A stretch of DNA of 64,000 nucleotides from Diphasiastrum complanatum (Eukaryota > Streptophyta > Lycopodiopsida > Lycopodiales > Lycopodiaceae): assembly GCA_029204225.1 (NCBI GenBank), contig CM055094.1:18553333-18617332 (forward strand). Direction: 5' to 3'. The notes under the pieces are model-generated. The model worked only from the letters and a program-made list of their open reading frames with translations. It had not been told where the DNA came from and did not search any database. Shown one piece after another: positions 1 through 64,000 of this stretch; the first letter of the stretch is position 1, and every line of letters starts with the position of its first letter. Position numbers and translations under genes: made by a program.

Positions 1-547
1 AATATGCAATCGAAATGGGCTCTGATAGCCACTGATCAAAAGAGGAAGTTGGAACTCTATGTGGCTCAAGAACTGGTGTGCCTCCTGGTACCAAGTGTTC
101 ATCTCATAGATATCGAGGCTGAGGACTCTGTTGAAGGTTCGGCTCTGGTATCAGACAAGTGGAGTCTCGGCTCGGTCGACTATGGAGGGCTTCGGATCGG
201 TCGACTTTTGATGGACTCATCTCGGTCAACTTTGTATGCAGAGTATGGACGGTCCACAGTGAATGCAGAGTATGGGGGCTCGGCTCTATGAGTAGTAGAG
301 CATTGCTCGGCAGTGTATGGAGACTAGAAATTTGTGGACAAATTTGGAGCAATTTCGTTCTGATAGGATGTGGAAACGATGATGTTTCTTCATAGTAACG
401 TACTAGTAGCGAGCTTTCAACCAAAATCGGTGTTGAATGTGCGATTTTGACAAGCTCTAGGAGCACTACCCTTCAGCATTTGGCTTGTGCTAGATGTGAC
501 GGTTTTTGTGTAATGTAGCAGATCTCGGCAGCTTAGGGTTTTTGAAA

Positions 548-640
548 ATGGATGATGATGGCGCTCCGGATCCGTGGTGGATGTATGTAGATGGTGTCCA
601 AGGATGCAAAGGAGTAATCAAGCACTATCGTAGCGAATGA
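548..640 (+). CDS. Short conserved ORF, 30 codons, unrecognised
   Basis: Starts MDDDGAPDPWWMYVDG and recurs with few changes in the head of almost every unit (for example near 10835, 14667, 30341, 35104, 38931, 50816 and 61909). It follows a short leader ending in gggtttttgaaa, which resembles a plant 5' leader. It lies about 400 bp from the divergent start of gene L, so the 36-bp minisatellite may sit in a shared promoter. The length is too short to assign a function. It may be the first exon of a gene captured into the head module, or it may be conserved only because the repeats are recent. Confidence 0.3.
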   Translation: MDDDGAPDPWWMYVDGVQGCKGVIKHYRSE

Positions 641-1888
641 TACATCGCCACTAAAAGATGGAAAATCGATCCTTTGAAGCTATAGCTTTTCAAAGCTTCT
701 GAATTTCATTTCCATGCCTGAAGAAGGAAGTGCGAGCATCAAATCTTCTCCCATCAGAGTTTGTTTTCATTTCCTAAAAAGCATGCATGGCAGCATGGCA
801 GTAAAGCGTGATATTGTGATTTTTTGTAATGTTCCCATGTATGTGATGATTTTTATTGTTTAATTATATCGATGTCGATTGAAACTATGATAGCTTCGTG
901 GTTGTCATTCATAATATTAAAAGTTTTTTTTCACCTTATCTTGGGGCAAGTTCACAAATAGCAAGGTAACAAATTGGGACTCGGTAAGAACTCACTCCAA
1001 ATGACTTTTTGAGCTTGACTAACTTATTCTCATGAATTTATCATTGTGTCTAACTTGCCATATACCAGTTTTATAAGTATTTGCTTGATCTTTTACTCTT
1101 AAATGCACCATAATGCTACTCCCTTACTGGCCATAACTTCTTCACCGTAGCTCAGAACTGGGCCATGTTGGGTGTCATTGAAAAAGCTCTCGTCGAGGGC
1201 TTTCTAATGGCACCATAATCGTGTCAATCCAAGTTGTCGTTCAAAAGTTACACTGTTTTTTTTGCTGAGTTGCATACTATACTACAAATAAAATGGCTTA
1301 TTTACGAGCTGCCCCCGACGCAAAATTACAGTTCTTTTAAAAAGAAAAGAAAACCAATTTGAAGGAGCTACGATACGTAGATTTCAAATTTGAGTGTTTT
1401 GATTGGACCATGTGAAAGAAACTTTTGAGAAAAAAAATAAAAGGTATGTTTTTGAAAGGCCCCTTTTGTGCTCAAATTTTCTGTAATGGTTGATAAGTTG
1501 GATTCACATTTACATCATGAAGCAGATAGTCTTGTAAGTTTTCTATTCAAGTGGATCGGAAGCTCGCTCCAATGGATGTTGAGATTAATATATCATGCTA
1601 TCTCTAGCCTAACAGCCACACACTAGATGTTTCGATCCAGAAAATATTCACACAAAGGGACATCACACATCAATATTAATCTACTTTCACCTTTTATTTC
1701 GTCACATCTCTTTGAGCTTATGCGATATGAAAAGCTCCCTTCAAACAAACATGTGAATGTGCCTTTTGTGTTCCCTTAATTTCTCATGCACTACCTTTGT
1801 CTTGGGAAACTAAAATGTGATACAATTGTGACCTTTTCTCATGCTTATCTTTCTCCTATTCTTGGACAAGTAAAATTTGATTGTTGTA

Positions 1889-1945
1889 AGGGGGCGGGGG
1901 GGGGGGGGGGGGGGGGGGGAGGGGGTGTGTGGGGGTGGGGGGGGC
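1889..1945 (+). repeat. G-run, possible G-quadruplex
   Basis: About 50 of 57 bases are G, in several runs of five or more. The same place in U3 (about 15993-16003) has only a short G run, so the length is unstable between copies. Open frames across it, rich in glycine codons, are not genes. Confidence 0.85.
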
Positions 1946-2306
1946 ATGGATTATTCTTGATTTTGAAATGAATGCAGGGCGGGCTTAGTCAAGTCACCTA
2001 GAAAATGGTCACAAGCTCTCCTTTAAGGATGGGATGCTCTATACTTATGACTACAATGCCTCAACGTCCAACCCAAAATAGTACAAATAGAATGCAAACT
2101 GCATTATCGATGTTCTCTGTCCTTCTGATTTTGCCTCTTATTTTCGTCATTTACAGGAGGCTGAAGAGTCTCAGAAAAGGATTGTTGATCTCCAACATCG
2201 GCTTAGGAAGATGGAGCAGGACCTAGAAATGAACATAGTATCGGCGGCTGAGAGAATCCGTTTGGCCAAGATATCATAAACTACGAAATCTATATGCGGA
2301 AGAGAT

Positions 2307-3671
2307 TTGGAGGCACATGATATCAATAATTCGATTCTGGTGGGACGCAAAGATGCGGACAAGTCAGTTCCAACGATGACATCTAATTTGATCGGGAGCT
2401 CTTCTCAGCCAGAATTAATGGCGTCTACCTGTTGGAGAGCTCTAGTCCTCAAAGATACGCACATGAATGAAAGGCTTGAGCAAGCACCAAAGCAAGTCCA
2501 GAATGATCCTTCTTTCGACCCAAGATTTCGTAGAAGACGAGCATGGAGATCGGAAGACAACATATCAGCATATCCTTGCAACTTTGCGATAATAGATGGC
2601 TCGTTCTCTTCTCGGAAGGAATGTCATACATCAATCAATACTTTCTGGGAACTGAGTTCCAATTCTCGCGATCCTACACTCCAGCTACAACACAAGTTCT
2701 GCCAGTTTCTGATGACTGTCATGGGCCAAAGGTTTGAGCAAGATCCACAATTTTCCATCAATCCCAACAAAGCGGTCCTCCACATGGAGGATACCAAGAT
2801 CTATTCACGGATTCAATACTTTCCTGCAGAATCCATACATATCTTCGAAGAGATGTGCACTTCAGGATTTATCATCAATGCTGATGAGGGTTACATGTAC
2901 ACCCAAAGATCAAAAGCATTTACTGGTCGAAGACAAATACTGACTCGAAACTACTTCAACTGGCTACGTGAGCAAAATCATAAGCATGCCAGTAATTCGA
3001 CTCTAATAGGACGAAAAGACGGGTACAAGTCAGTTCCAACGATCGCATCTAATTCGATCGGGAGCTTTCCTCAGCCAGATTTAATTGCGTCGACCGGTTG
3101 GAGAGCTCCATTGCTCAAAGATACGTACGTCTATGAAATGCTTGATCAATCACCAAAGCAAATTCAGAATGATCCTTCTTTCGACCCAAGTTTTCGTAGA
3201 AGACGAGCGCTAGCATGGAGATCGGAAGCCAACATATCAGCATATCCTTGCAACTTTGAGATAATAGATGGCTCGTTCTCTTTTCAGAAGGAATGGCATA
3301 CATCCCTCAAGAATTTTTGCAAATTAACTTCCGATTCTGACGATCCTACAATCAAGCTACAACACAAGTTTTGCCAGTTTCTGAAGACTGTCATGGACCG
3401 AAGGTTTGAGCAGGATCCACAATTTTTCATCAATCCCAACAAACCGGCGCTTCACATGGAGCATACTAGGATCTATTTACGGATACAATACTTTCCTGCA
3501 GACTCCATACAAATCTTCGAAGAGATGTGCACTTCAGGCTTTATCATCAATGTTGATAAGGCTTACACCCAGAGATCAAAAGCATTTGCTGGTCGAAGAC
3601 AAATGCTGACTCGAACCTGCTCCAAGAGGCTGCGCGAGCAATATCGTAAGCATGATGCCCACCATTCCTGA
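2307..3671 (+). CDS. Unrecognised 454-residue ORF made of two tandem halves
   Basis: The protein consists of two similar halves, residues about 9-228 and 231-450; the matching DNA is repeated at a 666-bp interval. Each half carries the order GRKD, FRRRRAW or FRRRRALAW, NISAYPCNF, FEQDPQF, IQYFPA and FEEMCTSGFII, then a basic C-terminal stretch. No signal peptide or membrane segment is visible. Upstream, at 2156, a strong splice acceptor (ttttcgtcatttacag) precedes a heptad-like segment reading EAEESQKRIVDLQHRLRKM, so the ORF may be the last exon of a longer coiled-coil protein. The exon and the ORF are separated by a stop here. The U3 copy (16664-17947) is also open. I do not recognise the family. 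Two open copies make chance unlikely, but expression is unproven. Confidence 0.55.
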   Translation: MEAHDINNSILVGRKDADKSVPTMTSNLIGSSSQPELMASTCWRALVLKDTHMNERLEQAPKQVQNDPSFDPRFRRRRAWRSEDNISAYPCNFAIIDGSFSSRKECHTSINTFWELSSNSRDPTLQLQHKFCQFLMTVMGQRFEQDPQFSINPNKAVLHMEDTKIYSRIQYFPAESIHIFEEMCTSGFIINADEGYMYTQRSKAFTGRRQILTRNYFNWLREQNHKHASNSTLIGRKDGYKSVPTIASNSIGSFPQPDLIASTGWRAPLLKDTYVYEMLDQSPKQIQNDPSFDPSFRRRRALAWRSEANISAYPCNFEIIDGSFSFQKEWHTSLKNFCKLTSDSDDPTIKLQHKFCQFLKTVMDRRFEQDPQFFINPNKPALHMEHTRIYLRIQYFPADSIQIFEEMCTSGFIINVDKAYTQRSKAFAGRRQMLTRTCSKRLREQYRKHDAHHS

Positions 3672-4551
3672 ACAAAGGTTATGAAGAAAATCCTTTAGGC
3701 CCAATTTTTTGTATTGAGTACATTGAAAACATCAACATTTGTTGATTGGAGCTTTTAAGATTGACCATTATAGTCATCTAGGGCCAATGTATATGGCACT
3801 CAACTGCTAATCTATCTCTCCACTGCTTCTGAAATGTCCACTTTAGTTCATAATCTATGATCTAGATATACCTTCTTCTCGTTGTGTGTATATATATGTT
3901 CTCATCATTGATATTTGATTTAATGTATTAAATGACCATTGAATGCTCATTAAATCAAAATCAACATTAATTAGGTTACACATATTCTGTTCAAAAAATA
4001 TTTGGACATACAATGAAAATATCATATCGACAAGAGGGAACATATCAAGGCAACAGGACTAGACAGAAATTGTTTGTTAGTGATCATCCATACAAAGTAG
4101 GTGCACCACTTCCAAATTCTAATGTTACTCCAAGCCTTTTTGTGAGACTACTAATATTTTTGGAAAACACATGGTCTTCATATTCCAAGCATGCTCAGCA
4201 TACCTCCAAGCACATAGCAAAGTAAACCGTACATCTTCTTTCCTTGCCCTACTTGTTGGTCTTCATCTCGTATGGTAAGTACTCGACCCTTGATTGTTCC
4301 TTTGAATAAGAGCTTTTTGCTATAGTTTCAAGAGAGAGGCTTCCTGGGAAAGGGTCAACTTGGGAGTAGCTTAATATATTGATGTCATTTCAAATCATGA
4401 TAGCTTCATGGTTGTCACTCAAAATAACAGTGAATTGTTTGGTCACTTGGGGTAGCTTGATATGTAGCTAGGCAACTAAACAACAAATCACCTCTAGATG
4501 GCTTCACAAGCTTGTCTAACTCGTTCTTATAATTACTACCATTGTGTCTAA

Positions 4552-4885
4552 CTTGCCAAATGCTAGGTGTAAAAGTATTTGACAAATGCGTAACTCTTTA
4601 CTCTCCAAGTCTTAAGACTTACCAAGTGTTGTTTGTAGCTCATACTAGATGCTTTGAGAAGTTATATTAAGAATTGGGGGCGGGGGGGGGGGGGGGGGGT
4701 TATCGCAAAGAATCCGATCTTGCCAAATACTAGGTGTAAAAGTGTTTGACATATTCCTAACTCTTAACTCTCCAAGTGTTGTTTTTAGCTCATAGTACAT
4801 GCTTTGAGAATAATGTTAATGGTTATATTAATTTGGGGGGATTGCAAAGAATCGTACTTGAGTGTACAAGCCCAACTCAAGTGCA
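4552..4885 (+). repeat. 167-bp direct duplication
   Basis: The sequence cttgccaaatgctaggtgta at 4552 returns, one base changed, at 4719, and similarity runs on through the 'tagctcata...gctttgagaa' segment in both. The first unit ends at a G run. U3 carries the same pair near 18831 and 19002. An inverted copy at 47820-48062 has only one unit. Confidence 0.75.
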
Positions 4886-5556
4886 GACACCAACTCAGCA
4901 CACATGGGAAGATCATTAAATTTGAATTTGATGAAAAATCAAAATTAAAAAAAAAATGAAAAACTATTTCTCCTTAGAGGCATTGTGGTCATCATCTAGA
5001 CGAGCTGTGCTTGCTTGAATCAATAGAAACAAAGAAAATAATAATAACGAGTTTTAATCCTATTAATGCACCAATAATATATAAATATAATTGAATCAAA
5101 TGGGAAGATTATAATATTTATCGTTTCATTAAAACATTGATCTACTCATTTCAATGATTTCGTTCAAATTCGAATTCCAATGATTTGTGAAGTGTGAATG
5201 AATGCAATGTAACTTGCATATGTTTGGAACATAGCATAGATTCATTATATGCTTTTTAACTATATGTTATTTAGTCGTGTAACAAGGAATAAGCTTTTTT
5301 TTAAAAACAAATTTTTAATTTGTTTTTGGAAACCCTAGATTACAACATTTTAATATATTAACAAAAATGACTTAATTTGCATGAACAACTTTGAGTTTTG
5401 AAAATCCTAGATTACAACTTCATTCAATCTTCAAATTTCCAAGCTCGTTCAAACTTCAATGAAATATAATTCATTCCAACCTCCATTCTCGAACCCTAGA
5501 ACGATGTATTTTAAAAACTTTTGTAATGTGAAAGAGACATCACTGATTTCGGAATG

Positions 5557-6036
5557 GCTTTCAAAAACTTATAAATTGTATTCATCAATGGAGATGTCTA
5601 GAGGACATGGTGTGAAAAATTTTCAACTAGTTTGGTTTTTTATTTGGCAATTTTAGAGGCCAAAATGAATCTTAACTTCGAGTTAGTTTCATATTTGTTA
5701 ATAAGGGCCTAAATAGTGGTTTAACTACCTCTGGCAAGTAGATAAGTGGATGAGGTCGAGTTTGGACCCATTCTAATTGGCGAATTTTGGTACATTGCTT
5801 TCAAAAACTTATAAATTGTATTCATCAATGGAGATGTCTAGAGGACATGGTGTGAAAAATTGTCAAATAGTTTGGTTTTTCATTTGGCAATTTTGGAGGC
5901 CAAAATGAATCTCAACTTCGAGTTAGTTTCATATTTGTTAATAAGGGCCTAAATAGTGGTTTGACAACCTCTCTTAAGTAGATCAGTGGATGAGGTCGAG
6001 TTTGGACCCATTCTAATTGGCTAATTTTGGTACATT
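5557..6036 (+). repeat. 240-bp direct tandem duplication
   Basis: The two units, 5557-5796 and 5797-6036, both begin gctttcaaaaacttataaat and end near 'ttttggtacattg', with few differences. U3 has the same pair with a period of about 241 bp (from about 19860 and 20101), so the duplication is older than the copying of the large unit. Confidence 0.9.
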
Positions 6037-6466
6037 GCATCTAGACTAGATTTTCTAGGTTTCTGATAAAGTATCTAGAAGTTTCCAAATTAGGTCAAGT
6101 TTGGGGCAAGTGGCCAAATGACATTTTGGAAGCTATAAATAGTTATAACCTAAGTGGAGAAATATTCATCAAAGTTTCTTTCTTTGTGGAGAATGCATCT
6201 CTTATGTCCATCTCATGTGATATTTTTCTTCAAATTCAAATTTAACGATTTTCCCATGTGTGGTGAGTTGGTGTATGCGCTTTTGTTGGGCTTGTACACT
6301 CAAGTTCGATTCTTTGGGATCCCTCGCCAACTGTGGTTTCTATACTTTCTCTGCAAGATTCTCATTTGAAATTTGCTTGGGACCCTTCTTATCTCCATCA
6401 GATATTTTTTTCAACGTTGATGTTAGGCCATACCACAGGGAAGTAGTTCATGTGTGACTCCTCACT

Positions 6467-6470
<4 letters not shown>

Positions 6471-6517
<47 letters not shown>
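6471..6517 (+). repeat. (TC)n microsatellite
   Basis: Uninterrupted CT dinucleotides. The same site is occupied in U3 (20893-20941) and is much longer in U7 (40374-40491). Confidence 0.98.
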
Positions 6518-6520
<3 letters not shown>

Positions 6521-7320
6521 CCACTCAAGCCTACATGGCAGACCCACGTGGTATAGCTTAGTTGGCTTGCCACACAAGCCTACGTTAAGCCTATATGGTA
6601 GACTGAATCATACCAGCATGAACATACTAGCATCAAGCCTATGTCATGCCTATATGACCTACCACGCAAGCCTATGATAGGCCTACATGGCTTGCCACAT
6701 GGCAAGTCCCAAGCCTGTGTGGTTTATCTCATGACATGCCTATATGGCTTGCCACATGGCAACTTGGGAGCCCCAGATCTCTCTCTCTAGCTCCACTCAA
6801 GCCTACATGCCAGAGCTTGGTTGGCTTGCCACACAAGCCTATGGCAAGCCTCTGTGGTAGCCTGAGACATGCTTACGTGGGAAGCATCAGAAATATGCCA
6901 TGCCTATGTGGCCTGCCACACAAGCCTATGGTTTATCTCATGACATGCCTACATGGCTTGCCACATGGCAACTTGGGACCCCCAGTTCTCTCTCTCTAGC
7001 TCCACTCAAGCCTACATGGCAGAGCTTGGTTTGCTTGCCACACAAGCCTATGGCAAGCCTATGTGGTAGCCTACGACATGCTTACGTGGGAAGGATTAGA
7101 AGTATGCCATGCCTATGTGGCCTGCCATGCAAGCCTATGGTAGGCCTGTGTGGGTTGCCAAGTGGCAACTTTTGAGCCCACCTATATATATATATATAGA
7201 TCTCTAGGTCCACTCAAGCCTACGTGGCACAGGGCCCAGTTGGCTTGACATACAAGGTTATGGTAGGCCTACATGGCTTGCAACATGGCAACCCTCAAGC
7301 CTTCATGATTTGCCATGTGG
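6518..7320 (+). repeat. Complex minisatellite, about 207-bp unit
   Basis: Built from variants of CCTAYRTGGCNTGCCACA and CAAGCCTATGG. A larger unit of about 207 bp, opening with 'ctctctctagctccactcaa', is repeated from about 6779 and 6986. The first part, 6518-6770, is made of the same short motifs. Related arrays lie in U3, U7 and U8. Open frames through it encode repeated tryptophan- and proline-rich words and reflect the repeat, not a gene. The array abuts, and slightly overlaps, the 3' end of the histone ORF. Confidence 0.9.
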
Positions 7321-7716
7321 CATACCGCTGCCATAGGTCTTTCGAAACCTCATGACAAGAAGCATGTCCTTGGGCATCAGTGTCACCCTCTTGCCATGAA
7401 TGGAACACAGCATCGAATCCTCAAACAATTTTGTCTGGAAGTCCTCGTATGCAATATGGAGGGCCTCCAATGCAGTGATATTCCACCTCACTGCATAGGG
7501 CAGATGGGTGGTCATGCCTTGTATAACCTCCCTCACAGCCCGGTACAAGGCTGCTTTCAGGATTAGAAGTTTGGTGTACCTCTGCAAGGCCCTGATGTCC
7601 CTCAACCATGGACGGCGAGGTCTTCGGCGTCTTTGCGGACGTATGGGTTCAGATGTCTGATGACGGGACAGTTGAACAAAATGGGTAAGCCTAGTGGTTT
7701 GCTTCGTCCGAGCCAT
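7303..7716 (-). CDS. Histone H3-like ORF, closest in features to centromeric H3 (CENH3)
   Basis: The 137-residue ORF starts MARTKQT like H3. After a short tail rich in arginine and proline come the alpha-N helix (about 38-52, LRDIRALQRYTKLLI), alpha-1 (56-67), a long loop 1 ending RW at 77-78, alpha-2 with FEDSMLCSIHGKRVT (98-112), and MPKD leading into alpha-3 (114-123). Counted between VRE and AL(E/Q)AL, loop 1 is about four residues longer than in canonical H3 and has the Trp typical of plant CENH3. FEDSMLC also matches CENH3. The tail is shorter than in most plant CENH3, and the usual RPGTVAL is reduced to RPW. Plant CENH3 genes have introns; this copy has none. The last dozen codons run into minisatellite sequence. 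It could be a captured or processed gene copy, expressed or not. Histone identity is near certain; CENH3 class is probable. Confidence 0.75.
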   Translation of the reverse strand: MARTKQTTRLTHFVQLSRHQTSEPIRPQRRRRPRRPWLRDIRALQRYTKLLILKAALYRAVREVIQGMTTHLPYAVRWNITALEALHIAYEDFQTKLFEDSMLCSIHGKRVTLMPKDMLLVMRFRKTYGSGMPHGKS

Positions 7717-7785
7717 TGACGCCGGATATCTATACCACGCGAGGACAGAGATACAGCAGAAGAGAGAGCTAAATTGTCTCGCGTA

Positions 7786-8040
7786 ATGGCGACACTGAGA
7801 ACTCTAAGGGTGATATCGCTACAACGCGAGAGAGTGGCAGAGACAAGCGGGGAGAGGCAGGGGCTTGCATGATGGCGATACTGGGAAAGTCAGGCTGATA
7901 TCGCTACAATGTGAGCGGGTGTAAGGAATAGGCCTGGGGACGAGGTCGCTCACATGATGGCGATATCACGAATGCAGGTCATATGGAAGCAATCAAACAT
8001 GACAGCAAATTACGTGAAAACCTATACAATCCCCGGGAAT
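7786..8040 (+). repeat. Three 86-bp direct repeats between promoter and histone ORF
   Basis: The word atggcgaYa occurs at 7786, 7872 and 7957 (spacing 86 and 85), each within similar surroundings that also hold gatatcgct. U3 keeps the same three with the same spacing (22210, 22296, 22381). If the TATA box at 8044-8052 is used, these repeats would form most of the 5' leader of the histone ORF. Confidence 0.8.
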
Positions 8041-8043
8041 GGA

Positions 8044-8052
8044 CTTATATAG
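8044..8052 (-). promoter_or_regulatory. TATA box facing the histone ORF
   Basis: Reads CTATATAAG on the minus strand, about 330 bp before the histone ATG and directly downstream of the G-box array. U3 keeps CTATATAAG at the same place (about 22468-22476). U7 and U8, which have lost the histone ORF, have altered versions. No transcript data are available. Confidence 0.5.
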
Positions 8053-8059
8053 ATGAAAA

Positions 8060-8420
8060 AAGTTGGCACATGTGAATCCCAGCGCCACGTGGCCTAGTCA
8101 ATAGCTGACATGTGGAACCACACGTTTGTATACACGTGTGAAACTGCACGTCTGGATCAACACGTGTGGTATCCCATGTGGGGACACATGGACAAATGGA
8201 TCAGCGACATGTTCTTGCACGTATCGGCTCGCACGTGTGGTCACGTGGCCCAATTAGTAACTGACGTGTGGGACCACACTTCTGTATCTGCACATGTGGC
8301 CATGTGGTCGAATGGTTTGGTCACATGTGTTCTGGCACGTATTAGCTCGCATGTGTGGGCACGTGGCCGAATGGCAGATTGACGTGTATTGTAGCATGTG
8401 TGGACGGTTGTATTACGTGC
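8060..8420. promoter_or_regulatory. Dense array of ACGTG / CACGTG motifs
   Basis: More than a dozen variants of CACGTGTG, CACGTGGC and GACGTGTG lie in about 360 bp, often as near-palindromes such as cacgtgtggtcacgtggc. These match the G-box and ABRE cores bound by plant bZIP and bHLH factors. The array recurs in U3, U4 (part), U7 and U8 and is flanked by divergent TATA boxes. It may be a true bidirectional regulatory block, or a minisatellite whose monomer happens to contain the motif. Confidence 0.6.
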
Positions 8421-8480
8421 CATAGATCTGATCCGATGTTGGATCGACGAATGTACGGCTTGGGTTTTATTGGTTTTAGC

Positions 8481-8488
8481 TATATAAA
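8481..8488 (+). promoter_or_regulatory. TATA box facing right
   Basis: TATATAAA, preceded by attggtt, at the right edge of the G-box array. It is kept in all five copies (8481, 22936, 26542, 41695, 49483). A transcript from here would run antisense through the end of gene I, whose stop codon lies just downstream. Confidence 0.5.
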
Positions 8489-8502
8489 TGTTGTTTGATC
8501 AG

Positions 8503-8817
8503 TTAAAACATTTCGCTAAGTTTTGGATTTTCACTCCCTGTAGCTCTTGGTGTGTGAACCAAATGCCATTCCACCTTAAAATGACCTATTCTAGGAACAT
8601 TGAGTGGTGTGTCGCTCATATGATTCTTAATTATCTCTAAATATTCTGTTTTACTAAAATTCCAAAATAGAATTTCATGATCTTCTTTAAAACCTGTTTG
8701 AAACTTGTTTATGTCTTTCATCCTTTGGTGAGCTGGTAAGGTGGATCCTTTCAGATTTTTTCTCGACAGTGGAGCATATTTTGTGGGAAGATCAATATGG
8801 AGATGATATTTAGACAT
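8503..8817 (-). pseudogene. Remnant of gene I, ends joined by an internal deletion
   Basis: A single 104-codon frame. It joins the first ~35 residues of gene I (MSKYHLHIDLPTKYAPLS...) to its last ~70 (FQTGFKEDHEILFW... to the same stop), with the middle ~1.4 kb missing compared with U4 and U7. U8 has a similar deletion (49505-49819). The frame is open by chance of the junction. I class it as a pseudogene. Confidence 0.7.
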
Positions 8818-9344
8818 CTTAATAATCGATAGATTAATCTAGTAGAAAACCAACTTGTTATATATCTTGTAAGCTATTAAAACTCGTCTTAATTATAAAA
8901 AAAATTTAACTGGAAAAGTTTGAAATGACCTTAGTGCTCTTTTTGCTCCATCACACTCCAAGTTTCTTTCAAAGCTTTGCAGTTATGAGCAAAATAAGCA
9001 AAATATTTTTTCAATAGATGTGTGTTGAAATTGCAAAAGTTTGAAATAACCTTGTCGCTTTATTTGATCCAACACACTCCGTATTTTCTGAATTTCAAAA
9101 ATTTAGATTCACGTTGGCGCTCATTGTAATCCAAAATATTCAAAGTTTCTTGCCACGATTTTCAGATCGATAAGACTATTTTTCTTTGATGTGAACGCTT
9201 TGAGTAGATGGAAAGAAAACTTTGATGGGCAATACGATTTGCATTTACATGAGAAGTTATGTTAGTTAATGGTAGAAAATAGAATCTTGAAGTATGGACC
9301 CCATGTGTTGCGGCTACCCATCTTACAGTTAACTACATCCGTTA

Positions 9345-10310
9345 CTAGTGAGGTCAAGCTCCATATCATCTGAGTCTATTTCATCTGATGAAACATGACG
9401 CTTCGCTCGTATCTTGGTCCTTTGAGTGGATTGTTGTGTTGGTGGTGGTTGGACCAGTGTGGTGGCGTCTTCATGTTGAGCAAAAGACTCTTCACCAGAA
9501 TGATCCTTCGTCTGTGACATAGAGGACATGGGTGTCTTTCTCGATGTAAGCTTCACTAGGTCGACCGTTTGGTGCTTTGCAGTTGGCCCTTGTGGAAAGA
9601 AGGAACTCTTTCACTTTTGAGAAGCCGCTTGCGTGGAATCTGTTGCAATACGCCTGGAAGTAGAGTTGGTATTCTTGGCTGGTTCTGAGGGAGTCTCCCA
9701 AGCTTTTATCTGCTAGTATCAACTGGTCTCGAACATCTATCAGAAGATAGCCCAATAACTGGAGGTTTGCTTGTTCTTGATATAGTCATGGAGGCAGTTG
9801 GAAGCAAACTGGGCCCAATCATAAAGGTTATGATCATGTAGTCTAGAATCAGCCATCATGTGGAATAGTTTCATGGGGATACGCATGATCTTGGACCTAT
9901 AGCGCTATGTATATTTAGTAGATAGGCGCATGGAGTAGCTAAGGGCTTATCATTTATCACCTCGATACGGTAACCATCTTTTTTTTCCATTTGTCCACTG
10001 AGGGGTCTATGTATTTGAAGTATGCTATGGATTCAATCTTTTTGAGAGTCTTGTTGACTGTGTTTGGTCCCCTAGGGAAGCCAAATGTATTGAGTTCAGC
10101 TCTAGAAATAGGAATAATATAAACAAAATTTTGGTTAGGAGATAACATGAACTGGAAAATCTGTCAGTGTGGTTATAAGCAATAGGCAATAGAAATGGGC
10201 TCTGATAGCCACTGAAAAGAGGAAGTTGGAACTCTATGTGGCTTAGGAACTAGTGTGCCTCCTGGTACCAAGTGTCCAACTCAGAGATATCGAGGCTTTC
10301 CATGGTGATG
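9345..10310 (-). pseudogene. Gene L block, unrecognised, U1 copy
   Basis: Minus-strand coding-like sequence in order: a segment with NQNFVYIIPISRAELNTFGF and KKIESIAYFKYIDPSVDKWK, a middle segment containing KLFHMMADSRLHD, and a segment with SLGDSLRTSQEYQLYFQAYC and NGRPSEAYIEKDTHVLYVTD. It ends in an acidic serine-rich region. This copy keeps about 95 bp of that region (with a QPPPTQQSTQR stretch) that other copies lack. The block is repeated six times, in several frames, so it looks like a decayed gene. I cannot name the family. It crosses the junction between U1 and U2. Confidence 0.5.
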
Positions 10311-10473
10311 TCAATTTTGTTTTGAGTTGGATGATGACTTTGTTCTGGACTCAGCTGATGACTTTGTTGAAGGTTCAGCCCTGGTAACAGACAAGTGGAG
10401 TCTCGGCTCGATCAACTGTGGAGGGCTTCGGATCGGTCGACTTTTGATGGACTCGGCTCAGTCAACTTTGTAT

Positions 10474-10650
10474 GCAGAGTATGGACGGTGAGCTCGTTCC
10501 ACAGCGAATGTAGAGTATGTATGCTCGGCTCGGTCCACGGTGATTGCAGAGTATGGGAGCGCGGCTCTATGAGCAGTGTATGTAGATTATTGCTCGATAG
10601 TGTATGGAGAATAGAAATTTGTGGAAAAATTTGGAGCAATGTTGCTCTAA
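10474..10650 (+). repeat. 36-bp minisatellite in the head module
   Basis: The word gYagagtatg recurs at 10474, 10510 and 10546 (period 36), followed by a degenerate unit. Units carry gctcggctcggtccac. Copy number varies among heads: about two in U1, U3 and U7, about three in U2, U5, U6, U9 and U10. Open frames on both strands through it are by-products of the repeat. It lies between the divergent starts of gene L (minus) and the MDDDG ORF (plus). Confidence 0.85.
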
Positions 10651-11000
10651 TAGGATGTGGAAAAGATGATGTTTCTTTGCAATAACATACTAGTAGAGAG
10701 CTTTCAACCCAAATCGGTGTTAAATGTGTGGTTTTGACAAGCTCCAGTAGCACTACCCCTCAGCATTTGGCTCGTGCTAGATGTGACAATTTTTGTGTAA
10801 TGTAGCAGATCTCGGCAGCTTAGGGTTTTTGAAAATGGATGATGATGGCACTCTGGATCCGTGGTGGATGTATGTAGATGGTGTCCAAGGATGCGAAGGA
10901 GTAATCAAGCACGGTCGTAGCGAATGATAGATCACCACTAAAAGATGGAAAATCGATCCTTTGAAGCTATAGCTTTTCAAAGCTTCTGAATTCCATTTCC

Positions 11001-11183
11001 ATGCCTGAAGAAGGAAGTGCCAGCATCAAATCTTCTCCCATCAGAATTCGTTTTCATTTCCTGAAAAGGATGCATGGAAGCATGGCAGTAAAGCTTGATA
11101 TTGTGACTTTTTGTAATGTTTTGCAACATTTGCTTACATACATAGCTACACAAAATGAGAAAATTAAGGACCTAGATTTTTAA
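11001..11183 (+). CDS. Short recurring ORF, 60 codons, unrecognised
   Basis: Starts MPEEGSASIKSSPI and ends near NEKIKDLD. The same 60-codon frame is open at 25611-25793, 30508-30690, 35270-35452 and 50970-51152; U10 has a shortened form. It looks like one exon of a captured gene: about 100 bp further on lies another coding-like piece (MAKIEFAAHHDYDH), and beyond that a donor-like aaggtaagag. No family is recognised, and the agreement of copies may only reflect recent duplication. Confidence 0.35.
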   Translation: MPEEGSASIKSSPIRIRFHFLKRMHGSMAVKLDIVTFCNVLQHLLTYIATQNEKIKDLDF

Positions 11184-12079
11184 AGACTTTTCTGAGGTTG
11201 AAGTTCTAGTTTTTCTACAAATCAACTTCCTCTGAAAGTTTCTTTTTGGTGGAAATGATGCTATTTATACCAAGTGTAGGCTGATTTGTACTGGCAAAGA
11301 TCGAGTTTGCAGCTCACCATGATTATGATCATTTGCAAGTAGCCTATTATAAGCAAATTGTGCTGCACTTTCGTGTTATCTTAGCACATATGAATGTAGC
11401 TTGTGATATTATTGGTTCGATATTCTAGTAGATTTTTTTTGCACCATTTAAGGTAAGAGAAAGAGAGCACAATCTTTAACGCTTGCTTCTTGTACAACCA
11501 AATTACCTTCCAATTTTTTCAAGCCTATTTGTAGTAAAATGTCTCACATCTCTATGGAACATATGCACAAAAGTGAATCACTTTCTGCCACGAGATGATA
11601 GTTATACATTGTGCAATAGGGAATCACACTGTTGATAAGTTGGATTCACATTTACATCATGAAGCAAATAGCCTTGTAAGTTTCGTGTTCAAGTGGATCG
11701 AAAGCTCGCTCCAATTGATGTTGAGATTAACATATCATGCTATCTCTAGCCTAATAGCCACACACTAGATGTTTGGATCCAGAAAATATTCACACAAAGG
11801 GACATAGGTATGCCACGTAGTTTTCAATCAATCAAAAGGAAGGTAGATCCTTATCTTTGGTACTGTAATAGTTAGTTCTTAGACTTATTGAGATCTTAGA
11901 AATTAAATTTTAGGGTCAGCCCAAAGTTTTTGACAAGTGCTCATCAAGTGAATGCAATTCTACTCAAGATTGGTCTCAATTTTGCTTGATTTGTGAGATA
12001 TTTGGATTGATTATTGCATGATGATTCAACTAATCTTGTAGGAATGATTTAAAGAGGCATATTTATGTGCATATGATTC

Positions 12080-13290
12080 CTTTTGGTTCAGGTTAGGTGA
12101 ATCCTATATCCTTGTGAAGTCGAGATCAATGAATGGATATCTTTTGGATTCACATGATAGATTGAATGCTTCTAATTATTCAATTTGGAAGCTAAGAATG
12201 GAATCAATCCTTATTTTACAAGATCTAATGGATATAGTGAGTGGCAAAGAGGATGAGCCTATTCACCCTCAAGAAGCTACAAAATACAAAAGGAGGTGCA
12301 AGGTTGCTCTTGATTGTATTAAATGAATGTAGCTCATGAGCTTCTTAAGGAGGTAGGTGCTTGCATCTTGGCTCAAGAATCATGGGAAGCTCTTCAAAAG
12401 ATATATGAATCCAAGAATACTTCAAGGTTGCTATCCTTGAATAATCAAATCCATATGTGCTGAGAGTTAAGGACTTAAACAAAGAGCTTGCTTACATAGG
12501 ATATTCTATTAAGGAAAGTGAACTTGTTCAACCAATCTTGAATGGTTTACGTATGGATTTTGCTAACTTGGTGCAAGGCTATGCAATCATGGGAAAGTTG
12601 CCTCCACTTGAAGATCTCCAAGGAGTCCTCATGGCCGAGGAGAGTAGGAGAACTCACATCAAGTCAAGGATGGAGAAGCTCTCCCTCAATGATGGAGATG
12701 ACAAGGGTCTTTTCATCAAGATCAAGAGAAAATCCAAAGGCAATGGTGTTGCATTCAAGAAGAACCAAGTCAAAGCTCGAGCAAGCCAAAGAAGGATAAG
12801 TCGAAGATCAAATGCTATTTTTGTGGCAAGACGGGGCACTATGCCTCGGAGTGCCTCAAGAAGAAGCAAACTCAAAGTCAAGCAAACCTTGGTCAAGAGG
12901 AAGAGGAGAGCTCACATGAAGATTTTGTCATGATGTCAAGCTTCTCATCTTCAGGCATAAGAGGTGAAGATTCTTGGTGGATAGATAGTGGGGCTAGCTC
13001 CCACATGACAAGTAAGAGGGAGTATTTTTCAACCTTATCTACCTATGAAGGACCTATCACGTAATTTTTTATAATTATGCTTATAAGATCAAAGGAATAG
13101 GATCCATACCTTTATGCTTGGGATCTTCAAGGAACACCAAGATTGATGGAGTGCTTTACATTTTCAGTATCACTAAGAACTTGCTTAGTGTAGGGCAATT
13201 GCTTGACAATGGTTTGATTGTGGAGTTCGACACAAATACATGTAACATCAATAAGGATGGCAAGATCATTGCTAAAGGGGTGATGATCTC
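12080..13290 (+). mobile_element. Ty1/copia fossil, gag to protease part (family F), copy in U2
   Basis: Recognisable gag segments (SNYSIWKLRMESILI, then LNGLRMDFANLVQGYAIM), a zinc-knuckle region, the protease region WWIDSGASSHMTSKREYF, and the start of the next segment (KNLLSVGQLLDNG). These match the order and wording of the intact copia element at 52311-58170, though clearly divergent from it. It is broken, with several interruptions, and has no integrase or reverse transcriptase. Sister fossils lie in U6, U9 and U10. Confidence 0.9.
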
Positions 13291-13487
13291 CACACAACCC
13301 GGCCTCACTTTTCAAAAGGTGATCGATCATCTTCTTCGGGAAGAAATGCGAAGAAAGACCAACGGCCTGTCCATCAAAGACAAATCCATGGCCCTGTACA
13401 CCAAGAAGAAAGACTATTCCAAGGGCAAGAATCAAGTGCAGTAGCAACAGCAGAAGCCTCACACTCAAGGTGAGGATAGTGGATCGC
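13285..13487 (+). mobile_element. Second copia-like gag piece fused to the fossil
   Basis: After the family-F fossil the frame changes character to LLREEMRRKTNGLSIKDKS and ALYTKKKDYSKGK, followed by CAG-rich DNA. Wording of the type ALYTKKK is seen in gag zinc-knuckle regions of other plant copia lineages. The same join occurs in U6 (37570-37780), so it is older than the copying of the unit. It then runs directly into gene L sequence at 'ctggttctgagggagtctcc'. Confidence 0.5.
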
Positions 13488-14209
13488 TGGTTCTGAGGGA
13501 GTCTCCCAAGCTTTTATCTGCTAGTATCAACTGGTCTCGAACTCGAGGTCAGTGGCTCAACTACTGCAAAGTGACATCTATCAGAAGATAGCCTAATAAC
13601 GTGGAGGTTTGCTTATTCTTGATATAGTCATGGAGGCAATTGGAAGCAAACTGGGCCCAGTCATAAAGGTTCTCATTGTGTAGTCTAGAATCAGTCATCA
13701 TGTGGAATAGTTTCATGTGGATACGCGTGATCTTGGACCTATAGAGCTATGTATATCTCGTTAGATAGGCACATGGAGCAGCTAAGGGCTTATCATTTAT
13801 GACCTCAATACGGTAACGATCTTTTTTTTCCATTTGTCTACTGAGGGGTCTATGTATTTGAAGTATGCTATGGATTCAATTTTTTTGAGAGTCCTACTAA
13901 TTGTGTTTGGTCTCCTAGGGAAGCCAAATGTATTGAGGTCAGCTCCAGAAATAGGGAAAATATAAACAAAATTTTGGTCAGGAGGTAACATGAACTGGAA
14001 AATGTGTCGGTGTGGTTATAAGCAATATGCAATCGAAAAGGGCTCTGATAGCCACTGATCAAAAGAGGAAGTTGGAACTCTATGTGGCTCAGGAACTGGT
14101 GTGCCTCCTGGTACCAAGTGTTCATCTCATAGATATCGAGGCTTTCCATGGTGATGTCAATTCTGTCTAGAGTTGGGTCATCAGAACTGGAAGATGTCGT
14201 GGCAGACAT
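13487..14209 (-). pseudogene. Gene L block, copy across U2/U3
   Basis: Holds the start of gene L (MSATTSSSSDDP, then MESLDIYEMNTWYQEAHQFL, from 14209 leftward), the QNFVYIFPISGADLNTFGF segment and the KLFHMM segment. The later SLGDSLRTSQEY part is cut off by the fused gag piece. The opening stretch is Ser/Asp-rich, as expected of a disordered N-terminus. Parts lie in more than one frame. Confidence 0.45.
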
Positions 14210-16210
14210 GTTCTGGACTTGGCTGAGGACTCTGTTGAAGGTTCGGCTCTGGTAACAAACAAGTGGAGTCTCGGCTCGGTCGACTGTCGAGGGCTTCGGA
14301 TCGGTCGTCTTTTGATGGACTCGTCTCGGTCAACTTTGTATGCACAGTATGGACGCTCAGCTCGGTCCATAGTGAATGCAGAGTATGGGGTTCGGCTCTA
14401 TGAGCAGTGTATGTAGAGTATTGCTCGGCAGTGTATGGAGACTAGAAATTTGTGGAAAAATTTGGAGCAATGTCGTTCTGATAGGATGTGGAAACGATGA
14501 TGTTTCTTCGCAGTAACGTACTAGTAGCGAGCTTTCAACGCAAATCGGAGTTGAATGTGCGGTTTTGACAAGCTCCAGGTGCACTACCCCTCAGCATTTG
14601 GCTCGTGCTAGATGTGACGATTTTTGTGTAATGTAGCAGATCTCGGCAACTTTAAGTTTTTAAAAATGGATGATGATGGCGCTCCGAATCCGTGGTGGAT
14701 GTATGTAGATGGCGTCCAAGGATGCGAATGAGTAATCAAGCATTGTCATAGCGAATGATAGATCGCCACTAAAAGATGGAAAATCGATCCTTTGAGGCTA
14801 TAGCTTTTCAAAGCTTTTGAATTTCATTTCCATGCCTGAAGAAGGAAGTGCCAGCATCAAATCTTCTCCCATCAGAGTTTGTTTTCATTTCCTAAAAAGC
14901 ATGCATGGCAGCATGGCAGTAAAGTGTGATATTGTGATTTTATGTAATGTTCCCATGTATGTGATGATTTTTGTTGTTTAATTATATCGATGTTGATTGA
15001 AACTATGATAGCTTCGTGGTTGTCATTCGTAATATTAAAAGTTTTTTTTCACCTTATCTTGGGGCAAGTTCACAAATAGCAAGGTAACAAATTGGGACTC
15101 GGCAAGAACTCACTCCAAATGACTTTTTGAGCTTCACTAACTTATTCTCATGAATTTATCATTGTGTCTAACTTGCCATATACCAGTTTTATAAGTATTT
15201 GCTTGATCTTTTACTCTTAAATGCACCATAATGCTACTCCCTTACTGGCTATAACTTCTTCACCGTAGCTCGGAACTGGGTCATGTTGGGTGTCGTTGAG
15301 AAAGCTCTCGTCGAGGGCTTTCTAATGGCACCGTAATCGTCTCTATTCGAGTTGCCGTTCAAAAGTTACACTGTTTTTTTGCTGAGTTGCATACTATACT
15401 ACAAATAAAATGGCTTATCTTCGGGCTGCCCCGACGCAAAATTACAATTGTTTTAAAAAGAAAAGAAAATCAATTTGAAGGAGCTACGTTACGTAGATTT
15501 CAAATTTGAGTGTTTTGATTAGACTATGTGGAAGAAACTATTGAGAAAAAAAATAAAAGGTATGTTTTTGAAAGGCCCCTTTTGTGCTGAAATTTTCTGT
15601 AATGGTTGATAAGTTGGATTCACATTTACATCATGAAGCAGATAGTCTTGTAAGTTTTGTGTTCAAGTGGATCGGAAGCTTGCTCCAATGGATGTTGAGA
15701 TTAATATATCATGCTATCTCTAGCCTAACAGCCACACACTAGATGTTTGGATCCAGAAAATATTCACACAAAGGGACATCACACATCAATATTAATCTAC
15801 TTTCACCTTTGATTTCGTCACATCTCTTCGTGCTTATGCGACATGAAAAGCTCCCTTCAAACAAACCTTTCCTGTTGCCTTAATTTCTCTTGCACTACCT
15901 TTGTCTTGGGCAACTAAAATGTGATACAATTGTGACCTTTTCTCATGCTTATCTTTCTTCTATTCTTGGACAAGTAAAATTTGATTGTTGTAAGGGGGGG
16001 GGCGGTTTGTATAGTATAGATGGCTATGAGTGTGAAAGGGGCATGGATTATTCTTGACTTTGAAATGAATGGAGAGCGGGCTTATTCAAGTCACCTAGAG
16101 AATGGTCACAAGTTCTCCTTGAAGGATGGGATGCTCTATACATATGACTACAATGCCTCAACGTCTAACCCGAAATAGTACAAATAGAATGCAATGCATG
16201 GAATCTCTCT

Positions 16211-16381
<171 letters not shown>

Positions 16382-16663
16382 TATCGATGTTCTCTGTCCT
16401 TCTGATTTTGCCTCTTATTTTCGTCATTTACAGGAGGCTGAAGAGTCTCAGAAAAGGATTGTTGATCTCCAACATCGGCTTAGGAAGATGGACCAGGACC
16501 TAGAAATGAATATAGTATCGGCGGCTGAGAAAATCCGTATGCCAAAATATCAGAAACTACGAAATCTATATGCGGAAGAGATTTGGAGGCACATGATATC
16601 AGTAATTCGATTCTGGTAGGACGCAAAGACGCGGACAAGTGAGTTCCAACGACGGCATCTAAT

Positions 16664-17947
16664 TTGATCGGGAGCTCTTCTCAGCAAGAATTAATGGCGT
16701 CTACCGGTTGGAGAGCTCCAGTCCTCAAAGATACGCACGTGAATGAAAGGCTTGAGCAAGCACCAAAGCAAGTCCAGAATGATCCTTCTTTCGACCCAAG
16801 ATTTCGTAGAAGACGAGCATGGAGATTGGAAGACAACATATCAGCATATCCTTGCAACTTTGCGATAATAGATGGCTCGTTCTCTTCTCAGAAGGAATGT
16901 CTTACATCAATCAATAATTTCTGGGAACTGAGTTCCGATTCTTGCGATCCTACAATCCAGCTACAACACAAGTTCTGCCAGTTTCTGATGACTGTCATGG
17001 GCCAAAGGTTTGAGCAAGATCCACAATTTTCCATCAATCCCAACAAAGCGGTCCTTCAAGTGGAGAATACCAGGATCTATTTACGGATTCAATACTTTCC
17101 TGCAGACTCCATACATATCTTCGAAGAGATGTGCACTTCAGGATTTATCATCAATGTTGATGAGGGTTACATGTACACCCAGAGATCAAAAGCATTTACT
17201 GGTCGAAGACAAATACTGACTCGAAACTGCTTCAACCGGCTACGTGAGCAAAATCATAAGCATGTCAGTAAGTCGACTCTGATAGGACGAAAATACGGGG
17301 ACAAGTCAGTTCCAACGACGGCATCTAATTCGATCGGGAGCTCTTCTCAGCCAGATTTAATTGCGTCGACCGGTTGGAGAGTTCCATTCTGCAAAGATAC
17401 GTACGTCTATGAAATGCTTGATCCATCACCAAAGCAAATTCAGAATGATCCTTCTTTCGACCCAAGTTTTCGTAGAAGAAGAGCGCTAGCATGGAGATCG
17501 GAAGACAACATATCAGCATATCCTTGCAACTTTGCGATAATAGATGGCTCATTCTCTTCTCAGAAGGAATGTCATACATCCATCAAGAATTTTTGCAAAT
17601 TAACTTCCGATTCAGACGATCCTACAATCAAGCTACAACACAAGTTCTGCCAGTTTCTGATGACTGTCATGGGCCGAAGGTTTGAGCAGGATCCACAATT
17701 TTTCATTAATCTCAAGAAACCGGCACTTCACATGGATGATACCAGGATCTATTTCCCTTTACAATACTTTCCTGCAGACTCCATACAAATCTTCGAAGAA
17801 ATGTGCACTTCAGGCTTTATCATCAATGCTGATAAGGCTTACACCCAGAGATCAAAAGCATATGCTGGTCGAAGACAAATGCTGACTCGAACCTGCTCCA
17901 AGTGGCTGCGCGAGCAATATCATAAGCATGATGCCCACTATTCCTGA
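16664..17947 (+). CDS. Unrecognised tandem-duplicated ORF, second copy (427 residues)
   Basis: Collinear with the ORF at 2307-3671 and with the same two-half structure (NISAYPCNF, FEQDPQF, IQYFPA and EEMCTSGFII in each half) and the same C-terminus. The first ATG lies about 30 residues inside the other copy because an upstream stop interrupts the frame. The preceding exon-like coiled-coil segment (from 16434) is in another frame here. The two copies differ at many positions yet both stay open over about 1.3 kb, which hints at past selection. A count of synonymous and non-synonymous differences would decide. Function unknown. Confidence 0.55.
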   Translation: MIGSSSQQELMASTGWRAPVLKDTHVNERLEQAPKQVQNDPSFDPRFRRRRAWRLEDNISAYPCNFAIIDGSFSSQKECLTSINNFWELSSDSCDPTIQLQHKFCQFLMTVMGQRFEQDPQFSINPNKAVLQVENTRIYLRIQYFPADSIHIFEEMCTSGFIINVDEGYMYTQRSKAFTGRRQILTRNCFNRLREQNHKHVSKSTLIGRKYGDKSVPTTASNSIGSSSQPDLIASTGWRVPFCKDTYVYEMLDPSPKQIQNDPSFDPSFRRRRALAWRSEDNISAYPCNFAIIDGSFSSQKECHTSIKNFCKLTSDSDDPTIKLQHKFCQFLMTVMGRRFEQDPQFFINLKKPALHMDDTRIYFPLQYFPADSIQIFEEMCTSGFIINADKAYTQRSKAYAGRRQMLTRTCSKWLREQYHKHDAHYS

Positions 17948-20889
17948 ACAAATGTTTTGAAGAAAATCCTTTAGGCGCAATTTTTTGAATTGAGTACATT
18001 GAAAACATCAACATTTGTTGATTGGAGCTTTTAAGATTGACCATTATAGTCATCTAGGGCCAATGTATATGGCACTCAACTGCTAATCTATCTCTCCACT
18101 GCTTTTGAAATGTCCACTTTAGTTCATAATCTATGATCTAGATATACCTTCTTCTCGTTGTGTATATATATATGTTCTCATCGTTGATATTTGATTTAAT
18201 GTATTAAATGAACATTGAATGCTCATTAAATCAAAATCAACAATAATTAGGTTACACATATTCTGTTCAAAAAATATTTAGAGACACAATGAAAATATCA
18301 CATCGACAAGAGGGAACATATCACGGCAAAAGGACTAGATAGAAATTGTTTGTTAGTGATCATCCATCCAAAGTAGGCGCACCACTTCCAAATTCTATTG
18401 TTACTCCAAGACTTTTTGTGAGACTACTAATATTTTTGGAAAACACATGTTCTTCATATTCCAAGCATGCTCAGCATACCTCCAAGCACATAGCAAAGTA
18501 AGCCGTACATCTTCTTTCCTTGCCCTACTTGTTGGTCTTCATCTCGTATGGTAAGTACTCGACCCTTGATTGTTCCTTTGAATAAGAGCTTTTTGCTATA
18601 GTTTCAAGAGAGAAGCTTCCTGGGAAAGGGTCAGCTTGGGAGTGGCTTAATATATTGATGTCATTTCAAATCATGATAGCTTCATGGTTGTCACTCAAAA
18701 TAATAGTAAATTGTTTGGTAACTTGGGGTTGCTTGATATGTAGCTAGGCAACTAAACAACAAATCACCTCTAGATGGCTTCACAAGCTTGTCTAACTCAT
18801 TCTTATAATTACTACCATTGTGTCTAACTTGCCAAATGCTAGGTGTAAAAGTATTTGACAAATGCATAACTCTTTACTCTCCAAGTCTTAAGACTTACCA
18901 AGTGTTGTTTTTAGCTCATACTAGATGCTTTGAGAAGTTATATTAAGAATTTGGGGGGAGGGGGGGGGGGCGGGCGGGGTTATCGCAAAGAATCCGATCT
19001 TGCCAAATACTAGGTGTAAAAGTGTTTGACATATTCCTAGCTCTTTACTCTCCAAGTGTTGTTTTTAGCTCATAGTACATGCTTTGAGAATAATGTTACT
19101 GGTTATATTAATTTGCGGGGATTGCAAAGAATCGAACTTGAGTGTACAAGCCCAACTCAAGTGCAGACACCAACTCACCACACATGGGAAGATCATTAAA
19201 TTTGAATTTGAAGAAAAATCAAAATTAAAAAAAAATGAAAAACTATTTCTCCTTAGAGGCATTGTGGTCATCATCTAGACGAGCTGTGCTTGCTTGAATC
19301 AATAGAAACAAAGAAAATAATAATAACGAGATTTAATCCTATTAATGCACCAATAATATATATATATATATAATTGAATTAAATGGGAAGATTATAATAT
19401 TTATCGCTTCATTTAAACATTGATCTACTCATTTCAATGATTTCGTTCAAATTCGAATTCCAATGATTTGTGAAGTGTGAATGAATGCAATGTAACTTGC
19501 ATATGTTTGGAACATAGCATAGATTCATTATATGCTTTTTAACTATATGTTATTTAGTCGTGTAACAAGGAATAAGCATTTTTTTTAACAAATTTTCAAT
19601 CTGTTTTTGGAAACCCTAGATTACAACATTTTAATATATTAACAAAAATGACTTAATTTGCATGAACAACTTTGAGTTTTGAAAATCCTAGATTACAGCT
19701 TCATTTAATCTTCAAATTTCCAAGCTCGTTCAAACTTCAATGAAATATAATTCATTCCAAAATCCATTCTCGAATCCTAGAACGATGTATTTTAAAAACT
19801 TTTGTAATGTGAAAGAGAGAGCACCGAGCTAAAACATGACCCTGATTGCATACGGAATTGCTTTGGAAAACTTATAAATTGTATTCATCAATGGAGATGT
19901 CTAGAGGACATGGTGTGAAAAATTGTCAACTAGTTTGGTTTTTTATTTGGCAATTTTGGAGGCCAAAATGAATCTCAACTTCGAGTTAGTTTCATATTTG
20001 TTAATAAGGGCCTAAATAGTGGTTTAACTACCTCTGGCAAGTAGATAAGTGGACGAGGTCGAGTTTCGACCCATTCTAATTGGCTAAATTTTGGTACATT
20101 GTTTTCAAAAACTTATAAATTGTATTCATCAACGGAGATGTCTAGAGGACATGGTGTGAAAAATTGTCAACTAGTTTGGTTTTTCATTTGGCAATTTTGG
20201 AGGCCAAAATGAATCTCAACTTCGAGTTAGTTTCATATTTTTTAATAAGGGCCTAAATAGTGGTTTAACTACCTCTGGCAAGTAGATCAGTGGATGAGGT
20301 CGAGTTTGGACCCATTCTAATTGGCTAATTTTGGTACATTGCATCTAGACTAGATTTTCTAGGTTTTTGATAAAGTATCTAGAAGTTTCCAAATTAGGTC
20401 AAGTTTGGGGCAAGTGGCCAAATGACATTTTGGAAGCTATAAAATAGTTGTACCTAAGTGGAGAAATAATCATCAAAGTTTCTTTCTTTGTGGAGACTTC
20501 ATCTCTTATGTCCATCTCATGTGACTTTCTCTATCTTGGTTTTCTATTAGTAGAATGCTGATTTTCTTGTAGATCTTGATGCCACACGTGTGAAGATTAT
20601 AATATATATGATTTTGTTAAACATCGATCTACAAACATTGCAATGATTTTTCTTCAAATTCAAATTTAACGATCTTCCCATGTGTGGTGAGTTGGTGTAT
20701 GCGCTTTTGTTGGGCTTGTACACTCAAGTTCGATTCTTTGGGATCCCTCGCCAACTGTGGTTTCAATACTTTCTTTGAAAGATTCTCATTTGAAATTTGC
20801 TTGGGACCCTTCTTATCTCCATCAGATATTTTTTTCAACGTTGATGCTAGGCCATACCACAGGGAAGTAGTTCATGTGTGACTCCTCAC

Positions 20890-20892
<3 letters not shown>
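17948..20892 (+). repeat. Non-coding stretch after the tandem ORF, U3 copy
   Basis: Matches 3680-6470, including the 167-bp pair, the ~240-bp pair and a G run at about 18953-18978. It carries about 110 bp near 20523-20633 (containing 'ccacacgtgtgaag') that U1 lacks and U7 has. No gene is supported. Confidence 0.75.
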
Positions 20893-20943
<51 letters not shown>

Positions 20944-21765
20944 ATTCCACTCAAGACTACATGGCAGACCCACGTGGTATACCTTAGTTGGCTTGCCACA
21001 CAAGCCTATGTCAAGCCTTTATGGTAGACTGCAACATACCAGCATGAACATACTAGCATCAAGCCTATGTCATGCCTATATGACCTACCACGCAAGCCTA
21101 TGATAGGCCTACATTGCTTGCCACATGGCAAGTCCCACACCTGTGTGGTTTATCTCATGACATGCCTATATGGCTTGCCACATGGCAACTTGGGAGCCCC
21201 AGCTCTCTCTCTCTAGCTCCACTCAAGCCTACATGGCAGAGCTTGGTTGGCTTGCCACACAAGCCTATGGCAAGCCTATGTGGTAGCCTGCGACATGCTT
21301 ACGTGGGAAGCATCAGAAATATGCCATGCCTATGTGGCCTGCCACACAAGCCTATGGTTTATCTCATGACATGCCTACATGGCTTGCCACATGGCAACTT
21401 GGGAGCCCCAGCTCTCTCTCTCTAGCTCCACTCAAGCCTACATGGCAGAGCTTGGTTTGCTTGCCGCACAAGCCTATTGCAAGCCTATGTGGTAGCCTGC
21501 GACATGCTTACGTGGGAAGCATCAGAAATATGCCATGCCTATGTGGCCTGCCACGCAAGCCTATGGTAGGCCTGTGTGGTTTGCCAAGTGGAACCTTTTG
21601 AGCCCACCTATATATATATATAGATCTCTAGGTCCACTCAAGCCTACGTGGCACAGGGCCCAGTTGGCTTGACGTACAAGGTTATGGTAGGCCTACATGG
21701 CTTGCCACATGGCAACCCTCAAGCCTGCATGATTTGCCATGTGGCATACCGCTGTCATAGGTGTT
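20893..21765 (+). repeat. (TC)n tract and ~207-bp minisatellite, U3 copy
   Basis: TC repeat 20893-20941, then the same CCTATGTGG / GCCACACAAGCC array as in U1. Its larger units begin near 21205 and 21413 (period about 208). Ends at the histone copy. Confidence 0.9.
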
Positions 21766-22140
21766 TCAAAACCTCATGACAAGAAGCATGTCCTTGGGCA
21801 TCAGTGTCACCCTCTTGCCATGAATGGAACACAACATCGAATCCTCAAACAATTTTGTCTGGAAGTCCTCATATGCAATATGGAGGGCCTCCAATGTAGC
21901 GATATTCCACCTCACTGCACAGGGCAGATGAGTGGTCATATCTTGTGTAACCTCCCTCACAGCCCGGTACAAGGCTGCTTTCAAGATCACAAGTTTGGTG
22001 TACCTTTGCAAGGCCCTGATGCCCCTCAACCATGGACGGCGAGGTCTTTCGCGTCTTTGCGGACGTATGGGTTCAAATGTCTAAGGACGGGATGGTTGAA
22101 CAAAATGGGTAAGCCTAGCGGTTTGCTTCGTCCGAGCCAT
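21766..22140 (-). pseudogene. Second histone H3/CENH3-like copy, interrupted
   Basis: Starts MARTKQTARLTHF and keeps the whole histone fold (LRGIRALQRYTKL, AVRW, FEDSMLCSIHGKRVTLMPKD). It has an in-frame TAG at codon 20 in the tail (22081-22083) and ends right after VMRF, a few residues before the U1 copy. Its second alanine-bearing word, TKQTAR, is the canonical H3 form, whereas U1 has TKQTTR. The TATA box and 86-bp repeats upstream are intact. From the internal ATGs only a shortened fold could be made, so I class it as a pseudogene. Confidence 0.8.
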
Positions 22141-22467
22141 TGAGGCCGGATATCTATACCACGTGAGGACAAAGATACAGCAGAAGAGAGAGCTAAATTA
22201 TCTCGCGTAATGGCGACACTGAGAACTCTAAGGGTGATATCGCTACAACGCGAGAGAGTGGCAGAGACAGGCGGAGAGAGGCAGGGGCTTGCATGATGGC
22301 GATACTGGGAAAGTCAAGCTGATATCGCTACGACGTGAGAGGGTGTAAGGAATAGGCCTGGGGACGAGGTCGCTCGCATGATGGCGATATCACGAATGCA
22401 GGTCATATGGAAGCAATCAAACATGACAGCAAATTACACGAAAACCTATACAATCCCCGGGAATGGA

Positions 22468-22943
22468 CTTATATAGGAGAAAAAAGTTGGCACGTGTGAA
22501 TCCCAGCGACACGTGGCCTAGTCAGTAGCTGACGCGTGGAACCACACGCTTGTATACACATGTGTGAAACTGCACGTCTAGATCAATACGTGTGGGATCC
22601 CATGTGGGGGCACGTGGTCGAATGGATCATCGACGTGTTCTTGCACGTATCGCCTCGCATGTGTGGTCATGTGGCCCAATCAATAACGGACGTGTGGGAC
22701 CACACTTCTATATCCGCACGTGTGAAACTTGCACATGTGGCCATGTGGTCGAATGGTTTGGTGACGTGTGTTCTGGCACGTCTTAGCTCGCACGTGTAAG
22801 CATGTGGCCGAATGGCAGATTGACGTGTATTGTAGCACGTGAGGTCTCACACGTGTGGACGATTGTATTATGCGCCATAGATCTGATCCGCTGTTGGATC
22901 GACGAGTGTACAGCTTGGGTTTTATTGGTTTTAGCTATATAAA
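22468..22943. promoter_or_regulatory. Divergent TATA boxes around a G-box array, U3 copy
   Basis: Minus-strand CTATATAAG at about 22468-22476, an ACGTG-rich array 22490-22870, and plus-strand TATATAAA at 22936-22943. Arrangement and spacing follow U1. This copy has two extra array segments (around 22725 and 22840) relative to U1. Confidence 0.55.
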
Positions 22944-22957
22944 TGTTGTTTGATCAG

Positions 22958-24338
22958 TTAAAACATTTCGCTAAGTTTTGGATTTTCACTCCATGTAGCT
23001 CTTGGTGTGTGAACCAAATACCATTCCACCTTAAAATCACCTATTCTAGGAACATTGAGTGGTGTGTCGCTCATATGATTCTTAATTATCTCTGGAGAAC
23101 TAATATCATCTAACTTGGAGAACTAATATCAATTTTTCAACAATTTCGTTTGTGATTCCATAAAACTTTACAATAAATCTCTGTAAATGATTCAGATCTA
23201 CAAACATATTGTTTGTAGAATCATATGACAAAGTGCCATGTTTTGAGTTGTAAATTTCATTGATATGGTAAGGAATACCAATGATGTTTTGCAAACCCCT
23301 GTTTAACACATCCCTCTCTAATTTGATTTGAAAGGGTCGAGGAATAGAAAATTGTTTTATATGTACTTGTCCAAATGCCTCTTTGATAATTTTAAACATT
23401 GTGTCATATGCATCCCTGCTAATACCAGAATAATCACATGCTCCTTGTATCAATTTTCGGTCAATGATCTTGCCGACTTCGCCCATAAGGGCCTCTGCAA
23501 TCTTGGGCTTGATTCGAGAATATCGTTGATTTCCAAGTAGACTCGTCGTTGACTTGGCTGTAAGTACTGCACTCAAGGACTTTCCAATCATGTCCTTGTC
23601 TTTCGGATTTTCCTTGGTGACTAAAGCTGCTCTGCAAAACAAAAATAAGATTTAGAAAAAAAACAATTCGCAACCATTGATGTGCTAGATGAAACAAGAC
23701 ACATGAATATTTTAAAACATAATCTTACTTGAAAGCATATATTCTCTTTGTCCGTTGACCCCCACTTGTTGAGAGCTCATCAATACTTTTTAAAATAACT
23801 CTTTTCTGCTTATTGTTCAGTATTTTCTTCCGTAATGGGTTTACTTCTACATTTATTTGACAATATGAGGTACACAATGTTTGTACAATTAGTTTCATAT
23901 TGTCAGTTCCTTGGTTGAGGTTTAATATAATATCTTGCAAACGAGAATTATCTATCTTCAAGATTTCATTTTCTTTTTTTGTTTGCAAAAAAAAGTTTCT
24001 TTTTCTCGGTAGTCAGTAAGCAAGCCATTCAACATATTTTCCAAACAGTGGATATTTTTCATTGAATTACTAATGCCATAACTTTTCAATCTTTCACAAT
24101 AACCCAATAGACCATTGTGTCCTTCACACAAAAATAGTATGAGTTGTGTGACCGATCTAAAATTTGGATGTTGCATTGAGCTTGGATCGATTGGATACAA
24201 ACTTCCATCAACCCATAGATCACAATGTTTCCTGTCTTTCGTCCTTTGGTGAGCTGGTAAGGTGCATCCTTTCAAATTTTTCCTCGATAGTGGAGCATAT
24301 TCTGTGGAAAGATCAATATGGAGATGATATTTAGACAT
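22958..24338 (-). CDS. Gene I: unrecognised spliced gene with coiled coil, U3 copy
   Basis: The first exon starts MSKYHLHIDLSTEYAPLSRK and includes LWVDGSLYPIDPSSM and LILFLCEGHNGLLGY. It is followed by a heptad-like coiled coil (ENEILKIDNSRLQDIILNL). A 97-bp intron (23632-23728) has donor GTAAG and acceptor ttttgttttgcag and joins two in-phase exons (RIYAFK to AALVTKENPKDKD). The next exon carries NQRYSRIKPKIAEALM and IIGIPYHINEIYNSKHGTL. The start and the coiled coil lie in different frames at an eight-A run in all three long copies, so the gene may be inactive or have another intron. Compared with U4 and U7 part of the 3' region is missing here. I cannot assign the family. Confidence 0.5.
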
Positions 24339-25610
24339 CTTAATAATCGATAGATTAATCTAGTAGAAAACCAACTTGTTATATATCTTGTAAGCTATTA
24401 AAACTTGTCTTAATTATAAAAAAATAATAATTGGAAAAGTTTGAAATGACCTTGGCGCTCTTTTTGATCCATCACACTCCATGTTTCTTGCTTTATATGC
24501 AAAATCAAAGCTTTGTTGTTATGAGCAAAATAAGCAAAATATTTTTTCGATAGATGTGCGTTGAAATTGCAAATTTTTGAATTGCAAAAGTTTGAGATAA
24601 CCTTGCCGCTCCATTTGATCCAACACACTCCGTATTTTCTGAATTTCAAAAATTTAGATTCACGTTGGCGCTCATTGTGATCCAAAATATTCAAAGTTTC
24701 TTGCCATGATTTGCAGATCGATAAGACTGTTTTTCTTTGAGGTAAACGCTTTAGTAGATGGAAAGAAAACTTTGATGTGCAATACGATTTGCATTTACAT
24801 GAGAAGTCATGTTAGTTAATGGTAGAAAATAGAATCTTGAAGTATGGACCCCATGCATTGCGGCTACCCAACTTCCAGTTAACCACATACATTATTAGTA
24901 AGGTTAAGTTATCGGAGTTGTGCGGGCAGACCAAAAACTCGGTCGGAGTTTTAAAATTCGACGATCTTCTCTCTCTTACGTCGCATTTCTAAGACAGCCC
25001 TTTTGGGCCATGGAACTCCTCGAATGTAAACTCCATATCATTTGAGTCTGTTTCATCCGATGAAGCATGACGCTTCGCTTGTATCGATCCTTCGTCCATG
25101 ACATAGAGGACATGGGTGTCTTTCTCGATGTAAGCTTCACTAGGCCGACCGTTTGGTGCTTTGTAGTTGGCCCTTGTGGAGAGAAGGAACTCTTTCTCTT
25201 TTGAGAAGCCGTTTGCATGGAATCTGTTGCAATAGGCCTGGAAGTAGAGTTGGTATTCTTGGCTGGTTCTGAGGGAGTCTCCCACGCTTTTATCTGCTAG
25301 CATGAAGTGGTCTCGAAATCGAGGTCGGTGGCGAATGTGTGGTTTTGACAAGCTCCAGTAGCACTACCCCTTGGCATTTAGCTCGTGCTAGATGTGACGA
25401 TTTTTGTGTAATGTAGCAGATCTCGACAGCTTAGGGTTTTTGAAATGGATGATGATGGCGCTCCGGATCCATGGTGGATGTATGTAGATGGTGTCCAAGG
25501 ATGCGAAGGAGTAATCAAGCACGGTCGTAGCGAATGATAGATCGCCACTAAAAGATGGAAAATCGATCCTTTGAAGCTATGGCTTTCCAAAGTTTCTGAA
25601 TTCCATTTCC

Positions 25611-25793
25611 ATGCCTGAAGAAGGAAGTGCCAGCATCAAATCTTCTCCCATCAGAGTTTGTTTTCATTTCCTAAAAAGCATGCATGGCAGCATGGTAGTA
25701 AAGCGTGATATTGTGACTTTTTGTAATGTTCTGCAACATTTGCTTACATACATAGCTACACCAAATGAGAAAATTCAGGACCTAGATTCTTAA
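25611..25793 (+). CDS. 60-codon recurring ORF, U4 copy
   Basis: MPEEGSASIKSSPIRVCFHF to KIQDLDS. Same frame as 11001-11183 with a handful of substitutions. See that entry for interpretation. Confidence 0.3.
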   Translation: MPEEGSASIKSSPIRVCFHFLKSMHGSMVVKRDIVTFCNVLQHLLTYIATPNEKIQDLDS

Positions 25794-25900
25794 AGAGTTT
25801 TATGAGGTTGAAGTTCTAGTTTTTCTACAAATCAGCTTCCTCTGAAAGTTTCTTTTTGGTGGAAATGATGCTATTTATACCAAGTGTAGGCTAATTTGTA

Positions 25901-26038
25901 ATGGCAAAGATCGAGTTTGCAGCTCACCATGATTATGATCATTTGCAAGTAGCCTATTATAAGCAAATTGTGCTGCACTTTTGTGTTATCTTAGCACATA
26001 TGAATGTAGCTTGTGATATTATTGGTTCGATATTCTAG
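25901..26038 (+). CDS. 45-codon coding-like piece, unrecognised
   Basis: Reads MAKIEFAAHHDYDHLQVAYY and on to NVACDIIGSIF before a stop. Present in all short-type units at the same distance after the 60-codon ORF, though the ATG is lost in U2. A donor-like aaggtaagag follows within 20 bases. It may be another exon of the same captured gene. Confidence 0.3.
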   Translation: MAKIEFAAHHDYDHLQVAYYKQIVLHFCVILAHMNVACDIIGSIF

Positions 26039-26354
26039 TAGTTTTTTTGCACCATTTAAGGTAAGAGAAAGAGAGCACAATCTTTAACGCTTGCTTCTTG
26101 TACGACCAAATTACCTTCCAATTTTTTCAAGCCTATTTGCGGTAAAGTGTCTCACATCTCTATGGAACGTATGCACAAAAGTGAATCACTTTCTGCCACG
26201 TGATGGTAGTGATACATTGTGCACTAGGGAATCACACTGTTGATAAGTTGGATTCACATTTACATCATGAAGCAATCAATCTTGTAAGTTTTGTGCTCAA
26301 GTGGATCGGAAGCTCGCTCCAATTGATGTTGAGATTAATATATCATGGCCATAT

Positions 26355-26549
26355 CATGCAAGTTTGGTGACATGTGTTCTGGCACGTGTTAGCTTGCATG
26401 TGTGGGCACGTGGCCGAATGACAGATTGACGTGTATTGTAGCACGTGTGGTCTCACACATGTGGACGGTTGTATTACGCGCCATAGATCTGATCCGTTGT
26501 TGGATCGACGAGTGTACGGCTTGGGTTTTATTGGTTGTATCTATATAAA
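26355..26549. promoter_or_regulatory. Shortened G-box array with right-facing TATA box
   Basis: Only the right third of the ACGTG array remains, plus TATATAAA at 26542-26549. The left-facing TATA box and the histone ORF are absent from this unit. Confidence 0.5.
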
Positions 26550-26563
26550 TGTTGCTTGATCAG

Positions 26564-28267
26564 TTAAAACATTTCGCGAAGTTTTGGATTTTCACTCCCT
26601 GTAGCTCTTGGTGTGTGAACCAAATTCCATTCCACCTTAAAATCACCTATTCTAGGAACATTGAGTGGTGTGTCGCTCATATGATTCTTAATTATCTCTG
26701 GATATTCTGTTTTACTAAAACTCCAAAATAGAATTTCATGCTCTTCTTTAAAACCTGTTTGAAATACAAAATCATGAACTATTTTAAGAGAATTGAACTC
26801 AGACCTATAATAACAAAACAATATTAGCTTAAAACACAAAACCATTAATTCTCGAAATGAATGAGTTGCTAGTACTCAATAGAATAGAGTTAAACCTGGA
26901 AAGCTGCCAACCACCAAATATTATTTTCGGACTGCACACTGAAATTAAGACTCTCCGAGTTTATCGTATTGCTTAATGTTCCATTCATAAGTGTAACACT
27001 AACCCTTTCCAGCTTTTGTCCCTTTATTTCTTCTGATTCATCTAACTTGGAGAACTAATATCATTTTTCAACAATTTCGTTTGTGATTCCATAAAACTTT
27101 ACAATAAATCTCTATAAATGATTCAGATCTACAAACATATTGTTGGTAGAATCATATGACAAAGTGCCATGTTTTGAGCTATAAATTTCATTGATATGGT
27201 AAGGAATACCAATGATGTTTTTCATACCCATGTTTAAGACATCCCTCTCTAATTTGATTTGAAAGGGCCGAGGAATAGGAACTTGTTTTATATGTACTTG
27301 TCCAAATGCCTCTTTGATAATCTTAAACATTGTGTCATATGCATCCCTGCTAATACCAGAATAATCACATGCTCCTTGTATCAATTTTCGGTCAATGATC
27401 TTGCCGACTTTGCCCATAAGGGCCTCTGCAATCTTGGGCTTGATTCGAGAATATCGTTGATTTGCAAGTAGACTCGTCGTTGACTTGGCTGTAAGTACTG
27501 CACTCAAAGACTTTCCAATCATGTCCTTGTCTTTCGGACTTTCATTGGTGAATTAAGCTGCTCCGCAAAATAAAAATAACATTTAGAAAAAAACAATTCA
27601 CAACCATTGATGTGCTAGATGAAACAAAACACATGAATAGTTTAAAACATAATTCTACTTGAAAGCATATATTCTTTTTTTCTGTTGACCCCCACTTGTT
27701 GAGAGCTCGTCAATACTTTTTAAAATAACTCTTTTTCGCTTATTGTTCAGTATTTTCTTCCGTAATGTATTTACTTCTACATTTATTTGACAATATGAGG
27801 TACACAATGTTTGTACAATTAGTTTCATATTGTCAGTTTCTTGGTTGAGGTTTAATATAATATCTTGCAAACGAGAATTATCTATCTTCAAGATTTCATT
27901 TTCTTCTTCTGTTTGCAAAAAAAAGTTTCTTTTTCTCGGTAGTCAGTAAGCAAACTATTCAACATATTTTCCAAACAGTGGATTTTTTTCATTGAATAAC
28001 TAATGCCATAACTTTTCAATCTTTCACAATAACCCAATAGACTATTGTGTCCTTCACACAAAAATAGTATGAGTTGTGTGACCAATCTAAAATTTGGATG
28101 TTGCATTGAGCTTGGATCGATTGGATACAAACTTCCATCAACCCATAGATCACAATGTTTCCTGTCTTTCGTCCTTTGGTGAGATGGTAAGGTAGATCCT
28201 ATCAGATTTTTTCTCGACAGTGGAGCATATTCTGTGGGAAGATCAATATGGAGATGATATTTAGACA
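26564..28267 (-). pseudogene. Gene I, U4 copy
   Basis: Includes the 3' region missing from U3: a segment ending SENNIWWLAAFQ, an intron-like gap, then a last exon FKEEHEILFWSFSKTEYPEI to the stop near 26564. At the site matching the U3 start codon the ATG is replaced, and the acceptor of the 97-bp intron is altered (gcgg instead of gcag). This copy is therefore probably not functional, although most of its coding segments are well kept. Confidence 0.55.
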
Positions 28268-28779
28268 GCTTAATAATCGATAGATTAGTCTAGTAGAAAA
28301 CCCACTTGTTTGAAATGACCTTGGCACTGTTTTTGATCCATCACACTCCATGTTTCTTGCTTTATATGCAAAATCAAAGCTTTGCAATTATGAGCAAAAT
28401 AAGCAAAATATTTTTTCAATAGATGTGTGTTGAAATTGCAAATTTTTGTATTGCAAAAGTTTGAGATAGCCTTGTCGTTCCATTTGATCCAACACACTCC
28501 GTATTTTCTGAATTTCAAAAATTTAGATTCACGTTGGCGCTCATTGTGATCCAAAATATTCAAAGTTTCTTGCCATGATTTGCAGATCGATAAGACTGTT
28601 TTTCTTTGATGTGAACGCTTTAGTAGATGGAAAGAAAACTTTGATGTGCAATACGATTTGCATTTACATGAGAAGTCATGTTAGTTAATGGTAGAAAATA
28701 GAATCTTGAAGTATGGACCCCACGCGTTGCGGCTACCCAACTTCCAGTTAACTACATACGTTACTAGTGAGGTCAAGTC

Positions 28780-29851
28780 ATCGGAGTTGTGCGGGCCAAC
28801 CAAAAACTTGGTCGGAGTTTTAAAATTCGACGATTTTCTCTCTCTTACATGGCATTTCTTAGACAGCCCTTTTGGGCCATGGAACTCCTCGAATGTAAAC
28901 TACATATCATTTGAGTCTGTTTCATCTGATGAAGCATGACGCTTCGCTTGTATCAATCCTTCGTCTGTGACATAGAGTACATGGGTGTCTTTCTCGATGT
29001 AAGCTTCACTAGGTCGACCGTTTGGTGCTTTGCAGTTGGCCCTTGTGGACAGAAAGAACTCTTTCTGTTTTGAGAAGCCGCTTGCATGGAATCTATTGCA
29101 ATAGGCCTGGAAGTAGAGTTGGTATTCTTGGCTGGTTCTGAGGGAGTCTCCCAAGGTTTTATCTGCTAGCATCAAGTGGTCTCAAAATCGAGGTCGGTGG
29201 CTCAACTATTGCAAAGTGACATCTATCAGAAGATAGCCCAATAACTGGAGGTTTGCTTGTTCTTGATATAGTCATGAAGGCAGTTGGAAGCAAACTGGGC
29301 CCAGTCATAAAGGTTTTGATCGTGTAGTTTAGAATCAGCCATCATGTGGAATAGTTTCATGGGGATACGCGTTAACTTGGACCTATAGCCCTATGTATAT
29401 TTCGTTAGATAGGCGCACGGAGCAGCTAAGGACTTATCATTTATGACTTCAATACAGTAACCATTTTTTTTTTCCCATTTGTCCACTGAGGGGTATATGT
29501 ATTTGAAGTATGCTGTGGATTCAATCTTTTTGAGGGTCCTGTTGACTGTGTTTGGTCCCCTAGGGAAGCCAAATGTATTGAGGTCAGCTCCAGAAATTGG
29601 GATAATATAAACAAAATTTTGGTTAGGAGGTAACATGAACTGGAAAATCTGTGGGTGTGGTTATAAGCAATATGCAATAGAAATGGGCTCTGATAGCCAC
29701 CGGAAAGAGGAAGTTGGAACTCTATGTGGCTCAAGAACTAGTGTGCCTCCTGGTACCAAGTGTTCATCTCAGAGATATCGAGGCTTTCCATGGTGATGTC
29801 AAATATGTCTTGAGTTGGGTCATCAGAACTGGAAGATGTTGTGACAGACAT
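28780..29851 (-). pseudogene. Gene L block, U4/U5 copy
   Basis: Runs from a start near 29851 (head of U5) through QNFVYIIPISGADLNTFGF, the KLFHMM segment and SLGDSLRTSQEYQLYFQAYC to an acidic end. A second reading at the left end, FHGPKGLSK, is also present in U7. Collinear with the other copies and in more than one frame. Confidence 0.45.
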
Positions 29852-32104
29852 GTTCTGGACTCGGCTGATGACTCTGTTGAAGGTTCGGCTCTGGTAATTG
29901 ACAAGTGGAGTCTTGGCTTGATCGACTGTGGAGGGCTTCGGATCGGTCGACTTTTGATGGACTCGACTCAGTCAACTTTATATGTAGAGTATGGACGCTC
30001 AGCTCGTTCCACAGCGAATGCAGAGTATGTACCCTCAACTCGGTCCACGGTGATTGCAGAGTATGGGGGCGCGGCTCTACGAGCAGTGTATGTAGAGTAT
30101 TGCTCGGCAGTGTATGGACAATAGAAATTTGTGGAAAAATTTGTAGCAATGTCGCTCTGATAGGATGTGAAAACGATGATGTTTCTTCGCGATAAACTAC
30201 TAGTAGAGAGATTTCAACCCAAATCGTTGTTGAATGTGTGGTTTTGACAAGCTCCAGTAGCACTACCCCTCAGCATTCTGGTGCTAGATGCGACGATGGT
30301 TGTGTAATGTAGCATGTCTCGACAGCTTAGGATTTTTGAAAATGGATGATGATGGCACTCTGGATCCGTGGTGGATGTATGTAGATGGTGTCCAAGGATG
30401 CGAAGGAGTAATCAAGCATGGTCGTAGCGAATGATAGATCGCCACTAAAAGATGAAAAATAGATCCTTTGAAGCTATAGCTTTTCAAAGCATCTGAATTC
30501 CATTTCCATGCTTGAAGAAGGAAGTGCCAGCATCAAATCTTCTCCCATCAGAGTTTGTTTTCATTTCCTAAAAAGCATGCATGGCAGCATGGCAGTAAAG
30601 CGTGATATTGTGAATTTTTGTAATGTTATGCAACATTTCCTTACATACATAGCTACACGAAATGAGAAAATTAAGGACCTAGATTCTTAAAGAGTTTTAT
30701 GAGATTGAAGTTCTAGTTTTTCTACAAATCAGCTTCCTCTGAAAGTTTCTTTTTGGTGGAAATGATGCTATTTATACCAAGTGTAGGCTAGTTTATAATG
30801 GGAAAGATCGAGTTCACAGCTCACCATGACTATGATCATTTGCAAGTAGCCTATTATAAGCAAATTGTGCTGCACTTTCGTCTAATCTTAGCACATTTGA
30901 ATGTAGCTTGTGATATTATTGGTTCGATATTCTAGTAGCCCTTTTGCACCATTTAAGGTAAGAGAAAGAGAGCACAATCAAATAATGATGCAATAGGTTC
31001 TAGAAAAATGTAAATTTGTTGTTCCGGTGTCTCCAATTTCTAGGAATTTGGGCATGAAGACAATCCAGCTCGAATTACGCACAGAAAAATTGATGAGTGT
31101 TTGCCATCTTGTTTGCATTTATGTGATGAATTTTGTTGTTTAATTATATCGATGTCGATTGAAACTATGATAGCTTCGTGGTTGTCATTCGTAATATTAA
31201 AAGTTTGTTTTCACCTTATCTTGGGGCAAGTTCACAAATAGCAAGGTAACAAATTGGGACTCGGCAAGAACTCACTCCAAATGACTTTTTGAGCTTCACT
31301 AACTTATTCTCATGAATTTATCATTGTGTCTAACTTGCCATATACCAGTTTTATAAGTATTTGCTTGATCCTTTACTCTTAAATGCACCATAATGCTACC
31401 CCCCTTTGCGTGTGCCATAGTCCTAGAGCTCTAAAATTAACAATGTATACACATGTATGGAAGTTTTCAAGACATACTGATGTTTTTGCATCCACTTGTC
31501 TTTAAGCTTAAACATGTTCTTTGTAGTTACTGAAGAAGTCTTGAAAGTTTGAAGCTTGTGTGTTAAGCCAAATGTTGTGGTAGTTCATCGTAGATGCTTG
31601 GAGTTGATTATTGGCCACCTCCAAGGACATAGCCTTGAAAAAATTTGTCTAGGCCCCTTCATTTTTTAACGATTGCTTCTTGTACAACCAAATTACCATC
31701 CAATTTTTTCAAGCCTATTTGTGGTAAAGTGTCTCACATCTCTATGGAACATATGCACAAAAGTGAATCACTTTCTGCCACGTGATGATAGTGATACATT
31801 GTGCACTAGGGAATCACATTCTTGATAAGTTGGATTCACATTTACATCATGAAGCAAATAGTCTTGTAAGTTTCATGTTCAAGATCGGAAGCTCACTCCA
31901 ATGGATGTTGAGATTAATATATCATGCTATCTCTAGCCTAATAGCCACACACTAGATGTTTGGATCCAGAAAATATTCACACAAAGGGACATAGGTCTAC
32001 CACGCAGGTCTGCCACGTAGTTTTCAATCAATCAAAAGGAAGGTAGATCCTTATCTTTGGTACTGTAATAGTTAGTTCTTAGACTTATTGAGATCTTAGA
32101 AATT

Positions 32105-32600
32105 ATTAACCTAGCTTTGGAATGGTACCTTTGGAATGTGTCCAAAGAGTGCATAGATAGGGCAGAAAAAAAGTAGGAGCTTAAAATAGCAGTTTTTTCA
32201 TTGTTTTTGGATCTCGAGGTATCGACCCTAAATAGGGTGGATCAACTGGATCTTTAGGTTGGATGGTAGGGTTAGGTTGTGATGATTACATAGAAGCCGT
32301 AATATGCTCAAATTCGAGCTCTACATGTATAAATATGTGATGGGATTTCCATCCAATTATGAGCAAAATTGAGATTTTCCTTCTTGACTAGTTTGAGTCT
32401 ATGATTTGACTGATGAATGCTATTAGCTTATGATTTTTTATGATCAGTGAATGAGATTGGAGATGCAGATACAGTACGCAGGCAGCAGCAATCCACATGT
32501 GTGAAGAGTTTTGGAGATAATTCATGGAGTTCAAGCCAAGATAAACTAGGAATCAATGCATTGATTAGTAATCTAGCTTCTAGATCTTGGTTGGATTTTA
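32105..32600 (+). mobile_element. Copia family-F LTR remnant
   Basis: Matches 58952-59470, the 3' LTR-like end of the fossil in U9, including the TATA-like 'tgtataaatatgtg'. It starts at a join within 'gaaatta', a short word shared by the LTR and by the unit sequence it joins, as expected from deletion at microhomology. Confidence 0.55.
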
Positions 32601-32821
32601 AGTAGGTGCTTTCTCCATCATTTCTAGAATCAAATGGGTTTATTTTGCTGTATTTTTATCAAAAAGAACCCCAACCTCCTACTAGTGGAAAAGTGGGTGA
32701 TAAAGAGGAGTTTGCTGATGTCCTAGTTCAAGACTATAATGTGGTTACAATTGTCAAGGAAATTGTGGAAGAGGTGCCAATTGACACTGCAATGGACCCT
32801 TCAAAAAAACAAAAAATGTAA

Positions 32822-33460
32822 ATGATTTTTATGATTTCTGGGAGTAATTAATTCTCTTTTATTTTAGAAAACAATTGCGTTTATGTTTCTTGAAATATTG
32901 TGTATTGAAATCTTTTTGATTAATTTAATGTTTTTAAATTTGTTTGTATTAAAAAAATATAGATTTAGCAGTTTGTTAATGATTTAAATATCAGCAAAAC
33001 TAAAATTGCAACAAATGTCAGATTTTTTAATATTTTAATTTTTCGTTATGTTTTTATAAGAAGTTCTTAGAAATAATTTCATTTGCAATCATTTAATGTT
33101 TAAATATAAGTAAAGATTTAAATACTGATTAAATTTTGTCATAATTTAAAAAATATTTTTCTTAATACAAGAATTGTAATTTAAAACACTTTTAAAATTT
33201 TTTAAAAAACATTGAAAACTTTTGTTTTAATAAGCAAAAAGGTTAGTTATTCTAATGGTTGTGTCCAATGATTTTATTTTGAATAGTATTATTATTTCAT
33301 ATAAGCTAATTTGCAATTATTAACAAAAATCTATTAACAAAATTTTAGTAGGTTGATTAATTTTCTTGCAAAATGCAACATTTTTTTTAGCATTACAATA
33401 TCTTTATTTGAAGCATTTTAATTATGGATATTTTTTTTATAAAACAAAAAAAAAAAAAGC
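32822..33460 (+). repeat. AT-rich block
   Basis: Very rich in A and T with poly-A and poly-T runs. Shared with 45482-45790 (part) and 59690-60340. A short reading frame just before it (32606-32821), ending PSKKQKM, differs between copies and is not convincing. I see no gene in it. Confidence 0.8.
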
Positions 33461-33539
33461 GACAAAAACAAAATGGGTCTCCATGTTATTTTTTTTTTTT
33501 TTGTCATCGTGTTTCATGATGAACATTCTTAATAAATTC

Positions 33540-34400
33540 TTCCCTGGTGCATTCTTCCAAAATCAGATGAATGGCTTTTTTCTTTGGCTACACAAGCTCG
33601 TCAGAGATGTTGTCAAGTCACACCTACTTTTCTCTTTTTACGCCAGCACATGATTGATTTGCTGCAAACCCTTCTGCTAAACTCCTTGTCAACTTAGGAG
33701 ATGCTGAAAACATCAGATAGATTGAACGCCTCCTCAAAAGACCAAATTTTTTTGCTGTCCCAGATAAATTCTTTCAAAACTCAAATGAAAGGTCTGGTTC
33801 TTTCAACCTAAACAACCCTAGTTCGGTGGTTTCTGGACGAAATATGGGAAAAAGAAAGAAGTATACATGATATAAAGGAAAGGAATGACAAGACAGTGGT
33901 GCAAAAGAAGACTTACCGGCTAAAAGACTAAACTTTTACAGGGATTAACTGGCTCGCAGGATGTTGAGGATCTGCATAGAAGAACTCTCACTAGGAATAC
34001 GGTGGATCGACTACAACTCAGCACACACAAGGACAAGGCAAAGATATTTTTACATTTACGCTATTGTAATAGAATGTTTGAGACCATTCATGTGAGGCAC
34101 TTTTACACTTGTATTTTATTACAAATCTTTGGCCTTATATACACAAGTCCTTCCATGATATTGTGTTTGCTTGGTCATACTTACCTAACATCAACAGTGA
34201 ATGGTTCTTTCTGTTTGATGTTTTCTACAATTTTGATATTGAAAATCTATCTTTATGTTCTTGCTCTTTTCTGAAACATTTCAAAGATTTCATTTCGGAA
34301 AAAATTGATTATGTGCTTAAAACGAACTGCAATATAATTAGAAGTATGTACCTTAGAAAATATTAGCTATTTAGGAAAAACATCATTGAACTCTTGTTTT
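33540..34400 (+). other. Exon-like block, unrecognised
   Basis: Shared with 45890-46640 and 60395-61250. One frame contains MAFFFGYTSSPEMLSSH and, further on, NNPSSVVSGQNMGKRKK. Another contains HKSFHDIVFAWSYLPNI and FLKHFKDFI. The pieces are collinear in the three copies but broken by stops, as in a decayed multi-exon gene. No family is recognised. Confidence 0.3.
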
Positions 34401-34429
34401 AAATCTTGCATTAAAAGCTGTTCTTGATG

Positions 34430-34660
34430 CTAATTTTTGGTGTTAAAGCATGTTAACACATTCACATCATCATTCACATCACAATCCATACGAGATTTCA
34501 AAACAAGATGAAAAAGCTCATACTTAGAATCATGTAGTTTCTCCATAACTTCTGCCGAGCAAACCATCGATGATGGGAGTACATTAGTCTCCCCATAAAA
34601 AGAGACTATCTGGTCAAACTTATCTATAAATACCATAGTATGGTTTTTAAAATCTATTTA
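34430..34660 (-). mobile_element. Ty3/gypsy fossil fragment
   Basis: Short end of the gypsy-like fossil seen more fully at 46650-47300, matching its segment VLPSSMVCSAEVMEKLHDSK. Broken. It is cut off where the head of U6 begins, at the shared word caagtgga. Confidence 0.55.
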
Positions 34661-37600
34661 CAAGTGGAGTCTCGACTCGATCGACTGTGGAGGGCTTCGG
34701 ATCGGTCGACTTTTGATGGACTCGGCTCAGTCAACTTTGTATTCAGAGTATGGACGCTCAGGTTGGTCCATAGTGAATGCATAGTATGGACGCTTGGCTC
34801 GGTCCACGGTGATTGCAGAGTATGGGGGCTCGGCTCGATGAGCAGTGTATGTAGAGTATTGCTCGGTAGTGTATGAAGACTAGAAATTTGTGGAAAATTT
34901 TGGAGCAATGTCGCTCTGATAGGATGTAGAAATGATGATGTTTCTTCGTGATAACGTACTAGTAGAGAGCTTTCAACCCAAATCCGTGTTGAATGTGTGG
35001 TTTTGACAAGCTCCAGTAGCAGTACCCCTCAGCATTTGGCTCGTGCTAGATGTAACGATTTTTGTGTAATGTAGCAGATCTCGATAGCTTAGGGTTTTTG
35101 AAAATGGATGATGATGGTGCTCTGGATCCATGGTGGATGTATGTAGATGGTGTCCAAGGATGCGGAGGAGTAATCAAGCATGGTCGTAGCAAATGACAGA
35201 TCGCCACTAAAAGATGGAAAATCAATCCTTTGAAGCTATAGCTTTTCAAAGCTTCTGAATTCCATTTCCATGCCTGAAGAAGGAAGTGCTAGCATCAAAT
35301 CTTCTCCCATCAGAGTTTGTTTGCATTTCGTAAAAAGCATGCATGGCAGCATGGCAGTAAAGCATGATATTGTGACTTTTTGTAATGTTCTGCAACATTT
35401 GCTTACATACAAAGCTACACCAAATGAGAAAATTAAGGACCTAGATTCTTAAAGAGTTTTATGAGGTTGAAATTCTAGTTTTTCTACAAGTCAACTTCCT
35501 CTAAAAGTTTCTTTTTGGTACCAAGTGTAGGCTAATTTGTAATGGCAAAGATCGAGTTTGCAGCTCACCATGATTATGATCATTTGCAAGTAGCCTATTA
35601 TAAGCAAATTGTGCTGCACTTTCGTGTTATCTTAGCACATTTGAATGTAGCTTGTGATATTATTGGTTCGATATTCTAGTAGCTTTTTTGCGCCATTTAA
35701 GGTAAGAGAAAGAGAGCACAATCTTTAACGCTTGCTTCTTGTACAACCAAATTTTTTCAAGCCTATTTGCGGTAAAGTGTCTCACATCTCTATGGAACAT
35801 ATGCACAAAAGTGAATCACTTTCTACCACATGATGATGGTGATACATTGTGCACTAGGGAATCACATTGTTGATAAGTTGGATTCACATTTACATTTACA
35901 TCATGAAGCAAATAGTGTTGTAAGTTTCGTGTTCAAGTGAATCGGAAGCTCGCTCCAATAGATGTTGAGATTAATATATCATGCTATCTCTAGCCTAATA
36001 GCCACACACTAGATGCTTGGATCCAGAAAATATTCACACAAAGGGACATAGCTCTACCACGTAGGTCTGCCACGTAGTTTTCAATCAATCGAAAGGAAGG
36101 TAGATCCTTATCTTTGGTACTATAATAGTTAGTTCTTAGACTTATTGAGATCTTAGAAATTAAATTTTAGGGTTAGCCCAAAGTTTTTGACAAGTGCTCA
36201 TCAACTGAATGCAATTCTAGTCAAGATTGCGTTCAATTTTGTTTGATTTGTGAGATATTTGGATTGGTTATTGCATGATGATTCAACTGAGCTTGTAGGA
36301 ATGATTTGAAGGGGCATATTTATGTGCATATGATTCCTTTTGGTTCAGGTTAGGTGAATCCTATATCCTTGTGAAGTCGAGTTCAAGGAGGAGGCAGTCG
36401 AGATCAATGAATGCATATCTTTTGGATTCACATGATAGATTGAATGCTTCTAATTATTCAATTTGGAAGCTGAGAATGGAATCAATCCTTATTTTACAAG
36501 ATCTAATGGATATAGTGAGTGGCGAAGAGGAGGAGCCTATTCACCCTCAAGAAGCTACAAAATACAAAAGGAGGTGCAAGGTTGCTCTCCATTGTATAAA
36601 ATGAATGTAGCTCATGAGCTTCTTAAGGATGTAGGTGCTTGCATCTGGTCTCAAGAATCATGGGAATCTCTTCAAAAGATATATGAATCCAAGAATACTT
36701 CAATGTTAATATCCTTGAAGAATCAAATCCATATGTGCTGAGAGTCAAGGACTTAAACAGAGAGCTTGCTTACATAGGAGATTCCATTAAGGAAAGTGAA
36801 CTTGTTCAACCAATCTTGAATGGTTTAAGTATGGACTTTGCTAACTTGGTGCAAGGCTATGCAATCATGGGCAAGTTGCATTCACTTGAAGATCTCAAAG
36901 GATTCCTCATGGTCGAGGAGAGTAGTTGAACTCACATCAAGTCAAGGATGGAGAAGCTCTCCCTCAATGATGGAAATGACAAGGCTCTTTTCATCAAGAT
37001 CAAGAGAAAATCCAAAGGCAAAGGTGTTGCATTCAAGAAGAACCAAGTCAAAGCTCGAGCAAGCCAAAGAAGGATAAGTCGAAGATCAAATGCTACTTTT
37101 GTGGCAAGACGGGGCACTATGCCTCGGAGTGCTTCAAGAAGAAGCAAACTCAAAGTCAAGGAAACCTTGGTCAAGAGGAAGAGGAGAGCTCTCATGAAGA
37201 TTTCGTCATGATGTCAAGTTTCTCATCTTCAAGCATAAGAGGTGAAGACCCTTGGTGGATAGATAGTGGTCCAAGCTCCCACATGACAAGTAAGAGGGAG
37301 TATTTTTCAACCTTATCTACCTACAAAGGACCTATCATGTAAATTTTTATAGCAAATAATTATGCTTATAAGATAGAAGGAATAGGATCCATACCTTTAT
37401 GCTTGGGATCTTCAAGGAAGATCAAGATTGATGGAGTGCTTTACATTTTCAGTATCACTAAGAACTTGCTTAGTGTAGGGCAATTGCTTGACAATGGTTT
37501 GATTGTGTTGTTCGACACAAATACATGTAACATCAAGAAGGATGGCAAGATCATTGCTAAAGGGGTGATGATCTCCACACAACCCGACCTCACTCTTCAA

Positions 37601-38308
37601 AAGGTGATCGGTCATCTTCTTCAGGAAGAAATGCGAAGAAAGACCAACGACCTGTCCATCAAAGACAAATCCATGGCCCTGTACACCAAGAAGAAAGACT
37701 ATTCCAAGGGCAAGAATCAAGTGCAGCAGCAACAGCAGAAGCCTCACACTCAAGGTGAGAATAGTGGACCACTGGTTTCGAGGGAGTATCCCAAGCTTTT
37801 ATCTACTAGTATCAACTGGTCTCGAACTCGAGGTCAGTGGCTCAACTGCTGCAAAGTGACATCTATCAGAAGATAGCCTAATAACGTGCAGGTTTGCTTG
37901 TTCTTGATATAGTCATGGAGGTAGTTGGAAGCAAATTGGGCCCAGTCATAAAGGTTCTCATTGTGTAGTCTAGAATCAGCCATCATGTGGAATAGTTTCA
38001 AGGGGATACGCATGATCTTGGACGTATAGCACTGTGTATATTTTGCTAGATAGGCACATGGAGCAGCTAAGGGCTTATCATTTATGGCCTCAATACGGTA
38101 ACCATCTTTTTTTTCCATTTGTCCGCTAAGGGGTCTATGTATTTGAAGTATGCTATGGATTCAATTTTTTTGAGGGTCCTACTAACTGTGTTTGGTCCCC
38201 TGGAAAAGCCAAATGTATTCAGGTCAGCTCCAGAAATAGGAATAATATAAACAAAATTTTGGTTAGGAGGTAACATGAACTGAAAAATTTGTCGGTGGGG
38301 TTATAAGC
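34661..38308 (+). repeat. Composite repeat unit U6 (short type)
   Basis: Head starting part-way at 34661, 60-codon ORF at 35270-35452, following stretch to 36060, leader, copia fossil 36340-37570, second gag-like piece 37570-37780, gene L from 37785. Order and joins match U2. Confidence 0.8.
36340..37780 (+). mobile_element. Copia family-F fossil with fused second gag piece, U6 copy
   Basis: Same order as in U2: gag, zinc knuckle, WWIDSG protease region, NLLSVGQLLDNG, then from about 37570 the EEMRRKTNDLSIKDKS piece and CAG-rich DNA (QVQQQQQKPH). Broken, with a similar number of interruptions, and no reverse transcriptase. Confidence 0.85.
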
Positions 38309-38473
38309 AATATGCAAGCGAAATGGGCTCTGATAGCCACTGATCAAAAGAGGAAGTTGGAACTCTATGTGGCTCAGGAACTAGTGTGCCTCCTAGTACC
38401 AAGTGTTCATCTCATAGATATCGAGGCTGTCTAGGGTTGGGTCATCAGAACTGGAAGATGTTGGGGCAGACAT
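37785..38473 (-). pseudogene. Gene L block, U6/U7 copy
   Basis: This copy shows the middle segment best: PLAAPCAYLAKYTQCYTSK, KLFHMMADSRLHNENLYDWA and NYLHDYIKNKQT are open together (38118-37834). The QNFVYIIPISGADLNTFGF segment precedes it. The later part is cut off by the gag fusion, as in U2. Confidence 0.45.
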
Positions 38474-40373
38474 GTTCTGGACTCGGCTGAGGACTCTGTT
38501 GAAGGTTCGGCTCTGGTAACAGACAAGTGGAGTCTCGGCTCGGTCGACTGTGGAGGGCTTCGGATCGGTCGACTTTTGATGGACTCGTCTAGGTCAACTT
38601 TGTATACAGAGTATGGACGCTCAGCTCGGTCCATAGTGAATGCAGAGTATGGGGGCTCGGCTCTATGAGCAGTGTATGTAGAGTATTCCTCGGTAGTGTA
38701 TGGAGACTAGAAATTTGTAGAGAAATTTGGAGCAATGTCGTTCTGATAGGATGTGGAGACGATGATGTTTCTTCGCAGTAATGTACTAGTAGCGAGCTTT
38801 CAACCCAAATCGGTGTTGAATGTGCGGTTTTGACAAGCTCCAGGAACACTACCCCTCAGCATTTGGCTCGTGCTAGATGTGACGATTTTTGTGTAATGTA
38901 GCAGATCTCGGCAACTTTAAGTTTTTGAAAATGGATGATGATGGCGCTCCGGATCCGTGGTGGATGTATGTAGATGGTGTCCAAGGATGCGAAGGAGTAA
39001 TCAAGCATTGTCGTAGCGAATGATAGATCGCCACTAAAAGATGGAAAATCGATCCTTTGAGGCTATAGCTTTTCAAAGCTTCTGAATTTCATTTCAATGC
39101 CTGAAGAAGGAAGTGCCAGCATCAAATCTTCTCCCATCAGAGTTTGTTTTTATTTCCTAAAAAGCATGCATGGCAGCATGGCAGTAAAGCGTGATATTGT
39201 GATTTTATGTAATGTTCCCATGTATGTGATGATTTTTGTTGTTTAATTATATTGATGTTGACTGAAACTATGATAGCTTTGTGGTTGTCATTCGTAATAT
39301 TAAAAGTTTTTTTTCACCTTATCTTGGGGCAAGTTCACAAACAGCAAGGTAACAAATTGGGACTTGCCAAGAACTCACTCCAAATAACTTTTTGAGCTTT
39401 ACTAACTTATTCTCATGAATTTATCATTGTGTCTAACTTGCCATATACCAGTTTTATAAGTATTTGCTTGATCCTTTACTCTTAAATGCACCATAATGCT
39501 ACTCCCTTACTGGCCATAGCTTCTTCACCGTAGCTCGGAACTGGGTCATGTTGGGTGTCGTTGAGAAAGTTCTCGTCGAGGGCTTTCTAATGACACCGTA
39601 ATCGTCTCTATCCGAGTTGCCATTCGAAAGTTACACTTTTTGCTGAGTTGCATACTATACTAGAAATAAAATGGCTTATTTACGGGCTGCCCCGACGCAA
39701 AATTACAGTTCTTTTAAAAAGAAAAGAAATTCAGTTTGAAGGAGCTACGTTACGTAGATTTCAAATTTGAGTGTTTTGATTGGACCATGTGGAAGAAACT
39801 TTTGAGAAAAAAAATAAAAGGTATGTTTTTGAAAGGCCCCTTTTGTGCTCAAATTTTCTGTAATAGTTGATAAGTTGGGTCAAGTTTGGGGCAAGTGGCC
39901 AAATGACATTTTGGAAGCTATAAATAGTTGTACCTAAGTGGAGAAATAATCATCAAAGTTTCTTTCTTTGTGGAGAATTCATCTCTTATGTCCATCTCAT
40001 GTGATTTTCTCTATCTTGGTTTTCTATGTGTAGAATGTTGATTTTCTTGTAGATCTTGATTCCACACGTGTGAAGATTATAATATATATGATTTTATTAA
40101 ACATCGATCTACAAACATTTCAATGATTTTTCTTCAAATTCAAATTTAACGATCTTCCCATGTGTGGTGAGTTGGTGTATGCGCTTTTGTTGGGCTTGTA
40201 CACTCAAGTTCGATTCTTTGGAATCCCTCGCCAACTGTGGTTTCAATACTTTCTCTGCAAGATTCTCATTTGAAATTTGCTTGGGACCCTTCTCATCTCC
40301 ATCAGATAGTTTTTTCAACGTTGATGCTAGGCCATACCACAGGGAAGTAGTTCATGTGTGACTCCTCACTCAG

Positions 40374-41010
<637 letters not shown>

Positions 41011-41017
41011 AAAAGTA

Positions 41018-41702
41018 TGCAGAGACAGGTGGGGAGAGGCAGGGGCTTGCATGATGGCGATACTGGGAAAGTCAGGCTGATATCGCTACGACGTGAGAGG
41101 GTGTAAGGAATGGGCTTGGGGACGAGGTTGCTCGCATGATGGCGATTTCAAGAATGCAGGTCGTATGGAAGCAATCAAACATGACAGCAAATTACGCGAA
41201 AACCTATACAATCCCCGGGAATGGAATTATATAGGAGAAAAAAGTGGGCACGTGTGAATCCCAGCGACACGTGGCCCAGTCAGTAGCTGACATGTGGAAC
41301 CAAATGTTTGTATATGCATGTGTGAAACTGCACGTCTGGATCAACACGTGTGGGATCCCATGTGGGGACACATGGCCGAATGGACCAGCGACATGTGTTC
41401 TTCCACGTATTGGCTTGCACGTGTGGTCACGTGGCCCAATCAGTAACTGACGTGTGGGACCACACTTATGTATCCGCACGTGTGAAACTTGCACATGTGG
41501 CCATGTGGTCGAATGGTGTGGTGACGTGTGTTCTTGCACGTGTTAGCTCACACGTGTGGGCACGTGGCCGAATGGCATATTGACGTGTATTGTAGCACGT
41601 GTGGTCTCACATGTGTGGACGGTTGTATACGCGGCATAGATCTGATCCGCTGTTGGATCGACGAGTCTACGGCTTGGGTTTTATTGGTTTTAGCTATATA
41701 AA
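41018..41702. promoter_or_regulatory. 86-bp repeat remains, G-box array and TATA boxes, U7 copy
   Basis: Two of the 86-bp units are left. The left-facing TATA box is altered (CTATATAAT). The ACGTG array runs 41240-41630 and the right-facing TATATAAA is at 41695-41702. With the histone ORF deleted, the left-facing promoter would read into minisatellite. Confidence 0.5.
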
Positions 41703-41716
41703 TGTTGTTTGATCAG

Positions 41717-43421
41717 TTAAAACATTTCGCTAAGTTTTGGATTTTCACTCCCTGTAGCTCTTGCTGTGTGAACCAAATTCCATTCCACCTTAAAATCACC
41801 TATTCTAGGAACATTGAGTGGTGTGTCGCTCATATGATTCTTAATTATCTCTGGATATTCTGTTTTACTAAAAATCCAAAATAGAATTTCATGCTCTTCT
41901 TTAAAACCTATTTGAAACACAAAATCATGAACTATTTTAAGAGAATTGAACTCAGACCTATAATAACAAAACAATATTAGCTTAAAACACAAAACCATTA
42001 ATTCTCGAAATGAATTAGTTGCTAGTGCTCAATAGAATAGATTTAAACCTGGAAAGCTGCCAACCACCAGATATTATTTTCGGACTGCACACTGAAATTA
42101 AGACTCTCCGAGTTTATCATATTGCTTAATGTTCCATATATAAGTGTAACATTAACCCTTTCCAACTTTTGTCCCTTTATTACTTCTGATTTATCGAACT
42201 TGGAGAACTAATATCAATTTTTCAACAATTTCATTTGTGATTCAATAAAACTTTACAATAAATCTCTATAAATGATTCAGATCTACAAACATATTGTTGG
42301 TAGAATCATATGACAAAGTGCCATGTTTTGAGTTATAAATTCCATTGATATGGTAAGGAATACCAATGATGTTTTGCAAACCCCTGTTTAACACATCCCT
42401 CTCTAATTTGATTTGAAAGGGCCGGGGAATAGGAAATTGTTTTATATGTACCAGTCCAAATGCCTCTTTGATAATTTTAAACATTGTGTCATATTCATCC
42501 GTACTAATACCAAAATAATCACATGATCCTTGTATCAATTTTCGGTCAATGATCTTGCCGACTTCACCCATAAGCGCCTCTGCAATCTTGGGCTTGATTC
42601 GAGAATATCGTTGATTTCCAAGTAGACTCGTCGTTGACTTGGCTGTAAGTACTGCACTCAAAGACTTTCCAATCATGTCCTTGTCATTCAGATTTTCATT
42701 GATGACTAAAGCTGCTCTGCAAAATAAAAATAAAATTTAGAAAAGAACAATTCACAACCATTGATGTGCTAGATGAAACAAAACACATGAATAGTTTAAA
42801 ACATAATCCTACTTGAAAGCATATAATCTTTTTTTCCGTTGACCCCCACTTGTTGAGAGCTCGTCAATACTTTTTTAAATAACTCTTTTTCGCTTATTGT
42901 TCAGTATTTTCTTCCGTAATGTGTTTACTTCTACATTTATTTGACAATATGAGGTACACAATGTTTGTACAATTAGTTTCATATTGTCAGTTTCTTGGTT
43001 GAGGTTTAATATAATATCTTGCAAACAAGAATCATCTATCTTCAAGATTTCGTTTTCTTCTTTTGTTTGCAAAAAAAAGTTTCTTTTTCTCAGTAGTCAG
43101 TAAGCAAACCATTCAACATATTTTCCAAACAGTGGATTTTTTTCATTGAATAACTAATGCCATAACTTTTCAATCTTTCACAATAACCCAATAGACTATG
43201 GTGTCCTTTACACAAAAACAGTATGAGTTTGTGACCGATCTAAAATTTGGATGTTGCATTGAGCTTGGATCGATTCGATACAAATATTCATGAACTCATA
43301 GGTCACAATGTTTCCTGTCTTTTGTCCTTTGGTGAGCTGGTAAGGTGGATCCTTTCAGATTTTTTCTCGACAGTGGAGCATATTCTGTGGGAAGGTCAAT
43401 ATGGAGATGATATTTAGACAT
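41717..43421 (-). CDS. Gene I, U7 copy
   Basis: The most complete copy: MSKYHLHID start at 43421, coiled coil (ENEILKIDDSCLQDIILNL), intron with intact acceptor ttttgcag, the NQRYSRIKPKIAEALM exon, the SENNIWWLAAF-type segment, and the last exon ending NPKLSEMF. The intron donor is GTAGG, weaker than GTAAG in U3. As in the other copies, the first exon and the coiled coil are in different frames around an eight-A run. Status as a working gene is uncertain. Confidence 0.45.
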
Positions 43422-43894
43422 CTTAATAATCGATAGATTAATCTAGTAGAAAACCCACTTGTTATATATCTTGTAAGCTATTAAAACTCGTCTTAATTAT
43501 AAAAAAAAAAAAATTGAAAAAGTTTGAAATGACCTTGGCGCGCTTTTTGATCCATCACACTCCATGTTTCTTGCTTTATATGCAAAATCAAAGCTTTGCA
43601 GTTATGAGCAAAATAAGCAAAATATTTTTTCAATAGATGTGTGTTGAAATTGCAAATTTTTGTATTGCAAAAGTTTGAGATAACCTTGCCGCTCCATTTG
43701 ATCCAACACACTGCATATTTTTTGAATTTCAGAAATTTAGATTCACGTTGGCACTCATTGTGATCCAAAATATTCAAAGTTTCTTGCCATGATTTGCAGA
43801 TCGATAAGACTATTTTTCTATGATGTGAACGCTTTAGTAGATGGAAAGAAAACTTTGATGTGCAATACGATTTGCATTTACATGAGAAGTCATG

Positions 43895-45065
43895 TTAGTT
43901 AATGGTAGAAAATAGAATCTTGAAGTATGGACCCCATGCGTTGCGGCTACCCAACTTCCAATTAACTACATACGTTACTAGTGAGGTCAAGCCATCGGAG
44001 TTGTGCGGGCAGACCAAAAACTCGGTCGAAGTTTTAAAATTCGACGATTTTCTCTCTCTTACATGGCATTTCTTAGACAGCCCTTTTGGGCCATGGAACT
44101 CCTCGAATGTAAACTCCATATCATTTGAGTCTGTTTCATCTAATGAAGCATGACGCTTCGCTTGTATCGATCCTTCGTCTGTGACATAGAGTACATGGGT
44201 GTCTTTCTCGACGTAAGCTTCACTAGGTCGACCGTTTGGTGCTTTGCAGTTGGCCCTTGTGGAGAGAAAAAACTCTTTCTCTTTTGAGAAGCCGCTTGCG
44301 TGGAATCTGTTGTAATAGGCCTGGAAGTAGAGTTGGTATTCTTGGCTGGTTCTGAGGAAGTTTCCCAAGCTTTTATCTGCTAGCATCAAGTGGTCTCAGA
44401 ATCGAGGTCGGTGGCTCAACTGCTGCAAAGTGACATCTATCAGAAGATAGCCCAATAACTGGAGGTTTGCTTGTTCTTGATATAGTCATGGAGGCAGTTG
44501 GAAGCAAATTGGGCACAATCATAAAGGTTCTAATCGTGTAGTTTAGAATCAGCCATCATGTGGAATAGTTTCATGGGGATACGCGTGAACTTGGACCTAT
44601 AGCCCTATGTATATTTCGTTAGATAGGCGCACGGAGCAGCTGAGGACTTATCATTTATGACCTCGATACGGTAACCATCTTTTTTTTCCCATTTGTCCAC
44701 TGAGGGGTATATGTATTTGAAGTATGCTGTGGATTCAATCTTTTTGAAGGTCCTGTTGACTGTGTTTGGTCCCCTAGGGAAGCCAAATGTATTGAGGTCA
44801 GCCCCAGAAATAGGGATAGTATAAACAAAATTATGGTTAGGAGGTAACATGACTTGGAAAATCTGTCGGTGTGGTTATAGGCAATATGCAATAGAAATGG
44901 GCTCTGATAGCCTCTGAAAAGAGGAAGTTGGAACTCTATGTGGCTCAGGAACTAGTGTGCCTCCTGGTACCAAGTGTTCATCTCAGAGATATCGAGGCTT
45001 TCCATGGTGATGTCAATTATGTCTTGAGTTGGGTCATCAAAACTGGAAGATGTTGTGGCAGACAT
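43895..45065 (-). pseudogene. Gene L block, U7/U8 copy (longest open segment)
   Basis: From a start near 45065 to about 43895. The left part is open for 164 codons (44389-43895): LADKSLGNFLRTSQEYQLYF, NGRPSEAYVEKDTHVLYVTD, an acidic SSDETDSNDM-type stretch, FTFEEFHGPKGLSKK and a C-terminal NWKLGSRNAWGPYF. The right part carries QNFVYIIPISGADLNTF-type sequence. No domain is recognised. Confidence 0.45.
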
Positions 45066-45481
45066 GTTCTGGACTCGGCTGATGACTCTGTTGAAGGTTC
45101 GGCTCTGGTAACAGACAAGTGGAGTCTCGGCTCGGTCGACTGTGGAGGGCTTCGGATCGGTCGTCTTTGGATGGACTCGGCTTAGTAAACTTTGTATGCA
45201 GTGTATGGATGCTCAGTTCAGTCCACAGTGAATGCAGAGTATGGACGTTCGGCTTGGTCCACATTGATTGCAGAGCATGGGGGCTAGGCTCTCTGAGCAG
45301 TGTATGTAGAGTATTGCTCAGCAGTGTATGGAGACTAGAAATTTGTGGAAAACTTTGGAGCAATGTTGCTCTGATAGGATGTGGAAACGATGATTATTGC
45401 ATGATGATTCAACTGATCTTGTAAGAATGATTTGAAGAGACATATTTATGTGCATATGATTCCTTTTGGTTCAGGTTAGGT

Positions 45482-46640
45482 CGTAATTTAAAAAATATTT
45501 TTCTTGATACCAGAATTGTAATTTAAAACACTTTTAATATTTTAAAAAAAAATTAAAAACTTTTGTTCTAATAAGCAAAAAGTTTTTTTTTAGTTATTCT
45601 AATGGTTGTGTCCAATGATTTTATTTTGAATAGTATTATTATTTCATATAAGCTAATGTGCAATTATTAATAAAAATCAATTAGCAGAATTTTAGTACCT
45701 TGATTAATTTTCTTGCAAAATACAACATTTTTTTTAGTATTACAATATCTTTATTTGAAGCATTTTAAATATGGGTATTTTTTATATAAAATCAAAAAAA
45801 AAATTCGTCTCCGTGTCATTTCTTTTTTTTGGGATCATCGTGTTTCATTATGAACAATCTTAGTAAATTCTTCCCTGGTGCATCCTTCCAAAATTAGATG
45901 AATGGCTTTTTTGTTTGGCTACACAAGCTCGCCAGAGATGTTGTCAAGTCACGCATACGAGACTGCTGAAAACATCAGAGAGATTGAATGCCTCCTCCAA
46001 AACTCAAATGAAAGGCCTGGTTCTTTCAGCCTAAACAACCCTAGTTCGGTGGTTTCTGGACAAAATATGGGAAAAAGAAAGAAGTATAGATGATATAAAG
46101 GAAAGGAAGGACAAGGCAGTGATGGAAAAGAAGACTTACTGGCTAAAAGACTGAACTTTTATAGGTATTAACTAGCTCGCAGGATGACGAGGATCTGCAT
46201 AGAAGAACTCTCACTAGGAATACGGTGGATTGACTACAGCTCAGCACGCGCAAGGACAAGGCAAAGATATTTTTACATTTACGCTACTGTAATAGAATGT
46301 TTGAGATCATTCATGTGAGACACTTTTACACTCGTATTTTATTACAATCTTTGGCCTTAGATACACAACTCCTTCCATAATATTGTGTTTGCTTTCTCAT
46401 ACTTATCTAACATCAAAAGTGAATGGTACTTTATGTTTGATGTTTTTTGCAATTTTGAAATTGAAAATCTATCTTTATGTTCTTGCTCTTTTCTAAAACA
46501 TTTCAAAGATTTCATTTCTGGAAAAATTTGATTATGTTCTAACAACGGACTGCAATATAATTAGAAGTATGTACCTCAGAAACTCTTAGCTATTTAGGAA
46601 AAACATCATTGAACTCTTGTTTTAAATCTTGCATTAAAAG
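45482..46640 (+). other. AT-rich block and exon-like block, U8 copy
   Basis: AT-rich 45482-45790, then the exon-like block. Here the first piece is open for 63 codons (45902-46093): MAFLFGYTSSPEMLSSHAYE to SGQNMGKRKKYR. Against U5 and U9 it lacks about 100 bp inside that piece. Confidence 0.35.
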
Positions 46641-46649
46641 CTGTTCTTG

Positions 46650-47584
46650 ATGCTAATTTTTGGTGTTAAAGCATGTTAACACATTCACATCACAATGCAT
46701 ACGAGATTTCAAAACAAGATGAAAAAGCTCATACTTAGAATTATGTAGTTTTTCCATAACTTCCGCCGAGAAAACCATCGGTGATGGGAGTACATTAGTC
46801 TCCCCATAAATAGAGACTATCTGGTCAAACTTATCTTTAAATACATTATGATGGTTTTTAAAATCTATTTTCAACCATTCATATCCTAGGATTACATAAG
46901 TTCTATCAAGATTCATAACATGGAAGTCGAGCCGCTCAACATGATCTTGCATCCAAACCTCCAAATTAGGGACTTTCACATCCCAAACTTCTGTGTCTGA
47001 CCCTGAGGCTAGAGGACCACATAATGTTGATCACTGGCCATGGTGGGCACCCGAAGCTTCTATACAAGCCGCACATTCAAAAAGTTATGAGTACCTCCAA
47101 ATTCAAACATTATACTTATGTCTTTCCCTAGAATATTGCCTTTAACTTGAAACCATTGATTAGACTTGAAAGAAAGTGTACTGAAGTTACAAGTATATTC
47201 ACAACCATTTAACAAATCAACTTTCAATTCACAACCATTTAACAAATCGACTTTCAATTTACCTGTCGGTAAATCCATCTCCATGAAACTTGATGATTTA
47301 TTTTTCCTCTCGGATCTCTGTTTGGCATGATGCCCAAGTTTGTTGGCAAGCAGTAGCTTCTAGTTCATCAAAAAATAGATTTTTTATCTTATTATTTTTT
47401 GGCTTTTCATTCTTAGGCTTTTGGGCTGATTGGCTGGCATACTCTTTCGTGAGGCAATCACAGTGCTATCGTAGGCTTTAGCTACTCGGATAGCATGTTT
47501 CAATATGGAGGACATTCCATTTACACTCCTTTTGGTAGTCGGCTGACAATCCATACTATGAATTGCCACTGTGCCAATTTCCAA
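46650..47584 (-). mobile_element. Ty3/gypsy fossil, protease region
   Basis: Minus-strand reading shows a degenerate retropepsin-like segment (IMFEFGGTHNFLNVRL, from about 47284), then FHVMNLDRTYVILGYEWLK, which corresponds to the 'VILGMDWL' region of gypsy proteases, then the stretch before reverse transcriptase. A 30-bp tandem duplication lies at about 47199-47258. Sequence to 47584 may be the end of gag. Broken and old; no reverse transcriptase or LTR recognised. Confidence 0.7.
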
Positions 47585-47819
47585 TCAAGTGACCCTTAAG
47601 TGATTATTAGAAGCCTTTTTCAAATGGAAAAAAAATAGCATACACCTCTAAAAGGATACGGTTGCTAGGTCTACAAAGTACTCAACAAAAATTGCTTTTT
47701 TTTTTAAGGCTTTCAATTGCCTTAACCCAAAAAAGTAAATAGGGAAAAAGCAATGGCAAGCCTAATGCAATAAAGGAACTTCCAAAATCCCTATTCAAGA
47801 GCAAGAAATCCAAAATCCC

Positions 47820-48062
47820 CCCCCGCCCCCCAATGAATATAACTAGTAACATTATTCTCAAAGCATCTACAATGAGCTACAAACAACACTTGGAGAGTAA
47901 ATAATTAGGAATCTATCAAATACTCTTGCATCTAGTATTTGGAAAGTTAGACATAATGATAGTATCATAAGAATGAATTAGAGAAGCTTGTGAAGCCATC
48001 CAGAGGTGTGTTGTTGTTTTATTATTTGCCTAGATACATATCAAGCTACCCCAAGTTACCAC
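47820..48062 (-). repeat. Inverted copy of long-unit non-coding sequence
   Basis: Reverse complement of sequence from 4440-4850 in U1, including 'ggtagcttgatatgtatcta' and a C run matching the G run. It contains one unit of the segment that is duplicated with a 167-bp period in U1 and U3. This is the only inverted piece of the large unit I found. Confidence 0.75.
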
Positions 48063-48520
48063 GGACCTATTATATGAGTTAAACACGGGTCTATATGAGG
48101 CAAGGTGTATATATTGCAAAAAGCGAAAAGGAAGGTCTTCTCTTTTATCATATTTGGACAGATGTGTACAACCGGTAATTGGGTTAAAGGTAATTGTAAT
48201 ATTCAGAAAGTTCACCAAATTACATGTGCTGTCGTTTCCATCTATCTCAAGGTATTCCAGGGGATAGATCCAAAAAGGATATTCAGGAGTAACCTAATTC
48301 TTTGCTTGCTGGTTTTTTGAGTTTGTAATGCAATTTCAAGCTGAAATTTTCAGCACACAAGGCTTGTAGGAGGGCGAGTTCCTGCATCCATCTAATGTGT
48401 GGTTTTGACACATTTTGGTGCTGATTTTTTAGATTTGATACTTGCTGTTTTTTGTGTCTTTTAGGGCACATTTAGGGTTTGAAAAAGTTTATCTTCTTGG
48501 CTGGTTTTTATGGCAAGAGA
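48063..48520. other. Stretch without recognisable features
   Basis: No gene or repeat match was seen, except that 48400-48480 faintly resembles the head module ('aatgtgtggttttgacac', 'tagggtttgaaaaag'). Confidence 0.4.
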
Positions 48521-48521
48521 T

Positions 48522-49490
48522 TTGAGCCCACCTATATATATATATATATATAGATTTCTAGGTCCACTCAAGCCTACGTGGCACAGGGCCCGGTTTACTT
48601 TACATACAAGGTTATGGTAGGCCTACATGGCTTGCCACATGGCAACCCTCAAGCCTGCATGATTTGCCATGCGGTAGACCTACGTGGCTTGCCATGTGGT
48701 AGTGTGCGATAGGCTTTGCAAATAGCAGACCACGTAGGCAGAGCCTGGTTGGCTTGCCAGCCTATGATGGGCCTACGTGGCTAGCCCCAAGCCTGCATGA
48801 TTTGTCACATGGTAGTCATACGTGACTTGACACGTGGACACCTATGACAGCCTTGGTCAATCGCATGCCTATGTGGCCTGCTACACAAGTCTATGGTAGG
48901 CCATGTGATAAACCACACAAGCCTATGGTAGGACTATGTGGTTGTAGTTGTAGCCGCAACTCGTCGTATGTTGACCTTTCTGAAATCCTTGGAATCACCG
49001 GCCATTGTACAATCCCCCGGAATGGACTGATATAGGAGAAAAAAGTTGGCACGTGTGAATCCCAGTGACACGTGGCCCAGTCAGTAGCTGACATGTGGAA
49101 CCACACGTTTGTATACGCATGTCTGAAACTGCACGTCTGGATCAACACGTGTGGGATCTCACATGGGGACACGTGGCCGAATGGATCAACGACATTTGTT
49201 CTTGCACGTATCGGCTCGCACGTGTGGTCACGTGGCCCAATCAGTACTTGACGTGTGGGACCACACTTCTGTATCCGCATGTGTGAAAGTTGCACATGTG
49301 GCCATGTGGTCGAATGGTTTGGTGACGTGTGTTCTGGCACGTGTTAGCTCGCATGTGTGGGCACGTGGCCGAATGGCAGATTGACGTGTATTGTAGCACG
49401 TGTGGACGGTTGTATTACGCGCCATAGATCTGATCCGTTGTTGGATCGACGAGTGTACGGCTTGGGTTTTATTGGTTTTAGCTATATAAA
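48522..49490. promoter_or_regulatory. Minisatellite remains, G-box array and TATA box, U8 copy
   Basis: Minisatellite motifs 48522-48960, with a different unit order from the other copies. They join at 'caatccccc' to the region of the left-facing TATA box, which is degraded here (CTATATCAG). The ACGTG array is 49040-49420 and TATATAAA is at 49483-49490. The histone ORF and 86-bp repeats are absent. Confidence 0.6.
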
Positions 49491-49504
49491 TGTTGTTTGA
49501 TCAA

Positions 49505-49819
49505 TTAAAACATTTCGCTAAGTTTTGGATTTTCACTCCCTGTAGCTCTTGGTGTGCGAACCAAATACCATTCCACCTTAAAATCACCTATTCTAGGAAC
49601 ATTGAGTGGTGTGTCGCTCATTTGATTCTTAATTATTTCAAGATATTCTGTTTTACTAAAAATCCAAAATAGAATTCTATGATCTTCTTTAGAACTTGTT
49701 TGAAACTTGTTTCTGTCTTTCGTCCTTTGGTGAGCTGGTAAGGTGGATCCTTATAGATTTTTTCTCGACAGTGGAGCATATTTTGTGGGAAGATCAATAT
49801 GGAGATGATATTTAGACAT
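49505..49819 (-). pseudogene. Remnant of gene I, U8 copy
   Basis: First and last exon parts joined by an internal deletion at nearly the same place as in U1 ('aacttgttt..tgtctttcgtcc'). The shared join suggests U1 and U8 inherited one deletion event. Confidence 0.65.
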
Positions 49820-52126
49820 CTTAATAATCGATAGATTAATCTAGTAGAAAACCCATTGTTATATATCTTGTAAGCTATTAAAACTCGTCTTAATTATAAA
49901 AGAATAATAATTGGAAAAGTTTGAAATGACCTTGGCGCTCTTTTTGATCCATCACACTCTATGTTTCTTGCTTTATATGCAAAATCAAAGCTTTGCAGTT
50001 ATAAGAAAAATAAGCAAAACATTTTTTCAATAGATGTGTGTTGAAATTGCAAATTTCTGAATTGCAAAAGTTTGAGATAACCTTGCCGCTCCATTTGATC
50101 CAACACACTCCGTATTTTTTGAATTTCAAAAATTTAGATTCACGTTGGCGCTCATTGTGATCGATAAGACTGTTTTTCTTTGATGTGAATGCTTTAGTAG
50201 ATGGAAAGAAAACTTTGATGTGCAATACGATTTGCATTTACATGAGAAGTCATGTTAGTTAATGGTAGAAAATAGAATTTTGAAGTATGGACCCCACGCG
50301 TTGTGGCTACCCAACTTCCAATTAACTACATACGTTACTAGTGAGGTCAAGTCATCGGAGTTGTGCGGGCAGACCAAAAACTTGGTCAGAGTTTTAAAAT
50401 TCGGTCGGAGTTTTAAAATTCAACTTTTGATGGACTCGGCTCAGTCAACTTTGTATGCAGAGTATGGACGCTCAGCTCGTTCTACAGCAAATGCACAGTA
50501 TGTACGCTCAGCTCGGTCCACGGTGATTGTAGAGTATGGGGGCGCGGCTCTATGAGCAGTGTATGTAGAGTATTGCTTGGCAGTGTGTGGAGAATAGAAA
50601 TTTGTGGAAAATTTTGGAGAAATGTCTCTCTGATAGGATGTGGAAACGATGATGTTTCTTCGCGATAACGTACTAGTAGAGAGATTTCAACCCAAATTGG
50701 TGTTGAATGTGTACTTTTGACAAGCTCCAGTAGCACTACCCCTCAGCATTCTCGTGCTAGTTTTGACGATTTTTGTGTAATGTAGCTAGTCTCGGCAGCT
50801 TAGGGTTTTTGAAAATGGATGATGATGGCACTCTGGATCCGTGGTGGATGTATGTAGATGGTGTCCAAGGATGCGAAGGAGTAATCAAGCATGGTCGTAG
50901 CGAATGATAGATTGCCACTAATCGATCCTTTGAAGCTATAGCTTTTCAAAGCTTCTGAATTCCATTTCCATGCCTGAAGAAGGAAGTGCCAGCATGAAAT
51001 CTTCTCCTATCAGAGTTTGTTTTCATTTCCTAAAAAGCATGCATGGCAGCATGGCAGTAAAGCGTGATATTGTGAATTTTTGTAATGTTCTGCAACATTT
51101 GCTTACATACATAGCTACACCAAATGAGAAAATTAAGGACCTAGATTCTTAAAGAGTTTTATGAGGTTGAAGTTCTAGTATTTCCACAAATCAACTTCCT
51201 TTGAAAGTTTCTTTTTTGTGGAAATGATGCTATTTATACCAAGTGTAGGCTAATTTATAATGGCAAAGATCGAGTTCACAGCTCGCCATGATTATGATCA
51301 TTTGTAAGTTGCCTATTATAAGCAAATTGTGCTGCACTTTCGTGTTATCTTAGCACATTTGAATGTAGCTTGTGATATTATTGGTTCGATATTCTAGTAG
51401 CTTTTTTGCACCATTTAAGGTAAGAGAAAGAGAGCACAATCAAATAATGATGCAATAGGTTCTAGAAAAATGTAAATTTGTTGTTCCGGTATCTCCAATT
51501 TCTAGGAATTTGGGCATGAAGACAATTCGGCTCGAATCATACACAATTGATGGGTGTTTGCCATCTTGTTTGCATGTACGTGATGATTTTTGTTGTTTAA
51601 TTATATCGATGTCGATTGAAACTATGATAGCTTCGTGGTTGTCATCTGTAATATTAAAAAAAAATTTCACCTTATCTTGGGGCAAGTTCACAAATAGCAA
51701 GGTAACAAATTGGGACTCGGCAAGAACTCACTCCAAATGACTTTTTGAGCTTCACTAACTTGTTCTCATGAATTTATCATTGTGTCTAACTTGCCATATA
51801 CCACTTTTATAAGTATTTGCTTGATCCTTTACTCTTAAATGCACCATAATGGTACCCCCCTTTGCAGGTGCCATAGTCCTAGAGCTCTAAAATTAACAAT
51901 GTATACACATGTATAGAAGTTTTCAAGACATACTGATGTTTTTGCATCCACTTGTCTTTAAGCTTAAACATGTTCTTTGTAGTTCCTGAAGAAGTCTTGA
52001 AAGTTTGAAGCTCGTGTGTTAAGCCAAGTGTTGTTGTAGTTCATCGTAGATGCTTGGAGTTGATTATTGGCCACCTCCAAGGACATAGCCTTGAAAAAAT
52101 TTGTCTAGGCCACTTCATTGCAAATC

Positions 52127-52310
52127 TTGGTCAATTAGAAGAGGAGAGCTCTCATGAAGATTTCGTCATGATGCCAAGTTTCTCTTTTTCAAGCATAAGA
52201 GGTGAAGACCCTTGGTGGATAGATAGTGGGGCTAGCTCCCACATGACAAGTAAGAGGGAGTATTTTTCAAACTTATCTACCTACAAAGGACCTATCAAGT
52301 CAATTTTTAC
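52127..52310 (+). mobile_element. Copia family-F fossil, left part
   Basis: Begins in the gag-protease linker and includes WWIDSGASSHMTSKREYF. Aligns with 37169-37350 in U6. Interrupted at 52310 by the young copia element and resumed at 58176. Confidence 0.85.
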
Positions 52311-52963
52311 TGTGAAAAACTCAGATCCAAAAGATGCTAAAGTTTCATAAAGATCTTGGCCATGGAAGTTATGCACATCTAGATTGAAAAAATGATAGAA
52401 ATTGTGATGTTAAGCATACTAAACATCAACTAAACATCAAAATCTGCTCATAAGCTTCCACAAACAGAAACTTGCTGTCCCTGTCCGTACTTCAGAGCCT
52501 ACAACCTGCATTTCACACGTGTGAAGCCATAGCAACAAAGAAATCACAATTCTAGTGGCTAGAATGCAAGATATGAACAAAAAAGTGAGAGAGAAGAAGA
52601 TGGACCTTCAAAGAGCATAACATTCATTCAATAGAATGAAAATGAGATGTGTACATACTCGTGGAGATGGCTATTTATAGCAGCCATAGTGCCTCTTGGC
52701 CACTTGTCTTATGATAGGCTAAAATTGGGGTCCAATAGGATTCACCCATATACCTAGAAATTTGGTCAAATAGGAATGCACCAAATTATGAGCCAATAGA
52801 AGAGCTCCACACTCGACCTCCTCTAATTAATGTGACCTCAAAAGTAGTGTACACATACTTTGGGCCTCTACATACATGTATGAACCTATCTCTAACTTTT
52901 ATTTGGCCATAGGCCTACAAAATCTCAAGTTAGGAAAATACTACTAGTTGACAATTTTTCACA
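52311..52963 (-). repeat. 3' LTR of the young copia element
   Basis: 653 bp, matching 57518-58170 with two differences. The polyprotein stop codon falls in its first bases. Confidence 0.95.
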
Positions 52964-55900
52964 CTCCCTCTTCAACTAGTTTTAGCATAGATTTAGAAAG
53001 TACACCAAGACTTGTTCTATGCTTGAAAAATAAGTCCTTTCCCAATGCTTTGGTAAAGATATCAGCCACACATTCCTTTGATGGGACATGTTCAAGCTTG
53101 ATCTCTTTTGCCAACACTTGTTCTCTCACAAAATGGTAAGCCACCTCGATATGTTTGCTCCTTGCATGGAAAACCGGATTGCTTGCTAGACTTTGGGCTG
53201 AAAGGTTGTCACAAAAGATGATTGGACTCTCTGAAAAATCCAGCAAATGAAGCTCCATAATCATCCTCTTGATCCACACCATCTCCTTTGTGCATGATGT
53301 CAAAGCTTTGTACTCGGCCTCACTAGAAGAAAGTGATATAGTTGCTTGTTTCTTCGACATCCATGAGATAGCTCCATCACCTATGAAAATAGCATGTGCA
53401 TTTATGGATTTTCTATCCATAAGGTCTCCTGCAAAATCTGAATCTGAAAAACCAAATAAGTTAGGTGATGAGCCTCTATAAACAATGCCAAAATCTTTTG
53501 TTCCCGAGATGTATCTCAAGATCCTCTTTCCTAGTTTCCAATGTTCTATGCTAGGATCTTGCATGAATTGGCTTAATCTACCAACACAATAAGATAAATC
53601 AGGTCTTGTGATGGTTAGATATATAAGAGAACCTATTAGCTTCCTATAGAGAGTAATGTCCTCGAAGGATCTTTCATTACCTCTTATAGTTAGCTTTACA
53701 TGTGATTCCATAGGTGTATCAATAGGATTTGCATCTACCATATGAAATCTATTGAGAATAGAAATAGCATACTTCTCTTGTGAAATAAAAGTGATTTGAG
53801 AAGTTCTAATTACTTCTATTCCTAAGATATAGCTCAAAAGACCAAGATCATGCACTTCAAATTCCTTTTTTAGTGCTTTCTTGATATCTTCTATATCTTC
53901 CTTGTTCCCTCCACTTAAAATAATGTCATCCACATAAATTAGAAGGATTGTAACATCATTAGCACTAATTCTAAAGTAAAGTGAATGATCATACTCACTC
54001 ATAGTGAAGTTTTGAGAAAGTAGAAAAGAGTTAAGCCTAGCATACCAACTCCTTGGTGCTTGCTTAAGACCATACAAACTTTTTTGTAGAAAACACACAT
54101 GATTAGGCTTGCTATGAGAAACATAGCTCTCGGGTTGCTCCATGTAGACTTCCTCTTCAAGATCACCATTCAAGAAAGCATTAGAAATGTCTAATTGCCA
54201 AAGATCCCATCCATAAAGAGTTGCAAGGGAAATGATTACTCTTATGCTCACCATCTTTGCCACGGGTGCAAAGGTTTCCTCATAGTCAATGCCATGCTCT
54301 TGAGCATAACCTTTAGCCACCAACCTTGCCTTCAACTTGTTGATAGATCCATCTTGATTTGTCTTTACCTTGAAGATCCATTTGCATCCAATTGCACTTT
54401 TGCCCTTTGGAAGCTCCACCAATCTCCATGTGTTGTTCTTCATAAGTGCTTCAAACTCAAGATCCATTGCTTGGATCCATTCCTCTTCTTGCCTTGCTTC
54501 ATCTACACATGAAGGTACATCAAAAGAAGTTAGGAAAGCATAGTTGGATCCATCCACCACTTGCTTACCTTTGCCATCATAAGTGAGCCTTGAGGGTTTC
54601 ACTTTATGCCTTGGAGTTCTCCTTGGAATTTGACTTGAAGAGGCTTCTTCAACATCCACATCCAATGTGTCATCAACTCCATTGTCATCAAGCACATTAG
54701 TTGCAACAACACCATCATCACTTGAAACAACTTTTGGAATGTTACCTTCATCAAAAATGACATCCCTACTTGTGAACACTTTCTTGATTGAAGGAACATA
54801 AATCCTATATGCTTTGCTTACTTCACTATAACCAACAAAAATGCCCTTTTTTGAAGATGGATCCTCCTTAGTTCTATCATCAAGAGTAATGTTGAAGTAG
54901 CAAATGCATCCAAAAGTTCTTAGAAACTTGACATTAGGCTTCGTACCAAACAAAGCTTCAAAAGGGGTTTTTCCTTCCAATACAACACTTGGCCATCTAT
55001 TGCATAGGAAATTTGCACACAACAAAGCATCACTCCACAAAGGTTTAGGAAGATTAGCATTCAATCTCATTGCCTTTGCACTCTCACACAAGGTTCTATT
55101 CTTCCTCTCGGCCACTCCATTTTGTTGTGGTGTTCTTGGACATGTGTACTCCCTCTTGATCCCATGCTCATCGCAAAAGGCTTTGAATTTGTTAGAAATG
55201 TATTCACCACCATTGTCGCTCCTCAAGCATTTGATTTTGGTTGTAAATTGAGTCTCAATAGCAACTTTGAACTTGACAAACACATCAAACACCTCATCCT
55301 TGCTCTTTAGTAGATAAACCCAACAAAATCTACTAAAATCATCAATGAAAGTTACATACATCTTAGCACCTCCATTGCTAATTGTAGTAACACCATGAAT
55401 ATCCGAATGCAAGAGAGAAAAAGGCATCTTAGATCTAGATATAGATCTAGTATATGGCAATCTATGTGATTTAGACAAAGCACATTCTTCACAAACATGA
55501 TTCAAGCAAGTAAGAGACTTGGGAAGTCCCCTTACTACCTCCTTTTTGGCTATTACCTCCAAGGCCTTGTAGTTGAGATGTCCCATCCTTTTATGCCATA
55601 CCTCTTGAATTGACATTTGTTCATTTGCCATGCATCCAACTTGGTTAGCAACAACACATGCATCAAGCTTGAACAATTTCCCTTGCCTTTTCCCTTTTGC
55701 AATGATACTACACCCCTTTTTGATCAAGCAAGCATCACCATCAAACTCAACTTTGAATCCTTTGTCAAGCATTTGGCTTACACTAAGTAAGTTCTTGGTA
55801 ATGGATGGAATGAGCAAAACATCTTTCAATTCTATATTCCTATTTGTAGAAAGTGAAATAGGAATTGTGCCAATCCCCTTGATTGCACACTCACCATCAT

Positions 55901-56909
55901 TTGCGGTATAGATTACCTTCCTATCACCATCAAATGCCATTAAAGATGAAAAATACTCTTTATGATATGTCATATGAGAAGTGGCTCCACTATCAATCCA
56001 CCAAGGATCAATGTCTCCATGATTAGCCAACAAGCAAGATGACATAACAAAAGCATCATTTGAAAGAAGCTCATCCCCACCCTCATCAATAGTTAGATTG
56101 GTTTGCTTTTCCCCTTGATCCCTCTTTTTCTTGAAACAATCACTAGCAAAATGCCCTTTGACTCCACAATAGAAACATTTTAGCTTAGATCTATCCTTCT
56201 TTTTGCCAAAAGTAGAGTGCTCACCTTGGTCTTGCCCTTTAGACCAATTGCTTTTACCTTTGCCCTTGAACTTGCCTTTAGAGAACATTGCCTCCTCTTC
56301 TCCTCCTTGAGATGTAGAAGATGCTCCCACTCTTGCTTGCAACCTGAATTCTTCAGCCAACAAGACCTCTTGCAAGTCTCCAACACTTGGTAAACATTTT
56401 TGGATAGCATAACTTTGAACAAGATTAGCATGATCATCCAACAAGCCATTGAGAATCACTTGAACAAGCTCCTCATTATTTATGCCATCATTAATGCATG
56501 CTAACTCATCATTCAATGCTTTAACTCTCAAAACAAAAGCATGTCCATTCTCACTCTTCTTTTGCATACAAGAAAAGATTTGCCTTCTTAAAGTCAACAC
56601 TCTAGAAGTAGACTTGGATTCATAAACCTTCTTCAAGGCTTCCCAAGCTTCACTAGATGATGTGCACTTACCAACCTCTTTGATAAGCTCATTTGTCACA
56701 TTCATCTTGATCATGTGAAGGGCTTTCTTTGCCCTCTTGTCATACCTCAATTGTTCTTGAGGTGCCAAAGGTCTCTCCTCCACACCTACAACAATATCCA
56801 TCAACTCATTCATCTCAAGCAAAGACTCCATCCTTACTTTCCAAGTAGAATAGTTGAGGGAGGTAAGCCTATCATTGCTTTCCAACATGTAGCCTCCATT
56901 TGTAGCCAT
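52959..56909 (-). CDS. Copia gag-pol polyprotein, 1,316 residues
   Basis: Gag occupies residues 1 to about 240 (SNDRLTSLNYSTWKVRMESL at the start), with a CCHC zinc knuckle at 245-258. The aspartic protease has WWIDSGATSH (active DSG at 306-308). Integrase has its HHCC region around 439-476 and DDE residues in HSDIHG (503), RSDNGGEY (565) and GVAERKNRT (601). Reverse transcriptase has LDISNAFLNG and YVDD (992-995). RNase H has SDSDFAG (about 1156), SSSEAEY (1197) and CDN (1234), ending in KHIEVAYHFVRE and ECVADIFTKAL. Size and order are normal for a one-frame plant copia element. No envelope-like frame follows. The start was chosen as the first ATG before the gag motif. Confidence 0.95.
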   Translation of the reverse strand: MATNGGYMLESNDRLTSLNYSTWKVRMESLLEMNELMDIVVGVEERPLAPQEQLRYDKRAKKALHMIKMNVTNELIKEVGKCTSSSEAWEALKKVYESKSTSRVLTLRRQIFSCMQKKSENGHAFVLRVKALNDELACINDGINNEELVQVILNGLLDDHANLVQSYAIQKCLPSVGDLQEVLLAEEFRLQARVGASSTSQGGEEEAMFSKGKFKGKGKSNWSKGQDQGEHSTFGKKKDRSKLKCFYCGVKGHFASDCFKKKRDQGEKQTNLTIDEGGDELLSNDAFVMSSCLLANHGDIDPWWIDSGATSHMTYHKEYFSSLMAFDGDRKVIYTANDGECAIKGIGTIPISLSTNRNIELKDVLLIPSITKNLLSVSQMLDKGFKVEFDGDACLIKKGCSIIAKGKRQGKLFKLDACVVANQVGCMANEQMSIQEVWHKRMGHLNYKALEVIAKKEVVRGLPKSLTCLNHVCEECALSKSHRLPYTRSISRSKMPFSLLHSDIHGVTTISNGGAKMYVTFIDDFSRFCWVYLLKSKDEVFDVFVKFKVAIETQFTTKIKCLRSDNGGEYISNKFKAFCDEHGIKREYTCPRTPQQNGVAERKNRTLCESAKAMRLNANLPKPLWSDALLCANFLCNRWPSVVLEGKTPFEALFGTKPNVKFLRTFGCICYFNITLDDRTKEDPSSKKGIFVGYSEVSKAYRIYVPSIKKVFTSRDVIFDEGNIPKVVSSDDGVVATNVLDDNGVDDTLDVDVEEASSSQIPRRTPRHKVKPSRLTYDGKGKQVVDGSNYAFLTSFDVPSCVDEARQEEEWIQAMDLEFEALMKNNTWRLVELPKGKSAIGCKWIFKVKTNQDGSINKLKARLVAKGYAQEHGIDYEETFAPVAKMVSIRVIISLATLYGWDLWQLDISNAFLNGDLEEEVYMEQPESYVSHSKPNHVCFLQKSLYGLKQAPRSWYARLNSFLLSQNFTMSEYDHSLYFRISANDVTILLIYVDDIILSGGNKEDIEDIKKALKKEFEVHDLGLLSYILGIEVIRTSQITFISQEKYAISILNRFHMVDANPIDTPMESHVKLTIRGNERSFEDITLYRKLIGSLIYLTITRPDLSYCVGRLSQFMQDPSIEHWKLGKRILRYISGTKDFGIVYRGSSPNLFGFSDSDFAGDLMDRKSINAHAIFIGDGAISWMSKKQATISLSSSEAEYKALTSCTKEMVWIKRMIMELHLLDFSESPIIFCDNLSAQSLASNPVFHARSKHIEVAYHFVREQVLAKEIKLEHVPSKECVADIFTKALGKDLFFKHRTSLGVLSKSMLKLVEEGV
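52964..52975 (-). other. Polypurine tract
   Basis: Reads as a purine-rich run (GAAGAGGGAG) on the minus strand, directly before the 3' LTR, where plus-strand DNA synthesis is primed in LTR elements. Confidence 0.7.
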
Positions 56910-57505
56910 GTTGCAATGATTGATCTCTGATCTTTGACCTGTTCCAATGCACTAAGCACTCTCTTGAATCAACAAATGAAACACAAGAAGAAATCACAAA
57001 GATTTGGAACCTAAAACCTTACTTTTTCTCTCTTTTCCTCACTTTTTCCTTAATTTTAGCCACTAGTTTTATGATTTCTTGATCAAACCAAGACCAAACC
57101 TCAATATACTTGCTTTTCCCTCACTCTAAGATTGAAATACACTCTTGAATCATTCAGCAAACTGAAAATCAGAGGGTTACATCAATTTTGAAGTTTTTGA
57201 CATGAAGAAGCAAGAAATTGAATCAAAAAACTATATGCTAGAATGGAAAACTAATAGGATCTTGTTGGATCTTGCATCTCCCTCTTTCCAAAACAATTTT
57301 TGTCTCCTTATTCTGATAAGTACAGAGGGAATTCGCCCTACTTCAATTGAAATGCATACAAATGATGTTTTGATCACAAAGATCCAATTTCTACACATAA
57401 ATCAACAAGATTTTTAGCTAGAAACTTGATTGGAATGCTACAAAAGCAAACTCGCCCACAAATCTCTTCTAAATCTGGCAAAACCTGCACATTTGGCCGC
57501 CTAAT

Positions 57506-57517
57506 GCTCTGATACCA
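57506..57517 (-). other. Primer-binding site, initiator tRNA-Met type
   Basis: TGGTATCAGAGC on the minus strand, immediately after the 5' LTR. It is the usual complement of the plant initiator methionine tRNA 3' end. Confidence 0.9.
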
Positions 57518-58170
57518 TGTGAAAAACTCAGATCCAAAAGATGCTAAAGTTTCATAAAGATCTTGGCCATGGAAGTTATGCACATCTAGATTGAAAAAAT
57601 GATAGAAATTGTGATGTTAAGCATACTAAACATCAACTAAACATCAAAATCTGATCATAAGCTTCCACAAACAGAAACTTGCTGTCCCTGTCCGTACTTC
57701 AGAGCCTACAACCTGCATTTCACACGTGTGAAGCCATAGCAACAAAGAAATCACAATTCTAGTGGCTAGAATGCAAGATATGAACAAAAAAGTGAGAGAG
57801 AAGAAGATGGACCTTCAAAGAGCATAACATTCATTCAATAGAATGAAAATGAGATGTGTACATACTCGTGGAGATGGCTATTTATAGCAGCCATAGTGCC
57901 TCTTGGCCACTTGTCTTATGATAGGCTAAAATTGGGGTCCAATAGGATTCACCCATATACCTAGAAATTTGGTCAAATAGGAATGCACCAAATTATGAGC
58001 CAATAGAAGAGCTCCACACTCGACCTCCTCTAATTAATGTGACCTCAAAAGTAGCGTACACATACTTTGGGCCTCTACATACATGTATGAACCTATCTCT
58101 AACTTTTATTTGGCCATAGGCCTACAAAATCTCAAGTTAGGAAAATACTACTAGTTGACAATTTTTCACA
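57518..58170 (-). repeat. 5' LTR of the young copia element
   Basis: 653 bp with TG...CA ends. A TATA-like CTATAAATAG (57878-57887, minus) marks the likely core promoter. It also holds a 'cacacgtgtg' palindrome. Confidence 0.95.
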
Positions 58171-58175
58171 TTTAC

Positions 58176-58841
58176 AACAAATAATTATGCTTGTAAGATA
58201 GAAGGAATAGGATCCATACCTTTATGCTTGGGATTTTCAAGGAAAATCAAGATTGATGGAGTACTTTACATTTCTAGTATCACTAAGAACTTGCTTAGTG
58301 TAGGGCAATTGCTTGACAATGGTTTGATTGTGGAGTTCGCCACAAATACATGTAACACCAAGAAGGATGGCAAGATCATTGCTAAAGGCATAAGGTTTGG
58401 AAGATTGTTCAAACTAGATGCCTATGTGGATGCTAGCAAAGGAGACCAAGCTATCCAACCATATTCTACGACACAAAAGACTTGGCCACATCAACTCAAA
58501 ATCCTTGGAGATCATGTGCAAGGAGGAGCTTGCCTCAGGACTTCCAAGATCCTTAGCAAAGTTTATATGATGTTCGAACTCTCTACAATGACAACATTTC
58601 AGTCCAACACCTTGCAACCAACCCAATCTTCCATGCAAGACCAAAACATATCGAGATCTCTCATCATTTTGTGTCAGAGGAGGTGCAATCTAAGGAGATA
58701 TCTTTGGAGCATGTGGCAAGTAGTGAATGTGTTGCTGATATCCTCACTAAACCACTTCAAAGTGCTGCATTTGTGAAGGTAAGGTCAGTCCTAGGGTTGA
58801 TAGCAATTCTATGTTATCTTCAAACTAGTTGTGAGGAGGAG
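58176..58841 (+). mobile_element. Copia family-F fossil, right part
   Basis: Continues the split fossil (KNLLSVGQLLDNG, then GRLFKLDAYVDASKGDQ), then passes by a large internal loss straight to the end of RNase H (ECVADILTKPLQS-type wording in one frame near 58730). It ends with a purine-rich 'gaggaggag' just before a TG. Broken, with most of pol missing. Confidence 0.85.
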
Positions 58842-59470
58842 TGTTAAATTTACACAAGCTAGTTTGCATAAATTCCACTTGTAAATGACTTTGAGGCCAT
58901 GATGTGGGATGTCACACATGCCAAAAGCATAGGATACCTTATTCTAAGTCAAATTATTAACCTAGCTTTGGAATGGTACCTTTGGAATGTGTCCAAAGAG
59001 TGCATAGATAGGGCAGAAAAAAAGTAGGAGCTTAAAATAGCAGTTTTTTCATTGTTTTTGGATCTCGAGGTATCGACCCTAAATAGGGTGGATCAACTGG
59101 ATCTTTAGGTTGGATGTTAGGGTTAGATTGTGATGATTACATAGAAGTCGTAATACGCTCAAATTTGAGCTCTACATGTATAAATATGTGATGGGATTTC
59201 CATCCAATTATGAGCAAAATTGAGATTTTCCTTCTTGACTAGTTTGAGTCTATGATTTGACTGATGAATGCTATTCGCTTATGATTTTTTATGATCATTG
59301 AATGAGATTGGAGATGCAGGTACAGTACGCAGGCAGCAGCAAGCCATACATCCACATGTGTGAAGTGTTTTGGAGATAATTCATGGAGTTCAAGCCAAGA
59401 TAAACTAGGAATCAATGCATTGATTAGTAATCTAGCTTCTAGATCTTGTTTGGATTTTAAGTAGGTGCTT
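58842..59470 (+). mobile_element. Copia family-F 3' LTR-like end
   Basis: Starts tgttaaatttacac directly after the polypurine-like run, as a 3' LTR should, and holds a TATA-like 'tgtataaatatgtg' near 59178. The right edge is not certain. The same sequence from 58952 on is found in U5 (32105-32600). Confidence 0.6.
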
Positions 59471-59689
59471 TCTCCATCATTTTTAGAATCAAATGGGTTT
59501 ATTTTGCTGTATTTTTACTAAAAAGAACCCCAACCTCCTACTAGTGGAAAAGTGGGTGATAAAAGGGAGTTTGTTGATGTCCTAGTTCAGGATAAATGTG
59601 GTTACAATTGTCAAGGAAATTGTGGAAGAGGTGTCAATTGACACTAAAATGGATCCTTCAAAAAAACAAAAAATGTAAATGATCTTGAT

Positions 59690-61250
59690 GATTTCTGGGA
59701 GTAATAAATTCTCTTTTATTTTAAAAAACAATTGCGTTTATATTTCTTGAAATATTGTGTATTGAAATCTTTTTGATTGATTTAATGTTTTTGAATTTGT
59801 TTGTATTAAAAATATAGATTTAGCAGTTTTTTAATGATTTAAATATTAGCAAAACTAAAATTGCAACAAACTGTCAGGTTTTTAATATTTTAATTTTTCG
59901 TTGTATTTTTATAAGAAGTTTATAGAAATAATTTCATTTGCAATCATTTAATGTTTAAATATAAGTAAAGATTTAAATACTGATTAGAATTTTGTCATAA
60001 TTTAAAAAATATTTTTCTTGATACAAGAATTGTAATTTAAAACACTTTTAAAATTTTTAAAAAAACATTGAAAACTTTTGTTTTAATAAGCAAAAGAGCT
60101 TTTTTTAGTTATTCTAATGATTGTGTCCAATGATTTTATTTTGAATAGTATTATTATTTCATATAAGCTAATTTGCAATTATTAACAAAAATCTATTAAC
60201 AAAATTTTAGTAGGTTGTTTAATTTTCTTTCCAAATACAACATTTTTTTTAGCATTACAATATCTTTCTTTGAAGCATTATACATATGGATATTTTTTTT
60301 ATAAAATTAAAAAAAAAAACGACAAAAAAAAAAATGGGTCTTCATGTCATTTCTTTCTTTTTTTGGGTCATTTCTTTTTTTTTTGGGTCCCGGGTGCATT
60401 CTTCCAAAATCAGATGAATGGCTTTTTTCTTTGGCTACACAAGCTCGCCAGAGATGTTGTCAAGTCACACCTACTTTTCTCTTTTTACGCCAGCACATGA
60501 TTGATTTGCTGCAAACCCTTCTGCTAAACTCCTTGCCAACTTAGGAGATGCTGAAAACATCAGAGAGATTGAACGTCTCCTCACAAGACCAAATTTTTTC
60601 ACTTTCCAAGATAAATTCTTCCAAAACTCAAATGAAAGGCCTGGTTCTTTCAACCTAAACAACCCTAGTTCGGTGGTTTCTGGACAAAATATGAGAAAAA
60701 GAAAGAAGTATACATGATATAAAGGAAAGAAAGGACAAGGGAGTGGTGCAAAAGAAGACTTACCGGCTAAAAGACTAAACTTTTACAGGGATTAACTGGC
60801 TCGCAAGATGTTGAAGATCTGCATAGAAGAACTCTCACTAGGAATACGGTGGATCGACTACAACTCAACACGCACAAGGACAAGGCAAAGATATTTTTAC
60901 ATTTACGCTACTGTACTAGAATGTTTGAGACCATTCATGTGAGACACTTTTACACTTGTATTTTATTACAAATCTTTGGCCTTATATACACAAGTCCTTC
61001 CATGATATTGTGTTTGCTTGGTCATACTTACCTAACATCAAAAGTGAATGGTACTTTCTGTTTGATGTTTTCTACAATTTTGAAATTAAAAATCTATCTT
61101 TATGTTCTTGCTCTTTTCTGAAACATTTCAAAGATTTCATTTTGGAAAAATTTGATTATGTGCTTAAAACGGACTGCAATATAATTAGAAGTATGTACCT
61201 CAGAAAAACTTACCTATTTAGAAAAAACGTCATTGAACTCTTGTTTCCAA
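59690..61250 (+). other. AT-rich block and exon-like block, U9 copy
   Basis: AT-rich 59690-60340, then the exon-like block with collinear fragments (SSPEMLSSH, NNPSSVVSGQNM, HKSFHDIVFAWSYLPNIKSE). Matches U5, with small differences near 60350-60390, where a T-rich word is duplicated. Confidence 0.35.
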
Positions 61251-61257
61251 TCTTGCA

Positions 61258-61460
61258 TTAAAAGCTGTTCTTGATGCTAATTTCTGGTGTTAAAGCATGT
61301 TAACACATTCACATCATCATTCACATCACAATGCATACGAGATTTCAAAACAAGATGAAAAAGCTCATACTTAGAATCATGTAGTTTTTCCATAACTTCA
61401 TAAATAGAGACTATCTGCTCAAACTTACCTTTAAATACCATAGTATGGTTTTTAAAATTT
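61258..61460 (-). mobile_element. Ty3/gypsy fossil fragment, U9 copy
   Basis: Same short end as at 34430-34660, with a further loss of about 60 bp in the middle. Joined to the U10 head at the same point as U5 is joined to U6. Confidence 0.5.
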
Positions 61461-61465
61461 ATTTA

Positions 61466-64000
61466 CAAGTGGATTCTTGGCTCGATCGACTTTGGAGGGC
61501 TTTGGATCGGTCGACTTTTGATGGACTCGGCTCAGTCAACTTTGTATGCAGAGTATGGATGCTCAGCTTGGTCCACAGTGAATGCATAGTATGGACGCTC
61601 GGCTCGGTCCACAGTGATTGTAGAGTATGGGGGCTCGACTCTATGAGCAGTGTATGTAGAGTATTGCTCGGCAGTGTATGGAGACTAGAAATTTGTGGAA
61701 AAATTTGGAGCAATGTCGCTCTGATAGGATGTGGAAACGATGATGTTTCTTCGCGATAACGTACTAGTAGAGAGCTTTCAACACAAATCAGTGTTGAATG
61801 TGTGATTTTGACAAGCTCCAGTAGCACTACCCCTCAGCGTTTGGCTCGTGCTAGATGTGACGATTTTTGTGTAATGTAGCATGTCTCGACAGCTTAGGGT
61901 TTTTGAAAATGGATGATGATGGTGCTCTGGATCCATGGTGGATGTATGTAGATGGTGTCCAAGGATGCGAAGGACTAATAAAGCATGGTCGTAGCAAATG
62001 ATAGATCGCCACTAAAAGATGGAAAATCAATCCTTTGAAGCTATAGCTTTTCAAAGCTTCTGAATTCCATTTCCATGCCTGAAGAAGGAAGTGCCTTCAT
62101 CAAATCAGAGTTTGTTTGCATTTCCTAAAAAGCATGCATGGCAGCATGGCAGTAAAGCATGATATTGTGACTTTTTGTAATGTTCTGCAACATTTGCTTA
62201 CATACATAGCTACACCAAATGAGATAATTAAGGACCTAGATTCTTAAAGAGTTTTATGAGGTTGAAATTCTAGTTTTTCTACAAGTCAACTTCCTCTAAA
62301 AGTTTCTTTTTGGTGGAAATTATGCTATTTATACCAAGTGTAGGCTAATTTGTAATGGCAAAGATGGAGTTTGCAGCTCACCATGATTATGATCATTTGC
62401 AAGTAGCCTATTATAAGCAAATTGTGCTGCACTTTCATGTTATCTTAGCACATTTGAATGTAGCTTGTAGTATTATTGGTTCGATATTCTAGTAGCTTTT
62501 TTGCGTCATTTAAGGTAAGAGAAAGAGAGCACAATCTTTAACGCTTGCTTCTTGTACAACCAAATTACCTTCCAATTTTTTCAAGCCTATTTGCGGTAAA
62601 GTGTCTCACATCTCTATGGAACATATGCACAAAAGTGAATCACATTCTGCCGCATGATGATAGTGATACATTGTGCACTAGGGAATCACATTGTTGATAA
62701 GTTGGATTCACATTTACATCATGAAGCAAATAGTCTTGTAAGTTTCGTGTTCAAGTGGATCGGAAGCTCGCTCCAATTGATGTTGAGATTAATATATCAT
62801 GCTATCGCTAGCCTAATGGCCACACACTAGATGTTTGGATCCAAAAAATATTCACACAAAGGGACATAGGTCTACCACGTAGGTCTATGATGAAGTTTTC
62901 AGTCAATCAAAAGGAAGGTAGATCCTTATCTTTGGTACTATAATAGTTAGTTTTTAGACTTATTGAGATCTTATAAATTAAATTTTAGGGTCAGCCCAAA
63001 GTTTTTGACAAGTGCTCATCAAGTGAATGCAATTCTAGTCAAGATTGTGTTCAATTTTGCTTGATTTGTGAGATATTTGGATTGATTATTGCATGATGAT
63101 TCAACTGATCTTGTATATGATTCCTTTTGGTTCAGGTCAGATTTATGTGCATATGATTCCTTTTGGTTCAGGTTAGGTGAATCCTATATCCTTGTGAAGT
63201 CGAGATCAAGGAGGAGGCAGTCGAGATCAATGAATGCATATCTTTTGGATTCACATGATAGATTGAATGCTTCTAATTATTCAATTTGGAAGCTGAGAAT
63301 GGAATCAATCCTTATTTTACAAGATCTAATGGATATAGTGAGTGGCAAAGAGGAGGAGCCTATTCACCCTCAAGAAGCTACAAAATACAAAAGGAGGTGC
63401 AAGGTTGCTCTCCATTGTATAAAATGAATGTAGCTCATCAGCTTCTTAAGGAGGTAGGTGCTTGCATCTTGGCTCAAGAATCATGGGAAACTCTTCAAAA
63501 GATATATGAATCGAAGAATACTTCAAGGTTGATATCCTTGAAGAATCAAATCCATATGTGCTGAGAGTCAAGGACTTAAACAGAGAGCTTGCTTACAGAG
63601 GAGATTCCATTAAGGAAAGTGAACTTGTTCAACCAATCTTGAATGGTTTAAGTGTGGATTTTGCTAACTTGGTGCAAGGCTATGCAATCATGGGCAAGTT
63701 GCCTTCACTTGAAGATCTCCAAGGATTCCTCATGGTCGAGGAGAGTAGGAGAACTCACATCAAGTCAAGGATGGAGAAGCTCTCCCTCAATGATGGAGAT
63801 GACAAGGCTCTTTTCATCAAGATCAAGACAAAATACAAAGGCAAAGGTGTTGCATTCAAGAAGAACCAAGTCAAAGCTCGAGCAAGCCAAAGAAGGATAA
63901 GTCGAAGATCAAATGCTACTTTTGTGGCAAGACGGGGCACTATGCCTCGGAGTGCTTCAAGAGGAAGCAAACTCAAAGTCAAGAAAACCTTGGTCAAGAG
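61466..64000 (+). repeat. Composite repeat unit U10 (short type, cut by window end)
   Basis: Head from 61466, following sequence to 62870, leader 62870-63150 with a small duplication of 'atgattccttttggttcagg' (63117 and 63151), then the copia fossil. The 60-codon ORF is shortened by about 18 bp near 62100. Same plan as U2 and U6. Confidence 0.8.
63150..64000 (+). mobile_element. Copia family-F fossil, U10 copy (runs off the window)
   Basis: Gag segments SNYSIWKLRMESILI and NLVQGYAIMGKLPSLEDLQ, and the start of the zinc-knuckle region. Broken. Very similar to the U6 copy. Confidence 0.85.

Follow-up and report, generated by a model that had tools for sequence, protein, structure and literature searches.

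The open reading frame (ORF) for a histone-like protein found in the 64-kb stretch of the Diphasiastrum complanatum genome analysed here (hereafter the window: contig C3, positions 18553333-18617332 of a 1.74-Gb genome) is probably the truncated 5' part of a gene from a multi-gene mobile element family, termed family A, with the fuller gene being resident in the element lineage. Residence, and not recent arrival as a passenger, is the better reading for the histone, because the protein and genes adjacent to it are common to families A and B, and related folds occur in two other families, C and D. A broader interpretation is put forward tentatively: that a lineage of multi-gene DNA transposons may encode its own CENH3-like histone, fused to an effector domain and selected across the splits between families, with which it would build or mark its own chromatin, possibly of a centromere-like kind.

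Among the open reading frames of the window, the histone-like ORF occupies positions 7303-7716 on the reverse strand and is 137 codons long. The product matches the Pfam histone family (PF00125, 1.7e-22), and its best sequence matches in the PDB are Cnp1 (CENP-A) and H3. An AlphaFold model of it (mean pLDDT 78.7) has helices at 36-46, 54-68, 80-107 and 115-124, and all 50 PDB matches listed by Foldseek for this model are chains from nucleosomes or histone octamers. The H3 histone fold, with αN and α1-3, is present according to the Pfam, AlphaFold and Foldseek results, in agreement with an earlier description made from the sequence alone (the sequence-only reading), which had pointed to an intact H3 fold, a MARTKQT start and a loop 1 about four residues longer than that of H3. 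The latter two features are likewise seen in the 137-residue product, which begins MARTKQTTR and has a loop 1 four residues longer than in H3. The terminal Trp typical of plant CENH3, which the same reading reported, is not there: the protein ends in ..MPHGKS, and its only Trp residues are at positions 37 (RPWLRD) and 78 (VRWNIT). A protein search with the ORF retrieved one close relative (P0001, D. complanatum O6H91_14G014700, 78% identical), which is recorded as a protein-coding gene for a hypothetical protein on contig C14, followed by general H3-like proteins; a phage search with the same query gave no match.

The start of the element gene is represented by codons 1-130, at which point homology to the element ends. 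Three observations indicate that the tail of the ORF (7303-7326), comprising the last seven codons, GMPHGKS, and the stop, is satellite-like rather than part of a histone: the homology to dispersed copies elsewhere in the genome ceases at 7327-7329, a histone-free satellite stretch at 48521-48680 matches positions 7171-7326, and the junction between codon 130 and the satellite is identical in all eight of the array copies fetched (L001-L008). The segment at 117-8638, which contains the ORF, recurs at 14221-23093 as three blocks with 92-95% identity. This repeat adjoins tandem repeats of 209 bp and 240 bp, and copia sequence is found elsewhere in the window, consistent with the earlier placement of the ORF inside a repeat near minisatellites and retroelements. 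The window contains several broken copies of ORF B, another gene of the element, and of the histone's upstream region (Table 1).

Table 1. Element-derived and repeat features of the window, in window coordinates
Feature	Position	Strand	Basis
Codons 1-130 of the histone ORF, derived from the element	7327..7716	-	PF00125, AlphaFold/Foldseek, homology limit at 7327-7329
Satellite-like tail of the ORF (GMPHGKS, stop)	7303..7326	-	Satellite match; junction in 8/8 array copies
Upstream (promoter-side) sequence of the histone gene, derived from the element; TATATAAG at -335 relative to the ATG (8044-8051)	7717..8559	-	
Second truncated copy of the histone gene, interrupted in frame by TGA and TAG	21730..22140	-	Genome search table
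Fragment of the histone gene upstream region, without histone	26362..26620	-	
Fragment of the histone gene upstream region, without histone	41019..41773	-	
Fragment of the histone gene upstream region, without histone	49006..49561	-	
ORF B of the element, no Pfam family	23106..23642	-	
Further copy of ORF B	27112..27522	-	
Further copy of ORF B	42266..42676	-	
ORF C, from the upstream portion of the element gene region; not detected in any of the 20 dispersed loci	24989..25351	-	
209-bp tandem repeat, satellite side of the junction	6720..7141	.	
Repeat unit holding the histone ORF, repeated at 14221-23093	117..8638	.	

Other features of the window were also recorded. A complete copia retrotransposon at 52311-58170, with LTRs that are 99.7% identical, a TG start and CA end, a 5-bp target duplication (TTTAC) and an intact gag-pol of 1316 codons on the reverse strand (52959-56909), is a recent insertion. 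The array unit has a gene of its own, a long ORF made up of two similar halves, present on the forward strand at 2307-3671 and 16664-17947; neither copy has a Pfam match above the cut-off, the first has no NCBIfam match, and the ORF is absent from the 20 dispersed loci described below. Long (CT/TC)n runs also lie within array units (16204-16377, 6471-6517 and 40375-40492), the first of which gives rise to spurious Ser-Leu ORFs.

A count of genomic copies, which the sequence-only reading had proposed as a check, returned 6464 first-look candidates when the genome was searched with the ORF. All 150 of the places that were scored among these match with at least 80% identity and an E value of 1.1e-62 or better, which excludes a chance ORF and is not the pattern of a low-copy host gene such as CENH3. 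The scored copies are distributed over 20 of the 23 contigs C1-C23, as well as some small contigs. By hand count of the 150 scored rows, 90 lie in arrays, at 18.5-21.8 Mb (a dense array) and 29.9-30.2 Mb on C3 and at 49.4-49.9 Mb on C14, while 60 are dispersed; internal stops interrupt 30 of the former and 25 of the latter. Twenty of the dispersed copies, hand-picked in favour of long open frames, were fetched with their flanks, and the array set consisted of eight top scorers and the second copy in the window (nine copies); the two sets are therefore not matched. One of the dispersed loci (L017), the site of which is identical to that of L014, was dropped from the codon-position analyses and neutral simulations.

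In the dispersed copies of family A, the histone continues past codon 137, by way of a basic, NLS-like linker rich in Ser/Pro and including PPRKKRKQ, into a further domain. The longest stop-free exon 1 frames extend to 330-357 codons in four of the 20 dispersed copies, the others being broken earlier, and in the fuller copies a frame-keeping GT-AG intron is predicted after about codon 345-357; the description of the ORF as intronless therefore applies to the window copy and does not extend to the fuller gene. Of the 20 dispersed loci, 17 have a piece of exon 2 and 18 a piece of exon 3 downstream, on the histone strand. A search with the 345-residue exon 1 protein found 11 proteins, each covering 27-37% of the query, and an AlphaFold model of the long protein, built from 10 alignment rows, was unusable (mean pLDDT 35.6).

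The fuller gene is accompanied by others in a recurrent layout. ORFs B0, B and B2 are located upstream on the histone strand in eight, nine and seven of the 20 dispersed loci, having been found in nine, 10 and seven; for ORF B, the 10 loci with homologues include nine in which it is on the histone strand and nine in which it lies upstream of the histone. ORF E is present in 13 loci, being antisense in 12 and upstream in 12, and ORFs F and G each lie downstream in 13, in antisense orientation. As the fetched loci are 9.9 kb long, some elements are incomplete in these data. None of the element ORFs tested has a Pfam or NCBIfam match above the curated cut-off, and none is a recognisable transposase.

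A sharp right end can be discerned in 11 of the 20 dispersed loci, in 10 different flanks, and the sequence AACTCCTCTAATG is exact in seven of these 11. A left end is visible in four loci, two of which represent one duplicated site, with CATTAGAGGAGTT being exact in three of the four; at no single locus are both exact. These ends look like terminal inverted repeats, but the left end falls inside the ORF C of the window copies, and the visible left ends of the dispersed loci begin within ORF C, for which reason it may not be the true end of the element. The terminal repeat was absent when the window was searched for it, and inspection by eye of the three independent loci with both ends (L013, L014 and L022) revealed no target-site duplication.

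Individual dispersed loci have some further features. An upstream element ORF on the forward strand of L021 (965-1411), containing CLYC and LHGEVRIMKKL, appears transposase-like by eye, and has no Pfam match. One element copy at L024 has, within it or close by, three occurrences of a roughly 985-bp segment, in stretches matching L013 6781-7755. At L019, a second divergent histone fold, 54% identical, is encoded in the opposite orientation (8473-8757, reverse strand) approximately 3 kb from the family A copy.

Four divergent families with a histone fold were distinguished: A, that of the window; B (L047, L050 and L052); C (L049); and D (L042-L046, L048, L051 and L053). The latter three emerged from a search of the genome with Arabidopsis CENH3, in which they ranked after 13 canonical H3 genes. 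Families A and B can be aligned over 294 residues at 33% identity (E 9e-39), including the C-terminal domain, and family B has ORF B beside its histone (L050; 53% over 108 residues, E 6e-41), as well as ORF E (E 2e-9) and the exon 3 piece (E 5e-10). Family C has the histone and the start of the linker in common with A (50% over 162 residues). Family D resembles A in the fold (43-46%), its histone being C-terminal and preceded by a Gln/Pro-rich region, and the link between the two through ORF E is weak (E 0.003). In one family D locus, L048, the open frame includes MAWTKQTTR close to its beginning. The putative kinship of C and D to A is based on the histone fold and, for C, also on the beginning of the linker. 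A further divergent histone-fold frame was encountered at C3:15240400-15240680 (L055), which is perhaps a fifth family or a decayed copy.

The C-terminal domain, which is conserved between A and B, contains in its exon pieces the motifs IPY..HW....IS.., ..MNS.. and Q.D.FSCGWY, as read by eye; in the family B copy that was read, a stop codon stands in the place of the W of HW. To the eye, these resemble the motifs of Ulp1/SENP proteases (His, Asp and Gln-Cys), except that Asn replaces Asp. The pieces of the domain and the joined exons had no relevant match in Pfam or the PDB, and the similarity of a profile of the domain to SENP1 was not significant (E 0.25). An identification as a Ulp1/C48 peptidase was set aside on the grounds that no family profile or solved structure was matched, and the motif resemblance is kept as a lead.

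The divergence between the four families provides the clearest information on selection. Synonymous differences between them have reached saturation (pS 0.71-0.92), with pN at 0.26-0.43 and amino acid identity at 40-62%. The residues R69, R83, H113, K115, R116, T118, K122, D123, L126 and R129 of H3, which we take to touch DNA or to hold the H3-H3 interface, are the majority residues at these positions in all four families. As neutral drift to saturation leaves no alignable protein, and as the choice of matches cannot create such a pattern, these codon comparisons show that purifying selection acted on the histone as the families diverged; for mobile DNA, such retention is unusual.

For 19 dispersed copies of family A, third positions account for a share of 0.47 of the changes in the fold core, against 0.31 (sd 0.03) in a plain neutral simulation, in which none of 300 runs reached as high a value; the NG86 dN/dS of the core is 0.26 across 20 dispersed copies. 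Neutral simulations that mimic the choice of the best, mostly stop-free protein matches yield third-position shares of 0.40-0.48, and at similar divergence the value is 0.41 (sd 0.03, largest 0.47). As these simulations produce a nearly equal excess, the excess in family A is not taken as a signal of selection, and it is largely explained, mostly or wholly, by the choice of copies. The proportion of dispersed copies with stops is close to that in the neutral simulation for the dispersed set (0.43). In the parts of exon 1 outside the query, changes at the three codon positions number 49/59/71 in the linker and 113/120/150 in the next part, a modest lean towards the third position in family A, and 34/34/36 in the intron; exon 2 has no third-position excess (62/50/53) and an intron-like divergence. 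Divergence is lowest in the fold core and linker (0.066) and higher in the remainder of exon 1 (0.095), the intron (0.106), exon 2 (0.123) and the sequence further on (0.127).

The third-position share of the nine array copies is 0.28, compared with 0.32 in the neutral simulation, 225 of 300 neutral runs being as high. The dN/dS of their core is 0.61, and four of the nine contain stops, against an expected proportion of 0.28. The lack of a third-position excess, combined with the truncation and the fusion to satellite, means that the window subfamily, found in the arrays on C3 and C14, fits a neutral-looking, dead passenger. This had been one of the options in the sequence-only reading and is upheld for the window copy. 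Neutral evolution of all copies, which the same reading had regarded as incompatible with its proposal, is apparent in the window subfamily; in the rest of family A any signal is inseparable from the choice of copies, and between families the histone is constrained.

These neutral features would also be anticipated if a host CENH3 or H3 had recently been taken up by a transposon and then multiplied as a functionless passenger. The window subfamily is truncated, selection within family A cannot be separated from copy choice, stops are frequent in the dispersed copies, and there is a published precedent in Pseudocercospora fijiensis, which has 784 H3-like copies carried by a hAT element (PMC6710886). 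Such a recent capture nevertheless seems unlikely. The two host H3 genes compared with family A are only 46-48% identical to it, figures that would leave room for a CENH3 parent, but the histone recurs in diverged families in which synonymous sites are saturated and nucleosome residues are kept, and A and B both join the fold to a second, conserved domain. The recent capture and amplification of host CENH3 envisaged in the sequence-only reading is not supported, the copies instead being part of an old and diversified element lineage. It is still less probable that a host family of H3-variant genes was spread by segmental duplication and became associated with transposons secondarily, as, despite one copy being recorded as a protein-coding gene (O6H91_14G014700) and the C3 and C14 arrays resembling tandem or segmental duplications, the places are scattered over most of the large contigs, the gene layout is repeated at independent loci and partly in two diverged families, and the sharp right ends lie in different flanks.

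The relationship of the element histones to H3 and CENH3 was studied using a tree of 38 rows, unrooted and with bootstrap values that had not settled, which included 13 of 120 listed CENH3 sequences, all from angiosperms, and no lycophyte CENH3; four rows (P0030, P0022, P0004 and D_L043) were removed beforehand. The element histones form their own branch (93/79, just short of firm support), the 13 angiosperm CENH3 another (100/98), and H3 together with other eukaryotic proteins a third (96/88). Being unrooted, the tree does not tell which two of these groups are closest. The sequence-only reading had proposed such a tree, in which a position firmly among canonical H3 would have counted against it; the element histones are placed apart from canonical H3, and they are not inside the angiosperm CENH3 either.

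More detail is available from the 19 alignment columns that separate H3 from angiosperm CENH3. At these, family A has eight CENH3-like residues, three H3-like and eight that are neither, which sustains the earlier claim of an amplified, divergent H3-type histone distinct from canonical H3; the corresponding figures are six, three and 10 for family C, and four, six and nine for each of B and D. Pro63 and Ala65 are common to CENH3 and all four families. The mean identity of the families is about equal to H3 (0.45-0.53) and to CENH3 (0.45-0.49), and against three host H3 genes it is 45-53% in the fold, unlike the near-invariance of canonical H3 and H3.3. Relative to H3, loop 1 is four residues longer in A, one longer in B and of equal length in C and D, while the first eight residues after the Met in most family A copies are the ARTKQTAR of H3. 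A CENH3 origin of the element histones is no more than suggested, as host CENH3 was not recovered in the searches described below.

Host CENH3 was not found among the best 150 of 5403 places retrieved with the Arabidopsis CENH3 query, which comprised 13 canonical H3 genes and then element-type copies, nor among the best 150 of 4612 retrieved with a 50-residue C-terminal query, which comprised H3-like exons and element copies; absence of the gene from the genome is not claimed on this basis. Four candidates were rejected, L054 and L056 being broken H3-like exons, L055 the further divergent histone fold mentioned above, and L057 a family B copy.

The CENH3-like residues of A and C, the Pro63 and Ala65 of all four families, the extended loop 1 of family A and the dense array on C3 are what might be expected were the element to encode a centromere modifier, that is, a CENH3 derivative that enters centromeric nucleosomes, such that the element targets or perturbs centromeres, as drive or as a niche. 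This is improbable, given that B and D are more H3-like than CENH3-like, loop 1 is H3-like in C and D and only one residue longer in B, the window ORF has no C-terminal Trp and dispersed copies occur on many chromosomes. Some centromere role of the element protein is possible.

Under the preferred reading, in which the fuller histone gene is resident in the element lineage, the fuller protein would consist of an H3-like tail (ARTKQTAR), an H3/CENH3-like fold, the NLS-like linker and the conserved C-terminal domain. It could enter the nucleus by means of the linker and, through its intact fold, pair with host H4 and so enter or dock on nucleosomes. The C-terminal domain would thereby be brought to the chromatin of the element or of the host, and the element might benefit through help with its expression, insertion or shielding. 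The copy in the window would have lost this domain through truncation at codon 130 and fusion to satellite, and the truncated form would then have been multiplied as a dead passenger in the arrays on C3 and C14.

Host chromatin silences mobile elements, and mobile elements sometimes target host chromatin, but we know of no mobile element that keeps its own histone variant. Among the matches listed in the open-licence literature, none concerned several transposon families with a conserved H3-variant gene among their regular components. Should the element histone enter nucleosomes, it could let the element influence where it inserts, the state of its own chromatin or the identity of centromeres, and the element would offer a test case for H3 variants such as CENH3 turning selfish. 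A further implication is that element copies, of which O6H91_14G014700 is an example, may be included when CENH3-like genes are counted in clubmoss genomes.

Plant CENH3 resembles the element histones in its H3 fold, in Pro63 and Ala65, in the RW of loop 1 (A and C) and in the acidic D of the ED(F/Y) motif (A, B and C). By contrast, the element histones are present at high copy number in mobile elements, begin with ARTKQTAR in most family A copies, occupy their own branch of the tree and have a conserved C-terminal domain, and the window ORF ends without the terminal Trp. A histone fold within a selfish genome is also a feature of large DNA viruses (Clandestinovirus, medusaviruses and marseilleviruses), and Foldseek found matches to the window ORF in BFVD; however, identity to the best viral match is 24%, and the clubmoss case is that of a plant mobile element with an H3/CENH3-like sequence. 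Ulp1-type protease genes are carried by certain plant DNA transposons, namely KI-MULE/Kaonashi and some CACTA elements. The clubmoss accessory protein, with His-Trp, Asn-Ser and Gln..Ser-Cys-Gly motifs as judged by eye, may be comparable to these, and differs in being fused to a histone fold and in having no significant match to a protease family.

A close parallel is with the H3 genes captured by fungal transposons (PMC6710886): the copies in P. fijiensis are derived from canonical host H3 and have been inactivated by RIP, and those in Pyrenophora tritici-repentis, likewise captured by a transposon, number in the tens and are recent. As in the clubmoss, an H3-type sequence is found in a DNA transposon in tens or hundreds of copies. 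Unlike these fungal genes of canonical origin, the clubmoss histone is divergent and occurs in several old families, two of which (A and B) join it to a second, conserved domain.
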